Shown here one piece after another: positions 1 through 64,000 of a stretch of 64,000 nt of DNA (positions within the stretch are counted from its first letter, which is position 1; each line of letters opens with the position of its first letter). Source of the stretch: Antedon mediterranea. Lineage: Eukaryota; Echinodermata; Crinoidea; Comatulida; Antedonidae. The position numbers and the translations under genes are program-made. A model generated the notes under the pieces. That model was not told the origin of the DNA and did not search any database. It worked only from the letters and a program-made list of their open reading frames with translations. The stretch spans positions 28,401,001 through 28,465,000 of the forward strand of contig NC_092673.1 of assembly GCF_964355755.1 (NCBI RefSeq), written 5' to 3'.

Positions 1-79
1 AATCTTCTTAATCCATGATTTCAATCCCATATAGGCTGCTAAGATAAAGCAGGCCATCAAGGAAGAACAAATGCAAATC
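1..79 (+). repeat. Partial tandem copy of a FLOT1 intron/exon junction
   Basis: Positions 1-79 are repeated almost exactly at 87-165 (offset 86 bp, 7 bp between copies, only a few substitutions). The copy carries the end of an intron, an AG acceptor and the first ~15 codons of the next flotillin exon, then breaks off into TTC TGA without a splice donor. Only the second copy continues as a full exon, so this is a decoy or remnant of a short tandem duplication. Confidence 0.85.
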
Positions 80-120
80 TTCTGATAATCTTCTTAATCC
101 ATGATTTTAATCCCATACAG

Positions 121-2605
121 GCTGCCAAGACAAAGCAGGCCATCAAGGAAGAACAAATGCAAATCAAGGTAGTGGAAAGAGCTCAGCAGATTCAAGTACA
201 AGAACAGGAGATTCAGAGACGCGAGAAAGAGTTGAACGCTCAAGTGAAGCAACCAGCGGAAGCTGAGAAATACAGACTGGAAACCATTGCTGCTGCTAAC
301 AAGTACGTTTTTAAAATGACGTGTAAAGCTCTGTCTACACTATCAAACTATTTTGACAAAAAAATTGTGATGTGCCCAAATATGGTGGTGATACGCTTAA
401 ATATGGTAGTGATTGGACATCATCATATCCATATATGTGCATATCACATTTTTTTGTCACATAAAGTTTGATAGTGTAGACAGAGATTAAGAAATTTATT
501 CCTGTTCATCCGCGATTTCCCTCCTGGTTCCCAATGTGATGAGGCAAATGCTCTTGCATAGTGTACAAATATTATTGACTTAATTATCTTTCTAATCAAA
601 TCAATTTTATTCATCTCATCAAAACAATACACGCAGCAAAAAGGTGTAACAAATTTAAAGAAGAGAAATGGATCTCCATGAAACCCCAAGGGCTTGTGAT
701 AGGGAACCCACTACAAACTAGCACTTCTAGGAAATTTATTCTGCCCATCCCCTGTTTCCCAACTATATAATGTTGCTAAATTTAAACAGGCAAGTATCTA
801 TACAGTAATAGAATATTGACACAGTGTTCGCACAAGTAGTATCTGACTTAATATTTTATAATTATTTTAGGAAGAAAATTATTCTGGAAGCAGAAGCTTC
901 CTCTGAAGCTGTCAGAGTAAGTAACTAATATTAAGAATTAAAAGAGCATAATACAAGCAGTGATAATGGATTGTAAAGCTCTGTGTACACTATCAAACGT
1001 TATGTGACAAAAGAATGTGATACGCCCATATGGATGATGATGTCATATCAATACTATATTTGAGCATATCACTACCATATTTGAGCATATCACTGCCATA
1101 TTTGAGCATATCACTGCCATATTTGAGCATATCACTACCATATTTGAGCATATCACTACCATATTTGAGCATATCACTGCCATATTTGAGCATATCACTA
1201 CCATATTTGAGCATATCAGCCCTTTATTTTCTCATTATTGTACCATTGTCTATGTACCTCTATTTTTCTCTTTGAGTATTGATGTATATGTATTTTTAAT
1301 AAAATAAAATATCACTACCATATTTGAGCATATCACTACCATATTTGAGCATATCACTACTATATTTGAGCATATCACTACCATATTTGAGCATATCACT
1401 ACCATATTTGAGCATATCACTACTATATTTGAGCATATCACTACTATATTTGAGCATATCACTACCATATTTGAGCATATCACTGCCATATTTGAGCATA
1501 TCACTACCATATTTGAGCATATCACTACCATATTTGAGCATATCACTGCCATATTTGAGCATATCAGCCCTTTATATTCTCATTATTGTACCATTGTCTA
1601 TGTACCTCTATTTTTCTCTTTGAGTATTGATGTATATGTATTTTTAATAAAAATAAAATATCACTACCATATTTGGGCACATCACCTTTTTTTGTCAAGC
1701 TAGTTTGATAGTGTAGACAGAGCTTTATAATTGTTTTTTTCAACACGTTTGTCTAGTATTGAATCATTCCATTTTACATCCTTCTTTATTTGCTTATGAC
1801 GTTCGTTTGTTGCATTCTTCTGTCCAGGTACGTGGAGAGGCAGAGGCATATGCTATTGAAGAGAAGGCAAAAGCAGAAGCTGAACAGATGGCCAAGAAGG
1901 CTGATGCCTGGAAAGACTATCAAGATGCCGCTATGATTGACATGGTTCTTGAAACTCTTCCAAGAGTAAGTACATTTTATACCTGCTAACTTCCACACAT
2001 AATGCAGATGAACGCCATTGTTTTGTTTTCACGACACTCCAAGCGGTTATGCGCCAATTGAAATATGCATAGCCGCGTAAAAACGAAACATTGACATTCG
2101 ATTGGATTTGCCGGCGTCGGACCGGAACCGTGCCGGAACAGGTGTAAAAGAACCTTAAGCCTAACCAAGTATCTAATTCTAACAGGAACACTTACCCTTC
2201 TGTTATATAAAATAGTGTTCATCTTGACAAATACTGTAATTAACATTTGTGTAACTTATGTAGGTTGCTGCTGAAGTGGCCGCTCCACTGGCTCAAGCCA
2301 AGAAGGTGACAATGGTGTCTTCTGGTAAGGGTGACGTCGGTGCCAGCAAACTGACCGGTGAGGTTATGGACATCATGGACCGTCTACCAAAACTTGTTCA
2401 AAGTATGACTGGTGTTGATATCCATAAGGTACGGTATTTTACAAATAAGTAGCCATTAGGTGAAAATGAATTTTTAAAAAAATAAATAAAATATATATTA
2501 AAAATACAAATCAAAAGTAATTATGATAATTATTGAAACATGATTTTAAAGTAATAATATATTTACGTTTTTCATTTACAGAGTATCGCTCAAACGAGAG
2601 TCTAA
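121..2605 (+). CDS. FLOT1: Flotillin-1, 3' part (five coding exons)
   Basis: Membrane-raft scaffold of the SPFH/flotillin family, which oligomerises on the cytoplasmic side of the plasma membrane and endosomes. Exons read as 121-302, 871-916, 1828-1965, 2264-2428 and 2582-2605; all introns are GT/AG and all phases join, giving 184 residues and stop TAA. Recognisable family segments are [50 protein letters not shown] and, near the C-terminus, [14 protein letters not shown]. These are the Glu/Ala-rich coiled-coil repeats and the C-terminal flotillin domain, and they resemble flotillin-1 more than flotillin-2. The N-terminal SPFH domain lies upstream of the window. MITE copies sit in the first two introns. 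The tail after TGVDIHK (SIAQTRV) is on a tiny last exon and differs from the vertebrate tail; that exon is the least certain. Confidence 0.95.
324..489. mobile_element. MITE family 1, copy in FLOT1 intron
   Basis: Terminal inverted repeats: TAAAGCTCTGTCTACACTAT at the left and GATAGTGTAGACAGAG at the right. The core has TTTGACAAAAA, GTGATGTGCCC and AAATATGGTRGTGAT motifs and their complements. No coding capacity. The left end begins with TA, which suits a Tc1/mariner-type TA target. Confidence 0.85.
1051..1218. repeat. 21-bp tandem array, about 8 units
   Basis: Eight units of a 21-bp repeat differing at one or two positions (CTACCA/CTGCCA). The array is nested in the MITE and is stop-free on both strands, which produces spurious open frames. 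Confidence 0.9.
1219..1308. repeat. 90-bp spacer, duplicated at 1566-1658
   Basis: A non-repetitive segment from AGCCCTTTATTTTCTCATTA to the run of AATAAAATAAAAT recurs nearly unchanged at 1566-1658 after the second 21-bp array. Array plus spacer was therefore duplicated as a block of roughly 350 bp. Confidence 0.85.
1309..1565. repeat. 21-bp tandem array, about 12 units
   Basis: Second array of the same 21-bp unit, with CTACCA, CTACTA and CTGCCA variants, followed by the second spacer copy. Confidence 0.9.
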
Positions 2606-2693
2606 CATTCATCATGATCTTGTATATGGTAGACATCTTGCAATGGATTTGTGCTGTTATACCAGACAACAATCTTATACAATGTAGTTTGTA

Positions 2694-2699
2694 AATAAA
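2694..2699 (+). terminator. FLOT1 polyadenylation signal
   Basis: AATAAA 89 bp after the flotillin stop codon, followed by a T-rich stretch. It is the first canonical signal after the gene. Confidence 0.7.
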
Positions 2700-2719
2700 G
2701 TCTTGTATTATTTAGTATT

Positions 2720-4296
2720 ATATTACAATTTTTATATGGAAATATTAGTATTTTATGCAGTTCCTAGCCGCACATTGTGGACGAAGAAGAAAATTACTAA
2801 ATGTCGGTTGTAACTTGTTGTAATATGTGCACCTTTATTCTTTGATGAGTCTGTGATATTAGATAAAAGTTGGTTTATAAACAATTTTGAAATTCGTTTT
2901 GAACAAAAAAATCTTTGATGTTTGCTGCTAACCAAATGATATCTTCTATGTTACATAAATATAACTGCTGAAACTACCGGAGAAAAACTGTCAAAATAAA
3001 TTGTAATTTTACGTTTAGCATAGTCAATGCATTAAAGGGTAACAATAAAACAAAGTATACAACTTTGTCTACACTATTTAACTAGTTTGACAAAAAAAGT
3101 GTGATGTCAAATATGGTAGTAATATGACGACATATATATGTGCACATCACATTTTTTTGTCACATAAAAGTTTGATAGTGTAGACAGAGCCTAATACAAT
3201 TATTATGATTCATTTTGTTCTGTTATCATTCAACTGTTGCTTGTCAATTTGTACTTGCATTGTGTGTGTGTACATACTGTTCAGATCCAAGCTGTCAGTA
3301 TATTATAAAGATTATAAATTGGTGTAAGATTATATTAAATATTTATACCAGTTGTTCCCAACATTACTTGCGATATTCATGAAAAAAAAATATTTAGTTA
3401 TTTCATATGTTTATATTACATTTTCATGTGAATTTGATGATTATCTTTATTGCAATGTCTTGTATATTGGATTTATTATTGCGGTTGATAACGGGTGTTT
3501 TAATATTAAGAATTGTAAACCAATATTTATTGTTTTTGTGAAAACCATAGTTGATATTTAGACTATATCATCTTTATTGTAGAAGGTACCCTAGTATGAT
3601 ATAAATTTACAGGCATAGAGAGATATACTAGATATTAATTAATTAATTAAAAAATATAAATGTAAAACACCTCCCTTTTTATTCAAGAGAGTTTAAATAA
3701 CCGAGGGGAAATATGTGCTCCCTTAATAGAGGTTTTACCAGGAAGAGTGCACCGGTTCTAGTATATGTTGAAATAACCACCAAGCAATTCTTTATTAATA
3801 TTCCTGTGGGTACAAAGATAAATTGTGTATTTTTTGTAACAATTTACAGCTTCCCAATATTTCTATTTTTTAGTAATCCCAAATCATTTTAACTCAATGT
3901 ACATTATCATAAAATCTCATTATTTTAGTAAATTAGGGCTATCCTATAACCAGGAAATGGGACAACACTCATATTATATAAAAATTAACATAAATGTTGT
4001 ATAATTTTATAAGTACAGTACATTCATTATATAAAATTGGTATGTTCAATTTTATTAATTATTTTAATTACATTTTATTTATCAGTTACATTAGTAATAC
4101 TGTAGTATAATGATATGTGATATTGGCTCTTATATAAATTGATGAGTGGTTTTCAATCTATAATTAATATTGAATTCCCTTAATTAATGTTATGATGATG
4201 CTATGTAAAATTCAATCTCTGTTTAATTAGATTGCAAATAATAAAGATTATTTGAATGATGTTATTTTGGAATAAAATACATCATAGCAGGGAGAT
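2720..4296. other. FLOT1-MRPS2 intergenic region
   Basis: AT-rich sequence. Apart from the family-1 MITE at 3059-3193 I see no exon, RNA gene or strong repeat here. Confidence 0.6.
3059..3193. mobile_element. MITE family 1 copy
   Basis: Degenerate left end (AACTTTGTCTACACTATTTA) and good right end (GTTTGATAGTGTAGACAGAGCC). The core keeps GTGATG, AAATATGGTAGTAATATGAC and CACATCACATTTTTTTGTC. Confidence 0.8.
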
Positions 4297-5344
4297 CAGG
4301 GCCGTAGCCAGGATCTGTCAAGGGGGGGTTCGGACATTAAATATTTGGGTCAAACCCCTCCCCCTCCCCCAGCCTGATGCGAAGCGAATTTTGTTAAATG
4401 ACACCCCTAGATGGCCGGAAAAGACACTCTCGTGCAGCATGCTATATAACCAATGAGCAAAAGGATCGTATTTTTTTCCTCCTCCTCAAACACGTCGATA
4501 ATTTAAATGACGATAACTATTTGTTGCCGTATGTTAGATGCGCGTGCTCTGTGCGGAACCGCCGATTGTTTGATCATTTACTCCGTATTTTGTTTTGCGT
4601 TCAAGTTCAATGCGAACGAATATCTAGGAGCAGCCCCGAAAAAAGCACACTGGGTGAAGGCAAATGCTATTTGCTAGCTCTATCTATAATATTTATTTAC
4701 AGCAATTTGTTGAGGAATATAGATATGTAAATAGGTGATATTGATACATTTTTAGTACCTATCGGCTGGTGGTCTAGAAAAAAATAATCGGATGCCATAA
4801 TGTGAACTACAGTACTTGATACCATAGATATTATAGTGTAAAATATTAATATTCACTATAATCCTCTATGATACATTATACTTCATTAGTCACACATAAA
4901 TACTGATGTACGTCGGAAGGCTATATACTTTATGCATGCTGCCTGACTGCCAGTGATCTAAACAATTATAGGTACGCAGTTGTCTGGCGGTGTCCTTTGT
5001 ACGAATCGTTCGTGCGCCAGCTCGCTATGAGACGCGTCAATATCATGTTACATGCAGGGACCAAACATTTATTTTTCAGGTTAAAATCGGCAATTCATTT
5101 GCAGCTTTTAGAAATTTACAGACACGTATCACTAGTTGACGCTCATACAGAGAAGAAGGAGGTTCACGAACAAGTTTACGAATTTTTCAATTTACAAACA
5201 ACTTTTTGTACTGTGGGGCACGTATTTGGTGGATTTTTGGAGATGAGGGTGAGGTATTTGGCATGTCGGGGATGGGGGTTCGCTGTAAAGGGGGGGGGGG
5301 GGGGTTCGCCCGAACCATAAAAACCCCCCCTGGCTACGGGCCTG
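4297..5344. mobile_element. Non-autonomous DNA transposon with CAGGGCCGTAGCCAGG ends
   Basis: Left end CAGGGCCGTAGCCAGG and right end CCTGGCTACGGGCCTG are inverted repeats with one mismatch over 16 bp. Inside them a second inverted match pairs a G-run followed by TTCG at the left with CGAACC and a C-run at the right. The ~1.05-kb interior has short open frames but nothing resembling a transposase. A 16-base G run (5290-5305) lies close to the right end. I could not define a clean target duplication; the flanks carry a further GGGAGAT/ATCTCCC inverted match. Confidence 0.75.
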
Positions 5345-5783
5345 GATATACATCTCCCTGATCATATTAGTTATTACTGTAATCAATTAAATTGTGTGAG
5401 ATTTCAAAAACTAATAAAATCATGTACATGTAACAAGAGTGTGTATGTTGTGTAATGTTCGTCTCCAAAATAGCACTCTGTCCATTTTTAAATCGTGTAA
5501 AAAGTAAATAAACAAGGCCATATACATGGATGCAGTTCTGTGCGCAAATTTGAGTTAGTGTTTACCGACCGACCGACATAGTGAGCTGTAGAGTCGCGAT
5601 TGCACGCGACTAAAAACAGAACAGCCGTAAATCTGGAAAAGTTGTTGATCTGGCATTGTTATGTTTTTTCATTTACAGAGAGGGCGCTGTCCTTCCATTG
5701 CATGTGTTGTGCGTTAACTCTCGAGCGGATTTTTTGCACGCTGCAAAAAAACAACACATGATCGATTTTTTAAAATTTTCTAG
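5345..5783. other. MRPS2 upstream region and probable 5' UTR
   Basis: Mixed-composition sequence leading to the MRPS2 start. It includes a short GACC tandem (near 5565) and a more GC-rich patch at about 5560-5760, which is the likely promoter and 5' UTR. No TATA box is assigned. Confidence 0.4.
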
Positions 5784-6994
5784 ATGGGGCTTCTAAAATT
5801 TGGACGAGTTTTTGGTTTTTATAGAGGTAAATTATTTTATTTATAAATCATGTGGATAAGGATTAATGTTTATAAATGCAGTGCTGTTCAACAGCCTGAA
5901 CCATGTTCGAAAAGAAATTTAATAATAGATAGGGACAAAAATCTCACTAGCTAGTCATAACTAACTTAGGCTATTTAGACGCGAGGAATCTGGGATTACA
6001 GCTATTAAGAACGATTCGGCCCGAGGATCGATTAAGCCTAGGATGATTCGGTCCATTTTTTATTGTAATGTTGTTTTGATTACAGGCGGTCTAATTTTGC
6101 AAAGAGCAAAATGTGTGACTATTTGTCAGAAGAAATGGATTTCACAAGGTCAAGATACAACATCTGAACAAAATTTAGGCCTAGAAACAGAAAAACAAGC
6201 AGGACTGCTGAAAACAGGTATAGAATAGAATAGAATAGAACATCATTCTTTTACTTAATTAATCATTTAATATTAACTTTTTGTTTTAGTTTATAAATTT
6301 CACAGTTTGACATTTTTTCACAGAAGAATGCGTTACGCAGCCCCGTGTTGAGACAAAAGTAATAAACCCTCTGGATTTCAATGATTTCTTTGGCGTTAAA
6401 AAACTGTTCAATCTTGAAACATTATTTGATGCAAACGTCCATTTAGGACATAAAGAGGGATTGCTAGACCTAAACATGAAGCCCTACCTGTTTGGCATTC
6501 GACGTGAACAGTGCATTATTGACTTAGAGAAAACAGTTCCTCGTCTACAGCTTGCACTTAATTTCGCAGCACATATTGCGTACCGTAAAGGAATCATTTT
6601 GTTTGTGAACCGCACACCACAACACGTTAATCTTACAGAAAAAACAGCAAAAGAATGCGGAGAGTTTGCCCAGACAAGAAAATGGCAGGGAGGGTGTTTC
6701 ACAAATGCACAAGTTCAAATCGGACCTGGTACGCGTCTTCCAGATTTATTAATATTTACAAACATGTTAAACGACGTTTTGAATCAACATCTTGCAGTGA
6801 AGGATGCTGCGAAGATGAACATCCCGACGATTGGCATCGTGGACACAAATTGTAACCCGAATCTTATCACGTATCCTGTTCCAGGAAATGACGATTCTCC
6901 CTCTGCTATTAAGCTTTATTGCAAGTTATTTAAGTTAGCAATTCTAAAAGGCAAAGCAAAGCGAACAGAAATGGAAAAGACCATTGGAGAGTGA
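5784..6994 (+). CDS. MRPS2: Mitochondrial small-subunit ribosomal protein uS2m
   Basis: Component of the 28S subunit of the mitochondrial ribosome. Coding exons 5784-5826, 6086-6217 and 6324-6994 join in phase (all introns GT/AG) to give 281 residues, close to the human length of about 296. The start lies in a short first exon encoding [15 protein letters not shown], a basic/hydrophobic leader suited to mitochondrial import. The Ribosomal_S2 domain follows from about residue 80. Diagnostic segments are [11 protein letters not shown] (~94-104), [20 protein letters not shown] (~133-152), [19 protein letters not shown] (~219-237) and YPVPGNDDS (~242-250). The last exon carries most of the domain. 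Residues ~30-75 are poorly conserved linker. It is convergent with LRRIQ3 about 1.2 kb downstream. Confidence 0.95.
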
Positions 6995-7213
6995 ATCATT
7001 TGTCGTATTCGATTAAGAACTTTCCTTGTCAACGTAAAGATTTGTTGAGTACTTTTTGTATTCGAATTGTAAATTTGTGCTTAACAGAAAGTCATTCGAA
7101 TAGAAAACGTTGACAACGAAAGTCTCTGATAAACTAATTAAAAAAAGTAGAATACAAATAGAATTGTAAAAAAATTCATAAAATGTTTATATTATTTTGT
7201 GGATGGTTATTCA

Positions 7214-7219
7214 AATAAA
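7214..7219 (+). terminator. Candidate MRPS2 polyadenylation signal
   Basis: AATAAA about 220 bp after the MRPS2 stop. A second AATAAA lies some 30 bp further on, so the exact site is uncertain. Confidence 0.5.
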
Positions 7220-8090
7220 ATTAGAAACAATATTATATTTCAAATAAAAAGATTGTTAATTTGATTAAAGTAAACAGGTGATTACAAAATGTTCTTCCAG
7301 CTGGTATATTGTTAATTATATTGGTAATATTAAAAAAGAGCAGCAATTTCATTAATTTATTAGTGATTTGGTTTATATTATGAAATCAAGATTATTTGTT
7401 ATTTATATAAAAAACTATATTGTTTAAATAACAATAGAAAAATCTTAATAAGAATATTAACAATAAAGACCTGTAAAATAAAAGAAGGGTAAATCTACAA
7501 ATAAGAGGCAAAAAGAAATATATAAAAATGAGAAGTCAAAAATATGGAACCCTTTCTGTTGTCCCTGCGAAAGCATGACATTCACCCACCATCCCTGCGA
7601 AAGTATGACACACAAATTTGTGAAGCTCTCCATATTCTTAAATTTTTTACTTAATCTGCGTTTTCCCTCTTTATCCGGAGTTACCCTTGTTTTTATTTTA
7701 TCTGAAAACATTCAGTAGACCTTCTGATATCTGTCAAATTAAGACAATTACATTATGGAGCTGAATGGAGAAATATTGTGATTCGAAGTTGATATTAAAA
7801 ATAGACAAATATTAATAATTACTGTATTGCTTTTTTTATTTTTTCAGTAGCACCTCCAAGGTAAAATGTTATAATAATGTACATTATAAAACATGTTCAA
7901 GAGACATTAATGTTAATATTTGAATGTTCTTACCATGATCACCAATTGTATGTAGCTATTAAAACTACATTATAAAACATTGTTAAAAAGACATTGAATG
8001 CTCAACATGATCACCAATTAAAACTAAATGTGTTGTTCAACATTTTTCATATTAAAATTCCTTTTCTATACTACAAGTGAATACTGTATT
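7220..8090. other. MRPS2-LRRIQ3 convergent intergenic region
   Basis: AT-rich sequence between the two 3' ends. A locally repeated phrase (CATTATAAAACATGTT and GATCACCAATT at 7880-8020, two copies about 75 bp apart) is the only structure noticed. Confidence 0.5.
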
Positions 8091-8100
8091 TTTATTATAC

Positions 8101-8106
8101 TTTTAT
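8101..8106 (-). terminator. Candidate LRRIQ3 polyadenylation signal
   Basis: TTTATT on + (AATAAA on -) about 130 bp beyond the LRRIQ3 stop; another lies just beyond it at about 8091. Confidence 0.4.
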
Positions 8107-8234
8107 TGAGCTTATACAAACAACATGCAGCTGTAAATAAATATGAAATAAAATATTTGAAGACTTAATGTAATATAGGATGAGATCACACATATTTTAA
8201 CTGTACTGTGTTAGCATGAGTTCACACACGTATT

Positions 8235-11200
8235 TCAACTGTGTACTGTGGTAGGATGGGTTCCCACATGTCCGTCAAACATATCAATGACTGTATTCCA
8301 TCTATCTGGTTTACCTTCTTGTCTTACTGGTGGTAAGACTGGATCTGTTGCCGTCTTTGGCAGTGGATAAAAGGTCTGAACATTCTTCTTTCTTTGATTC
8401 TGGTATGTAACCTTATTCCGTGCTTCTGCAAGCCTCTCATTGGCTGCTTGCAGCATCTTCGTGTCCAACGTTGCCTTCTCAACCACAACCTGCGCTTGTC
8501 GCATAAGTTTACGATGCTCAAGGTATCGCAGGACTAACTCGGATTGATGGCGATGCCGTTCTTTTTCGGCTTCAGTAAAGTCTTGTACATTTTGTAGATC
8601 TTCTTCCCTCTTGGCTGTCTTGTCATGTTGCAACAATGCATTTGAAATTGATGTATGTTGTCCATTGAACTCAACTAAAAACATCCTATCAGATTTTAAT
8701 TTATGCGTAAAACTTTGTGAACGTGTCAAGACAGCTTTTCTTTTCTTCAACGCTTTTTTCTCTTGTAAAAGCTGTTGTTCTCTTTGCTTAGCCATATCTG
8801 CTTGGTCTTTATCATTCTTTTGAATTGCTTGCTGCCTTTTTTCTTCAAGAATTGTTTTAGCGCGAAGTTTACCTTCCTCTCGCTGTTCTCTCAAACCTAT
8901 CACATAGTCCATTCGTGCATTGGCTTTTTCCATACGAGTTCTATCTTTGTAGGCTTGCTGAACAGCACGCAAACACGACATCCCCATCGTACCTTGTACA
9001 CGCGCAAACAACCTTTGATCAGCTGTCATTGGTTTTCTTCGCAATTTCTTTTTCGGTGTTGTGCATTTATTTTCTATAAACGTTTTGTTAGCTTCGCGTA
9101 CATCTCTGCCAGCTTCTCTTCTTGACTCCAAAAGCTCTTGATATTTGTCAACATCTACTATTGCTGATTTCATTCCCGATAACCGGAATTTTATACGTGG
9201 TTCTTCATCTTCTTCATTGTCGGAAAATATGGGCGATAACTGCCGATCTCGTAGTAGATCAGTATCTGATAATGGCCCAAGCATCTGTTTAACGGTTTTA
9301 AACACCTTTCGTTTAGTGTCTTTGTTTTTCTCCAACTTGCGAGGTATCATGGTTGCATCGGTGGCAAGTGTTAATTTTGATAATATCTCAATTTGGGTCT
9401 CATCTGGTACGTTTGTTTCCATGACAATCCCGTCAAGCGGGTTGTCTAATGTGAACTGTGAGTTTTCTTGAAGTTTTGTGAGGTCAATTAGTATGTTTTT
9501 CCTTTTTCTGTGAGTAGGAGATACTGTTGCCTGAACATTCAACTGAAAGAAAGAGAAACAAAATCAGTCAGTATTATTTTAGAGGGTCCAGAAAATTGGT
9601 AAATTAAAAATAACTATTGACTATTCATTTACAGTAATAGGTTTATTTCTCCTCCTCTTATTTTTATGTAACAAAATAAAAGGATCAGTCAGTATTATAG
9701 AGTAGACAAAGGGTCCAGAAATTGTTAAAACATTTATTTTCTCTTCTTTGTTTCATGCAACAAAACAAAAAGAGAGTCAAAAAACCAAAACTAAATTGTT
9801 AAAAACCCCACAATGAACCTAGGGTGGTTGTGGAGGGATAATGATGGATTTAATGATTGTATGCATTTTAATAATAATAATAATATCAAACATTTACAAA
9901 GCGCTCTTTTAGTCTCACATCACAACATTAAAAAAATAACTATTGAAATAGGTGAGTTTCAGGAGAGGTTTGAATTGAAAAGGCGAAGAAGTTAAACTGA
10001 TATTTTGAACAATAACATTAACAACATAGCAAACCTCTTGTTGAATGACTTCTCCATCTCTGTGGCTCACTGATGAATCATCACCAGAAGGAATCAATGT
10101 TGAATCAATTGAACCTGGTCTTCTGTTCACCAGATACGTGTCATAATCAATACCAAGACTTTCAGGTGCAGTGGCCTCTGAAGGAGGATTGGTTGGCACT
10201 GTCACCTCAATCTCTCTACTTGGAGGTTTACTGGTGCTGGTGGGTCTCTGTTTTGTTGGTGAGGTGATCCTTATCGGAGGTGCCACCCATTTGAGGCCTT
10301 TGTATTTTCTCCAGCATCGCTGAATACAAACGGCGCCCCTATTGACAGAAAAATATAACAATGCAAATGTAAATTTCCTTTAAACTTTATGTGACAAAAA
10401 AATGTGATGATATCATATCACTACAATGTGGGCATATCACTACATCACACTTTTTTTGTCAAACTAGTTTGATAGTGTAGACAGAGCTTTAACAATAACA
10501 TAGTGTTTTTCATAACATGGCAAGCAACAACATTCAAGTTATTGAATCCAACAGTCATTCTGTGCAGGCTTATGTTTCTGAAGGTGTGCAGAATGACTTT
10601 TTTAAATAGGCATTTTTTAAAGATGGCCTTCATTTTGTGATGGGCTTAAAGCCCCCTTCCCTACGTTTTTGAGATGTAATTTAAGATTACAAACTATATT
10701 TAATGTAAAAATAATACTATATGGTCCTATTGCGATAACTTTTTTCGTCTTTAAACGGTTAAAAATGTGAAAAATAAGTCGATTCTAATAATTATAGCGG
10801 CCCGCTATAAATCCCAAAATGCATTGCGCGCGGATTGATATTTTTGTTTTCCCCCTGTAATTCGCCCACTTTTTGATCGATCGTGAGGCCAAAACAAATG
10901 GAAGACTCCTAACTTTTCAGCGAAAATACCGGGTTTTCCCCAATTTGTATCAACGGAGTCTGGCAAAAATAGAAAGACAATTAATGCAGCAACTATACAA
11001 CGTCAGGCTAGGTATATAGCTAGCGTACGATGTTCGTACGTTACCGATGTTTACCAGCTAGGCCTACAAAACTAAGCCTAGCTAGGCTAGGCCTAAGACC
11101 GTCCACGAGAGGTCGATCGCCGCGAGCTACTTAGGTAGTGCATTGTTTCTCACTTTTCATCATAATTTACCATAAAACGTACATTTAAGACAAGGAATGA

Positions 11201-13541
11201 CATGGTTTAATGTTTTTAAAGTGATATATATGTATTATTTTCCAAAAAACGTCCAAAATTGCAGGGAAGGGGTCTTTAACTTTCAAACTTTCAAAAATGA
11301 ATTTTCGTTTAAAATGAATTTTTATTCAAAATGAATTCTTATGAGAAAAGCTATGTGGAAGAAGTGAAAATGAAACAATTTCTTACCATACACGGTTGTC
11401 AGACACTTTTTTGAAACTGCGTCTTGCAATGATTCCACGAATAAACTTCTGAATGATGAGGACAGGGCTATACTTGGCCTGAATCAAGGACACGTGTCTC
11501 AACACTTGTTTAATATTATTGAGTTCATCTGTAAGTGTTGGCTCCTAAAAGATATTCAGGAATGATTTAAGGTCTGATTTCTTTCCCATATACAGTATAT
11601 TGTAATATTTATTGTCGATTATCTGTATTATTCGTACAGTGGAGGTATATCGTCGTCCATCAATAATTTGTCTAGTATCATTTTGTGTCACATGTGATAC
11701 CTGTATCATAGACCATACATAGTGAAGGGGTCACATGTGATACATATTAATACAATATTACAGTTTGCCATGTGGATTGACAGTCCAGATAATCATTTAC
11801 ATGAAATTTGAATGAGAGTTAGGTGCTCTGACTACACTATCAAACTAGTTTGACAAAAACGTGTGATGTACCCAAATATGTAGTGCTATGACATCATCAT
11901 GTCCATATATAGGCACATCACATTTTTTGTCAGTGTAGACAGAGACTTACCGTTGGAAGTGGTAGCATTGGGTTGTACTTAAAGTTTACATGCATTGTCT
12001 GAAAGTTCCCTCCAAAAATTGCATCTTCAATTATTTCTTCATCTGATATCACATGATAATCTAAAGCACGAAGACTCCAAATACTACAAAACAAGTATAT
12101 ATACAAAAATATTTATCAAAAAAATGATAATGATTTAAAATTAAAAAATAATTCATATGTTTATATTTTAAACAAGCCTTGTATTGTGGAGAAACAATAT
12201 TTACAGTGCACTTAAATTTGGTATCATACATCACACCTACAGCACACCTGAATGTGTTGAGAAGTGAAATTTGTTGCACACATAAAATTATAAACAATTA
12301 TTCAAATTGTTATAAAACATAAATAATCATGAATATTCATTACCTGTTGACAACATGATGTCGATAACTTTTCTTAAGACTGATTGGCGTATCATACAAC
12401 GTAAGCAACTCTAACTTTTGAGCAGCCCCAATATTATGTACGCAGTCCAGTCTGCTAATGCTGTTATTATGTAGGTATAGAACCTTTAGTGAGGAGAGTG
12501 AGTGCCAGAAATCTGGTTTTGGCAATGTTGTTATCTGCAGGAAAAAATGCATATTGTGATTTTCAGAAGAATTAGCAGTTACGATATTGTTAATGTCATC
12601 ATTTTATCAATCAATTTATTCAGATAAGATTCAGATTCAGATAATATTTATTTAGATAATAATGAATGAATATATACAAAATAGAAAAAAGATATTAAAG
12701 TGAACATAGATAAAGCAGTAATTGGTAGTCATTTTGGCATCTATTTGTCATTTATTACCTGAGATGACATTCACAATTACTATTATCACATGTAACTATC
12801 ATTTCATCATTTCAATCAGACAGCTTACTACTCTAAACCCTTTCAAGACTCAGTTGAAGTCTTTCCCTTTTAAAACAAGGTTTCATTAATTTCAATTCTC
12901 GTCTATTTTATGTACAGTGCATTGAGAGCTTGCTTAAATAAGAATGAACTATTATTATTGTAGGTAATTTATTTTTCTATTTTGTCGATGATTTGACTTT
13001 TTTCTTGATATTGATGTTGATAACTTTTAGGATAGAATTGTTTTGATACTTGTTTTTTTGTTAATGTTTTAACTTTGTATGAAACAAGCACCATTATTTC
13101 AACTAAAGTAATCTTATCTTCATCTTTATCATCATAACTTAACTAACGTTATCACAATCACAAAAAACAGTTATTTACCTGGTTGCTATGCACATCAAGT
13201 TTAACGAGAGCTTTGCAGTAAGCGAGGCAATCAATTGATGTGATGTAATTATTTGCCAGACTGCAAATTGTAAGCCTCTCACAAAGGTGAATCTGACCCA
13301 CATCTCGTAGGTGTACCCCTACCAATTTGATCACTTGGACATTGGCAAGACTATCGCCCTTCACTGGACAGTACCTGCTCTCTAGATACTGCCGGTTTGG
13401 TGAGACAATGTAACCCTCGGCTTCGGCTTGGCGCAGGAATCCTTCATTTCGTTCCTTCTTCAATAACGCACTAAGTCGAAGTGGTTTCTGCTGCTCAAAC
13501 ACCCAGGATGAAATCAGATGTCTATCGGGAAGTGACAACAT
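8235..13541 (-). CDS. LRRIQ3: Leucine-rich repeat and IQ motif protein (LRRIQ3-like)
   Basis: Coding exons on -: 13541-13179, 12534-12344, 12083-11951, 11544-11387, 10338-10035 and 9542-8235. All joins are in phase and give 818 residues. The ATG at 13541 has an in-frame TAA seven codons upstream. Order of domains: LRRs at ~65-165 (VKLDVHSNQ, LKVLYLHNNSISRL); a cap with SLKKSYRHHVV and RALDYHVISDEE (~170-205) that closely matches LRRIQ3; IQ motif IIQKFIRGIIARR (~259-271); a second, weaker IQ-like AVCIQRCWRKYKG (~285-297); a Pro/Ser/Thr-rich linker (~300-380); and a long charged coiled coil (~545-770). IQ motifs bind calmodulin or EF-hand light chains, and the family is mostly ciliary/testis in expression (established for relatives, inferred here). 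It is longer than human LRRIQ3 (~624 aa), mainly in the linker. The 10035 exon end could be off by one base. Introns hold two MITEs and a TTAA element. Confidence 0.9.
9868..9910 (+). repeat. AAT microsatellite with retroposon-like tail
   Basis: An AAT run followed by ATCAAACATTTACAAAGCGCT in the last LRRIQ3 intron. The phrase resembles that at 34711-34800 (AAT run, then TATTTATATAGCGCC). Such simple-repeat-plus-AGCGC ends are common at SINE or LINE 3' tails, seen here in reverse; that assignment is inference. Confidence 0.4.
10379..10491. mobile_element. MITE family 1 copy, left end truncated
   Basis: Right end CTAGTTTGATAGTGTAGACAGAGCTTTA is intact over its last 28 bases. The left starts inside the element at AAACTTTATGTGACAAAAA. 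It lies in the LRRIQ3 intron between the two IQ-encoding exons. Confidence 0.8.
10646..11279. mobile_element. TTAA-flanked non-autonomous element, copy A
   Basis: A 634-bp unit nearly identical to 29217-29850. Ends are TTAAAGCCCCCTTCCCT and, inverted, AGGGAAGGGGTCTTTAA. TTAA at both borders fits a TTAA target duplication as made by piggyBac-type transposases. The interior has no long open frame but holds palindromic stretches such as GCCTAGCTAGGC. Sits within an LRRIQ3 intron. Confidence 0.85.
11824..11946. mobile_element. MITE family 1 copy
   Basis: GCTCTGACTACACTATCAAA at left and a shortened right end (TTTTTGTCAGTGTAGACAGAG, lacking the usual CACATAAAGTTTGATAG). It abuts the donor of the third LRRIQ3 intron at 11951-11946, so the element starts inside or next to the 5' splice site. 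Confidence 0.8.
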
Positions 13542-14998
13542 TTTTTGTATTTTGCGTTTTTACAAAAACATTGTCACATCAGACCAGTTCAAAATCATTA
13601 AATCTCAATTTATTATTCTTGTCATCTTTCATGATAAAAGCTAACCTGCAATATTATATGAAATATTAATTATTATTAATAAATCATAAATGATGATTTA
13701 ATAAACTTAATTTGTTAGTGCATGCATATTATTGCAGTGACTAATTAATTGTATGACAAAACTACTTATACTACTATAGCTTCCTCAGATGTAGACCTAG
13801 GCCTAGCAGAAATAGGCATACATAAACGGGACAAACCTATCCCATCATGCTAGCTAGGCTAGAGAGGCCTAGCTAGTAGGGTAGGCCCAGTCGTGCATTA
13901 TGAAGTCTACTCCCGAGTCTACTCTCTCTCTCTCTTTCTCCTCCTACGTACCTTTAGACTAGGCTAGGCCTTACTAATACTATTACTAGCCGACTTAATT
14001 ACTTAGTACATGGAGTAAAGAATACTCCATGCTTACTCTTTAGTACAACTTGATATTATAATATAATGATTGATAGGAGGACGTCGTCTACTAACTAAAC
14101 TATAGAGAGTAGAGTATAGAAATTAGTATACTCTACTCTAGCTAGGCCTACTAAAGTACTAACCACACTAGCTAAGCTGCTCAGTCAGCCTGCAATATAA
14201 TGCTTCTTATTTGCTTATTACATATAAATAAACATTCATTTACTTGCTTTTTTCAATATTATTCATCAATTAAAGTTCGATCAACAATCTCAAAATCTCT
14301 GCTTCCTTCTTTGTTGCCACGTCTCGGTTGGTTGAATGACTGTTTCCCTAGTAACATCAAAACAATAACATAGACTAGACACTACGTCATACAGGATTTT
14401 AGATTGCGTCTTCATTACTTTTTTTTGGTACCTGGATAATGGCGGGAAAAGAATATGATCAGTACTTCAATAAAATATTACATTTTTAACATTTGTATAA
14501 TTTCAAATAAAATTAAATGAAAAACAATGGAAGTTTTGATTAATATCAAAATAGGTATTATTTTGTAATAAATAAATGGTACAGTCGAATAAAAATAAAG
14601 TAAAAAACAATATAATAATATGGAGCTCTGCCTTATGATATAACAGTTAACACAACATACCTTTTCTAAGAAATATTCTAACCAGTCAATTAACCATATT
14701 CAATTCATAAACATTCATTATTTGTTTTATATACTATATTTTTCTGATCAGTAATTTTACAAACAAGATCACAAAAAGAGAGTAAAAAGAATCTGGATAG
14801 CGCCATCTACGAGCACAAACTTATTCTTTAAAAAATATGGCAAACCCAGTCAAGCGCGAATTGTGAAATAAGTATGTTGTGAGCAGCAGACAGCAGGAAT
14901 TCCGCATAGGCTTCAGTATTCTACCATAATTTTCGGATACATTAATACCAAATGGATAATTTTAAAGGTGTAAGTAATTGCAATAAGTGAATGATAAT
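13542..14998. promoter_or_regulatory. Head-to-head intergenic region
   Basis: Separates the LRRIQ3 start (-) from the start of the unknown + gene by 1,457 bp, so the two genes are divergent. Its middle (13790-14170) is rich in CTAG/GGCCTA repeats and CTCT tracts. 14290-14400 is more GC-rich and carries the X-box-like site. Both 5' UTRs and promoters probably lie here; no transcript evidence. Confidence 0.5.
14342..14355. promoter_or_regulatory. RFX X-box-like site
   Basis: GTTTCCCTAGTAAC is two imperfectly symmetric half-sites (GTTTCC, AGTAAC) with a 2-bp spacer, close to the RFX consensus GTTRCC-N(1-3)-GGYAAC. RFX factors drive ciliary genes, which would suit LRRIQ3. It lies about 800 bp upstream of the LRRIQ3 ATG. 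Confidence 0.45.
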
Positions 14999-17900
14999 AT
15001 GGAGGAAACAAATACGACGCTTGAAAGTTGGATGCATGTATTCGGTAAGTAATGTAAACTGTGTTTGAACTGCGCTGATGATGATCACTTTGTTGTTGTT
15101 GTGGTGAGGAGAGAGGGAAGGACCGCGTGATTCAACCGGTGGTACCACCATACCATTACCATACAAGGATAGGGCCTAGAATTAATATTTAAATTAAACC
15201 TGTACTCTTTATATTTACCCAATACCCATAAAATAGTAAACCATCCATAGGAATAAGAAGTTGAATTATCAAGATAAATCTTTAGGTACCATATAACTCC
15301 TGTTTTAAATGTGATTTTTGTTGATATTTTTTAGTTGAAATTTGTGGAAGAATTTTAGGTTGTTTAGTTATCCTTCATAGTACCCATAATGCCCTCTGGC
15401 TGTGACTTAAAAAAAAATTTCTCATACTGGTAAGTGTAATTAAAGCAATTTGATACTTGAAGATGATTACAAAAAAAGATGATCCTAGAAAATAATAGTT
15501 ATAAAAATAAATTAAAAGAGGTAGTACTAGTACAGTAGGTAAGGTAGGCCTGTGAAGAATGCCAAAATAGACCATGGTCATTTTAAACTGTAAGATTATA
15601 AATATATTCTGAACTTAGAAATTATGAAAAAACATTACTATTGACAGATGAAAAAAAACATGTTGCATTCATTTAGTGGTAAGTGTTTTTGACAAGTCTG
15701 CAGCTGGAACTCTACCTGATGTTGATGTTTGGAAAGTAATATGGTACACATTGATACTATCCAGTATTGTAAAGCAATCATTACCGCTTCAGTTCCCTAA
15801 TTACGTCTTATTAGAATTTCACCATTTTTCGTGGTAATCCTGTTACTGTTATGGTTTTTGTCAATGGGGGTTAGGTAAATTCCACTGATTATGCCCAATC
15901 TCTCGTGAATTTGAAATAACACTAATTGCTCTTTTGTAAAGTGAATGGTTAAAGTCGTATGAGTCATAATTTGAATAACGTAACGTGTAGGGTTAGGGTG
16001 TTTTCCGAATGATCGCACGATCAAAGCGGTACTGGGTTATATCCATACAAAATTTATGTAATGTATCTTCTTATTTGCTAGGGTTATAACAACTTCAAGT
16101 GGGTAAATTTTAAATCTGCCAGAGAAAAGAAGTTTTTCCCATCACATTTCACACTACTTTAAAAAAATATATATTTATATCCAATTTCTCATATTCTCCA
16201 ACATTTGTAATTAAATAATTAGGTCTTCTACTATGCATATCTAGCAACGTGAGTTCTTATGATAATTGCATATAAATCCCTAGATCAAACGATCTGAATA
16301 AATGAAACATACACATTTTAGTACTACAGGAATGTGAATCTAGTAGCTACAGTATAATTGAAAACAAATTGAACTGATCATCATAAATGTCATAATACAT
16401 AAAATTATAAAAAGTATGCTATATAATTAAATAATTGTTTAATCATAGATTTGCAACCAAATTAAATTTATATAATATTTAAAAGTATATTAAACCAATA
16501 GTTTCATTATTTCCAGGATACTTCATTGTATGTCTATATCGTGCCTAGCTTACCTGGATAAACTGACAATAGCCCTTTCTCCATGAAGAGTGAGATATAA
16601 TTTGAAAAGTAGAAATTTACATTACATTCTATTTCCATGGCTTTGTAATGTTTAACACTTATTAATCATAGGCCTACTATCCTATATTCTATTTTAACTT
16701 CTTGGATGTAAATGATTGTATTGCTGATATGAATATTATAGTACAGTAATGTTTAAAAACATTATGTTTCAGACTTTCAGGAAATATGAAGGAAAGGTTG
16801 GGAGAAGAAGGAGGTTTTGGGGAGGAGGGACCGTAGAGAGAGGGTTTGGGGTGGAGGGACCGTAGAGAGAGAGTTTGGAGTGGAGGGACCTTAGAGAGGG
16901 TTTGGGAAGGAGGGAACGTAGAGAAAGGGTTTGGGGAGGAGGGAACGTAGAGAGAGGGTTTGGGGAGGAGGGAACGTAGACAGAGGGTTTAGGGAGGAGG
17001 GAACGTAGAGAGGGTTTGGGGAGGAGGGAACGTAGACAGAGGGTTTGGGGAGGAGGGAACGTAGACAGAGGGTTTGGGGAGGAGGGAACGTAGACGGAGG
17101 GTTTGGGGAGGAGGGACTGTAAAGAGGGACTGTAAAGAGAGAATTTTGGGAGGAGGGACCGTGGAGGGGGATTTGAGGAGGGGCAACAATTGTAGGAGGA
17201 TTGGTTTGTCTATACTATGCTTTAAATTTAGTTTACCATAAAATTCATTGTATAAATACATGTATTATAAAGTTTATCGATATTATTAATGTAATTTCAA
17301 GAAAAAATTAAAAATGTTTTATAAATCTTCCTTATTGTAGGTCATGCTTCACTGATTCCATCTGTTACAGTGTTATGTAATTGTTGGAAATAAAAGAAGA
17401 AACATATTTTGTGAACTTGAATGACCTTATTTAATAGCTTACTTGTCAAATAATTAAACATTATTACATCAAATATTAGAACATAAGGTTCAAATCCGGT
17501 AGGCTTACATACATTAAAGAACAAAGTGAAAATACTAAGTACCATTTATAAATCAATAGGGGTAGGTGGCATAGTACATAGTAATAGTATGTTAATGTAA
17601 AATACATGTAAATAGTAGGGTACATAGTATCTATGTTCAGACCTGGTAAACTGTAAGTAGGTGCCATAAATAAATAATTTGTAGTCCAGTCAACCACTGT
17701 AATGTTGATAAATTGTTGGTGTTCCCATTAAACGAAGTGGCTAAATTTAAGCAAATTTTCTAAAATATTGTAATTATTTCATTTGATCATTTATTTCAGT
17801 CCATTCAATATAAAAACAAAATAAATGGAAGAGAAAACAATATTAACTGAATGACTTGAGGATAACCCAAGAAATTTGAATATATAAAATTTAAAAAAAT

Positions 17901-20900
17901 TTATTTCCATTGGGGTCCTCCATAAAAAATTCCCATACCGGTACAAATCTGAAACATTAAGTTAATAGTATTCAGTCTATTAGTGATAGCATACCAGTAC
18001 TTTGAATACAATAAGATGCTAGATTAGTGTACGTGTTCAGCATGCAATATTCCAACCTAAGTTTGGCTGTACTAGATTTTATGTGTCTTCCTTCCTGACA
18101 ATGCATGTTTGTAGTTCTTGATTGTCAAATATTTAGGAATTTGGTAAGAAAGTTCCGGAAAAAAAAGAGATTAAAAAATATAGAAGAAAGATAATAATAT
18201 GCAAGAAGATGTAGATTGTGCGTGTGAAATTCAATATTTAAACTTACTACATGAGTTGCCAGACTGATATAAAGACCATGCATCTTTTTGAGTGAGTTGT
18301 CTTTGATAATTATTAATGAGACTATGATAAGACATAATTATGTGAGGTATGCTAGAATATTATTCATCAAACTCTATCAGCTGTTCAAGATTATATTTAG
18401 ATATAATATTTATACTATTTCCTTTTTTGTTTTCAATCTATTATTTGATATATATAATGATCTGCATTATACTCTAGTGTTCAAGAACATATGGAGAGGG
18501 TGGGAAAGTGTTTATCCATGTAGCAGAATTCATATCGCAGCCCAAGTTTTGGTCGCCTGTTGGAGTTAGTTGAGGAAAAATTAATGTGTCTCGATCATCC
18601 TTAATAATAAAATGAATAATCAATTTATATTTTTCTAAGAAATTTCATATGATTGTGTAACTAGAACTATTAATAGAAGTTAAAGGGAAGATAATTTAAG
18701 TTTCTGGAAATTTAAAAATATGTGTACAGTTATTCGTCTTCATTTCAATCATTATTCTGCTTTAGGGTCACATGCTATCTGAAACTGATAGTTGCCAGTA
18801 GCAAGATCAAACAGTACTAGATTAGAACCCCTAATAAAGGGACACATTCGGACCAAATAAAAGGGGCTGTCTCATAGAAGGGGTTTTTTTGTAGCTGAAA
18901 AATTAAGCTAGACAAACAACTTAAAATTGTGATCCCAGTATATAAAATATGGACCTTTCGCTTTGCAAAGACTGATGACCAAACTATGTCTTGTTAGTTC
19001 TTTGCGCATGCAGGAATATTAGGACACATGTCCTTGCTCCTCACCTCAACACAGGTTTGATGGTTTTTAGGTGCATACGACGACCGACGACACATCCGTT
19101 TTGTGAAAAAGGCGTTCGCTGTTATTAAATATTTTTACCAACTACAACTTGTTTTCTTACGAACACCTTTAATGCCCTTTGAAGCTGCAAATCCTGCCAA
19201 GATATGCCTACTCCTTACGACCATTTTTATGTTACTTGACGATGATTTTGAGCCTACCCTGAACAACGATTTAGACCAAAATATTGACGATCGACGTTCT
19301 AGCCCTGCACCAACAAGGACAACACCGCCTCAAACACGAACCTTGTTATCGGAGATTAATTACACGCCGTAGGCTGATCGGAGATTTATTATACGCCCGT
19401 AGGCTGAATTTACCTCTAAATTTGGTGGACTTTTTACCTCGTTTGTTAATTAGCTAGAGGCAAAATTTAATTACCGCACGCGACTTCACAGCGGGAATAA
19501 CTAGTAAATTTCAACCCGTACGAACGGGCCCCAAGTGCCACTCACCAGTGTGTGCTTAAAAAGTTTGTAATTAGAGACAAAAATACTGTGTTTACTGTTA
19601 TTCTTGACGAAGGTCAGAATATTTGTTTACAGCTTAATTTTGAACTTAATTTTAATCCTGCAAGTCCCACTTTAAAATCTATGTGTTTAAACCTTTAAAA
19701 TTTAAATTATTAACACATTCATAAAGGTATTTGTAATTCATGATTGTTAACATTGAATAGAATTGTACTTTTGGATGAGTAAAAGATTATTTAATAATAT
19801 ATTTTCTGTAAAATACATTGTTTTGTGTGATTCTATAGTAATTGAGGATATAGTTGATTTATGAATGAGGTCAGTGTGTAGATTGGGAACACACACAGTA
19901 CAAGGTTAATTAAAGTGAAAAATAAACCAGCATGTTTGACAGTTTAATGCATTTTAAATCTGAAATTTAAAAAGTATTTAGCCTTTTGCTGTCAAAACAC
20001 TACTGTTGTCAATTTGGACATTAAAATACTATTGAATATGTAATGAGTTGTATATAGGCTTGTGACTTCTTGTATCAAGCATAAGCATAGCGCAGTCAGC
20101 TAAAGTTCTGGTAGTGTGCGCTAAACCGTTAAAGACCATAGTTTCCTTTGGTCCATGGTTCAAATCCCATATTGTGACTGTATCTTCTTGTATCATCGCA
20201 TAAAATAACCATCATTCAATCTATGCTAATAAAAATGGTAAAATTTATCTGTATTTAACAATGAAAAGTAGTTGCCGTGAGGGATGCTATGACTTGATCG
20301 CTCGGTCATCAAACACATGTACCATAGCGTGACTAATGACGTGAATTAATACAGGTAGATTTATTCAACTCACTCTTAAATAATATATGTTTTAAATATA
20401 ATATGCAAGCTTGTTCAGTTGGTTTTATATTTATAATTGTTTATTTCTCAAATCTTATAATATATTAATATTATATTAATCATATATAATTTTTTTTTTA
20501 CTGACAGAATATTATCTTTGATTATTTATAGTGAAATTCTGAATTTGCAAATAAGAAGGATTTTATTACGATATGTGAACAAACATTTTTTTTAAATCAG
20601 ATATTTTTATTGTTCAGTGATGTGTCCTGTATTGATGTAATTATGTTATATCATGTTTTAATAGGCCTACTAAAATTATGTATTTACAGCAACATAATAA
20701 TTTATGTTAGACTTGTATTGTTTTTATAACAATGCAATTGGAAAGTATAATACTGATGACAGACTGTAAATTTGTAACAACACCTGACATACAATTTGAG
20801 ATGTTTTGTAAATCTTTTAAGACATCTCGTAATGATATTTCTAAAATCTTATTTAATATCTTACATGATCTAGTTCCTAGTTCTGAACCAGCCTACAAAG

Positions 20901-23900
20901 CATTAAAGCAGACTAAATTGAATATTATAACATTTGTATTGAAATCATAATTAAACACAGAGATTGAAAGTAAGTCAATGATATTAGTAATGTAAAGAAA
21001 ATGCTTTGTCTATTTCGTGCCTAGCTTACCTCCTGGATAAACTGGCAATAGCCTGTGCATCTAAGCTCTTTGGAGAGCATGGGCTATTGTTGGTTTATCC
21101 ATGTAAGTGGTACTCATAGACTACTAACACCACTATTGGTTTGTGTAATTTATGTTGCCTGTTATAAAAAGCTGCAAGAACATCTCATGAGTTATTTAAT
21201 ATCATACTTTTACCTACTACCAATGAAAGTGAGAGAGTAGCAAGAGCCATGTGCCTAAATATGGTAGTAGTGATATACCTAAATATGGTAGTGATATACC
21301 TAAATATGGTAGTGATATACCTAAATATGGTAGTGATATGACATCATCATGTCCATGGGCACATCACATTCTTTGTCACGACTCACATACAGTTTGAGAG
21401 TGTAGACAGAGCTTTTAAGCTAGTGAAAAAAGAGAACCTATTTCATTTGTGCCTAGCTTACCTGGATAAACCAACAATAGCCCCTCTCTCTCTGAAAAGA
21501 GGAATACATTTACTGTATGCTGTCTGTGATGTTATAAGTGTTACTAGTAATAGTTAGTAAACGTGATGATTCAACGCAGTTAATAAAGTTTTGTGAAGTT
21601 GGTCAAATTATGCATGCAAGTAAAAACGATAATAACTTTTTTCGCACTAGGACACAACGTAAAGCGCAACACTAGTAATTTGACTAATCACAACACGATG
21701 GATCATGCAAACTGTCACTTGTGATTGGTCAACTCTATTGAGTTTTGCATGCCATTTCATGTGTGGAAACCAAGCAAGTTGGCAACTTGATTGATAAAGT
21801 TGAACAATTGGTTAAAAACATGGCTTTATTAATTGTATGATAATTATTATATGTTTAGAAGTTATAGCATTGCTACTGTACAGAACAGGACAAAGTTCAC
21901 CATTTTTTACTTGTTAAAAAAACTTTACCAGATAAATAAATTAATTGCGTTTCATCCTGTCTGGTTCCTGTTTCCAGGAATCACGTAAAAAAGGATATCG
22001 TAAGTTCATTTGGATTATAATTATACTGAAATGGGAGCTTGGATATCATAGTATCCTTGTCCAATATCCGTGTTTTCTATCCATGGATTTGCTGATCCAA
22101 CGTCAAGAACTGTATGGGAAGATCAGTAATTTATTTCACTACATCCTATGATAAATTATTTTATTTTTTCGAGTGAAAATTAAATTATTATCAGTGGTCT
22201 TTGTTATGGTTTTTTTAACTGGACAAGAGAATCAGTAAAATTACATTTTTTTACTGTTCCTCCACTCCATTTACATAATAGGAAGGCCTTCAATTAACTA
22301 AAAATGAGGTACAGACAATCTACCATGTGTATATTTACTCCAGGTGTGAAATATTGTGAAGGGATGAATTGAGTAAAATTATTGACATTTTATAAGATTT
22401 TATTGAAATTTTAACTGGCCAATCAGACTTGTTATTTGTTATGTTGTTATTTTAACTGGTCCGCCAAGCATTTAACTGGCCATTAGCCGGCGGTCCAATG
22501 TTATTGCGAACGTTGATTATTAAGTATTACTTAGGGCACCTTTAGAACCAATCTATGTGTTCCACTATACATACAATACGATTTGAGTATCGGGATTGTT
22601 TCAGTTATCATGTAATTTGAAATCTCATTATGCGCAGAAAACTTAAATTGAAATAAGTACTTATGTGTGCATTAACTTGTCCGACCCTCTCAGATAAACG
22701 TGCATTTTTAGAATAAACACATGCTGGAAATGTGATTGCCGTATTAATGTTAACATGCCATATAAAGCCTTAAAGATAATGTAGGTTGCTGATGTACATT
22801 ATGTATTCGGTCTTGTAATTACATGTTGGCTATGTTATGTTATTATAGGTATGGTCCGGAGGCCTATTAAATCTATCTTGTTTCATCCATTCAATGCATG
22901 AAAACCTCTCCTGTGTGAATAAATTTTCCATGCCAAATGATTTTTCCCAGTGGAAATACTTTTTACATTATTTATCGATGAGGTTTGGATTAACAATTTA
23001 TAGTACTGATCACAGATATTTTGAAAGTGTAGTCTAATGAGTATTGTAATTAATTTGAGATTTGATACAATATTTGTTCAAAGAATTTCAAATATTATTG
23101 TGAGTTCAATAAGTTTTTCTGGAAAGCCCATGGCCTTAGAATTGGTACAATTGGTCACTATGTAGCAAGTGTCTAACATCATTTTGTATTATAAATCTGA
23201 GAAGGATTTGAACCAAGTACCGTGGCATTGGTAAGCAAGCATGTTTAACTATCAAGCAGACAATGCAAATGTAAATCTGTGAATAGCTTTCTGTGATTCC
23301 TTTATTCTATAGATAAAATATTAAACAGTTTAACATAACGAATTCCCCAGCGTAGTGTCGTTGCAAAATAAACAGCTACGTACGGCTGTTTAGGATAATG
23401 GATAAATCACCAATACTCACAAATTTGAAACATAAAAATTACCCATTACACAGAGAAAGCTAATAAAATAAATGCGACTATATTTCTTGAGTCATGTGAT
23501 CTGACATTTATTGACATTACCCTAATTTGAACTCCCTCTTTTTCGAATAATATAAAATTTCCTTTTAAAACATCCTATTGCTAAAGGCAATACATATGTT
23601 AATCTGTTATACAGTGTTCACTGTAAGTAACGCAAATAAGCAATAAACATTCTATTTTTCACATGGGATTGTCATGTGTTGTACCCATAGACTTATTAAG
23701 AACAACTGTCAACTCCAACACAATCGTACTAAAAAAAATGTTCATCCAATTTTACATGAGATATTATTTATGATTACGGCAACCATTTTGAGGGGCCCCT
23801 GCCCTATTTGCATAGTTGACTAATTTGGTAGTTTAAGGTTAATGTCAATTTTTCGCCATTCTAATGATCATTTTTCATGGCGCTAGGTCACATCATGTCC

Positions 23901-26900
23901 GTGCAGCTATTAATTCAGGTGGTATCTGGCTGTTCATGACAGTGTCTAAGTAAGAACACTGTGTAACTTACTGTAACCCCCTATTTGTCTCAAATATTAT
24001 TTCTATGTTTAAAATGTACTCTACATAAAGGGCCGTTGATTTTCTTTGTTGTTTAAAAACTGCATATATCAATCTATATGAAAGTGATTATTTTCACTTT
24101 CATCTCTATAAGGGGACACTTTGTCTGTCCCTAAAGCTCTGTCTACATTATCAAACTTAGTTTGACAAAAGAGTGTGATGTGCCCAAATATGGTAGTGAT
24201 ATGATTAGATATGATACCTTGATATGACCTCATCATGTCCATATATGGCCACATCACATTTTTTTGTCACATAAAGTAGACAGAGCTTACAGTATAAGGT
24301 ATCCCCTTTACAGTAAATTAGCTCTACTACTGTACTACACTAGGTTTTTCAGGTATTTATATGGCATACATACTGGACATTTAAATCAAGTAACCAAGTA
24401 CAATCTAAATTGAGTACAGTATAACTAAGGTTAAGGTTGGGTTTTACTAATGTAAAAAGAACAGAATTATTAAAGAGAAAATGTATGTGTGTATGTAGTA
24501 TACAAATGGTCACAATGGGAAATCTTATGTAAATTGTATGTACAGTATTCATAGTATCTTATGCATTAAAGAGGCTATCTGCTCTTAAGCTCTCTCTATG
24601 CTATCAAACTAGTTTGACAAAAAGGTGTGTGCCCAAATATGGTAGTGATATTCCCAAATATTGTATTGATATGACATCATCATGTCCATATATGGACACA
24701 TCACATTTTTTTTTAAACATAAAGTTTGATAATGTGGACAAGGCCTTGACCTCCAAGAATTTGATACCACTCTACAAATGATGCCACTAAACTTTAAAGT
24801 TCCGCTTTTTAATTACTCATTATCATTGAGGCATGCTATTTTCGGCAAGGGTAATTCAAGAACCATTTAAAAGCTATTAGAATTGTATAGTGAATCAGTG
24901 AGTCAGTGCTTGAACATTCTCATTATATGCAGAGCTCTCTTGAAAAAAACATGAATTAATGGATGAATGGGTGTGCAGTGAATTGTAAATGAAGGTGGTG
25001 AGGGCTAGACAGAATAAAGAAAGAGTAGTACCAAAGTATAACCCATATTATGTTATTTTTATATAAGCTCTGTCTACATTATCAAACTTTGTGACAAAAA
25101 ATGTGATGTGCCCATACAGTATATAGACATGATGATGTCATATCACTGCCATATTTGGACATATCACTGCCATATTTGGACATACAGTATCACTGCCATA
25201 TCATACTTCAAACTAATTCGATAGTGTAGACAGAGCTTTAGAATTGGTAGTATTTTGTGGTTGGTATTTGGGGTCCATCATGTTGTTTCTTCAACCCTTT
25301 CAAATCCCTAACCACCTCTCCCATCCAAACCTCGAGCAAGCAAGATTAATTATTAACATTATTTAAATATTAACAGAGTTTTTATTAATATTATCTATTG
25401 ACAGACCAAAAGTGAATGTAAACTATAAAATAAGATACATCAGGAAACATTAAACATTTAAATGTCAGACAGACTGACTACTGAAAAGATGGTGGAATCA
25501 TCTGGTGTAGGCAATGTAATAAAGATTAACAACAAATGATGGGTGTTTGTAGGATGCTACCTCTTGTTTGTGGGCTATACCATTTGTGGAAAGAGGTGTT
25601 CAATTTGAGTTACAGTACTGTATATCTAGCTCTTTAAGGAGAAAAGGTTTGTCAGTTTGTCCAGGTAAGCGTCACTTGCACAAATTGTTAGTTTGTGTAA
25701 ATTTAAGAAAAATACAGATACAGTTATGAAACTACCAAAATAAATATAAAAACAAACAAAACTAATTTAAATCAAACAAAAACTTCCAATATGACAATTT
25801 TTTTCTTGTTATTTTAGTTTTGTTTTTATTGCAGGAAGTGGAAGTATGATAATATTTTCAACATTTTAATTCCTGATTGTCAAGATTTCCTGATCTGCCA
25901 AAAAATAAATAATCCTTTTAGAAAAATTTAGTCTCAGAAAACCTCTCTATATTATAATATCAGTGGTATACCCAAGGAAGAACTGCGGCGAAATTGATAG
26001 TAATTTGTGTGTTAGGGTTCGGAACTATGGTTTGAAAATCAAAACAAAGGGCACAGTTATTTAAACTAAAATGTTGCATTGTGGGAGATGTGCTAAAAAT
26101 AAATAGAGGATTACAACATTAAATTGCTAGCTTTTTTGAAACTCTTTATATTACATTCTCTTTATTTTATCATTTGCAGTAGACAGGTTATTTCTGGAAA
26201 AAAACACCTCACATTAAAATTGAAAAATTACTAAAAATGGAAACATATTATAGAAGTAGATAATGCATTATATTGGATGGTGATTGAATATTATAAGAAA
26301 TGATGACTATTTTAGAATACTAGACATCATGCTAGTGAAAAATAAAATTGGTGCAAAAACATTAATTATAGGATAAGTGATAGTTTATGCTTAGGGTAAA
26401 ATGCTGTACAGTAGAGAATATTATGCATTTTATTTTAAATTTTTATTTTATAGATGATAATTGCATAATAATATAATTATTTCTGTATGCGAGAATAAGT
26501 AAGAAAAAATTATTTATTACTATGTACAGTAAACGTAATTTAAAAAGTTGGTTTAACTTTATCTCTCGCAGATTTAACTATAGCCTACTGATAGATTTTC
26601 TGTATGCTACTGTATATATGTTTTAAAGTTCCTCTTGAAAATGTCAAATTTTTTCTGAGGTCACATATAAGGTCAATAACCTCTGATTTCATTAGCAGTT
26701 GTTGGTTATCATTACAGTTGATCCATGCTATCTTTGGTTGGATTACAGATCATTTTAGATATTTATCTCCTTATTCTAAGATAAATCATTGATAAAATTT
26801 AAAAGTAGTATTTTGCACATAGATTCTTGACTTTGCATTGTAAGCTTGTAGTTTGTCATGCTTGTGTCGTTAGTTTAAGATGTATTTGCTGGTATTTTAT

Positions 26901-29900
26901 TCATCATGCGTGTCTAATGAATCATCTTATTAAAGATATTTTAAAACATGGCAATATAAAAGAATGGCTCTCGTCTGAGGTTGTACACCTTTTGCTATGC
27001 AAATATAAATGATTACTGTAGATTACTTTCTGACAGTCAGTGGCGGATCCAGTATTTTGAAATAGGGGGTTGGGGGAACGGTGGCAGAGCTTAAAAATGG
27101 AGGGCTGAGCTGCTCCACACCCCGTGGATCCGCTCCTGACAGTAGTTGATCTATATATTTAATGACTTATAATACATACTGTAGTCCACTACCTGTGTTA
27201 GTCTATAGTAACTTTGTAGGCAGCGGCTAATTCTCCAGCAAGGCATATGTTCCTTATAATTACTATATGGTATGATTTCTCATGTTATAAAGTAATGTGT
27301 AGACTAACATACAGTAGCATGTATTTAACAAAGCAATATAAGTTGTCTAATAATTTACCTCATAAAATACATTTAATGGATTACCAATTTTCTATCTAAT
27401 GTGAAGTATGCATAACCCCCAACTATATAATAGTTTTGGAATGGAATAATATTTTATAATGTTTTATTTTTTTTTTAATGTATTGAATTTCATCATGTGA
27501 TAACAAGAAAAAGTTATATGTCGCCCTCTATAAAGAATCTAATGGATTATGCTTATGACTGTGGTGTTCTGTATAGAACAAACATCATAAATATAAAAAC
27601 AATGTTCAACTTAAAACTTTTAACGACCTTTAATTGAATTCTTTTTTTTATTTACAGATTATTTTGAAGGCCTTCTAGAAATTCTACATGGTTATTCAAA
27701 TAATGATTTCTGTATCCCCTGGAAACGACAACGAACATTGCTCTGTAAAGGATGTCGTAAAATTTATTTCTTCAATAACAGAGAGGTAACAATTGTTGTG
27801 AAATAGTATACAAATAATGAATGTTTATAAGTGCGATGGTACAAATAATTTCAAGAAGTTAAAGAGGAAAGGTCTGCTGCTGACAAAAATAGGAATATAC
27901 CACACAATTTGAGCATAAAAATATGGCACTTTTTTTTATCATGTGACCCAAAATTGTCCAATCAAATGACTGAAAAAAACCTGTACCCAAACATCTTCAT
28001 TTATGCTATTGTATATTTCATAACAACCTAAATTTCAGAGTTGGGTTTTCAATTCATACTATTTGCATTACATTATCAAAATATTAAAGAATATATATTA
28101 TTCAAAAGACATTTTTTTGCAGCATTATTTTTCCTGGTTTTATGACAATTTTAACAAAGAATCACTATAAAATGTTATGAAAGGAATAATTGACTGTATT
28201 TAAATATTATGTGCTTTGTTCACATACCATGTACGTTGCATATTTTAATAATTATTGTCATATGATGTGGGTTTTTAGGAATCGAGCCAATTTACAAGTA
28301 AAGAATGTCGTTGCCATCGTTTTACGTTATCTACTGTCACCAAAAGCTTAATCCCGAGACAATCGTGGCTAGCTGGCTTTATATCGCCACCTGGAGGATT
28401 CCAAGGTAAGAAAAAGTGCAAATTAAAATAGCGTAATGGGAATGTGTCGCCCTCTTGAACATAATCACATTTAGTGTGTGGTTTAAAGAATACACCACAA
28501 TTTTACATTTCTATTTGTAATTTTTTTAAAGAACACCCAACTTTAAATATCCTAAAGTGTACTAGTTAGTATATGATTATGTATCTTGTTGAAATTGACT
28601 ATGGGCCTTGTTAAGTCGTAAGTTCTGTCTACCATATCAACTTTATGTTAAAAAAAATATGATGTGCCCATATGGACATGATGATGTCATATCACTACCA
28701 TATTTAAGCATATCACTACCTTATTTGGGCACATCACACTATTTTTGTCAAATACCAAGAATCGACATGTTCCAAACAAAGACACGTAAAAAGGATTTAT
28801 TTCTGAGTCTACTTTGAATAATTTATACATTTTATATCCGGTTACTCACTCTGGAAAAACTAAACCAAGAAAAAAATATGTTCATTTTATCTAGCAGAAA
28901 AAATTGGTATAAAAAAACACAAAAATCCTTGCTACCATGTGTAAATTCAAGCTTTTTTAGAAAGCCTTTTAAAAAACTTTTTTTTCCAAAGAACAACTCT
29001 GATGAGTAAGATTGATAACAGAACCATATATGCTCATAATGCACAAATTCAGAGAATGCTAATATTGGTAATAACATTCATATGAGTACAAACATGATTT
29101 ATTATTCAAAAACTCTTTCCCCCTCTTCCCATATTTAAAAAAAAAGAATCTGTGAGGAAATGTCATCCATCCAGTTTTCTTAGAGGGATGGATACATTTG
29201 AGTAAAACTTAAATATTTAAAGCCCCATTCCCTACGTTTTTTAGATCTAATTTAAGATCACAAACTATATTTAATGTAAAAATAATACTATATGGTCCTA
29301 TTGCGATAACTTTTTTCGTCTTTAAACGGTTAAAAATGTGAAAAATAAGTCGATTTTAATAATTATAGCGGCCCGCTATAAATCCCAAAATGCATTGCGC
29401 GCGGATTGATATTTTTGTTTTTCACCTGTAATTCGCCCACTTTTCGATCGATCGTGAGGCCAAAACAAATGGAAGACTCCTAACTTTTCAGCGAAAATAC
29501 CGGGTTTTCCCCAATTTGTATCAACGGAGTCTGGCAAAAATAGAAAGACAATTAATGCAGCAACTATACAACGTCAGGCTAGGTATATAGCTCGCGTACG
29601 ATGTTCGTACATTACCGATGTTTACCAGCTAGGCCTACAAAACTAAGCCTAGCTAGGCTAGGCCTAAGACCGTCCACGAGAGGTCGATCGCCGCGAGCTA
29701 CTTAGGTAGTGCATTGTTTCTCACTTTTTATCATAATTTACCATAAAACGTACATTTAAGACAAGAAATGACATGGTTTAATGTTTTTAAAGTGATATAT
29801 ATGTATACTTTTCCAAAAAACGTCCAAAATTGCAGGGAAGGGGTCTTTAATGTACTAAATACTTGCCTTCAACTGACAGGAGTTAGAAGAATCTTGACAC

Positions 29901-32900
29901 ATGAAATCTTATCATTAACAAGTGCTACTACCAAGTAGGGTAGGATGTGGCCTTAAGGACCTTTATAGATACTAGTTGGGTTGTGTTTCATTAATACATG
30001 AAATATAATATATCATTAGATAGAAATAGTTGTATGATTACATTATGGGGCATTAGGTTATCTCTATTGTTTTTTAACTATCATTTGGATGCACTACAGT
30101 ACCTATTGATATTGCGTTGGGGTTTAGGATCCTGAGAGTATGTCTTGGTATCCCTCCCCACCACAACAGGACCCCTCACTCACCACTGTTTTCCCCTTCC
30201 TCACTTTTTGATATACTATTTTTAAGTTAGAACACAATTTTTCCTGAAAATACCCTTTTTAGACTAGAGAATGATTTTCCCCTTTTGTGGATAATGTACC
30301 CCATGTAAAAATCCTGACTACGGGGTTGTAATTCTAGAATTTGTCGTGTAAGATGTGTCTACACTATGAAACTTTATGTGATGACAAAAAAATGTGATGT
30401 GATACAGTATATGGACATGATGATGTGATATCACTGCCATATTTAAGCATATCACTACCATATTTGGGCACATCATACTTTTTTTGGTCAAATAGTTTGA
30501 TAGTGTAGACATAGCTTTATATGTGTATACACTACAGACATTTTTCACAGACTCTCTAATATTTTGTTTTGTAGAATCATTGTTATTTGGAATGAAAACA
30601 ATTTAAAAAGCGTTAATTTTCTTCGTAAATAATACATTTCTAATTACAGGAAACCACTGTATGATATCTATAAATTAGTAGACTTAGTAGAAGCTTAGGT
30701 GTAGTAATTCTCATAGACAATAATAATAATCGCTGACATTTAATAGATTTAAAACAATATAATCCTTGGATTAAAAACGTCCGAGAGGAACCTGTTCAAA
30801 TGTAACGGATATTTTTCTTTCGTGCCAAATTTCCCAGGGCAAGTCCCATAAAAGGATGAATTTAAAAGATAGATGAATTTAATACAATTACTTCGGAAAA
30901 GACGTCCTAATAGACATATTGCTTTCCCCTGATTTCGTCTGATCTTTAAGAAAAATACACAAATTTAAAATTATAAAATGACCTTTGTTTATCATTTAAC
31001 GAATGTCAAAATATAAATAGTAATAAAATTCAATTTTAAGCTATATGGAATTTGACTGTAATTCAAGAATATTATTTTTCTTGCACAGTTTCGTTTTTTA
31101 TATAATTTAATATTAAATATGAAACAAAATATTTAAAGTATATAACTTTGCATTGATAAGAATGACAGGTAAAGTTGAGATAAGCTTGTTTCACACTGTG
31201 CTTTAAACAAATCACAGATGTACAAACTTCAGGCCTTTGTAGGTTTTGTGACAAAAATGAAATGGTAATTTCAAGAAAATGTTGTCATCCCATGAATTTA
31301 GTACAGTAAACCCCTCCCCACTTCTTTGGGACACCAAAGAAGGAAGGGGGGAATTTTGCAGAGAAATAAATGCTTGAAAATATGTTTTTAGCACATATAG
31401 CCCAAAACAGGCCGGTGCGGCAGCCACTTTAAGACTCTAGGCACTTGTGCTACCTGATTTACTGTAAAATACTACGGACTTCAACTACGATAGTACAGCT
31501 AAAATTAACAACAAATCTCCCCCCCCCCCCCCTCCACACCAGGCACAATAGCCAGCCATTCTATAGGTGTCTCCCTAATATAAAAGGGTCCTAATTTTAC
31601 CATTTTTCTGAACTTTTTGTATGTTTTTATTGTTTGCTTTTAATTTTATGCCAAATGAATAAAATAATTTTAAAATGTTATTGACGATGGGTTGTGAATA
31701 ATTTCACATTTCTCGTTCTAATCTTTTAAATTATTAGATAAAACATTGATATCTGTGCTTTAATCTTTGCTTATCAATAATAAGTGTGACAAATGAATGC
31801 AATGATTCCATACCTTCCATGGCTCATTACACTATAACATTTTAACGGGCTGGTCTGTCAATATTATCATTGGATTCATAGCCAGTGGGGCTAAAGTATT
31901 TGGAGTGCGAACAGAGCAGTGCTAGGTCAGTCGGATTATCATTCAATAAGGTATATAAAAAGGAAATATTTTTAACACCATATTTCTACTCTGTATTAAT
32001 TTCATTTGATTAACAATATGGTAAGTTATTATTGGGTTCATTTCTTTTAAGTAATTTTCTATTTTTAATTTATTTAGCTTCATTAAAACAAATTATATAT
32101 TTTATCATCCTGTACAACCTTGCTTCTTTTTTTGTTTGTTATCTCTACAATGATTTCTTAGATTAAGCTTCTTTTTTTTTGTGGATATGTTAATTATCTT
32201 TAAAGTAATTTTCTATTTTTAATTTATTTAGCTTCAATAAAACAAATTTATATTTTGTCTGTCATCCTGTACAACCTCAACTCTTTTTTTGTTTGTTATC
32301 TGTACAATGATTTATTAGATTACACTTCTTTTTTGTTGTTGCGGTGGATATATATGTTATTTTAATCATGGTATTCTGAAATAAAATTATGAATGAATGA
32401 AATTGTAGCCTAAATAGGCAGTTAAGTATAGTCCATCCGTATCTTAGTCTATCCATTTTTCAGCTGTTTTGGAGCTTTCCATTACTACAGCAACCGTACA
32501 TCCACCGTGAACCCCTGGGGTATATTACATCCTATACCACAATCTACAATCTCCCTTTCCCCTTCCCACTCTCCAAACAAGCCAGAGACAACTGCTATAC
32601 TAGACTCATTCTATCATGTTTACAATACTGTTGTACCTGCCTAGCTTACTTGGATAAATCAACATTAGCCTATTCTCTCCGAGAAGAGAGCTACAACTTG
32701 AAAATATACAATTTTATAAAACACCCCTATCAGATAATGGTACATTCCTTCTATTGAATAATACTGCTTTGATTTTAGTATCTCACTGCAAAACTGTTAA
32801 ACGTTCAGTATTATTATCAACATATCACATTATATTCACAAAGGCAATGTAGTATTAATAATAAAGTATTACATCGTATGTGTTTTCATCATTTTATAGC

Positions 32901-35900
32901 AATAACACGATATTGGCGCTTCCTAAAGGAAAATGTAATTAGATTTTGATAGCTGATGAGCATGACATAGTTCTCATAATCATAAAGTTAGCACTTTTGT
33001 GGTTGAGTGTGAAGTGATGTTAAAAGTTCTCCAAAACTTCCTCACTAGTTTATGAGATATCAAGCAGAACTTATTCACTTTATTTGAGTATAAGTACGAG
33101 TGTTTATTAGTTATTACTATGTTTGCTTTGGATTTATAACCTACTTAATATGAATAAGGAAATGCTGGTTTAGTTTTTTTTTTACTATTCGACAAATTAT
33201 GGACTGCTATTTTAAAATCAAAATTATTTTAGTAAACACAAATATCAACACCATCTTTACGTGACTTTACTTATAAAAAATAAAAATATCAGTGATTTTT
33301 TTTGTAATGCAGAAACAGAGACTTTTCTATGTGCTTCATTTTGGTCTGTGATATTTCTTGAGGTCTAGAGCTAGTTTATAGAGAATTCTGTTGTACCAAT
33401 TGGTCCTCCCAAAAATATGCGAGACTTTCCAAATAATGTCATTTTATGAATTTTGGGTTAGTTTAGCGCCCTCAAGTTGACACATTTAAACAAAATGTCT
33501 GCATATTTTCAACTGATGTTCACCAACCTAATGTATTTTTCTGCTTGATCTTCTTCGTTAACACAGCCCTGAAATATTACAAATATTTAATGGTGTTTTT
33601 TTTGGCAAGAATTACATTTAAATGTTTTTGTTTCATTACCATTGCTCTCTGGTTCAAGGTTTAAATAAATGCCTAATCATCCAACTTATACTTATCAGTC
33701 AAATTACATTAAAAGTTTTCAAGTTATCACTTCAGCAATGAATGTTCTTAAAAAACCTTGGGGACAAAAAGGGAGAAAAGCTTCCATAAAAGCTCAAGTT
33801 ATTAAAATGAAATTACTCATCAATCAATGCAAATTAGTTAATTAATTAAAAATATAAATTTGTAATATACCACGTTTAGAAAGTTATAAGTAGATCTGGG
33901 AGTGTTTGTATTTGATTTCTTTGAAGTGTCTATATCCAAGTGTCTATATCCAAGTGTCTATATCCAAGTGTCTACATATCCAACATATTGACACTTTGTC
34001 AAGATTTATGGATTTAGTTTTAGTATGCATCTGTCACATACCTTTTACTAAATAGTTTTTTTGGTTCATTAAAGACAGTACAGTAATAGATTTACATTAT
34101 GTTTCTGTCTGTATTTACTTGCTTAACTGTTTACTGGAAATAAGCATTTCTATATTTGAAATGAGCGAGAACACGCCTATTTAAAGGGGACACATAATTA
34201 AAAGGGACATACCTATTTAAAGAGGACACACTTATTTAAAGGGGACACACATATTTAAATAGGACAAACATATATTTAAAGAGGACACACCTAAATGGAA
34301 CACACCTATTTAAAGAGGACACTTTCAACTTTCAATATAAAAATGAAAGAAGAGGGGCAATTATATTTAACACTGTTCAACCCTCTTAATAAAGGTTCAT
34401 TATATTGTGACATTTTTAATGATTCACGTAATCCCATGTAAAGTTCATTAATGGTAATTTTAATTGCATATTAGGTTACCAACCCACTATGTTTTGAACG
34501 TATACGATTGCTTTTCACATCTTCAACTATCCTGTGTTATATGACGTACCTATGTAAATGGAAACTATGCCTATTATATTTGGTTGTATGAAACAAATTA
34601 AACAAGTCTTGTTGTTCTGACTGTCATATTTGCATTTGTATTCTTGCAACAAGATCCAATGCAATGTTTTATGATCAATGTGTGCAAGCTCACCACCCCC
34701 CTTTTTTACCCAATTCAATAATAATAATAATAATAAACAGTATTTATATAGCGCCTAATGGATCACTGACCTCTCTAGGTGCTTTACATAGGACCTTAAC
34801 TAATGGTAATAAACTATCCCCCGCCGGACACCATTCCGGTATTTCTTAGTCGAGGTTTTGGGGATGGAGACAATCAATAATGTGAAAAAAAAAATGTAAC
34901 AAAGCTTAACTATGCTTAACTAAGGTAAAACTATCCCCCGCCGGACACCATCCCGGTATTTCTGAGTCAAGGTTTCGGGGCCAGAATTAAGAATAGAGAG
35001 TAAAATGAAGCATGCACAACTTAAGCTAGGGTTAAACTATCCCCCGCCGGACACCATCCCGGTATTTCTGAGTCAAGGTTTTGGGGCCAGAATTAAGAAT
35101 AGAGAGTAAAATGAAGCATGCACAACTTAAGCTAGGGTTAAACTATCCCCCGCCGGACACCATCCCGGTATTTCTGAGTCAAGGTTTCGGGGAATAACCA
35201 CTCCTCACTCAAATAATGTTTAATCACTTACTTCCTGTTATTTTAACATTATTTCATCGGTTTCAAGTATCAACCACCGGTATATGTGTGTCGTACTTAT
35301 TATGTAGGCGTTTGGTGTTGATAACTCACATGCACCGTTATAAACGATGGTATCTGTCGTTAGTATTAGGATGTCAATAGAAAATAGTTTCTATTGCGAG
35401 GAATTGACGAGCAAAGTGTTGGTTTAGACCGCACATTTTAGATTACTTTGTGTACTTTACTAATTAACACATGCATTTGCATTTTAATTTATTGTTTACT
35501 CAGAAGGACAGTTTGTAATAGCATTTAAACACCTACAGTATATTGGCTATATATCTGCTGGCCTGCAGATCAGATTCAAATTGGACTGTATAAAGTTGAA
35601 ATAAATAAATACAGTACTGTATGATTATCTTACCTATGATATGATTTGTTAGTTAATGCCAAAGACATTGGATCTGTTTTTGCAATATTTTGAAAAAATA
35701 TAGATTTTGAAAAATAAAAATTTAAGTTGTAATTCTATCTTTGATATTTTTGGTCCTAAAAGTGGTAATTTGTTTTCCATATCCAGATTTGTAGGTTCAA
35801 ATCATAGGGCATACCATATGCTAAGGAACACTTTAAAGGTGTACAATCATAACTAAGGCCTTTTCTATACTATCAAACTTTATTTGACAAAACAATGTGA

Positions 35901-38900
35901 TGTGCCCATATATGGACATGATAATGATGTCATATCACTACCATATTTGGGCATATCACTACCATATTTGGGCACATCACACTCATTTTGTCAAACTAGT
36001 TTGATAGTGTAGAGAGTGCTTTAACATTTTAACATTTTGTGCATAAATATGATTGTTAAATTATTAAAGTCTATATTTGCTGATATTAATGTAGGCCAAG
36101 AATAAAATTACTGTAGTTAAACACCAGAATCCTGGGTTCAAATCATAACACATGTCATGCAAAGGCACTCAACAAGACTTTAATAGGAAGCATGAATTTG
36201 AGTATTAAACTATTAAAACCCATAATAATTTGCTCGGATACATTAGGCCTATAACATTATCAAAAGTTAAACACCAAGGTTATGTTATATTATATTTAAA
36301 TAGTGCTATTATTATGCCTGTTTTATAGTACTACCAGTATTATTAAACCAATGCAAATATACATACAGCTTTGTATTCTGTTTTTTTTTTCCCCTTCTCT
36401 GACATAATCTTCTTACCATATGGCATAGTAGTAGTAGTATTGGTACCAATGCGGTATATTTTTTCTCGCATAATTGGTTTTGGTTCTGCAAATATAAATC
36501 CAGTCTTCTACAGTAGTAATGAGGATTATGATGACTGTTACAACATGTCATTTTAGCAGAATTTAATTTATCTGATGGTGTGATTACTGTGTGATGTATA
36601 TATCCAGGTAGGAAATACTGTAGTTTAATGTTGCTTGGAAAATCTTTCCAAATTATTAGTCCAGCTACTGAAAATGTGCAGTCTGCGGACTACATGACTT
36701 ATGCAATCAATTATTTTATTAGGAATGTTAAATTCAGTAATTTTGTGTAAACCAAATTTTCAGTTTTCTAATTTTATGTTATTAAATTGTTTTTGACTAT
36801 AAATGAATATTATTACAAGGCAAATTATGTTTAAACTAGTTTATAAATAGTTAAACTTTAAATTACTATTTTACCACAACAATCATCTTTTGTTCTGTTT
36901 AACATAATAAACTTTGCAAATAATGCAATATACAAAGTGAAACACATACCAATTGACTCGGTAGAAAACAAAAGATAAACTTTGTATGAACAAAAAAAAA
37001 GACAGAAAAAAGATTACAAAACCAGCCGAGCGGCACAGGTCAAACGTTTTTTAAAATACATTTTTCCATCCTGGTTGTTTGATGTCTGTAAAACGTCGGT
37101 GTTTGTCGTGGTTTTTCCTTCTTTGAATGCGGAATAAGCTGCAGGGATTACATGCTGATGAGCACAATGGGGCGATGATTTGTGTTTAGGATTCTGTTTC
37201 ATTCAGCAAGGTATTTAAAACAGATTTGTTGAAATGGTATTAAAGGTGAACCGACCAAATAGCTTTCATGTGTATTTGTCTATCTTTTACTTAGTATAAT
37301 TGGTACTCTGTTTATTAATGATACTTGTGGATTTACGCATATCTCGCATAAACATCTATTCGGAAATTGGCTTTAACAGAAACCTTGATCTTGTGTTTTG
37401 AATTGTATATGATGATGTGATTTGTATTTCATTATGCTTTCAACCAAACCTTGCCTGTTGTGATCTGTTATTATATGTAGGCTGTCGAGATTGTGTTTAT
37501 TTCTTGGATAATATTTGAATAAATTGCTAATTTGGATTTTATACCAGTTCACGTAAGTCCGCAATTATTTAAAAACAAAAAGATTTTCATTCAGTGTCGT
37601 GTCTCTTCTGTAATAGGATATCATGGCTGTGATTATCTTATCCATTATCTTTGTCATTAATGTTCCTACCCTTTTATTTAATGTTGACATAAACAATAAT
37701 GTATAATTAGTACTTTAGTGTTTGAAATGTTCATTCAATGGCCATGCCATCTTTAGGAATCCAATTGTACCTAATTACTGTATTAAGAATATTAAAGAAT
37801 TTAAAGAAATATTTGTAATACTTAAATATATTAAACATTTCATTTTCTATTATATAGTGTTACTGCTTCATTATTGTCACTTGTTCTTATTATTTTTTGT
37901 AAACATGTTAAAGGGCAAACTGAGACAAGTTTACTTCCAGGTTGGTCCTCAGTTTATGCTCTGTAATATATGTATATGGCATTTGATGAAATAAATGTTG
38001 GTTGAATTGAATTGCTTTATTTATCTCATAATTTTGAAGGCAACTACTGTATACTGTTCTTGTGCCAATTTTCTTCTGAAGACACATGGCCGTCATTGAT
38101 GAATAGTATCGGTTGACTTCGCTGCTGGTGTTTACTCGAGGTCCAAGTTTATAACATGCCATACACCGTTATTTTACTTCAATTACTGTTTATGAACACA
38201 CTGTTAGGTGTGTGCAGATTCCAGAGGCATGCTTTTAACAGCTAAAATGAAGTTTTGTTGTTGTAGCTATGATAGACCATTAGTATTATATTATTAGCAT
38301 TCAGCATATAAAAAAAAACCTGCGGGATCTTCCCCTTTACAATATTTTTTTTCTAATAAAAAGTATATGGTAAATTGACAGTCACATCATGTAAACACTC
38401 AAATGGATTTTAATGTGAGCATGCATGATGACATATTCCAAATTGGTTTCTATAATTCGACTTTTGTTATAAAAATAATGTGTTATGAGAACATCTACCT
38501 GATTAAAATAGATTTTTCTTCCTTTATGTTAACGTTTTATTGTAAAGTAAACAAAGTGGTTTTTAAAGCATTGTATAGGTAATGTAAACATGCAAATTGT
38601 GGCTTGTTCACTTGGGTGCATCTATTATAATTTGTTAATTTTAAAAGATATATTAAGAATTGTATTCAAAATCACAGACTTTACAACGACTGAAGTAGTT
38701 GGTCGTAAAACAACCCTTTTCTGTTCATTGTATGGAAATTAAACATCAACAAATTGCATATATTGCTGAAATTTGCATATCATACCATTGCCAATAATAA
38801 GGCATACCCACTTACATATTCATTGAGTATATGGGTTAGAATAGAACACCTATTGCGGGGACACCTTCAGGACCCAACATACAGTATCCTCCTAAGTAGA

Positions 38901-41900
38901 GTTGTCCTTAGAGTATTGGGTTCCTTTGAATTGGGACCTAATGCATACCCACATATTCAGTGATTATATACAGTAGGATAGAACCCCTATTGCAGGGACA
39001 CCTTCAGGACCCAACATACAGTATCCTCCTAAGTAGAGTTGTCCTCAGAGTATTGGGTTCCTTTGAATTGGGACCTAATGCATACCCACATATTCAGTGA
39101 TTATATACAGTAGGATAGAACCCCTATTGCGGGAACACCTTCAGGACCCAACATCACATTCACAGTATCCTCCTAAGTAGAGTTGTCCTCAGAGTATTGG
39201 GTTCCTTTGAATTGGGACCTAATGCATACCCACATATTCAGTGATTATAGATAGAACCCCTATTGCGGGAACACCTTCAGGACCCAACATCACATTCACA
39301 GTATCCTCCTGAGTAGAGTTGTCCTCAGAGTATTGGGTTCCTTTGAATTGGGACCTAATGCATACCCACATATTCAGTGATTATATACAGTAGGATAGAA
39401 CACCTATTGCGGGGACACCTTCAGGACCCAACATACAGTATCTTCCTAAGTAGAGTTGTCCTTAGAGTATTGGGTTCCTTTGAATTGGGACCTAATGCAT
39501 ATCCACATATTCAGTGATTATAGATAGAACACCTATTGCGGGGACACCTTCAGGACCCAACATACAGTATCCTCCTAAGTAGAGTTGTCCTTAGAGTATT
39601 GGGTTCCTTTGAATTGGGACCTAATGCATATCCACATATTCAGTGATTATAGATAGAACACCTATTGCGGTGACACCTTCAGGACCCAACATACAGTATC
39701 CTCCTAAGTAGAGTTGTCCTCAGAGTATTGGGTTCCTTTGAATTGGGACCTAATGCATACCCACATATTCAGTGATTATATACAGTAGGATAGAACACCT
39801 ATTGCGGGGACACCTTCAGGACCCAACATACAGTATCCTCCTAAGTAGAGTTGTCCTTAGAGTATTGGGTTCCTTTGAATTGGGACCTAATGCATATCCA
39901 CATATTCAGTGATTATAGATAGAACACCTATTGCGGGGACACCTTCAGGACCCAACATACAGTATCCTCCTGAGTAGAGTTGTCCTCAGAGTATTGGGTT
40001 CCTTTGAATTGGGGCCTGTAGTCTTAGTTTAATTGTCCTTTTAATAGTGGTGTCCCTATGTCATAGTCAATAGAAAGTTTGACTTGACTATGCTTAGTGT
40101 ATTTAAAGGGGTATCTTAATAGGTATCCCAATGAAGCGGATTTTCGTTACCGCGATTTTAACACGTTCGTGAAATTTCAAAAAGTGACGTGTCTTTGAAG
40201 TTAAAAATATACTATTTCTTATATACACATGTGAATAAAAATTATATGTCTGGAAAGATCTTGTTTAAGGGATTATTTTCATATATTTTTAATCTATGTT
40301 TATTAAATATTTTAATAGAAAACGCGAGTTAAAAATGAGGTACAAAAGCCGGCGAGCCGAAATCCGCGCGCTAAAAATAACTTTGGAAAACACCTACCCA
40401 TTTTCAAAACACGATCGCACGAGGTCCATAATAGGTGGTGGAGTAATTTTTGTTGCATGTTATCAGGCTTTAAATACTCTTTATTTTGATATGTAAATCG
40501 GTTATTATTATTATGTACATCCGCCTCAAATGTCAATTTTAACGATAAAAATTGAATTTTTTAGTCTTTCTCATTATCAAAATTTGGCTAATTTAGTATT
40601 GAATTGAAGCTAATTTATATTTCTGTTTGATAAACCACATCGTTTTATTTGACTTTGCGTGGACCTCGTGCGAAGAGACCAACAAGACCAACCACTGAAA
40701 AAAATAATCCCTACCAAAAATATCAGTGTTTACCATTTTCCTTACGGGGGGGATTCAGTTCTCCGCTTATTACTAAATTACCGTCGCCCAGACACTGTGC
40801 ATGGTATGCATGTATTAGCGCGTTAATTAATGATTGGATAACCCCTGCAGTGGACTGTTCCATTTTCTGAACTAGTCTTCGCCGCACACGAGGCATGTCG
40901 AAAAATGTCGCCTCTCATGGAATATTGGCTTCGAAACGTCAATTTTACCGATTTATTAAATTATTTAATAAGTGGAATATTTATAAATCTACTATATAAA
41001 GCAAGTACGTTAGGAAGAAATGTACCGAAGAAATTTAAGAAGCTTTGATTTTGCTATGCAGCGGCCGTAAGCCATTCTATGTAGGCGGCCGAAACGCGCT
41101 TTGTCCTGTGTTGCCGTTGTATGTCTACGCTGTTTCTAGGCCTAAATTTTATTCCGTATATTTCAATTCAAAGTGCAACTTTCGGTTAGAATAATCGAAA
41201 GGGAAATAAAATTAAACATGTTACAATTATACCATTGAGGTAATTACTTTGTTAAATAAAAAATTTCTTCCCGATATTTCTTAGTCTTAGGCAGAATTTA
41301 GCGTCAGGCTTTTATTTAGGCCTAGACCTTAGGGGCCTATATAACTTAACTTGTAGTAGGCGCGGCCGAGTCTACGTTCGGCCCGGCGCTCCAAATGGAA
41401 TCGAACACATAATAAGCACGGGCTTAATTCTTATTTTTGGCGGTTCGAAAATCAATTAAAATAATATATGATTATAAATATAACTTTAAATACTAGAATT
41501 AAAAAAAAAATGTATACTTACGAAAAATAATATTTAATGAAAAGAAACAATACCCACACAGTTTTTTAACGCAATATTTTTTTTTTTCACATTTTAACAT
41601 TTTTTAACCATACTTTATGTTGTATTTCAGAATTACCTACCTGTCAATATAAATAACCTTACTAAAATACATATTACATTTTATGCAATGCAAAAAAAAA
41701 GAAGTTAATTCACACATTGGTTCAAAAGTTATGAATCATTTAAAGACAGGAACTTTTTGGGCATTTTTGAGACATTGGGAAAATCACGCGTAAAAAGCCC
41801 TCGGACGAATTTTGGAGGGCGATATCTAAAAAAAAAAATGTCGGACACCCAAAAAAAAAAATTCTTGTACAACTCTGTTGTATCTATGGGTTTGGAAAAA

Positions 41901-42598
41901 ATAAGAACTTTAAAATTATTAGTATAAAAGTTATAACCCTTCAAAAATGGGTTCAAATATAATTAGAAAAAGTGCCATTTTTCAAGCAAAAATCACTGTT
42001 TTTTGGGCACTTTAATGGACCATAACTTTTGAATGGATAATCCGATTTCAATCATTTAAATTGCAAAAGTTTATGTTCAGTAAGTTCCTTCTGATTAACT
42101 GAAAGAAAAAGTACCATCATTAATTTGAATTTTTACATTGGGATACCTAATCTTAAAGAGGGGTTCTAGTAATACTATATAAACTCTGTATAGTATTATT
42201 CCACATTATAATATTATAATATTTAAACATCTCAGTAATTCTGTGCTTTGCATAAAATGTTTGCAATTTGACAAATTAAATTAAACATCTTTATGAATAT
42301 GTCAAAAAAATTATTATTTGACATAATTTTTTAAAACAGAGTTTAAAAAAAATCATATATTTTAACACGATAACAATCATTTAATTTGTTTCTAACTTTA
42401 TTTTAATTGCATAAGAAAATTATCTTGATTTAAGTTTACTTTAAGTTTACTTATCTTAACTTAAGTTTGTCACAGTCTTCAAAGTCTTGTGTGAGATGTC
42501 AAAAACAATTATTATTTTCTGTCTTATTGCAGATGATCTTGGAGTAAATATGCATTCATCTAACAAACTTAACTCGTCATCTGAAATGGGTTCTCAGG
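14999..42598 (+). CDS. Unrecognised multi-exon gene, 5' part
   Basis: I do not recognise this protein. Exons: 14999-15044 (ATG, in-frame TAA four codons before it), 27658-27785, 28279-28405 and 42533-42598. Each has good AG acceptors and GT donors (GTAAGT, GTAAC, GTAAG, GTAAG), and all phases (1, 0, 1, 1) join without a stop. This gives 122 residues so far, starting MEETNTTLESWMHVFDYFEG. Residues ~33-75 are basic and rich in Cys/His: RTLLCKGCRKIYFF then ECRCHRF, i.e. CxxC ... CxCxH, which could bind zinc. Residues ~80-100 include RQSWLAGFISPPGGFQ; the fourth exon is Ser/Asn-rich and probably disordered. Introns are 12.6, 0.5 and 14.1 kb. The 3' part is not identified and may lie beyond the satellite. 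The first-to-second exon link rests only on phase and spacing. Confidence 0.55.
15045..16530. other. Intron sequence without recognised features
   Basis: AT-rich first intron of the unknown gene. No exon-like segment, RNA gene or clear repeat noticed here. Confidence 0.45.
16541..16615. mobile_element. MITE family 2, left-end fragment
   Basis: GTGCCTAGCTTACCTGGATAAACTGACAATAGCC followed by a short CTCC/GAAG hairpin region. The same left end recurs at 21006, 21451 and 32638. No right inverted repeat follows, so this is a half element. Confidence 0.65.
16811..17180. repeat. Purine-rich minisatellite, ~24-30 bp unit
   Basis: About 13 copies of a unit like GGTTTGGGGAGGAGGGAACG plus TAGAGAGA. 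The + strand is almost all G and A with GGGG-A-GG-A-GGG clusters, which could form G-quadruplex or triplex DNA. It creates a spurious Pro/Ser/Leu-rich frame on -. Confidence 0.85.
17190..18840. other. Intron sequence without recognised features
   Basis: AT-rich intron of the unknown gene; nothing beyond short simple repeats seen. Confidence 0.4.
18970..19560. other. Higher-GC patch inside intron
   Basis: Base composition changes here (GACGACCGACGACACATCCG, later CACGCCGTAGGCTGATCGGAG) and an 89-codon open frame runs 19103-19372 on +. The pair CGGAGATTAATTACACGCC / CGGAGATTTATTATACGCC (19350, 19379) is a short tandem. It may be a decayed mobile element. I see no homology and no splice support. 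Confidence 0.25.
20085..20180 (+). mobile_element. tRNA-like SINE fragment
   Basis: GCATAGCGCAGTCAGCTAAAG resembles a Pol III A box and GGTTCAAATCC (about 60 bp later) fits the B box. It does not fold into a convincing tRNA, so it is more likely a tRNA-derived SINE head. Related GGTTCAAAT phrases occur near 35790 and 36133. Confidence 0.4.
21006..21117. mobile_element. MITE family 2, copy with both ends
   Basis: CGTGCCTAGCTTACCTCCTG plus GATAAACTGGCAATAGCC at the left pairs with GGGCTATTGTTGGTTTATCC plus ATGTAAG at the right. Between them lies AGCTCTTTGGAGAGC, a short hairpin. This is the only copy in the window with both inverted arms and it defines the family. Confidence 0.7.
21249..21417. 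mobile_element. MITE family 1 copy with 4 core units
   Basis: Left terminal repeat lost. CCTAAATATGGTAGTGATATA repeats about four times, then GACATCATCATGTCC, and the right end is AGTTTGAGAGTGTAGACAGAGC. It shows core amplification like the large FLOT1-intron copy, on a smaller scale. Confidence 0.75.
21451..21510. mobile_element. MITE family 2, left-end fragment
   Basis: GCCTAGCTTACCTGGATAAA followed by CCAACAATAGCC and a CTCTCTCT/GAAAAGAGG hairpin region; no right arm. Confidence 0.6.
21640..21776. mobile_element. MITE family 3, degraded copy
   Basis: Shares with the intact copy at 62060-62244 the blocks GCACTAG, AACGTAA-GCGCAA, AATCACAA, CTTGTGATTGGTCAA and (right end) GTGGAAACCAAGC. The outermost left TAAAGC is lost. 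Confidence 0.55.
21790..23190. other. Intron sequence without recognised features
   Basis: AT-rich intron of the unknown gene. No feature that I can support. Confidence 0.4.
23196..23270 (-). mobile_element. tRNA-like SINE fragment
   Basis: On -, GATAGTTAAACATGCTTGC then GGTTCAAATCC give A-box-like and B-box elements about 40 bp apart. The body is too imperfect for a functional tRNA; it resembles a tRNA-derived SINE head. Confidence 0.35.
23280..24120. other. Intron sequence without recognised features
   Basis: Mixed AT-rich intron sequence. Nothing I can name. Confidence 0.4.
24132..24289. mobile_element. MITE family 1 copy
   Basis: TAAAGCTCTGTCTACATTAT at left; right end CACATAAAG then TAGACAGAGCTTA, with a short deletion of TTTGATAGTG. 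The core has AAATATGGTAGTGATATG. Confidence 0.85.
24585..24747. mobile_element. MITE family 1 copy
   Basis: TTAAGCTCTCTCTATGCTAT at left and AAAGTTTGATAATGTGGACA at right. Both terminal repeats have drifted, so this is an older copy. Confidence 0.8.
25064..25240. mobile_element. MITE family 1 copy
   Basis: TAAGCTCTGTCTACATTATC at left, GATAGTGTAGACAGAGCTTTA at right, with two or three core units (TATCACTGCCATATTTGGACA). Ends keep the TA borders. Confidence 0.85.
25636..25675. mobile_element. MITE family 2, right-end fragment
   Basis: GGTTTGTCAGTTTGTCCAGG followed by TAAGCG is the inverted counterpart of the family-2 left end. Only this arm is present. Confidence 0.5.
25690..27040. other. 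Intron sequence without recognised features
   Basis: AT-rich intron of the unknown gene. Two short open frames (near 26604 and 26827) have no support. Confidence 0.4.
27042..27139. mobile_element. Short hAT-like element with GGCGGATCC ends
   Basis: CAGTGGCGGATCC at left and GGATCCGCTCCTG at right are imperfect inverted repeats. The flanks share ACAGT directly outside both ends. At ~98 bp it is a deletion derivative with no coding room. Confidence 0.6.
28620..28753. mobile_element. MITE family 1 copy, right end lost
   Basis: AGTTCTGTCTACCATATCAA at left, two core units, then CACATCACACTATTTTTGTC before similarity stops. It lies in the 14-kb intron, just after the 28405 donor. Confidence 0.75.
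29217..29850. mobile_element. TTAA-flanked non-autonomous element, copy B
   Basis: Same element as 10646-11279 in the same orientation, with only scattered substitutions over 634 bp. TTAA sits at both borders, and the terminal repeat again reads AAAGCCCC-TTCCCT and AGGGAAGGGGTCTTT. The high identity implies recent movement or gene conversion. Confidence 0.85.
30352..30519. mobile_element. MITE family 1 copy
   Basis: GTGTCTACACTATGAAACTT at left and AGTTTGATAGTGTAGACATA plus GCTTTA at right, with two core units. Confidence 0.8.
30530..32620. other. Intron sequence with a direct repeat and C tract
   Basis: Contains a C tract at about 31519-31532. A diverged direct repeat (GTAATTTTCTATTTTTAATT, near 32051 and 32206) recurs with its ~130-bp context. 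Otherwise AT-rich and without recognised genes. Confidence 0.5.
32638..32705. mobile_element. MITE family 2, left-end fragment
   Basis: GCCTAGCTTACTTGGATAAA then CAACATTAGCC and the CTCTCCGAGAAGAGAG hairpin; no right arm. Confidence 0.6.
33923..33980. repeat. 14-bp tandem repeat, 4 units
   Basis: AAGTGTCTATATCC repeated four times with one variant at the end. Confidence 0.85.
34181..34323. repeat. ~19-bp degenerate tandem repeat
   Basis: About seven copies of a unit like TATTTAAAGGGGACACACC, with variable spacing. Confidence 0.75.
34711..34800 (+). repeat. AAT microsatellite with retroposon-like tail
   Basis: An AAT run, then CAGTATTTATATAGCGCCTA and GGTGCTTTACATAGG. Related to 9868-9910. 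Likely the reversed 3' tail of a SINE or LINE; inference only. Confidence 0.4.
34811..35195. repeat. ~106-bp tandem repeat, four units
   Basis: Units begin AAACTATCCCCCGCCGGACA at about 34811, 34928, 35034 and 35140 and continue with CCCGGTATTTCTGAGTC. The two middle units are almost identical; the first has an 11-bp longer spacing. Confidence 0.9.
35864..36023. mobile_element. MITE family 1 copy
   Basis: TAAGGCCTTTTCTATACTAT at left, CTAGTTTGATAGTGTAGAGA plus GTGCTTTA at right, and two core units. Ends diverged but paired. Confidence 0.8.
36030..38790. other. Intron sequence without recognised features
   Basis: AT-rich third intron of the unknown gene. Only short simple repeats such as TAG near 36428 were noticed. 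Confidence 0.4.
38800..40015. repeat. ~126-144-bp tandem array, nine units
   Basis: Nine units containing TATTGCGGGGACACCTTCAG, CTCCTAAGTAGAGTTGTCCT and GAATTGGGACCTAATGCATA. Length varies by small indels (CACATTCA insertion, loss of TACAGTAG). Units are very similar, implying recent expansion or homogenisation. Confidence 0.9.
40120..42149. mobile_element. 2.03-kb DNA transposon, non-autonomous
   Basis: Perfect 14-bp terminal inverted repeats TAGGTATCCCAATG and CATTGGGATACCTA, flanked by direct repeats ATCTTAA at 40113-40119 and 42150-42156. The interior mixes AT-rich DNA with GC-rich patches (41040-41440, GGCCGAAACGCGC) and has no open frame resembling a transposase. It sits just upstream of the fourth exon of the unknown gene. 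Confidence 0.75.
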
Positions 42599-42865
42599 GT
42601 AAGTGCTTAAATTAAATTATCAATTTATTTTACACTTGCTGCTTGATAAATATCATTCCAGGAACCTTATGTTTTTTTAACCACCCTTGGATTGTTAATC
42701 TTTACCTCCCTTCTTAGAGTTTCGCAAGGTCCTCTGGGAGATGTCAACTATGAATAATAATAACATAGTGTTGTAATGGCTAGTGAGTGCTCACTGGCTA
42801 AATCCAAGGACCCCTGAAGCTTATATAGAAGCCCCTGAGCAGGGCCCATAGAAAAAACAGCTATT

Positions 42866-43108
42866 CTCCTCCAGGAGGGGCCATGTAGGGTCCCTGAACG
42901 AAGGACCTTAGGCCTCTGAGTTAAAAGATGTTGAAGAAGGCTAAACAGTGCCAGAGGCCTCCAGCGTTGGAGGGCCATGTAGCCCCTTGAACGACGGACC
43001 TTAGGCCTTTGAGTTAAAATATGTTATGTTGAAGAAGGCTAAAATCGCCAGAGGCCTCCAGGAGGGCTGTGTAGGGTCCCTAAAAGAGGGACCTTAGGCC
43101 TCTGCGTT
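42866..43108. repeat. ~95-bp tandem repeat, 2.6 units
   Basis: Units share GGCCTCCAGGAGGG/GGCCATGTAGGGTCCCTGAA, GGACCTTAGGCCT and GTTGAAGAAGGCTAAA. Located just after the 42598 donor. Confidence 0.8.
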
Positions 43109-43109
43109 A

Positions 43110-46100
43110 GGACTTTAAATATGAGTAGAACTTGTTTGTACAAAAATTTGTTTTTCTGATTGTAGATTTTTATATCTTCACTTCTAATGCATGATAGGTT
43201 TTCTCATGGCATTTTGCTTCAACTCCTGTCAGAGCTCAGAATATAGTAATGTTCATTTTATATTTTTTATTGTTGGATATTTCATCATATTTTTGTCATA
43301 TTTTTCACTTGATTATTTTTTATATCATTGTACAGTGATGTGTTATATTCAGTCATCATAAATAATCTGATTGTCCACATGTTTGGTTAATACAAGATAC
43401 AAGAAACTTTATTTGTCTTCGTAGAAAATACGAAACAAAAAGAAATATCGGTTGTATGTCAGCAAATCTAATAATATTGATGAAAATAAGAATCTCACAA
43501 CAATGTTTATTAATATTCATTCATTCATCAGTGGAAAATTACTTCCATTTATTGTCATTTGCATAAAATAGAAATTATGTTTGCTTTGAGATTACAAAAA
43601 ACAATAGTAATTCATTTTTACAAAGATTACTTGGAAATTCCCAATGCGGCGTCCCTTTTTTATATTTAATTTCAGCAAACATATTTATTGCTATAAGAAA
43701 TGTTTGTCAACCACCATTTGTGTTCTCAGTTTTTGTATTACATATTTCAAAAATTTAATTTCACATTTGATGGCATTCTTCAAATACATACTTCACTTTT
43801 GAACTAATCATAATGTCTGTCAAATTAATTGATTAACATTTGTTGTTTATTTTTACTGTTGTAATCATTATCTGGCCACCCAATGAAACAAGTGGGTAGA
43901 GTGCTAACTATGCTATTTCACTTTGTGTTTCTTCAACAACAAGAAGTATACTATTTTTTTCAAATCTATTTAATGACACTCAGTTGATTATGTAAAATAA
44001 TGATACGTTATACTGTGACTGTCGCCGTGTTGTAGAGGGCACTTTTCCGGTTGATAACCATTTATAATACATACAGTTATTATAAAAATCAGTTAAGCAG
44101 TTAAAACTGCCTCAATTGAGGCAGTTTTAACTTGTTTGATTTTGCCCATGTAGCTCTTTGATTTATATTAATATTATTATATATTTATTGTTTTTGTCAG
44201 AATTGTGTACTTTTTTGTATCAGCGATAAACAAACTATTTTTATTTTTAAGATATCTCAAAGTAATTTGACATAGTACACTAAATTTATACTTTTTACAT
44301 CTTTAACAATTGATTTTATTAATCAATTTATTAATACATAAATTGAATTAATAAACTTTGAATATTAATTAATGTATATACCTCCATATATGTCGTATTT
44401 AAAAACTTCAAAATATGTATTTTTTAAAAATCATTGAATCATAATAATAAGTCAACAGCACATGTCAGAATGGCTGACTTTTTTTCCACTTGTCATGAGT
44501 CACTTTGTGTAAGTCTATGATCTTCTTCCTGTGCTAGGCGTCTTTGACTTTTAGTCTCAAGAGCTTTTCAATTGGTCAGTGAATGATAAGATGATAATAC
44601 AACGTACCTGTATATTTGGCCATGAAGCAATCTGTATTAATTGGAGCACTGAACATGAAATTCCATCTTATATTGTTTTCATCACCATGGTGATATATTC
44701 ATAAACTATTTAATTGGGTGAAAATTGTGTGAATTTATAATTGTATGTAAATTTGCAGACTGGACACTTTGGATAGGACATGTAGTGGCACTTACTGACA
44801 GATTTGTGTTTATTTGGTTTTTATTGTTAGATCCAACCACTGTTACCATCTTTTGTTTTTAGTCATTTGCCTTTGATAGCGTTTATATTTTTCAACTTTG
44901 TTCCTAAAGTTGGATTGCAGGACAAAGCTTATTGATCGAAGTTGTTTACTTGCTTTTAGTGATATAAAATTAATTTTCTTTTGCCAGTTTTGCTTCTCTG
45001 TGACGAAGATTGTTCCTGACAGAATATCATATGGAAACAATAATCCAAACATAAGATTTTGTAGATTCTGTAGAGTGTCGCTAAGTACGGCCTATTGGTT
45101 GTGACAAACAAGGTGATGTTTTGGAAAAGTTTCATCAATGTTTTCCCAAATCTGATTATATTAATAATAATAATTTATTTGGAAGCTACACTTTTGAAAC
45201 AGTGGCACACTTCTTGAATGAAGTTGCGTCCAGTATATTACAGTTTACTTGACTGAAAAGTTTTTAAAGATTCTGATTTATTTTGCAAAGTCATTTTTCT
45301 TTATTGCAACTTATTAAGAACATTTGTATGCAAAGTTTCTTATCTAGTATAAACATCAAGAATTAAAATACAGCTGTGATATTTATTTCTGTTTCTAGCC
45401 ATAAAGATACAAATTGATGTTCTCTTTGTTATTGAAATGATATTGCATTTAATTAAACTCATTTCTGAGTGTTTACAGATTGTTTCATTTGATTTTGAAT
45501 GAACTTATTGGACTCAAAGTCATGGTTGTGGATCTATCTCAAAACAACATGTGTACAGTAATTTATTCTGTTTAGTTGAACAAGTATTTTACTTTACGTT
45601 TAATCCTGATTTTAATTCATCATTTTTTTATATGTCTAAAAGGATTTGGTTTTTTTCTCAACAACATACCAAGGATTTGTAGTTTTGGATTGTGGGCTTA
45701 GAACATGAGAATGTGACTGACATTAATGTTCAAAACTGAATCAAGAAATCCTTGTTGTCTGCAGGAATTTTTACATAATTATTAGGATTATTATTTGAAG
45801 CTTTAGTTTTATGAGAGGAAAATCAACAACAGGTGGTACTAGTATGCTAATCAACAGGTGTTACTGTAGATCCAGCTAAATCAGCTAAAAATTGGTATTT
45901 AACAGAAGCACATTTGTTGGATAAAGTGACATTCTTTGGATAATTTTCAAATGACATTCATCATTATATAATCTACTGAACCCCACGTTCCTCCATCAAC
46001 TGCTTGCATTCAACGCTACAACTGTCAACTTGTGTCGTCTGCATTATCGATTCTCAGAAAATGCTTTCTTTGTCGTAAGGCTGCATTTCCCCCAGATTAA

Positions 46101-46440
46101 ATTCAACGCCTTATGATTGATAATCACGTTAAAGAAGACTAGCGTCTATTATTTTGTTCATACATCCTATTTCTATATTAAGGATTTTCACTGATTTATC
46201 TGATGTAAAGACTATGACTTAGCAACCACCGTGTATGCGTGATTCGTCGGTGCACCTACACTGAAAACGTAGTACTCAGTCATTTCCTACTGTACTTGGT
46301 TGAATTAAGCGGCAGTGCTCTTCTCCTAACTGGTATATGATGACATATTTCTATTAAGCATTTGTTTATTGTGAGTCGACCTTGGAATTTTTAATGGTTT
46401 TCGCATAATTAATGTTGTGATCTACATTGAAAACAGTTTT
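43110..46440. other. Unassigned intronic or intergenic sequence
   Basis: AT-rich. Apart from the palindrome at 44100-44131 and short AAT runs near 45165, I see no supported feature. Confidence 0.4.
44100..44131. other. Perfect 32-bp palindrome
   Basis: Two 16-base arms, GTTAAAACTGCCTCAA and its exact complement, with no spacer. No flanking transposon ends seen. Confidence 0.9.
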
Positions 46441-46444
46441 CAAG

Positions 46445-46490
46445 ATGAGGATTACTAAGAGAAAAGCACAAACATTGGGACGAAACTCAG
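46445..46490 (+). CDS. Possible alternative first exon
   Basis: CAAG-ATG context, then MRITKRKAQTLGRNS and a donor CAG|GTAGAA after 46 nt. It leaves in phase 1, the same as exons 1 and 4 of the upstream gene, so it could be an alternative start feeding the same downstream exon. No homology is recognised, and a 15-codon match to splice rules may arise by chance. Confidence 0.3.
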
Positions 46491-46499
46491 GTAGAATAC

Positions 46500-48240
46500 T
46501 CTTTTTAACTATTATATAGTTAGTAATCTGATAAAGATTATTTAAATTTAGTTGTTATTTTGTGCTTTCTTAAGTAGACCCTTGAATTGGAAAAATAATT
46601 GAAATTATAATGTATTCATTCATTTATTTTGTAATGTTATTGTTCAAAGAGTTGGTCTTAAACTTGTATTCTTAATCATGGAATATATCTTTATGTTTTT
46701 TTATCTGAGATGTTTTTGTTTTTGATGATAGCATCCACAATTTTCTTTCTGAAGTTTTGGCCGTATATTGATATATTGGTGACATCACAAATGCTTATTA
46801 AAATCTTGTGTTATCTTTATCTTCAAAATAGGCCAAAATTATAAATAGCCCGCTCTCTATTGCTCTTTTTATTTTGACAAGTATTTAGCTCAGTTTCTGA
46901 GCCCATTATATTTTTTCTGCAATAAAGTCTCCCTTTGTCTCCTAAATAGGGGTTGAAACGTATAATTAACCCCTTTTTTCACATTTTAGTGACCCCTTTG
47001 TAGTGATGTCCCCTGAATAGAGGTTGGCCTCAATGCTGAAACATATAGGAGTTATTTGTTTCATATTAAAGTGTCCCCTTAATAGAAGTGCCACTAAATA
47101 TTTATTTTATTCTTTTATTATTATCCAAGTGGTTCTGTTATATTGGATTCTATCTCCTCAACCACCCATCCAGTTTGTTGAGTATTATTTATTAATATTA
47201 ATGTAGAAGTCACGTGATAGGAAACAGTCTATATTGTTGTTTGTACAAATGTAATTGTTTTCCATGTTTTTGGAAATATGAAACAAAATGTTTTTCATTT
47301 AAAGTATGTTAATAGGTGTTTAATCACATTCTGCATTCTATAATGACATTAAGTCTACATTCCAACTTTCTCTTTACTTAATTATTAAAAAGAACTTTCC
47401 TTTTGTCTTTGCCTAAGTTGCAAAAACAACATATAATATGCCAGTGTCTCATAATATACAGACCCATGTTCATTATTTGATTTGACGAGTTTAATAATAA
47501 CATAATATATTTATTTTATCTTCCTCCTTATGTGCTTTCATATTTTCTTTCCGTCTTATATCACCCGAATTCCACTATTTTCCATCTTGTCTCGTTCATT
47601 TTTTCAACAAATTATTGCTATTTGTACCTTGTTTCCGTAATAAAACTTATTGTTAACATACGGTTTTCTTACATTGCATCCCTTTTTTGGAAGGAAAACT
47701 GTTAATTGTTGTCGATTCATCTTGATTCTTTAAATACATATCCATTTTTATAAAACCTATATTAGTGTATAATTATATATTGTTATTAATTATGGCAATT
47801 ATTTCTTTTTGATTATCTCTCACCGATAACATCATGCTATGTTGATCCATCCAGATAAATTCATCTGTTCTTCATTTTCTAATAGACACCAGCTCCTCTC
47901 CGCTTTCAACCACCAAGTTCAATACATTTTTTATTTTATATGCTGATATCAAATTAATCAGTTTGAAAATATTGAAACCTTGGATTGTGAACTACTTAAA
48001 GCTTTTTGTCAGGAAGTTAGAATTAATTAATGTCCTGACTTGATGAAATATGATCCGTATTTGATTGCAATCCCCGCCCCTTCTGTCTCTACATCTCCTC
48101 CAATCCAGACATCTGACTCATGCTAATTTGTTTTGTAAGGAAAGCTGCATGCTGCCCTCTAGAGTTGGTATATTTGAAAACTTTTATTATTTTATAGTGT
48201 ATAAACAATAAGACAGTAGAAAATCATAATTTTATTAAAT
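46500..48240. other. Unassigned sequence before the satellite
   Basis: AT-rich; nothing that I can name. Confidence 0.4.
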
Positions 48241-49109
48241 TCAAGTTATTCCTCCTGATAACTTCCTTTTCCTCATAACTTCTTCATAAAGATATTCCTC
48301 CTTATGTTCACTTTCCTCCTCCCTGTAGTAAGTTCCATTTCTGTTACGCCATATCTTCACTGTCTTTTTCGGTTCCTCTTCATAATAAGTTATTCCTCCT
48401 GATAACTTCCTTTTCCTCATAACTTCTTCATAAAGATGTTCCTCCTTATGTTCTCTTTCCTCCTCCCTGTAGTAAGTTCCATTTCTCTTATGCCATATCT
48501 TCACTGTCTTTTTCGGTTCCTCTTCATAATAAGTTATTCCTCCTGATAACTTCCTTTTCCTCATAAAGATGTTCCTCCTTATGTTCACTTTCCTCCTCCC
48601 TGTAGTAAGTTCCATTTCTCTTATGCCATATCTTCACTGTCTTTTTCGGTTCCTCTTCATAATAAGTTATTCCTCCTGATAACTTCCTTTTCCTCATAAC
48701 TTCCTCATAAAGATGTTCCTCCTTATGTTCACTTTCCTCCTCCCTGTAGTAAGTTCCATTTCTCTTATATGCCATATCTTCACTGTCTTTTTCGGTTCCT
48801 CTTCATAATAAGTTATTCCTCCTGATAACTTCCTTTTCCTCATAACTTCCTCATAAAGATGTTCCTTCTTATGTTCACTTTCCTCCTCCCTGTAGTAAGT
48901 TCCATTTCTCTTATGCCATATCTTTACTGTCTTTTTCGGTTCCTCTTCATAATGAGTTATTCCTCCTGATAACTTCCTTTTCCTCATAACTTCCTCATAA
49001 AGATGTTCCTCCTTATATTACAAGTTCTTTTTCCTCTTTCCTCCTCTCTGTAGTAAGTTCCACTTCTTCTATGCCATATCTTCACTGTCTTTTTCGGTTC
49101 CTCTTCATA

Positions 49110-52100
49110 ATAAGTTATTCCTCCTGATAACTTCCTTTTCCTCATAACTTCTTCATAAAGATGTTCCTCCTTATGTTCACTTTCCTCCTCCCTGTAGTAA
49201 GTTCCATTTCTGTTACGCCATATCTTCACTGTCTTTTTCGGTTCCTCTTCATAATAAGTTATTCCTCCTGATAACTTCCTTTTCCTCATAACTTCTTCAT
49301 AAAGATGTTCCTCCTTATGTTCTCTTTCCTCCTCCCTGTAGTAAGTTCCATTTCTCTTATGCCATATCTTCACTGTCTTTTTCGGTTCCTCTTCATAATA
49401 AGTTATTCCTCCTGATAACTTCCTTTTCCTCATAAAGATGTTCCTCCTTATGTTCACTTTCCTCCTCCCTGTAGTAAGTTCCATTTCTCTTATGCCATAT
49501 CTTCACTGTCTTTTTCGGTTCCTCTTCATAATAAGTTATTCCTCCTGATAACTTCCTTTTCCTCATAACTTCCTCATAAAGATGTTCCTCCTTATGTTCA
49601 CTTTCCTCCTCCCTGTAGTAAGTTCCATTTCTCTTATATGCCATATCTTCACTGTCTTTTTCGGTTCCTCTTCATAATAAGTTATTCCTCCTGATAACTT
49701 CCTTTTCCTCATAACTTCCTCATAAAGATGTTCCTTCTTATGTTCACTTTCCTCCTCCCTGTAGTAAGTTCCATTTCTCTTATGCCATATCTTTACTGTC
49801 TTTTTCGGTTCCTCTTCATAATGAGTTATTCCTCCTGATAACTTCCTTTTCCTAATAACTTCCTCATAAAGATGTTCCTCCTTATATTACAAGTTCTTTT
49901 TCCTCTTTCCTCCTCTCTGTAGTAAGTTCCACTTCTTCTATGCCATATCTTCACTGTCTTTTTCGGTTCCTCTTCATAATAAGTTATTCCTCCTGATAAC
50001 TTCCTTTTCCTCATAACTTCTTCATAAAGATGTTCCTCCTTATGTTCACTTTCCTCCTCCCTGTAGTAAGTTCCATTTCTCTTACGCCATATCTCCACTG
50101 TCTTTTTCGGTTCCTCTTCATAATAAGTTATTCCTCCTGATAACTTCCTTTTCCTCATAAAGATGTTCCTCCTTATGTTCACTTTCCTCCTCCCTGTTCA
50201 GGGAAAAATTTCATAAAAAAAATTTGTTTAGCAATATTGCTAATCAAACTGATTTTTAAGTCGAGAAACATAGTTTTGTATTGTATTTTTTGCTACACAA
50301 TTTTTAAAATGTGTAGCAATAAGGTTTTTTTGTATAGCTTTTTGCTATGCTACACTGGCGAAACTGTTCCCTGCTGTAGTAAGTTCCATTTCTCTTCTGC
50401 CATATCTTCACTGTCTTTTTCGGTTCCTCTTCATAATAAGTTATTCCTCCTGATAACTTCCTTTTCCTCATAACTTCCTCATAAAGATGTTCCTCCTTAT
50501 GTTCACTTTCCTCCTCCCTGTAGTAAGTTCCATTTCTCTTATATGCCATATCTTCACTGTCTTTTTCGGTTCCTCTTCATAATAAGTTAATCCTCCTGAT
50601 AACTTCCTTTTCCTCATAACTTCCTCATAAAGATGTTCCTCCTTATGTTCACTTTCCTCCTCCCTGTAGTAAGTTCCATTTCTCTTACGCCATATTTTCA
50701 CTGTCTTTTTCAGTTCCTCTTCATAATAAGTTATTCCTCCTGATAACTTCCTTTTCCTCATAACTTCTTCATAAAGATGTTCCTCCTTATGTTCACTTTC
50801 CTCCTCCCTGTAGTAAGTTCCATTTCTGTTATGCCATATCTTTACTGTCTTTTTCGGTTCCTCTTCATAATAAGTTTTTCCTCCTGATAACTTCCTTTTC
50901 CTCATAACTTCCTCATAAAGATGTTCCTCCTTATATTACAAGTTCTTTTTCCTCTTTCCTCCTCCCTGTAGTAAGTTCCACTTCTTTTATGCCATATCTT
51001 CACTGTCTTTTTTGGTTCCTCTTCATAATAAGTTTTTCCTCCTGATAACTTCCTTTTCCTCATAACTTCCTCATAAAGATGTTCCTCCTTATATTACAAG
51101 TTCTTTTTCCTCTTTCCTCCTCCCTGTAGTAAGTTCCACTTCTTTTATGCCATATCTTCACTGTCTTTTTCGGTTCCTCTTCATAATAAGTTATTCCTCC
51201 TGATAACTTCCTTTTCCTCATAACTTCTTCATAAAGATGTTCCTCCTTATGTTCACTTTCCTCCTCCCTGTAGTAAGTTCCATTTCTCTTACGCCATATC
51301 TTCACTGTCTTTTTTGGTTCCTCTTCATAATAAGTTATTCCTCCTGATAACTTCCTTTTCCTCATAACTTCTTCATAAAGATGTTCCTCCTTATGTTCAC
51401 TTTCCTTCTCCCTGTAGTAAGTTCCATTTCTCTTATGCCATATATTCACTGTCTTTTTCGGTTCCTCTTCATAATAAGTTATTCCTCCTGATAACTTCCT
51501 TTTCCTCATAACTTCCTCATAAAGATGTTCCTCCTTATGTTCACTTTCCTCCTCCCTGTAGTAAGTTCCATTTCTCTTACGCCATATCTTCACTGTCTTT
51601 TTCGGTTCCTCTTCATAATAAGTTATTCCTCCTGATAACTTCCTCATAAAGATGTTCCTCCTTATATTCCAAGTTCTTTTTCCTCTTTCCTCCTCCCTGT
51701 AGTAAGTTCCACTTCTTCTATGCCATATCTTCACTGTCTTTTTCGGTTCCTCTTCATAATAAGTTATTCCTCCTGATAACTTCCTTTTCCTCATAACTTC
51801 TTCATAAAGATGTTCCTCCTTATGTTCTTGTTCCTCCTCCCTGTAGTAAGTTCCATTTCTCTTATGCCATATCTTCACTGTCTTTTTCGGTTCCTCTTCA
51901 TAATAAGTTATTCCTCCTGATAACTTCCTTTTCCTCATAACTTCTTCATAAAGATGTTCCTCCTTATGTTCACTTTCCTCCTCCCTGTAGTAAGTTCCAT
52001 TTCTTTTATGCCATATCTTCACTGTTTTTTTCGGTTCCTCTTCATAATAAGTTATTCCTCCTGATAACTTCCTTTTCCTCATAACTTCTTCATAAAGATG

Positions 52101-52800
52101 TTCCTTCTTATGTTCACTTTCCTCCTCCCTGTAGTAAGTTCCATTTCTCTTATGCCATATCTTCACTATTTTTTCGGTTCCTCTTCATAATAAGTTATTC
52201 CTCCTGATAACTTCCTTTTCCTCATAACTTCTTCATAAAGAAGTTTTTCCTTATGTTCACTTTCCTCCTCCCTGTAGTAAATTCCATTTCTGTTAGGCCA
52301 TATCTTCACTGTCTTTTTCGGTTCCTCTTCATAATAAGTTATTCCTCCTGATAACTTCCTTTTCCTCATAACTTCTTCATAAAGATGTTCCTCCTTATGT
52401 TCACTTTCCTCCTCCCTGTAGTAAGTTCCATTTCTGTTACGCCATATCTTTACTGTCTTTTTTGGTTCCTCTTCATAATAAGTTATTCCTCCTGATAACT
52501 TCCTTTTCCTCATAAAGATGTTCCTCCTTATGTTCGCTTTCCTCCTCCTCCCTGTAATAGTAAGTTCCCTTTCTCTTATGCCATATCTTCACTGTCTTTT
52601 TCGGTTCCTCTTCATAATAAGTTATTCCTCCTGATAACTTCCTTTTCCTCATAACTTCCTCATAAAGATGTTCCTCCTTATGTTCACTTTCCTCCTCCCT
52701 GTAGTAAGTTCCATTTCTCTTATATGCCATATCTTCACTGTCTTTTTCGGTTCCTCTTCATAATAAGTTATTCCTCCTGATAACTTCCTTTTCCTCATAA
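49110..52800. repeat. Higher-order repeat block A
   Basis: Unit variants in this block recur in the same order at 53340-57150. The offset is 4,229 bp up to about 51,600 and 4,370 bp after, because block B has one extra ~141-bp unit. Both blocks share the 175-bp insertion. Boundaries are approximate. Confidence 0.85.
50199..50373. mobile_element. 175-bp hAT-like MITE inside satellite, copy A
   Basis: Begins CAGGGAAAAATTTC and ends GAAACTGTTCCCTG, imperfect 14-bp inverted ends of hAT type (CAGGG...CCCTG). It interrupts a satellite unit within CTCCCTG|TAGTAAG, with CTGTT/CTGTA on its two sides as a probable imperfect target duplication. Internal hairpins: TAGCAATATTGCTA and GCTACACA...TGTGTAGC. 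Confidence 0.8.
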
Positions 52801-53339
52801 CTTCCTCATAAAGATGTTCCTTCTTATGTTCACTTTCCTCCTCCCTGTAGTAAGTTCCATTTCTCTTATGCCATATCTTTACTGTCTTTTTCGGTTCCTC
52901 TTCATAATAAGTTATTCCTCCTGATAACTTCCTTTTCCTCATAACTTTCTCATAAAGATGTTCCTCCTTATGTTCACTTTCCTCCTCCCTGTAGTAAGTT
53001 CCATTTATCTTATGCCATATCTTCACTGTCTTTTTCGGTTCCTCTTCATAATAAGTTATTCCTCCTGATAACTTCCTTTTCCTCATAACTTCCTCATAAA
53101 GATGTTCCTCCTTATGTTCACTTTCCTCCTCCCTGTAGTAAGTTCCATTTCTCTTTTGCCATATCTTCACTGTCTTTTTCGGTTCCTCTTCATAATAAGT
53201 TATTCCTCCTGATAACTTCCTCTTCCTCATAACTTCCTCATAAAGATGTTCCTCCTTATGTTCACTTTCCTCCTCCCTGTAGTAAGTTCCATTTCTCTTA
53301 CGCCATATCTTCACTGTCTTTTTCGGTTCCTCTTCATAA

Positions 53340-56300
53340 TAAGTTATTCCTCCTGATAACTTCCTTTTGCTCATAACTTCTTCATAAAGATGTTCCTCCT
53401 TATGTTCACTTTCCTCCTCCCTGTAGTAAGTTCCATTTCTGTTACGCCATATCTTTACTGTCTTTTTCGGTTCCTCTTCATAATAAGTTATTCCTCCTGA
53501 TAACTTCCTTTTCCTCATAACTTCTTCATAAAGATGTTCCTCCTTATGTTCTCTTTCCTCCTCCCTGTAGTAAGTTCCATTTCTCTTATGCCATATCTTC
53601 ACTGTCTTTTTCGGTTCCTCTTCATAATAAGTTATTCCTCCTGATAACTTCCTTTTCCTCATAAAGATGTTCCTCCTTATGTTCACTTTCCTCCTCCCTG
53701 TAGTAAGTTCCATTTCTCTTATGCCATATCTTCACTGTCTTTTTCGGTTCCTCTTCATAATAAGTTATTCCTCCTGATAACTTCCTTTTCCTCATAACTT
53801 CCTCATAAAGATGTTCCTCCTTATGTTCACTTTCCTCCTCCCTGTAGTAAGTTCCATTTCTCTTATATGCCATATCTTCACTGTCTTTTTCGGTTCCTCT
53901 TCATAATAAGTTATTCCTCCTGATAACTTCCTTTTCCTCATAACTTCCTCATAAAGATGTTCCTTCTTATGTTCACTTTCCTCCTCCCTGTAGTAAGTTC
54001 CATTTCTCTTATGCCATATCTTTACTGTCTTTTTCGGTTCCTCTTCATAATGAGTTATTCCTCCTGATAACTTCCTTTTCCTCATAACTTCCTCATAAAG
54101 ATGTTCCTCCTTATATTACAAGTTCTTTTTCCTCTTTCCTCCTCTCTGTAGTAAGTTCCACTTCTTCTATGCCATATCTTCACTGTCTTTTTCGGTTCCT
54201 CTTCATAATAAGTTATTCCTCCTGATAACTTCCTTTTCCTCATAACTTCTTCATAAAGATGTTCCTCCTTATGTTCACTTTCCTCCTCCCTGTAGTAAGT
54301 TCCATTTCTCTTACGCCATATCTCCACTGTCTTTTTCGGTTCCTCTTCATAATAAGTTATTCCTCCTGATAACTTCCTTTTCCTCATAAAGATGTTCCTC
54401 CTTATGTTCACTTTCCTCCTCCCTGTTCAGGGAAAAATTTCATAAAAAAAATTTGTTTAGCAATATTGCTAATCAAACTGATTTTTAAGTCGAGAAACAT
54501 AGTTTTGTATTGTATTTTTTGCTACACAATTTTTAAAATGTGTAGCAATAAGGTTTTTTTGTATAGCTTTTTGCTATGCTACACTGGCGAAACTGTTCCC
54601 TGCTGTAGTAAGTTCCATTTCTCTTCTGCCATATCTTCACTGTCTTTTTCGGTTCCTCTTCATAATAAGTTATTCCTCCTGATAACTTCCTTTTCCTCAT
54701 AACTTCCTCATAAAGATGTTCCTCCTTATGTTCACTTTCCTCCTCCCTGTAGTAAGTTCCATTTCTCTTATATGCCATATCTTCACTGTCTTTTTCGGTT
54801 CCTCTTCATAATAAGTTAATCCTCCTGATAACTTCCTTTTCCTCATAACTTCCTCATAAAGATGTTCCTCCTTATGTTCACTTTCCTCCTCCCTGTAGTA
54901 AGTTCCATTTCTCTTACGCCATATTTTCACTGTCTTTTTCAGTTCCTCTTCATAATAAGTTATTCCTCCTGATAACTTCCTTTTCCTCATAACTTCTTCA
55001 TAAAGATGTTCCTCCTTATGTTCACTTTCCTCCTCCCTGTAGTAAGTTCCATTTCTGTTATGCCATATCTTTACTGTCTTTTTCGGTTCCTCTTCATAAT
55101 AAGTTTTTCCTCCTGATAACTTCCTTTTCCTCATAACTTCCTCATAAAGATGTTCCTCCTTATATTACAAGTTCTTTTTCCTCTTTCCTCCTCCCTGTAG
55201 TAAGTTCCACTTCTTTTATGCCATATCTTCACTGTCTTTTTTGGTTCCTCTTCATAATAAGTTTTTCCTCCTGATAACTTCCTTTTCCTCATAACTTCCT
55301 CATAAAGATGTTCCTCCTTATATTACAAGTTCTTTTTCCTCTTTCCTCCTCCCTGTAGTAAGTTCCACTTCTTTTATGCCATATCTTCACTTTCTTTTTC
55401 GGTTCCTCTTCATAATAAGTTATTCCTCCTGATAACTTCCTTTTCCTCATAACTTCTTCATAAAGATGTTCCTCCTTATGTTCACTTTCCTCCTCCCTGT
55501 AGTAAGTTCCATTTCTCTTACGCCATATCTTCACTGTCTTTTTTGGTTCCTCTTCATAATAAGTTATTCCTCCTGATAACTTCCTTTTCCTCATAACTTC
55601 TTCATAAAGATGTTCCTCCTTATGTTCACTTTCCTTCTCCCTGTAGTAAGTTCCATTTCTCTTATGCCATATATTCACTGTCTTTTTCGGTTCCTCTTCA
55701 TAATAAGTTATTCCTCCTGATAACTTCCTTTTCCTCATAACTTCCTCATAAAGATGTTCCTCCTTATGTTCACTTTCCTCCTCCCTGTAGTAAGTTCCAT
55801 TTCTCTTACGCCATATCTTCACTGTCTTTTTCGGTTCCTCTTCATAATAAGTTATTCCTCCTGATAACTTCCTCATAAAGATATTCCTCCTTATATTACA
55901 AGTTCTTTTTCCTCTTTCCTCCTCCCTGTAGTAAGTTCCACTTCTTCTATGCCATATCTTTACTGTTTTTTTCGGTTCCTCTTCATAATAAGTTATTCCT
56001 CCTGATAACTTCCTCATAAAGATGTTCCTCCTTATATTCCAAGTTCTTTTTCCTCTTTCCTCCTCCCTGTAGTAAGTTCCACTTCTTCTATGCCATATCT
56101 TCACTGTCTTTTTCGGTTCCTCTTCATAATAAGTTATTCCTCCTGATAACTTCCTTTTCCTCATAACTTCTTCATAAAGATGTTCCTCCTTATGTTCTCG
56201 TTCCTCCTCCCTGTAGTAAGTTCCATTTCTCTTATGCCATATCTTCACTGTCTTTTTCGGTTCCTCTTCATAATAAGTTATTCCTCCTGATAACTTCCTT

Positions 56301-57150
56301 TTCCTCATAACTTCTTCATAAAGATGTTCCTCCTTATGTTCACTTTCCTCCTCCCTGTAGTAAGTTCCATTTCTCTTATGCCATATCTTCACTGTTTTTT
56401 TCGGTTCCTCTTCATAATAAGTTATTCCTCCTGATAACTTCCTTTTCCTCATAACTTCTTCATAAAGATGTTCCTTCTTATGTTCACTTTCCTCCTCCCT
56501 GTAGTAAGTTCCATTTCTCTTATGCCATATCTTCACTATTTTTTCGGTTCCTCTTCATAATAAGTTATTCCTCCTGATAACTTCCTTTTCCTCATAACTT
56601 CTTCATAAAGAAGTTTTTCCTTATGTTCACTTTCCTCCTCCCTGTAGTAAATTCCATTTCTGTTAGGCCATATCTTCACTGTCTTTTTCGGTTCCTCTTC
56701 ATAATAAGTTATTCCTCCTGATAACTTCCTTTTCCTCATAACTTCTTCATAAAGATGTTCCTCCTTATGTTCACTTTCCTCCTCCCTGTAGTAAGTTCCA
56801 TTTCTGTTACGCCATATCTTTACTGTCTTTTTTAGTTCCTCTTCATAATAAGTTATTCCTCCTGATAACTTCCTTTTCCTCATAAAGATGTTCCTCCTTA
56901 TGTTCGCTTTCCTCCTCCTCCCTGTAATAGTAAGTTCCCTTTCTCTTATGCCATATCTTCACTGTCTTTTTCGGTTCCTCTTCATAATAAGTTATTCCTC
57001 CTGATAACTTCCTTTTCCTCATAACTTCCTCATAAAGATGTTCCTCCTTATGTTCACTTTCCTCCTCCCTGTAGTAAGTTCCATTTCTCTTATATGCCAT
57101 ATCTTCACTGTCTTTTTCGGTTCCTCTTCATAATAAGTTATTCCTCCTGA
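53340..57150. repeat. Higher-order repeat block B
   Basis: Near-identical partner of block A. It differs by one added unit (around 55,880-56,030) and scattered substitutions (for example GTCTTTTTTAG for GTCTTTTTTGG near 56,830). Beyond it two units present after block A are missing. Boundaries are approximate. Confidence 0.85.
54428..54602. mobile_element. 175-bp hAT-like MITE inside satellite, copy B
   Basis: Same sequence and same position within the satellite unit as 50199-50373. It therefore arose by block duplication and not by a second insertion. Confidence 0.8.
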
Positions 57151-60100
57151 TAACTTCCTTTTCCTCATAACTTCCTCATAAAGATGTTCCTCCTTATGTT
57201 CACTTTCCTCCTCCCTGTAGTAAGTTCCATTTCTCTTTTGCCATATCTTCACTGTCTTTTTCGGTTCCTCTTCATAATAAGTTATTCCTCCTGATAACTT
57301 CCTCTTCCTCATAACTTCCTCATAAAGATGTTCCTCCTTATGTTCACTTTCCTCCTCCCTGTAGTAAGTTCCATTTCTCTTACGCCATATCTTCACTGTC
57401 TTTTTCGGTTCCTCTTCATAATAAGTTATTCCTCCTGATAACTTCCTTTTGCTCATAACTTCTTCATAAAGATGTTCCTCCTTATGTTCACTTTCCTCCT
57501 CCCTGTAGTAAGTTCCATTTCTGTTACGCCATATCTTTACTGTCTTTTTCGGTTCCTCTTCATAATAAGTTATTCCTCTTGATAACTTCCTTTTCCTCAT
57601 AAAGATGTTCCTCCTTATGTTCACTTTCCTCCTCCCTGTAGTAAGTTCCATTTCTCTTATGCCATGTCTTCACTGTCTTTTTCGGTTCCTCTTCATAATA
57701 AGTTATTCCTCCTGATAACTTCCTTTTCCTCATAACTTCCTCAAGATGTTCCTTATGTTCACTTTCCTCCTCCCTGTAGTAAGTTCCATTTCTCTTATGC
57801 CATATCTTCACTGTCTTTTTCGGTTCCTTTTCATAATAAGTTATTCCTCCTGATAACTTCCTTTTCCTCATAACTTCTTCATAAAGATGTTCCTCCTTAT
57901 GTTCACTTTCCTCCTCCCTGTAGTAAGTTCCATTTCTCTTATATGCCATATCTTCACTGTCTTTTTCGGTTCCTCTTCATAATAAGTTATTCCTCCTGAT
58001 AACTTCCTTTTCCTCATAACTTCCTCATAAAGATGTTCCTTCTTATGTTCACTTTCCTCCTCCCTATAGAAAGTTCCATTTCTCTTATGCCATATCTTCA
58101 CTGTCTTTTTCGGTTCCTTTTCATAATAAGTTATTCCTCCTGATAACTTCCTTTTCCTCATAACTTCTTCATAAAGATGTTCCTCCTTATGTTCACTTTC
58201 CTCCTCCCTGTAGTAAGTTCCATTTCTCTTATATGCCATATCTTCACTGTCTTTTTCGGTTCCTATTCATAATAAGTTATTCCTCCTGATAACTTCTTTT
58301 TCCTCATAAACTTCCTCATAAAGATGTTCCTCCTTATATTACAAGTTCTTTTTCCTCTTTCCTCCTCCCTGTAGTAAGTTCCACTTCTTCTATGCCATAT
58401 CTTCACTGTCTTTTTCGGTTCCTCATAATAAGTTATTCCTCCTGATAACTTCCTTTTCCTTATAACTTATTCATAAAGATGTTCCTCCTTATGTTCACTT
58501 TCCTCCTCCCTGTAGTAAGTTCCATTTCTCTTATTCCATATCTTCACTGTCTTTTTCGGTTCCTCTTCATAATAAGTTATTCCTCCTGATAACTTCCTTT
58601 TCCTCATAACTTCCTCATAAAGATGTTCCTCCTTATATTACAAGTTCTTTTTCCTCTTTCATCCTCCCTGTAGTAAGTTCCACTTCTTCTATGCCATATC
58701 TTTACTGTCTTTTTCGGTTCCTCTTCATAATAAGTTATTCCTCCTGATAACTTCCTCATAAAGATGTTCCTCCTTATATTACAAGTTCTTTTTCCTCTTT
58801 CCTCCTCCCTGTAGTAAGTTCCATTTCTCTTATGCCATATCTTCACTGTCTTTTTCGGTTCCTCTTCATAATAAGTTATTCCTCCTGATAACTTCCTTTT
58901 CCTCATAACTTCTTCCTCCTTATGTTCACTTTCCTCCTCCCTGTAGTAAGTTCCATTTCTGTTACGCCATATCTTCACTGTCTTTTTCGGTTCCTCTTCA
59001 TAATAAGTTATTCCTCCTGATAACTTCCTTTTCCTCATAAAGATGTTCCTCCTTATGTTCACTTTCCTCCTCCCTGTAGTAAGTTCCATTTCTCTTATGC
59101 CATATCTTCACTGTCTTTTTCGGTTCCTCTTCATAATAAGTTATTCCTCCTGATAACTTCCTTTTCCTCATAACTTCCTCATAAAGATGTTCCTCCTTAT
59201 GTTCACTTTCCTCCTCCCTGTAGTAAGTTCCATTTCTCTTATATGCCATATCTTCACTGTCTTTTTCGGTTCCTCTTCATAATAAGTTATTCCTCCTGAT
59301 AACTTCCTTTTCCTCATAACTTCCTCATAAAGATGTTCCTTCTTATGTTCACTTTCCTCCTCCCTGTAGTAAGTTCCATTTCTCTTATGCCATATCTTTA
59401 CTGTCTTTTTCGGTTCCTCTTCATAATAAGTTATTCCTCCTGATAACTTCCTTTTCCTCATAACTTCCTCATAAAGATGTTCCTCCTTATGTTCACTTTC
59501 CTCCTCCCTGTAGTAAGTTCCATTTCTCTTATGCCATATCTTCACTGTCTTTTTCGGTTCCTCTTCATAATAAGTTATTCCTCCTCATAACTTCCTTTTC
59601 CTCATAACTTCCTCATAAAGATGTTCCTCCTTATGTTCACTTTCCTCCTCCCTGTAGTAAGTTCCATTTCTCTTACGCCATATCGGTTCCTCTTCATAAT
59701 AAGTTATTCCTCCTGATAACTTCCTTTTCCTCATAACTTCTTCATAGAGATGTTCCTCCTTATGTTCACTTTCCTCCTCCCTGTAGTAAGTTCCATTTCT
59801 GTTACGCCATATCTTTACTGTCTTTTTCGGTTCCTCTTCATAATAAGTTATTCCTCCTGATAACTTCCTTTTCCTCATAACTTCTTCATAAAGATGTTCC
59901 TCCTTATGTTCTCGTTCCTCCTCCCTGTAGTAAGTTCCATTTCTCTTATGCCATATCTTCACTGTCTTTTTCGGTTCCTCTTCATAATAAGTTATTCCTC
60001 CTGATAACTTCCTTTTCCTCACAACTTCCTCAAGATGTTCCTTCTCATGTTCACTTTCCTCCTCCCTGTAGTAAGTTCCATTTCTCTTATGCCATATCTT

Positions 60101-61879
60101 CACTGTCTTTTTCGGTTCCTCTTCATAATAAGTTATTCCTCCTGATAACTTCCTTTTCCTCATAACTTCTTCATAAAGATGTTCCTCCTTATGTTCACTT
60201 TCCTCCTCCCTGTAGTAAGTTCCATTTCTCTTATGCCATATCTTCACTGTCTTTTTCGGTTCCTCTTCATAATAAGTTATTCCTCCTGATAACTTCCTTT
60301 TCCTCATAACTTCTTCATAAAGATGTTCCTCCTTATGTTCACTTTCCTCCTCCCTGTAGTAAGTTCCATTTCTCTTACGCCATATCTTCACTGTCTTTTT
60401 CGGTTCCTCTTCATAATAAGTTATTCCTCCTGATAACTTCCTCATAAAGATGTTCCTCCTTATATTACAAGTTCTTTTTCCTCTTTCCTCCTCCCTGTAG
60501 TAAGTTCCATTTGTCTTACGCCATATCTTCACTGTCTTTTTCGGTTCCTCTTCATAATTTGTTATTCCTCCTGATAACTTCCTCATAAAGATGTTCCTCC
60601 TTATATTACAAGTTCTTTTTCCTCTTTCCTCCTCCCTGTAGTAAGTTCCACTTCTTCTATGCCATATCTTTACTGTCTTTTTCGGTTCCTCTTCATAATA
60701 AGTTATTCCTCCTGATAACTTCCTCATAAAGATGTTCCTCCTTATATTACAAGTCTTTTTCCCTTTTCCTCCTCCCTGTAGTAAGTTCCACTTCTTCTAT
60801 GCCATATCTTCACTGTCTTTTTCGGTTCCTCTTCATAATAAGTTATTCCTCCTGATAACTTCCTTTTCCTCATAACTTCTTCATAAAGATGTTCCTCCTT
60901 ATGTTCTCGTTCCTCCTCCCTGTAGTAAGTTCCATTTCTCTTATGCCATATCTTCACTGTCTTTTTCCGTTCCTCTTCAAAATAAGGTATTCCTCCTGAT
61001 AACTTCCTTTTCCTCATAACTTCTTCATAAAGATGTTCCTCCTTATGTTCACTTTCCTCCTCCCTGTAGTAAGTTCCATTTCTCTTATGCCATATCTTTA
61101 CTGTCTTTTTCGGTTCCTCTTCATAATAAGTTATTCCTCCTGATAACTTCCTTTTCCTCATAACTTCTTTATAAAGATGTTCCTTCTTATGTTCACTTTC
61201 CTCCTCCTTGTAGTAAGTTCCATTTCTCTTATGCCATATCTTCACTGTTTTTTTCGGTTCCTCTTCATAATAAGTTATTCCTCCTGATAACTTCCTTTTC
61301 CTCATAACTTCTTCATAAAGATGTTCCTCCTTATGTTCACTTTCCTCCTCCCTGTAGTAAGTTCCATTTCTGTTACGCCATATCTTCACTGTCTTTTTCG
61401 GTTCCTCTTCATAATAAGTTATTCCTCCTGATAACTTCCTTTTCCTCATAACTTCTTCATAAAGATGTTCCTCCTTATGTTCTCTTTCCTCCTCCCTGTA
61501 GTAAGTTCCATTTCTCTTATGCCATATCTTCACTGTCTTTTTCGGTTCCTCTTCATAATAAGTTATTCCTCCTGATAACTTCCTTTTCCTCATAAAGATG
61601 TTCCTCCTTATGTTCACTTTCCTCCTCCCTGTAGTAAGTTCCATTTCTCTTATGCCATATCTTCACTGTCTTTTTCGATTCCTCTTCATAATAAGTTATT
61701 CCTCCTGATAACTTCCTTTTCCTCATAACTTCCTCATAAAGATGTTCCTCCTTATGTTCACTTTCCTCCTCCCTGTAGTAAGTTCCATTTCTCTTATGCC
61801 ATATCTTCACTGTCTTTTTCGGTTCCTCTTCATAATAAGTTATTCCTCCTGATAACTTCCATTTCTCTTATGCCATATC

Positions 61880-62055
61880 TTGACATTGACAACTGAAAAG
61901 GGTATTTGTAGAAGAAAAAAACAATGAAAGATTTAGTTAGTATTATATGAAGCTGGCATAAATAGACAAACACAATGAGTTTCAGAGAAGCTTCTATGTT
62001 TAACTACATAATCTTCAGGTTGATTACGTCCAGTTCTTTTACTGGCATGAGCACA
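61880..62055. other. Satellite distal flank
   Basis: Unique sequence directly after the last, truncated satellite unit. On - it carries a pyrimidine tract ending TACCCTTTTCAG, which looks like a splice acceptor, but none of the three frames stays open into the array. Confidence 0.4.
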
Positions 62056-62059
62056 CTAC

Positions 62060-62244
62060 TAAAGCTTGGTTCCCACTAGAACGTAACGCAAGGACGTAAA
62101 CGCAACGCAAGCGTTTTACCCAATGACAAGCGAAGTTATAGACCGTTAGTAATCACAAGCGAATAAGCCATCGCTTGTGATTGGTCAATTCACTTGCATT
62201 GCGTTACGTCCTTGTGTAGCGTCGCTAGTGGGAACCACGCTTTA
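62060..62244. mobile_element. MITE family 3, intact copy
   Basis: Left TAAAGCTTGGTTCCCACTAG and right CTAGTGGGAACCACGCTTTA are inverted repeats with one mismatch over 20 bp. ACGCAAGGACGTAA/TTACGTCCTTGTG and AATCACAAGCGA/TCGCTTGTGATT extend the fold inward, so nearly the whole 185-bp element can form one hairpin. TA borders. Confidence 0.8.
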
Positions 62245-62249
62245 GACTG

Positions 62250-63560
62250 CAATTGATGGTATTGCTTTTCTTCGCGTACACTATCTATCTATTGTGGATT
62301 CTTCCACCAGTGTAATTGTATAACGCCATTGACATTCTTAACTTTCAAGCCTTTACTACCAAAATCCCCAAAGCTCTAGCTGATAAACAGATAACATATT
62401 CTAAGTATTCTTTACTTCTTCTGCTGAAACATCAATCAATTGTTTTAGTGACAAAATTTAGCCCAGATGCAAACATTAAAACTATATAAGAAGCCATATT
62501 TTATTTGGGTTCCTTAAACTGAACTTGATCAGAAATCTTCTTCATGATACTTGAATTGTTTAGTGCTTCTTTCTAAACTGACATATTTATTCATCTAACT
62601 GACTCAAAAACCTTCACCTTTACTTTGTATCCAACTGACATTCTTCGTAAAATTTTACTGTAACTTTTCCTAGTATGAATTCTAAACTACATCATCAATT
62701 TTGGTGATATCCTGCAATCGGAAAATTTGAATAATTTAATGTTTGTTAACAAATTTGTGTTATGTTAGGGAAGTACCATTGCATACTCATATTTAAAAAT
62801 AAGGTTAAAATTAAATCATGGATGTAGAAAGCCCAGAGTACCTAATCACATTCTCAACTTTTTAGTTTACTAGCCTACTGTAATCCATCCTTATGGCGGT
62901 AATTAATAAAGTGTTATCCCAAGAGTAAAGTATGTGCTGTGATGACTAAAATCACTTGAGGAGAACGAACTCAATGCCATCTCACGCTTGTACAGAGATT
63001 GTTTTTGTTTCTTGTCTTAGTCCTATGTTGGCATTTACCCAACATCTTTATACAATCCCTGGCATACTGGATGCTAGATTGCCCGGCACTTGTCATGAAT
63101 TGTGTAGGCCCCCAGTGCCCTATCAATAGATACTGTGGATGCCTGTGTCTGTCATTTAATGTAGGCTGCTCATCAAAATATACTGGGTGTGCAAGATTAC
63201 CCATGTTCATTCATTGTCACTTTCCAGTCATTTAATGTTTTGCATAGCCTCCCAGGTGTGTCTAGGTCATAGACGGAGTATCTATTACCCCATTGTCTTC
63301 ATTTAGTCAAATAGTGTGTCATAGTAGGCCTACAGTAACAAAACAGTCATAATAACATTACAAATTCACATTTTAAGTACATAGTTTCAAAATTAGAAGA
63401 AAACTCAAATTACAATTTGTATAAAACCACTTCTTGAATTAATTTTTTGTTCACCTATATCCCAGGGTGGGCTTATACCTGAAATGTTGACGATTTTCAA
63501 ATCCCCTGATCTTGGCAACATAAAACCCTTTGAAAATTGTCTTTTAATCAGCGCAAAATC
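62250..63560. other. Unassigned sequence
   Basis: No exon-like segment recognised. Open frames near 62971-63235 overlap on both strands and lack splice or homology support. Confidence 0.4.
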
Positions 63561-63573
63561 ATTTACTTGTCAT

Positions 63574-63717
63574 TAAAGCTCTTCTGCGTACACAAAAAAG
63601 TGTGATGTACCCATATATGGTAGTGATATGCCCAAAGATAGTAGTGATACGACATCATCATTTATGGGCACATCACATTTTTTTGCCACAAAGTTTGATA
63701 GTGTGGACAGAGCTTTA
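63574..63717. mobile_element. MITE family 1 copy
   Basis: TTAAAGCTCTTCTGCGTACA at left (internal deletion) and AGTTTGATAGTGTGGACAGA plus GCTTTA at right. The core has AGTAGTGATACGACATCATC. Confidence 0.8.
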
Positions 63718-64000
63718 AAATAAAAGAAAAGCACTTGATGTATCAAATAATTCTTTGTCCTTGCAACAATTGGCATTTTTCCATGACACAGGCCCTACTA
63801 TTTCCCTGCCACCTTTCCTTAATCCATGCCTACAATTTAGCTTAGAAAATGTTTGATAACAATATTTTGTTGATGCTTTTTGTTTTCTTTTTCACAAGAC
63901 CTTTAATTATCAAAAAACAAAATTAATGTGTACTTCCTTCTTTTGCAAATTTGTTTTTATTCCAAAAATGATAAAATATTCGCATTATTTTATCAAGTGT

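Follow-up and report, generated by a model that had tools for sequence, protein, structure and literature searches.

Satellite DNA is classically defined as abundant and heterochromatic, a definition that is called too narrow in the sections of PMC10048060 drawn on here. Like the satellites outside large heterochromatin blocks treated in those sections, the array described below combines similar tandem units with a transposon-like element. Those satellites are mostly dispersed short arrays, whereas the 354-Mb assembly examined here yielded about 92 units in one array at a single position. The array also resembles higher-order repeats of the alpha-satellite type, presented in the cited part of PMC4431391, in that multiple units form larger repeats that are duplicated in blocks. 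This likeness is one of layout, with three 869-bp copies compared, and no centromere evidence exists here.

Tandem repeats that are genes provide a second point of reference. The Balbiani ring (BR) genes of Chironomus share with our array a long tandem-repeat core that is readable as protein, and the cited portion of PMC4192438 describes four long BR genes of ~40 kb that contain four introns as well as regions outside the repeats. Unlike the genes as portrayed there, the array has no coding end that was found and no single frame throughout. Satellites whose monomers bear open reading frames are also described (reports cited in PMC6947457), and the present monomer likewise has an open frame.

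The window, by which we mean the entire 64,000-nucleotide stretch of Antedon mediterranea DNA that was analysed, carries the following array.

48243..61865, minus strand: 144-bp satellite array of ~94 copies (TRF, unit cutting, composition)

TRF reports a period of 144, with 94.2 copies, 87% matches and 5% indels between 48243 and 61865, in agreement with an earlier note on this DNA that described a 144-bp satellite of about 13.6 kb. This long head-to-tail arrangement of similar units is far beyond chance. Unit cutting gave 92 full units between 48265 and 61858, where two unit pairs (u32/u33 and u59/u60) were re-cut at a 17-bp sub-repeat before the final frame and substitution counts were made. 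Very probably, the array is an ordinary satellite at a single known locus, with no gene recognised nearby.

The minus-strand consensus is purine-rich (A 44%, G 28%, T 19%, C 8%), and strand asymmetry is strong, as evident by a GC skew of -0.44 to -0.56 over the array in 1-kb windows. Such asymmetry would be consistent with transcription of the array into a non-coding satellite RNA or with a local chromatin role, and the unit length of 144 bp is near that of the nucleosome core. A role of this kind is compatible with an ordinary satellite and would add a function to it. However, there is no positive evidence in its favor, Rfam gave no match anywhere in the window when gathering thresholds were applied, and we consider it unlikely.

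The resemblance to a gene originates with the reading frame. Read on the minus strand, the three frames of the 144-bp consensus contain 0, 3 and 5 stops; those on the plus strand contain 2, 5 and 1. The longest stop-to-stop run on the minus strand of the array is 421 codons, where the earlier note gave 415. This strand is poor in T, and therefore stops are rare and a frame can remain open. Long frames then result because the unit happens to be 48 codons, such that one open unit is repeated in register. Thus, a T-poor tandem repeat whose unit is divisible by three can mimic a gene, in this instance with ATG-started frames that reach 387 codons.

To estimate the chance of openness, the unit was subjected to 5000 dinucleotide-preserving shuffles, of which 1.6% were open in the given frame, 4.2% in any minus-strand frame and 38.9% in any of the six frames. 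The open minus-strand frame is therefore only mildly unusual for a T-poor strand (P 0.042 for any minus-strand frame, 0.39 for any of six). These values bear on the proposal that the unit derives from a whole or partial exon of a repeat-protein gene, was amplified to a satellite and has been free of coding constraint since. Although the openness of the minus-strand frame (P 0.016-0.042) and a unit of exactly 48 codons speak for this proposal, openness in one of six frames is expected for 39% of shuffled units. We judge an exon origin to be very unlikely.

A repeat-protein gene would be expected to run in one continuous frame through its repeats, and this is not what the array exhibits. After re-cutting, lengths divisible by three occur in 61 of the 92 units, and 59 of the 92 keep the frame without a stop. 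Moreover, the unit starts are spread over the three frames (46/26/20).

A more direct measure of coding function comes from the substitutions that distinguish the units. The 92 units carry 65 distinct substitutions, which comprise 13 synonymous, 49 non-synonymous and 3 nonsense changes, compared to 13.8, 45.6 and 5.6 expected with no selection. The earlier note had proposed a comparison of synonymous and non-synonymous change among aligned units as a check on the coding reading, which fails it. Over all changes, the codon positions are hit near-equally (21/20/24, versus 23.2/19.9/21.9 expected), which is the substitution half of what the note had said would refute coding. The omega-like ratio is 1.14 (0.64-2.20), and so low a synonymous count would have a P of 0.004 were this ratio 0.5. 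Similar outcomes were obtained with the 50 units whose length is exactly 144 bp (10 synonymous, 31 non-synonymous and 2 stop changes, n=43, versus 9.6, 30.0 and 3.3 expected) and with the initial unit cutting (12, 49 and 3, n=64).

As a positive control, the same method was applied to the eight units of polyubiquitin in the same genome, which yielded 24 synonymous and 2 non-synonymous changes versus 8.4 and 16.2 expected. The method therefore detects strong selection where it is present, and the 92 units of the array give no sign of the purifying selection that would conserve amino acids among the copies of a repeat-protein gene. Substitutions in the array are neutral with respect to the amino-acid frame, as is typical of a satellite that experiences no selection on its reading frame. 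A simple rule would be to trust a repeat open reading frame only after the distinct substitutions that separate its units have been tallied by codon class.

Several subsets of the data were inspected for residual hints of constraint, and each hint is weak. Among the 37 changes present in at least two units, third codon positions are somewhat in excess (18 versus 12.7 expected, P 0.04), although synonymous changes are not (10 versus 8.7, P 0.36), and stops number 0 versus 2.0 (P 0.10). Nonsense changes are slightly rarer than expected among all 65 (3 versus 5.6, P 0.14). Distinct indels are multiples of three in 8 of 15 cases (P 0.09), or in 7 of 14 (P 0.15) if the transposon-like insert described below is left out. 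The third-position excess and the indel lengths point weakly to an exon origin.

Indels also interrupt the frame. As the earlier note had claimed, 2-bp insertions and 11-bp deletions are shared among units; they are frame-breaking, and each is present in 10 of the 92 units. Eight of the 10 units with the 2-bp insertion are directly followed by one with the 11-bp deletion, and the two lengths sum to a multiple of three. We rejected frame repair as the explanation for this pairing and read it as linkage, because all 10 units with the 2-bp insertion reach a stop at the unit end and because the pair recurs within repeated blocks.

The alignment places a 14-bp insertion, likewise frame-breaking, in 16 of the 92 units. 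Seven of these also lack 17 bp; six of the seven measure 141 bp and the other 140 bp. The six 141-bp units (+14, -17) do regain the frame, as was noted previously for variants of this length. We read this as slippage of a 17-bp sub-repeat. Internal periodicity over the whole 144-bp unit is not significant. Recurrent indels in the array include the loss of one 17-bp stretch of the same kind as the sub-repeat below.

53183..53239, minus strand: run of a 17-bp purine-rich sub-repeat (TRF, indels)

The array edges were inspected for signs of flanking coding sequence.

61859..61902, minus strand: 5′ edge on this strand, with the splice-acceptor-like CCCTTTTCAG motif and then a partial unit (sequence)
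48220..48264, minus strand: 3′ edge on this strand, with a partial unit, a TGA at the border and then AATAAA in AT-rich DNA (sequence)

The acceptor-like motif and the AATAAA are the only candidate coding flanks observed, and their position beside the array may be happenstance. The left flank (47600-48260) has itself as its sole match in the genome, and none of 10 upstream minus-strand open reading frames, scanned as a sample and not as a gene prediction, matched Pfam.

These edges are relevant to the possibility that the array is the large exon of an active gene that encodes a charged, Tyr-rich repeat protein, with a layout like that of the Balbiani ring genes. Runs of up to 421 codons, the acceptor-like CAG at the 5′ edge, and the TGA followed by AATAAA at the other end would all suit such a gene. 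However, all three minus-strand frames entering at the 5′ edge close within 21 codons (after 7, 16 and 20). In addition, the shared frameshifts run into stops, the units start in three frames, inserts with stops sit in units u51 and u79, and purifying selection between units is not in evidence. An AlphaFold2 single-sequence model of four units displays strand-strand-helix stretches per unit at a mean pLDDT of 35.9; none of its 192 residues reaches 50, and it is therefore not a confident fold. A live gene is extremely improbable and was rejected on three grounds, namely the substitution classes, the spread of unit starts over the frames and the early stops at the 5′ edge. The array is presumably not translated.

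It is also conceivable that the array is a snapshot of passage between satellite and gene, either as a former exon or as a young repeat protein made via internal ATGs, with no selection on the frame. If true, the array would have been caught between the two states, although we assign this reading a very slight chance.

Searches for relatives argue further against an exon origin, as they uncovered neither a related exon nor a solitary copy of the unit in the rest of the genome. Indeed, no second locus was found in the 354-Mb assembly, where all of the reported protein matches (84 of 84) and pattern matches (78 of 78) fall inside the array. Within the limits of this search the array occupies a single locus, and it therefore departs from the classical picture of an abundant, heterochromatic satellite. 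It is otherwise biologically ordinary, save for being fairly long for a satellite with no second locus found. General literature searches without the species name returned no earlier report of it, which says little.

Protein searches were similarly negative. No Pfam match reached the cut-off, and the best, to TBP (E 7e-4), is noise, because 7 of 9 shuffled peptides of the same composition, each repeated three times, scored better than the real one (best E values 7.9e-10 to 8e-3). A single unit copy had no Pfam match, and the PDB gave none at E up to 1. Against NCBIfam there were 8 matches at E of 1 or less, all of them below the respective cut-off and without a shuffle control; the strongest had E 1.2e-5. 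A tblastn search with one 360-residue open reading frame against a plasmid collection found no match. Of the three options that the earlier note had offered, the evidence supports a satellite whose openness is due to chance, and lends little support to a decaying repeat-protein gene or to a satellite grown from an exon.

The interpretation of the array as an ordinary satellite is also in accord with its higher-order structure.

48265..50002, minus strand: two copies of a six-unit, 869-bp higher-order repeat, 2 differences apart
53363..57156, minus strand: duplication block A, u34-u58, 25 units (paired-unit alignment to block B)
49134..52786, minus strand: duplication block B, u63-u86, 24 units (paired-unit alignment to block A)
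54428..54602, minus strand: DNA-transposon-like insert of ~175 bp, bounded by CAGGGAA...TTCCCTG, next to an imperfect 5-base target duplication

The unit lengths within the 869-bp repeat are 158-144-146-133-144-144, and a third copy (u53-u58, 53363-54231) differs from the last of the other copies at 3 of 869 positions. Blocks A and B, compared as 24 paired units with the partnerless u42 left out, differ in the assembly by 7 substitutions and 0 gaps over 3653 aligned bases (99.8% identity). Together with a mean pairwise difference of 3.2% among the 46 units that measured 144 bp in the initial cutting, these repeats are the mark of a homogenised satellite.

The array probably grew, and its units were probably kept similar, through unequal exchange and slippage between short purine-rich sub-repeats. 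The same processes would have generated, in an order of events that we infer, the six-unit higher-order repeat and the ~3.7-kb duplication that includes the transposon-like insert. This in-array block duplication is probably recent and carried the insert along, as evident by a second copy of the insert 4229 bp lower, in block B (query 54420-54600 versus 50191-50371, 100%). The insert is also present in at least 38 places outside the array, among 40 scored of 836 first-look candidates.

The 144-bp tandem repeat forms a single array at 48243-61865 (period 144, 94.2 copies, 87% matches, 5% indels by TRF) in an assembly of 354 Mb in 18 contigs. This array is very probably single-locus satellite DNA of a known kind, with a minus-strand frame left open by base composition and chance. 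Cut at one fixed anchor, the minus strand yielded 92 full units (u1-u92), with 60 distinct sequences in the first cutting; two pairs were re-cut for the final counts. The resulting lengths are 144 (50 units), 146 (10), 158 (8), 141 (7) and 133 bp (6), and the remaining 11 units are spread over eight other lengths. The minus strand is purine-rich and low in T and C (A 44%, G 28%, T 19%, C 8%). Sub-repeats of 17 bp are scattered in the unit, and the periodicity inside the unit as a whole stays under the cut-off set by single-base shuffles (best lag 34, z 3.01 versus 3.24).

The earlier note had described a 48-codon unit with one stop-free minus-strand frame and open stretches of up to 415 codons. 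Indeed, the unit consensus carries 0, 3 and 5 stops in the minus-strand frames and 2, 5 and 1 in the plus-strand frames, and the longest stop-to-stop frame in the array, on the minus strand, measures 421 codons (387 for the longest that starts with ATG). All 17 stop-to-stop frames of at least 120 codons that overlap 44000-64000 are minus-strand frames within the array. Among 5000 dinucleotide-preserving shuffles of the unit, 1.6% left a given frame open, 4.2% at least one minus-strand frame and 38.9% at least one of the six frames. Since a unit spans 48 whole codons, repeating one open unit yields many in succession. Of three other tandem arrays checked in the window, two are also largely open, and one is not:
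16811-17128, tandem array with a minus-strand frame of 106 codons and 0 stops, inside a 146-codon frame
1044-1566, TRF period-21 array with open runs of up to 104 codons
38837-40017, 137-bp unit in 8.8 copies, with 18-24 stops in each of six frames and no run longer than 53 codons

A comparison of synonymous with non-synonymous change over all units had been proposed as a check on coding. The 92 units were aligned to the consensus, and each distinct substitution, defined by its position and its base, was counted once however many units share it. After re-cutting, the 65 distinct substitutions comprise 13 synonymous, 49 non-synonymous and 3 nonsense changes, versus 13.8, 45.6 and 5.6 expected if the same kinds of change are placed randomly (P 0.69 for at least 13 synonymous, P 0.14 for at most 3 nonsense). 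Near-equal substitution at the three codon positions, which the earlier note had named, together with a missing transcript, as a sign against coding, was likewise obtained (21, 20 and 24 versus 23.2, 19.9 and 21.9 expected). From the first cutting, the counts were 12, 49 and 3 of 64, with similar results in the other two frames, and the units exactly 144 bp long (n=50) gave 10, 31 and 2 of 43 (9.6, 30.0 and 3.3 expected).

The implied ratio is 1.14, with an interval of 0.64-2.20, and so few synonymous changes would have P 0.004 at a ratio of 0.5; mild constraint on the frame is therefore possible. Changes present in at least two units (n=37) point faintly towards constraint, as evident by 10 synonymous changes (8.7 expected), 0 nonsense changes (2.0 expected) and 18 third-position changes (12.7 expected, P 0.04). 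Singletons (n=28) point faintly away from it, with 3 synonymous (5.2 expected), 3 nonsense (3.6) and 6 third-position changes (9.2). As a positive control, eight units of a polyubiquitin gene from the same genome yielded 24 synonymous and 2 non-synonymous changes of 26 (8.4 and 16.2 expected), and two overlapping cuts of a second polyubiquitin gene each yielded 18 and 1 of 19. Ubiquitin represents extreme constraint, and the interval of 0.64-2.20 is the fairer guide to the power of the test.

Shared 2-bp insertions and 11-bp deletions had been said to cause stops, and each was found, frame-breaking, in 10 units; a further frame-breaking insertion of 14 bp occurs in 16 units as aligned, 7 of which also lack 17 bp. 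Fifteen distinct indels were listed by hand, with three alignments of the 14-bp insertion merged into one and a spurious 17-bp insertion from the two mis-split pairs left out of the count. Eight of these are multiples of three (P 0.09), or 7 of 14 if a transposon-like insert is left out (P 0.15). This weak excess speaks faintly for coding, although runs such as GAGGAGGAA would slip in threes regardless of coding. Lengths divisible by three are found in 61 of the 92 re-cut units, 59 of which are also stop-free. Unit starts are distributed 46, 26 and 20 across the three frames, leaving the array without any single through-running frame, and the three frames from its minus-strand 5′ edge close after 7, 16 and 20 codons. 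Descent from an ancestral exon is unlikely, and a live gene very unlikely.

Both edges of the array carry gene-like motifs, which are short and would not be rare in AT-rich DNA:
5′ edge, minus strand, CCCTTTTCAG preceding the array start, a possible splice acceptor by sequence
3′ edge, minus strand, TGA at the border, with AATAAA shortly after

For the left flank (47600-48260), the genome contains no match other than the flank itself. On the right flank, 62059-62245 is a high-copy dispersed repeat, partly self-complementary with 21-nt inverted ends (1166 first-look candidates in the genome, 39 scored). A Pfam scan at E up to 0.01 found no match in ten minus-strand ORFs that lie upstream of the array, four from within the window and six from the adjoining 10 kb to its right (L005); these are a sample of ORFs rather than a gene prediction. 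Two of ten further ORFs matched in a Pfam scan, both at a distance of over 34 kb from the array:
6311-6994, mitochondrial ribosomal protein S2 exon (Pfam Ribosomal_S2, E 2.1e-46; PDB MRPS2, E 4.7e-84)
13158-13559, leucine-rich-repeat match, below its cut-off

An intronic location of the array is possible, since gene scanning covered a minor part of the window between the array and these matches.

Searches for relatives led back to the array itself. In its own genome, it contains all 84 reported protein matches to its peptide and all 78 hits of a 39-base pattern allowing up to 3 mismatches; these searches, which could miss more diverged copies and may not have covered every stretch of the assembly, found no second locus. 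Searches with the array peptide gave no PDB match up to E 1 and no Pfam hit above its cut-off, and Rfam has 0 matches in the window. Pfam scores on peptides of this type are unreliable, because 7 of 9 shuffled versions outscored the best hit of the real peptide.

The array also appears to record a duplication within itself. Units u34-u58 without u42 (block A) and u63-u86 (block B) form 24 pairs that are 99.8% identical, with 7 substitutions and 0 gaps over 3653 bases. Each read in its unit's frame, two of these substitutions are synonymous and four are non-synonymous, and a stop codon is involved in the seventh. An 869-bp block, u87-u92, has 2 differences from u81-u86 and 3 from u53-u58. The block duplication could be an assembly error. 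Two units, one per large block, carry an insert:
54428-54602 and about 50199-50373, DNA-transposon-like, ~175 bp, inverted ends CAGGGAA...TTCCCTG that resemble those of hAT-type elements

The two copies are identical across the 181 bases searched, and the family is dispersed over at least 38 further genome places at 95-99% identity (40 scored of 836 first-look candidates). The likely order of events would be array, then insertion, then block duplication.

Other repeats and open frames occur nearby. A 106-bp tandem repeat lies at 34915-35192 (2.6 copies, 97% matches), and nine TRF period-21 arrays recur through the window, their units CATATCACTACCATATTTGGG-like in either orientation and alike by eye only:
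367-413, 1044-1566, 21267-21339, 24632-24672, 25139-25184
28688-28737, 30430-30475, 35931-35980, 63602-63649

For a 142-codon open frame at 43-471, the middle of which may resemble a flotillin, Pfam yielded no hit with E up to 0.001. Two protein-like stretches in L005 each occur twice, in opposite orientation, and are possibly transposon remains:
L005:5584-5781 (minus) and 9585-9848 (plus), first pair
L005:7149-7394 (minus) and 7987-8424 (plus), second pair
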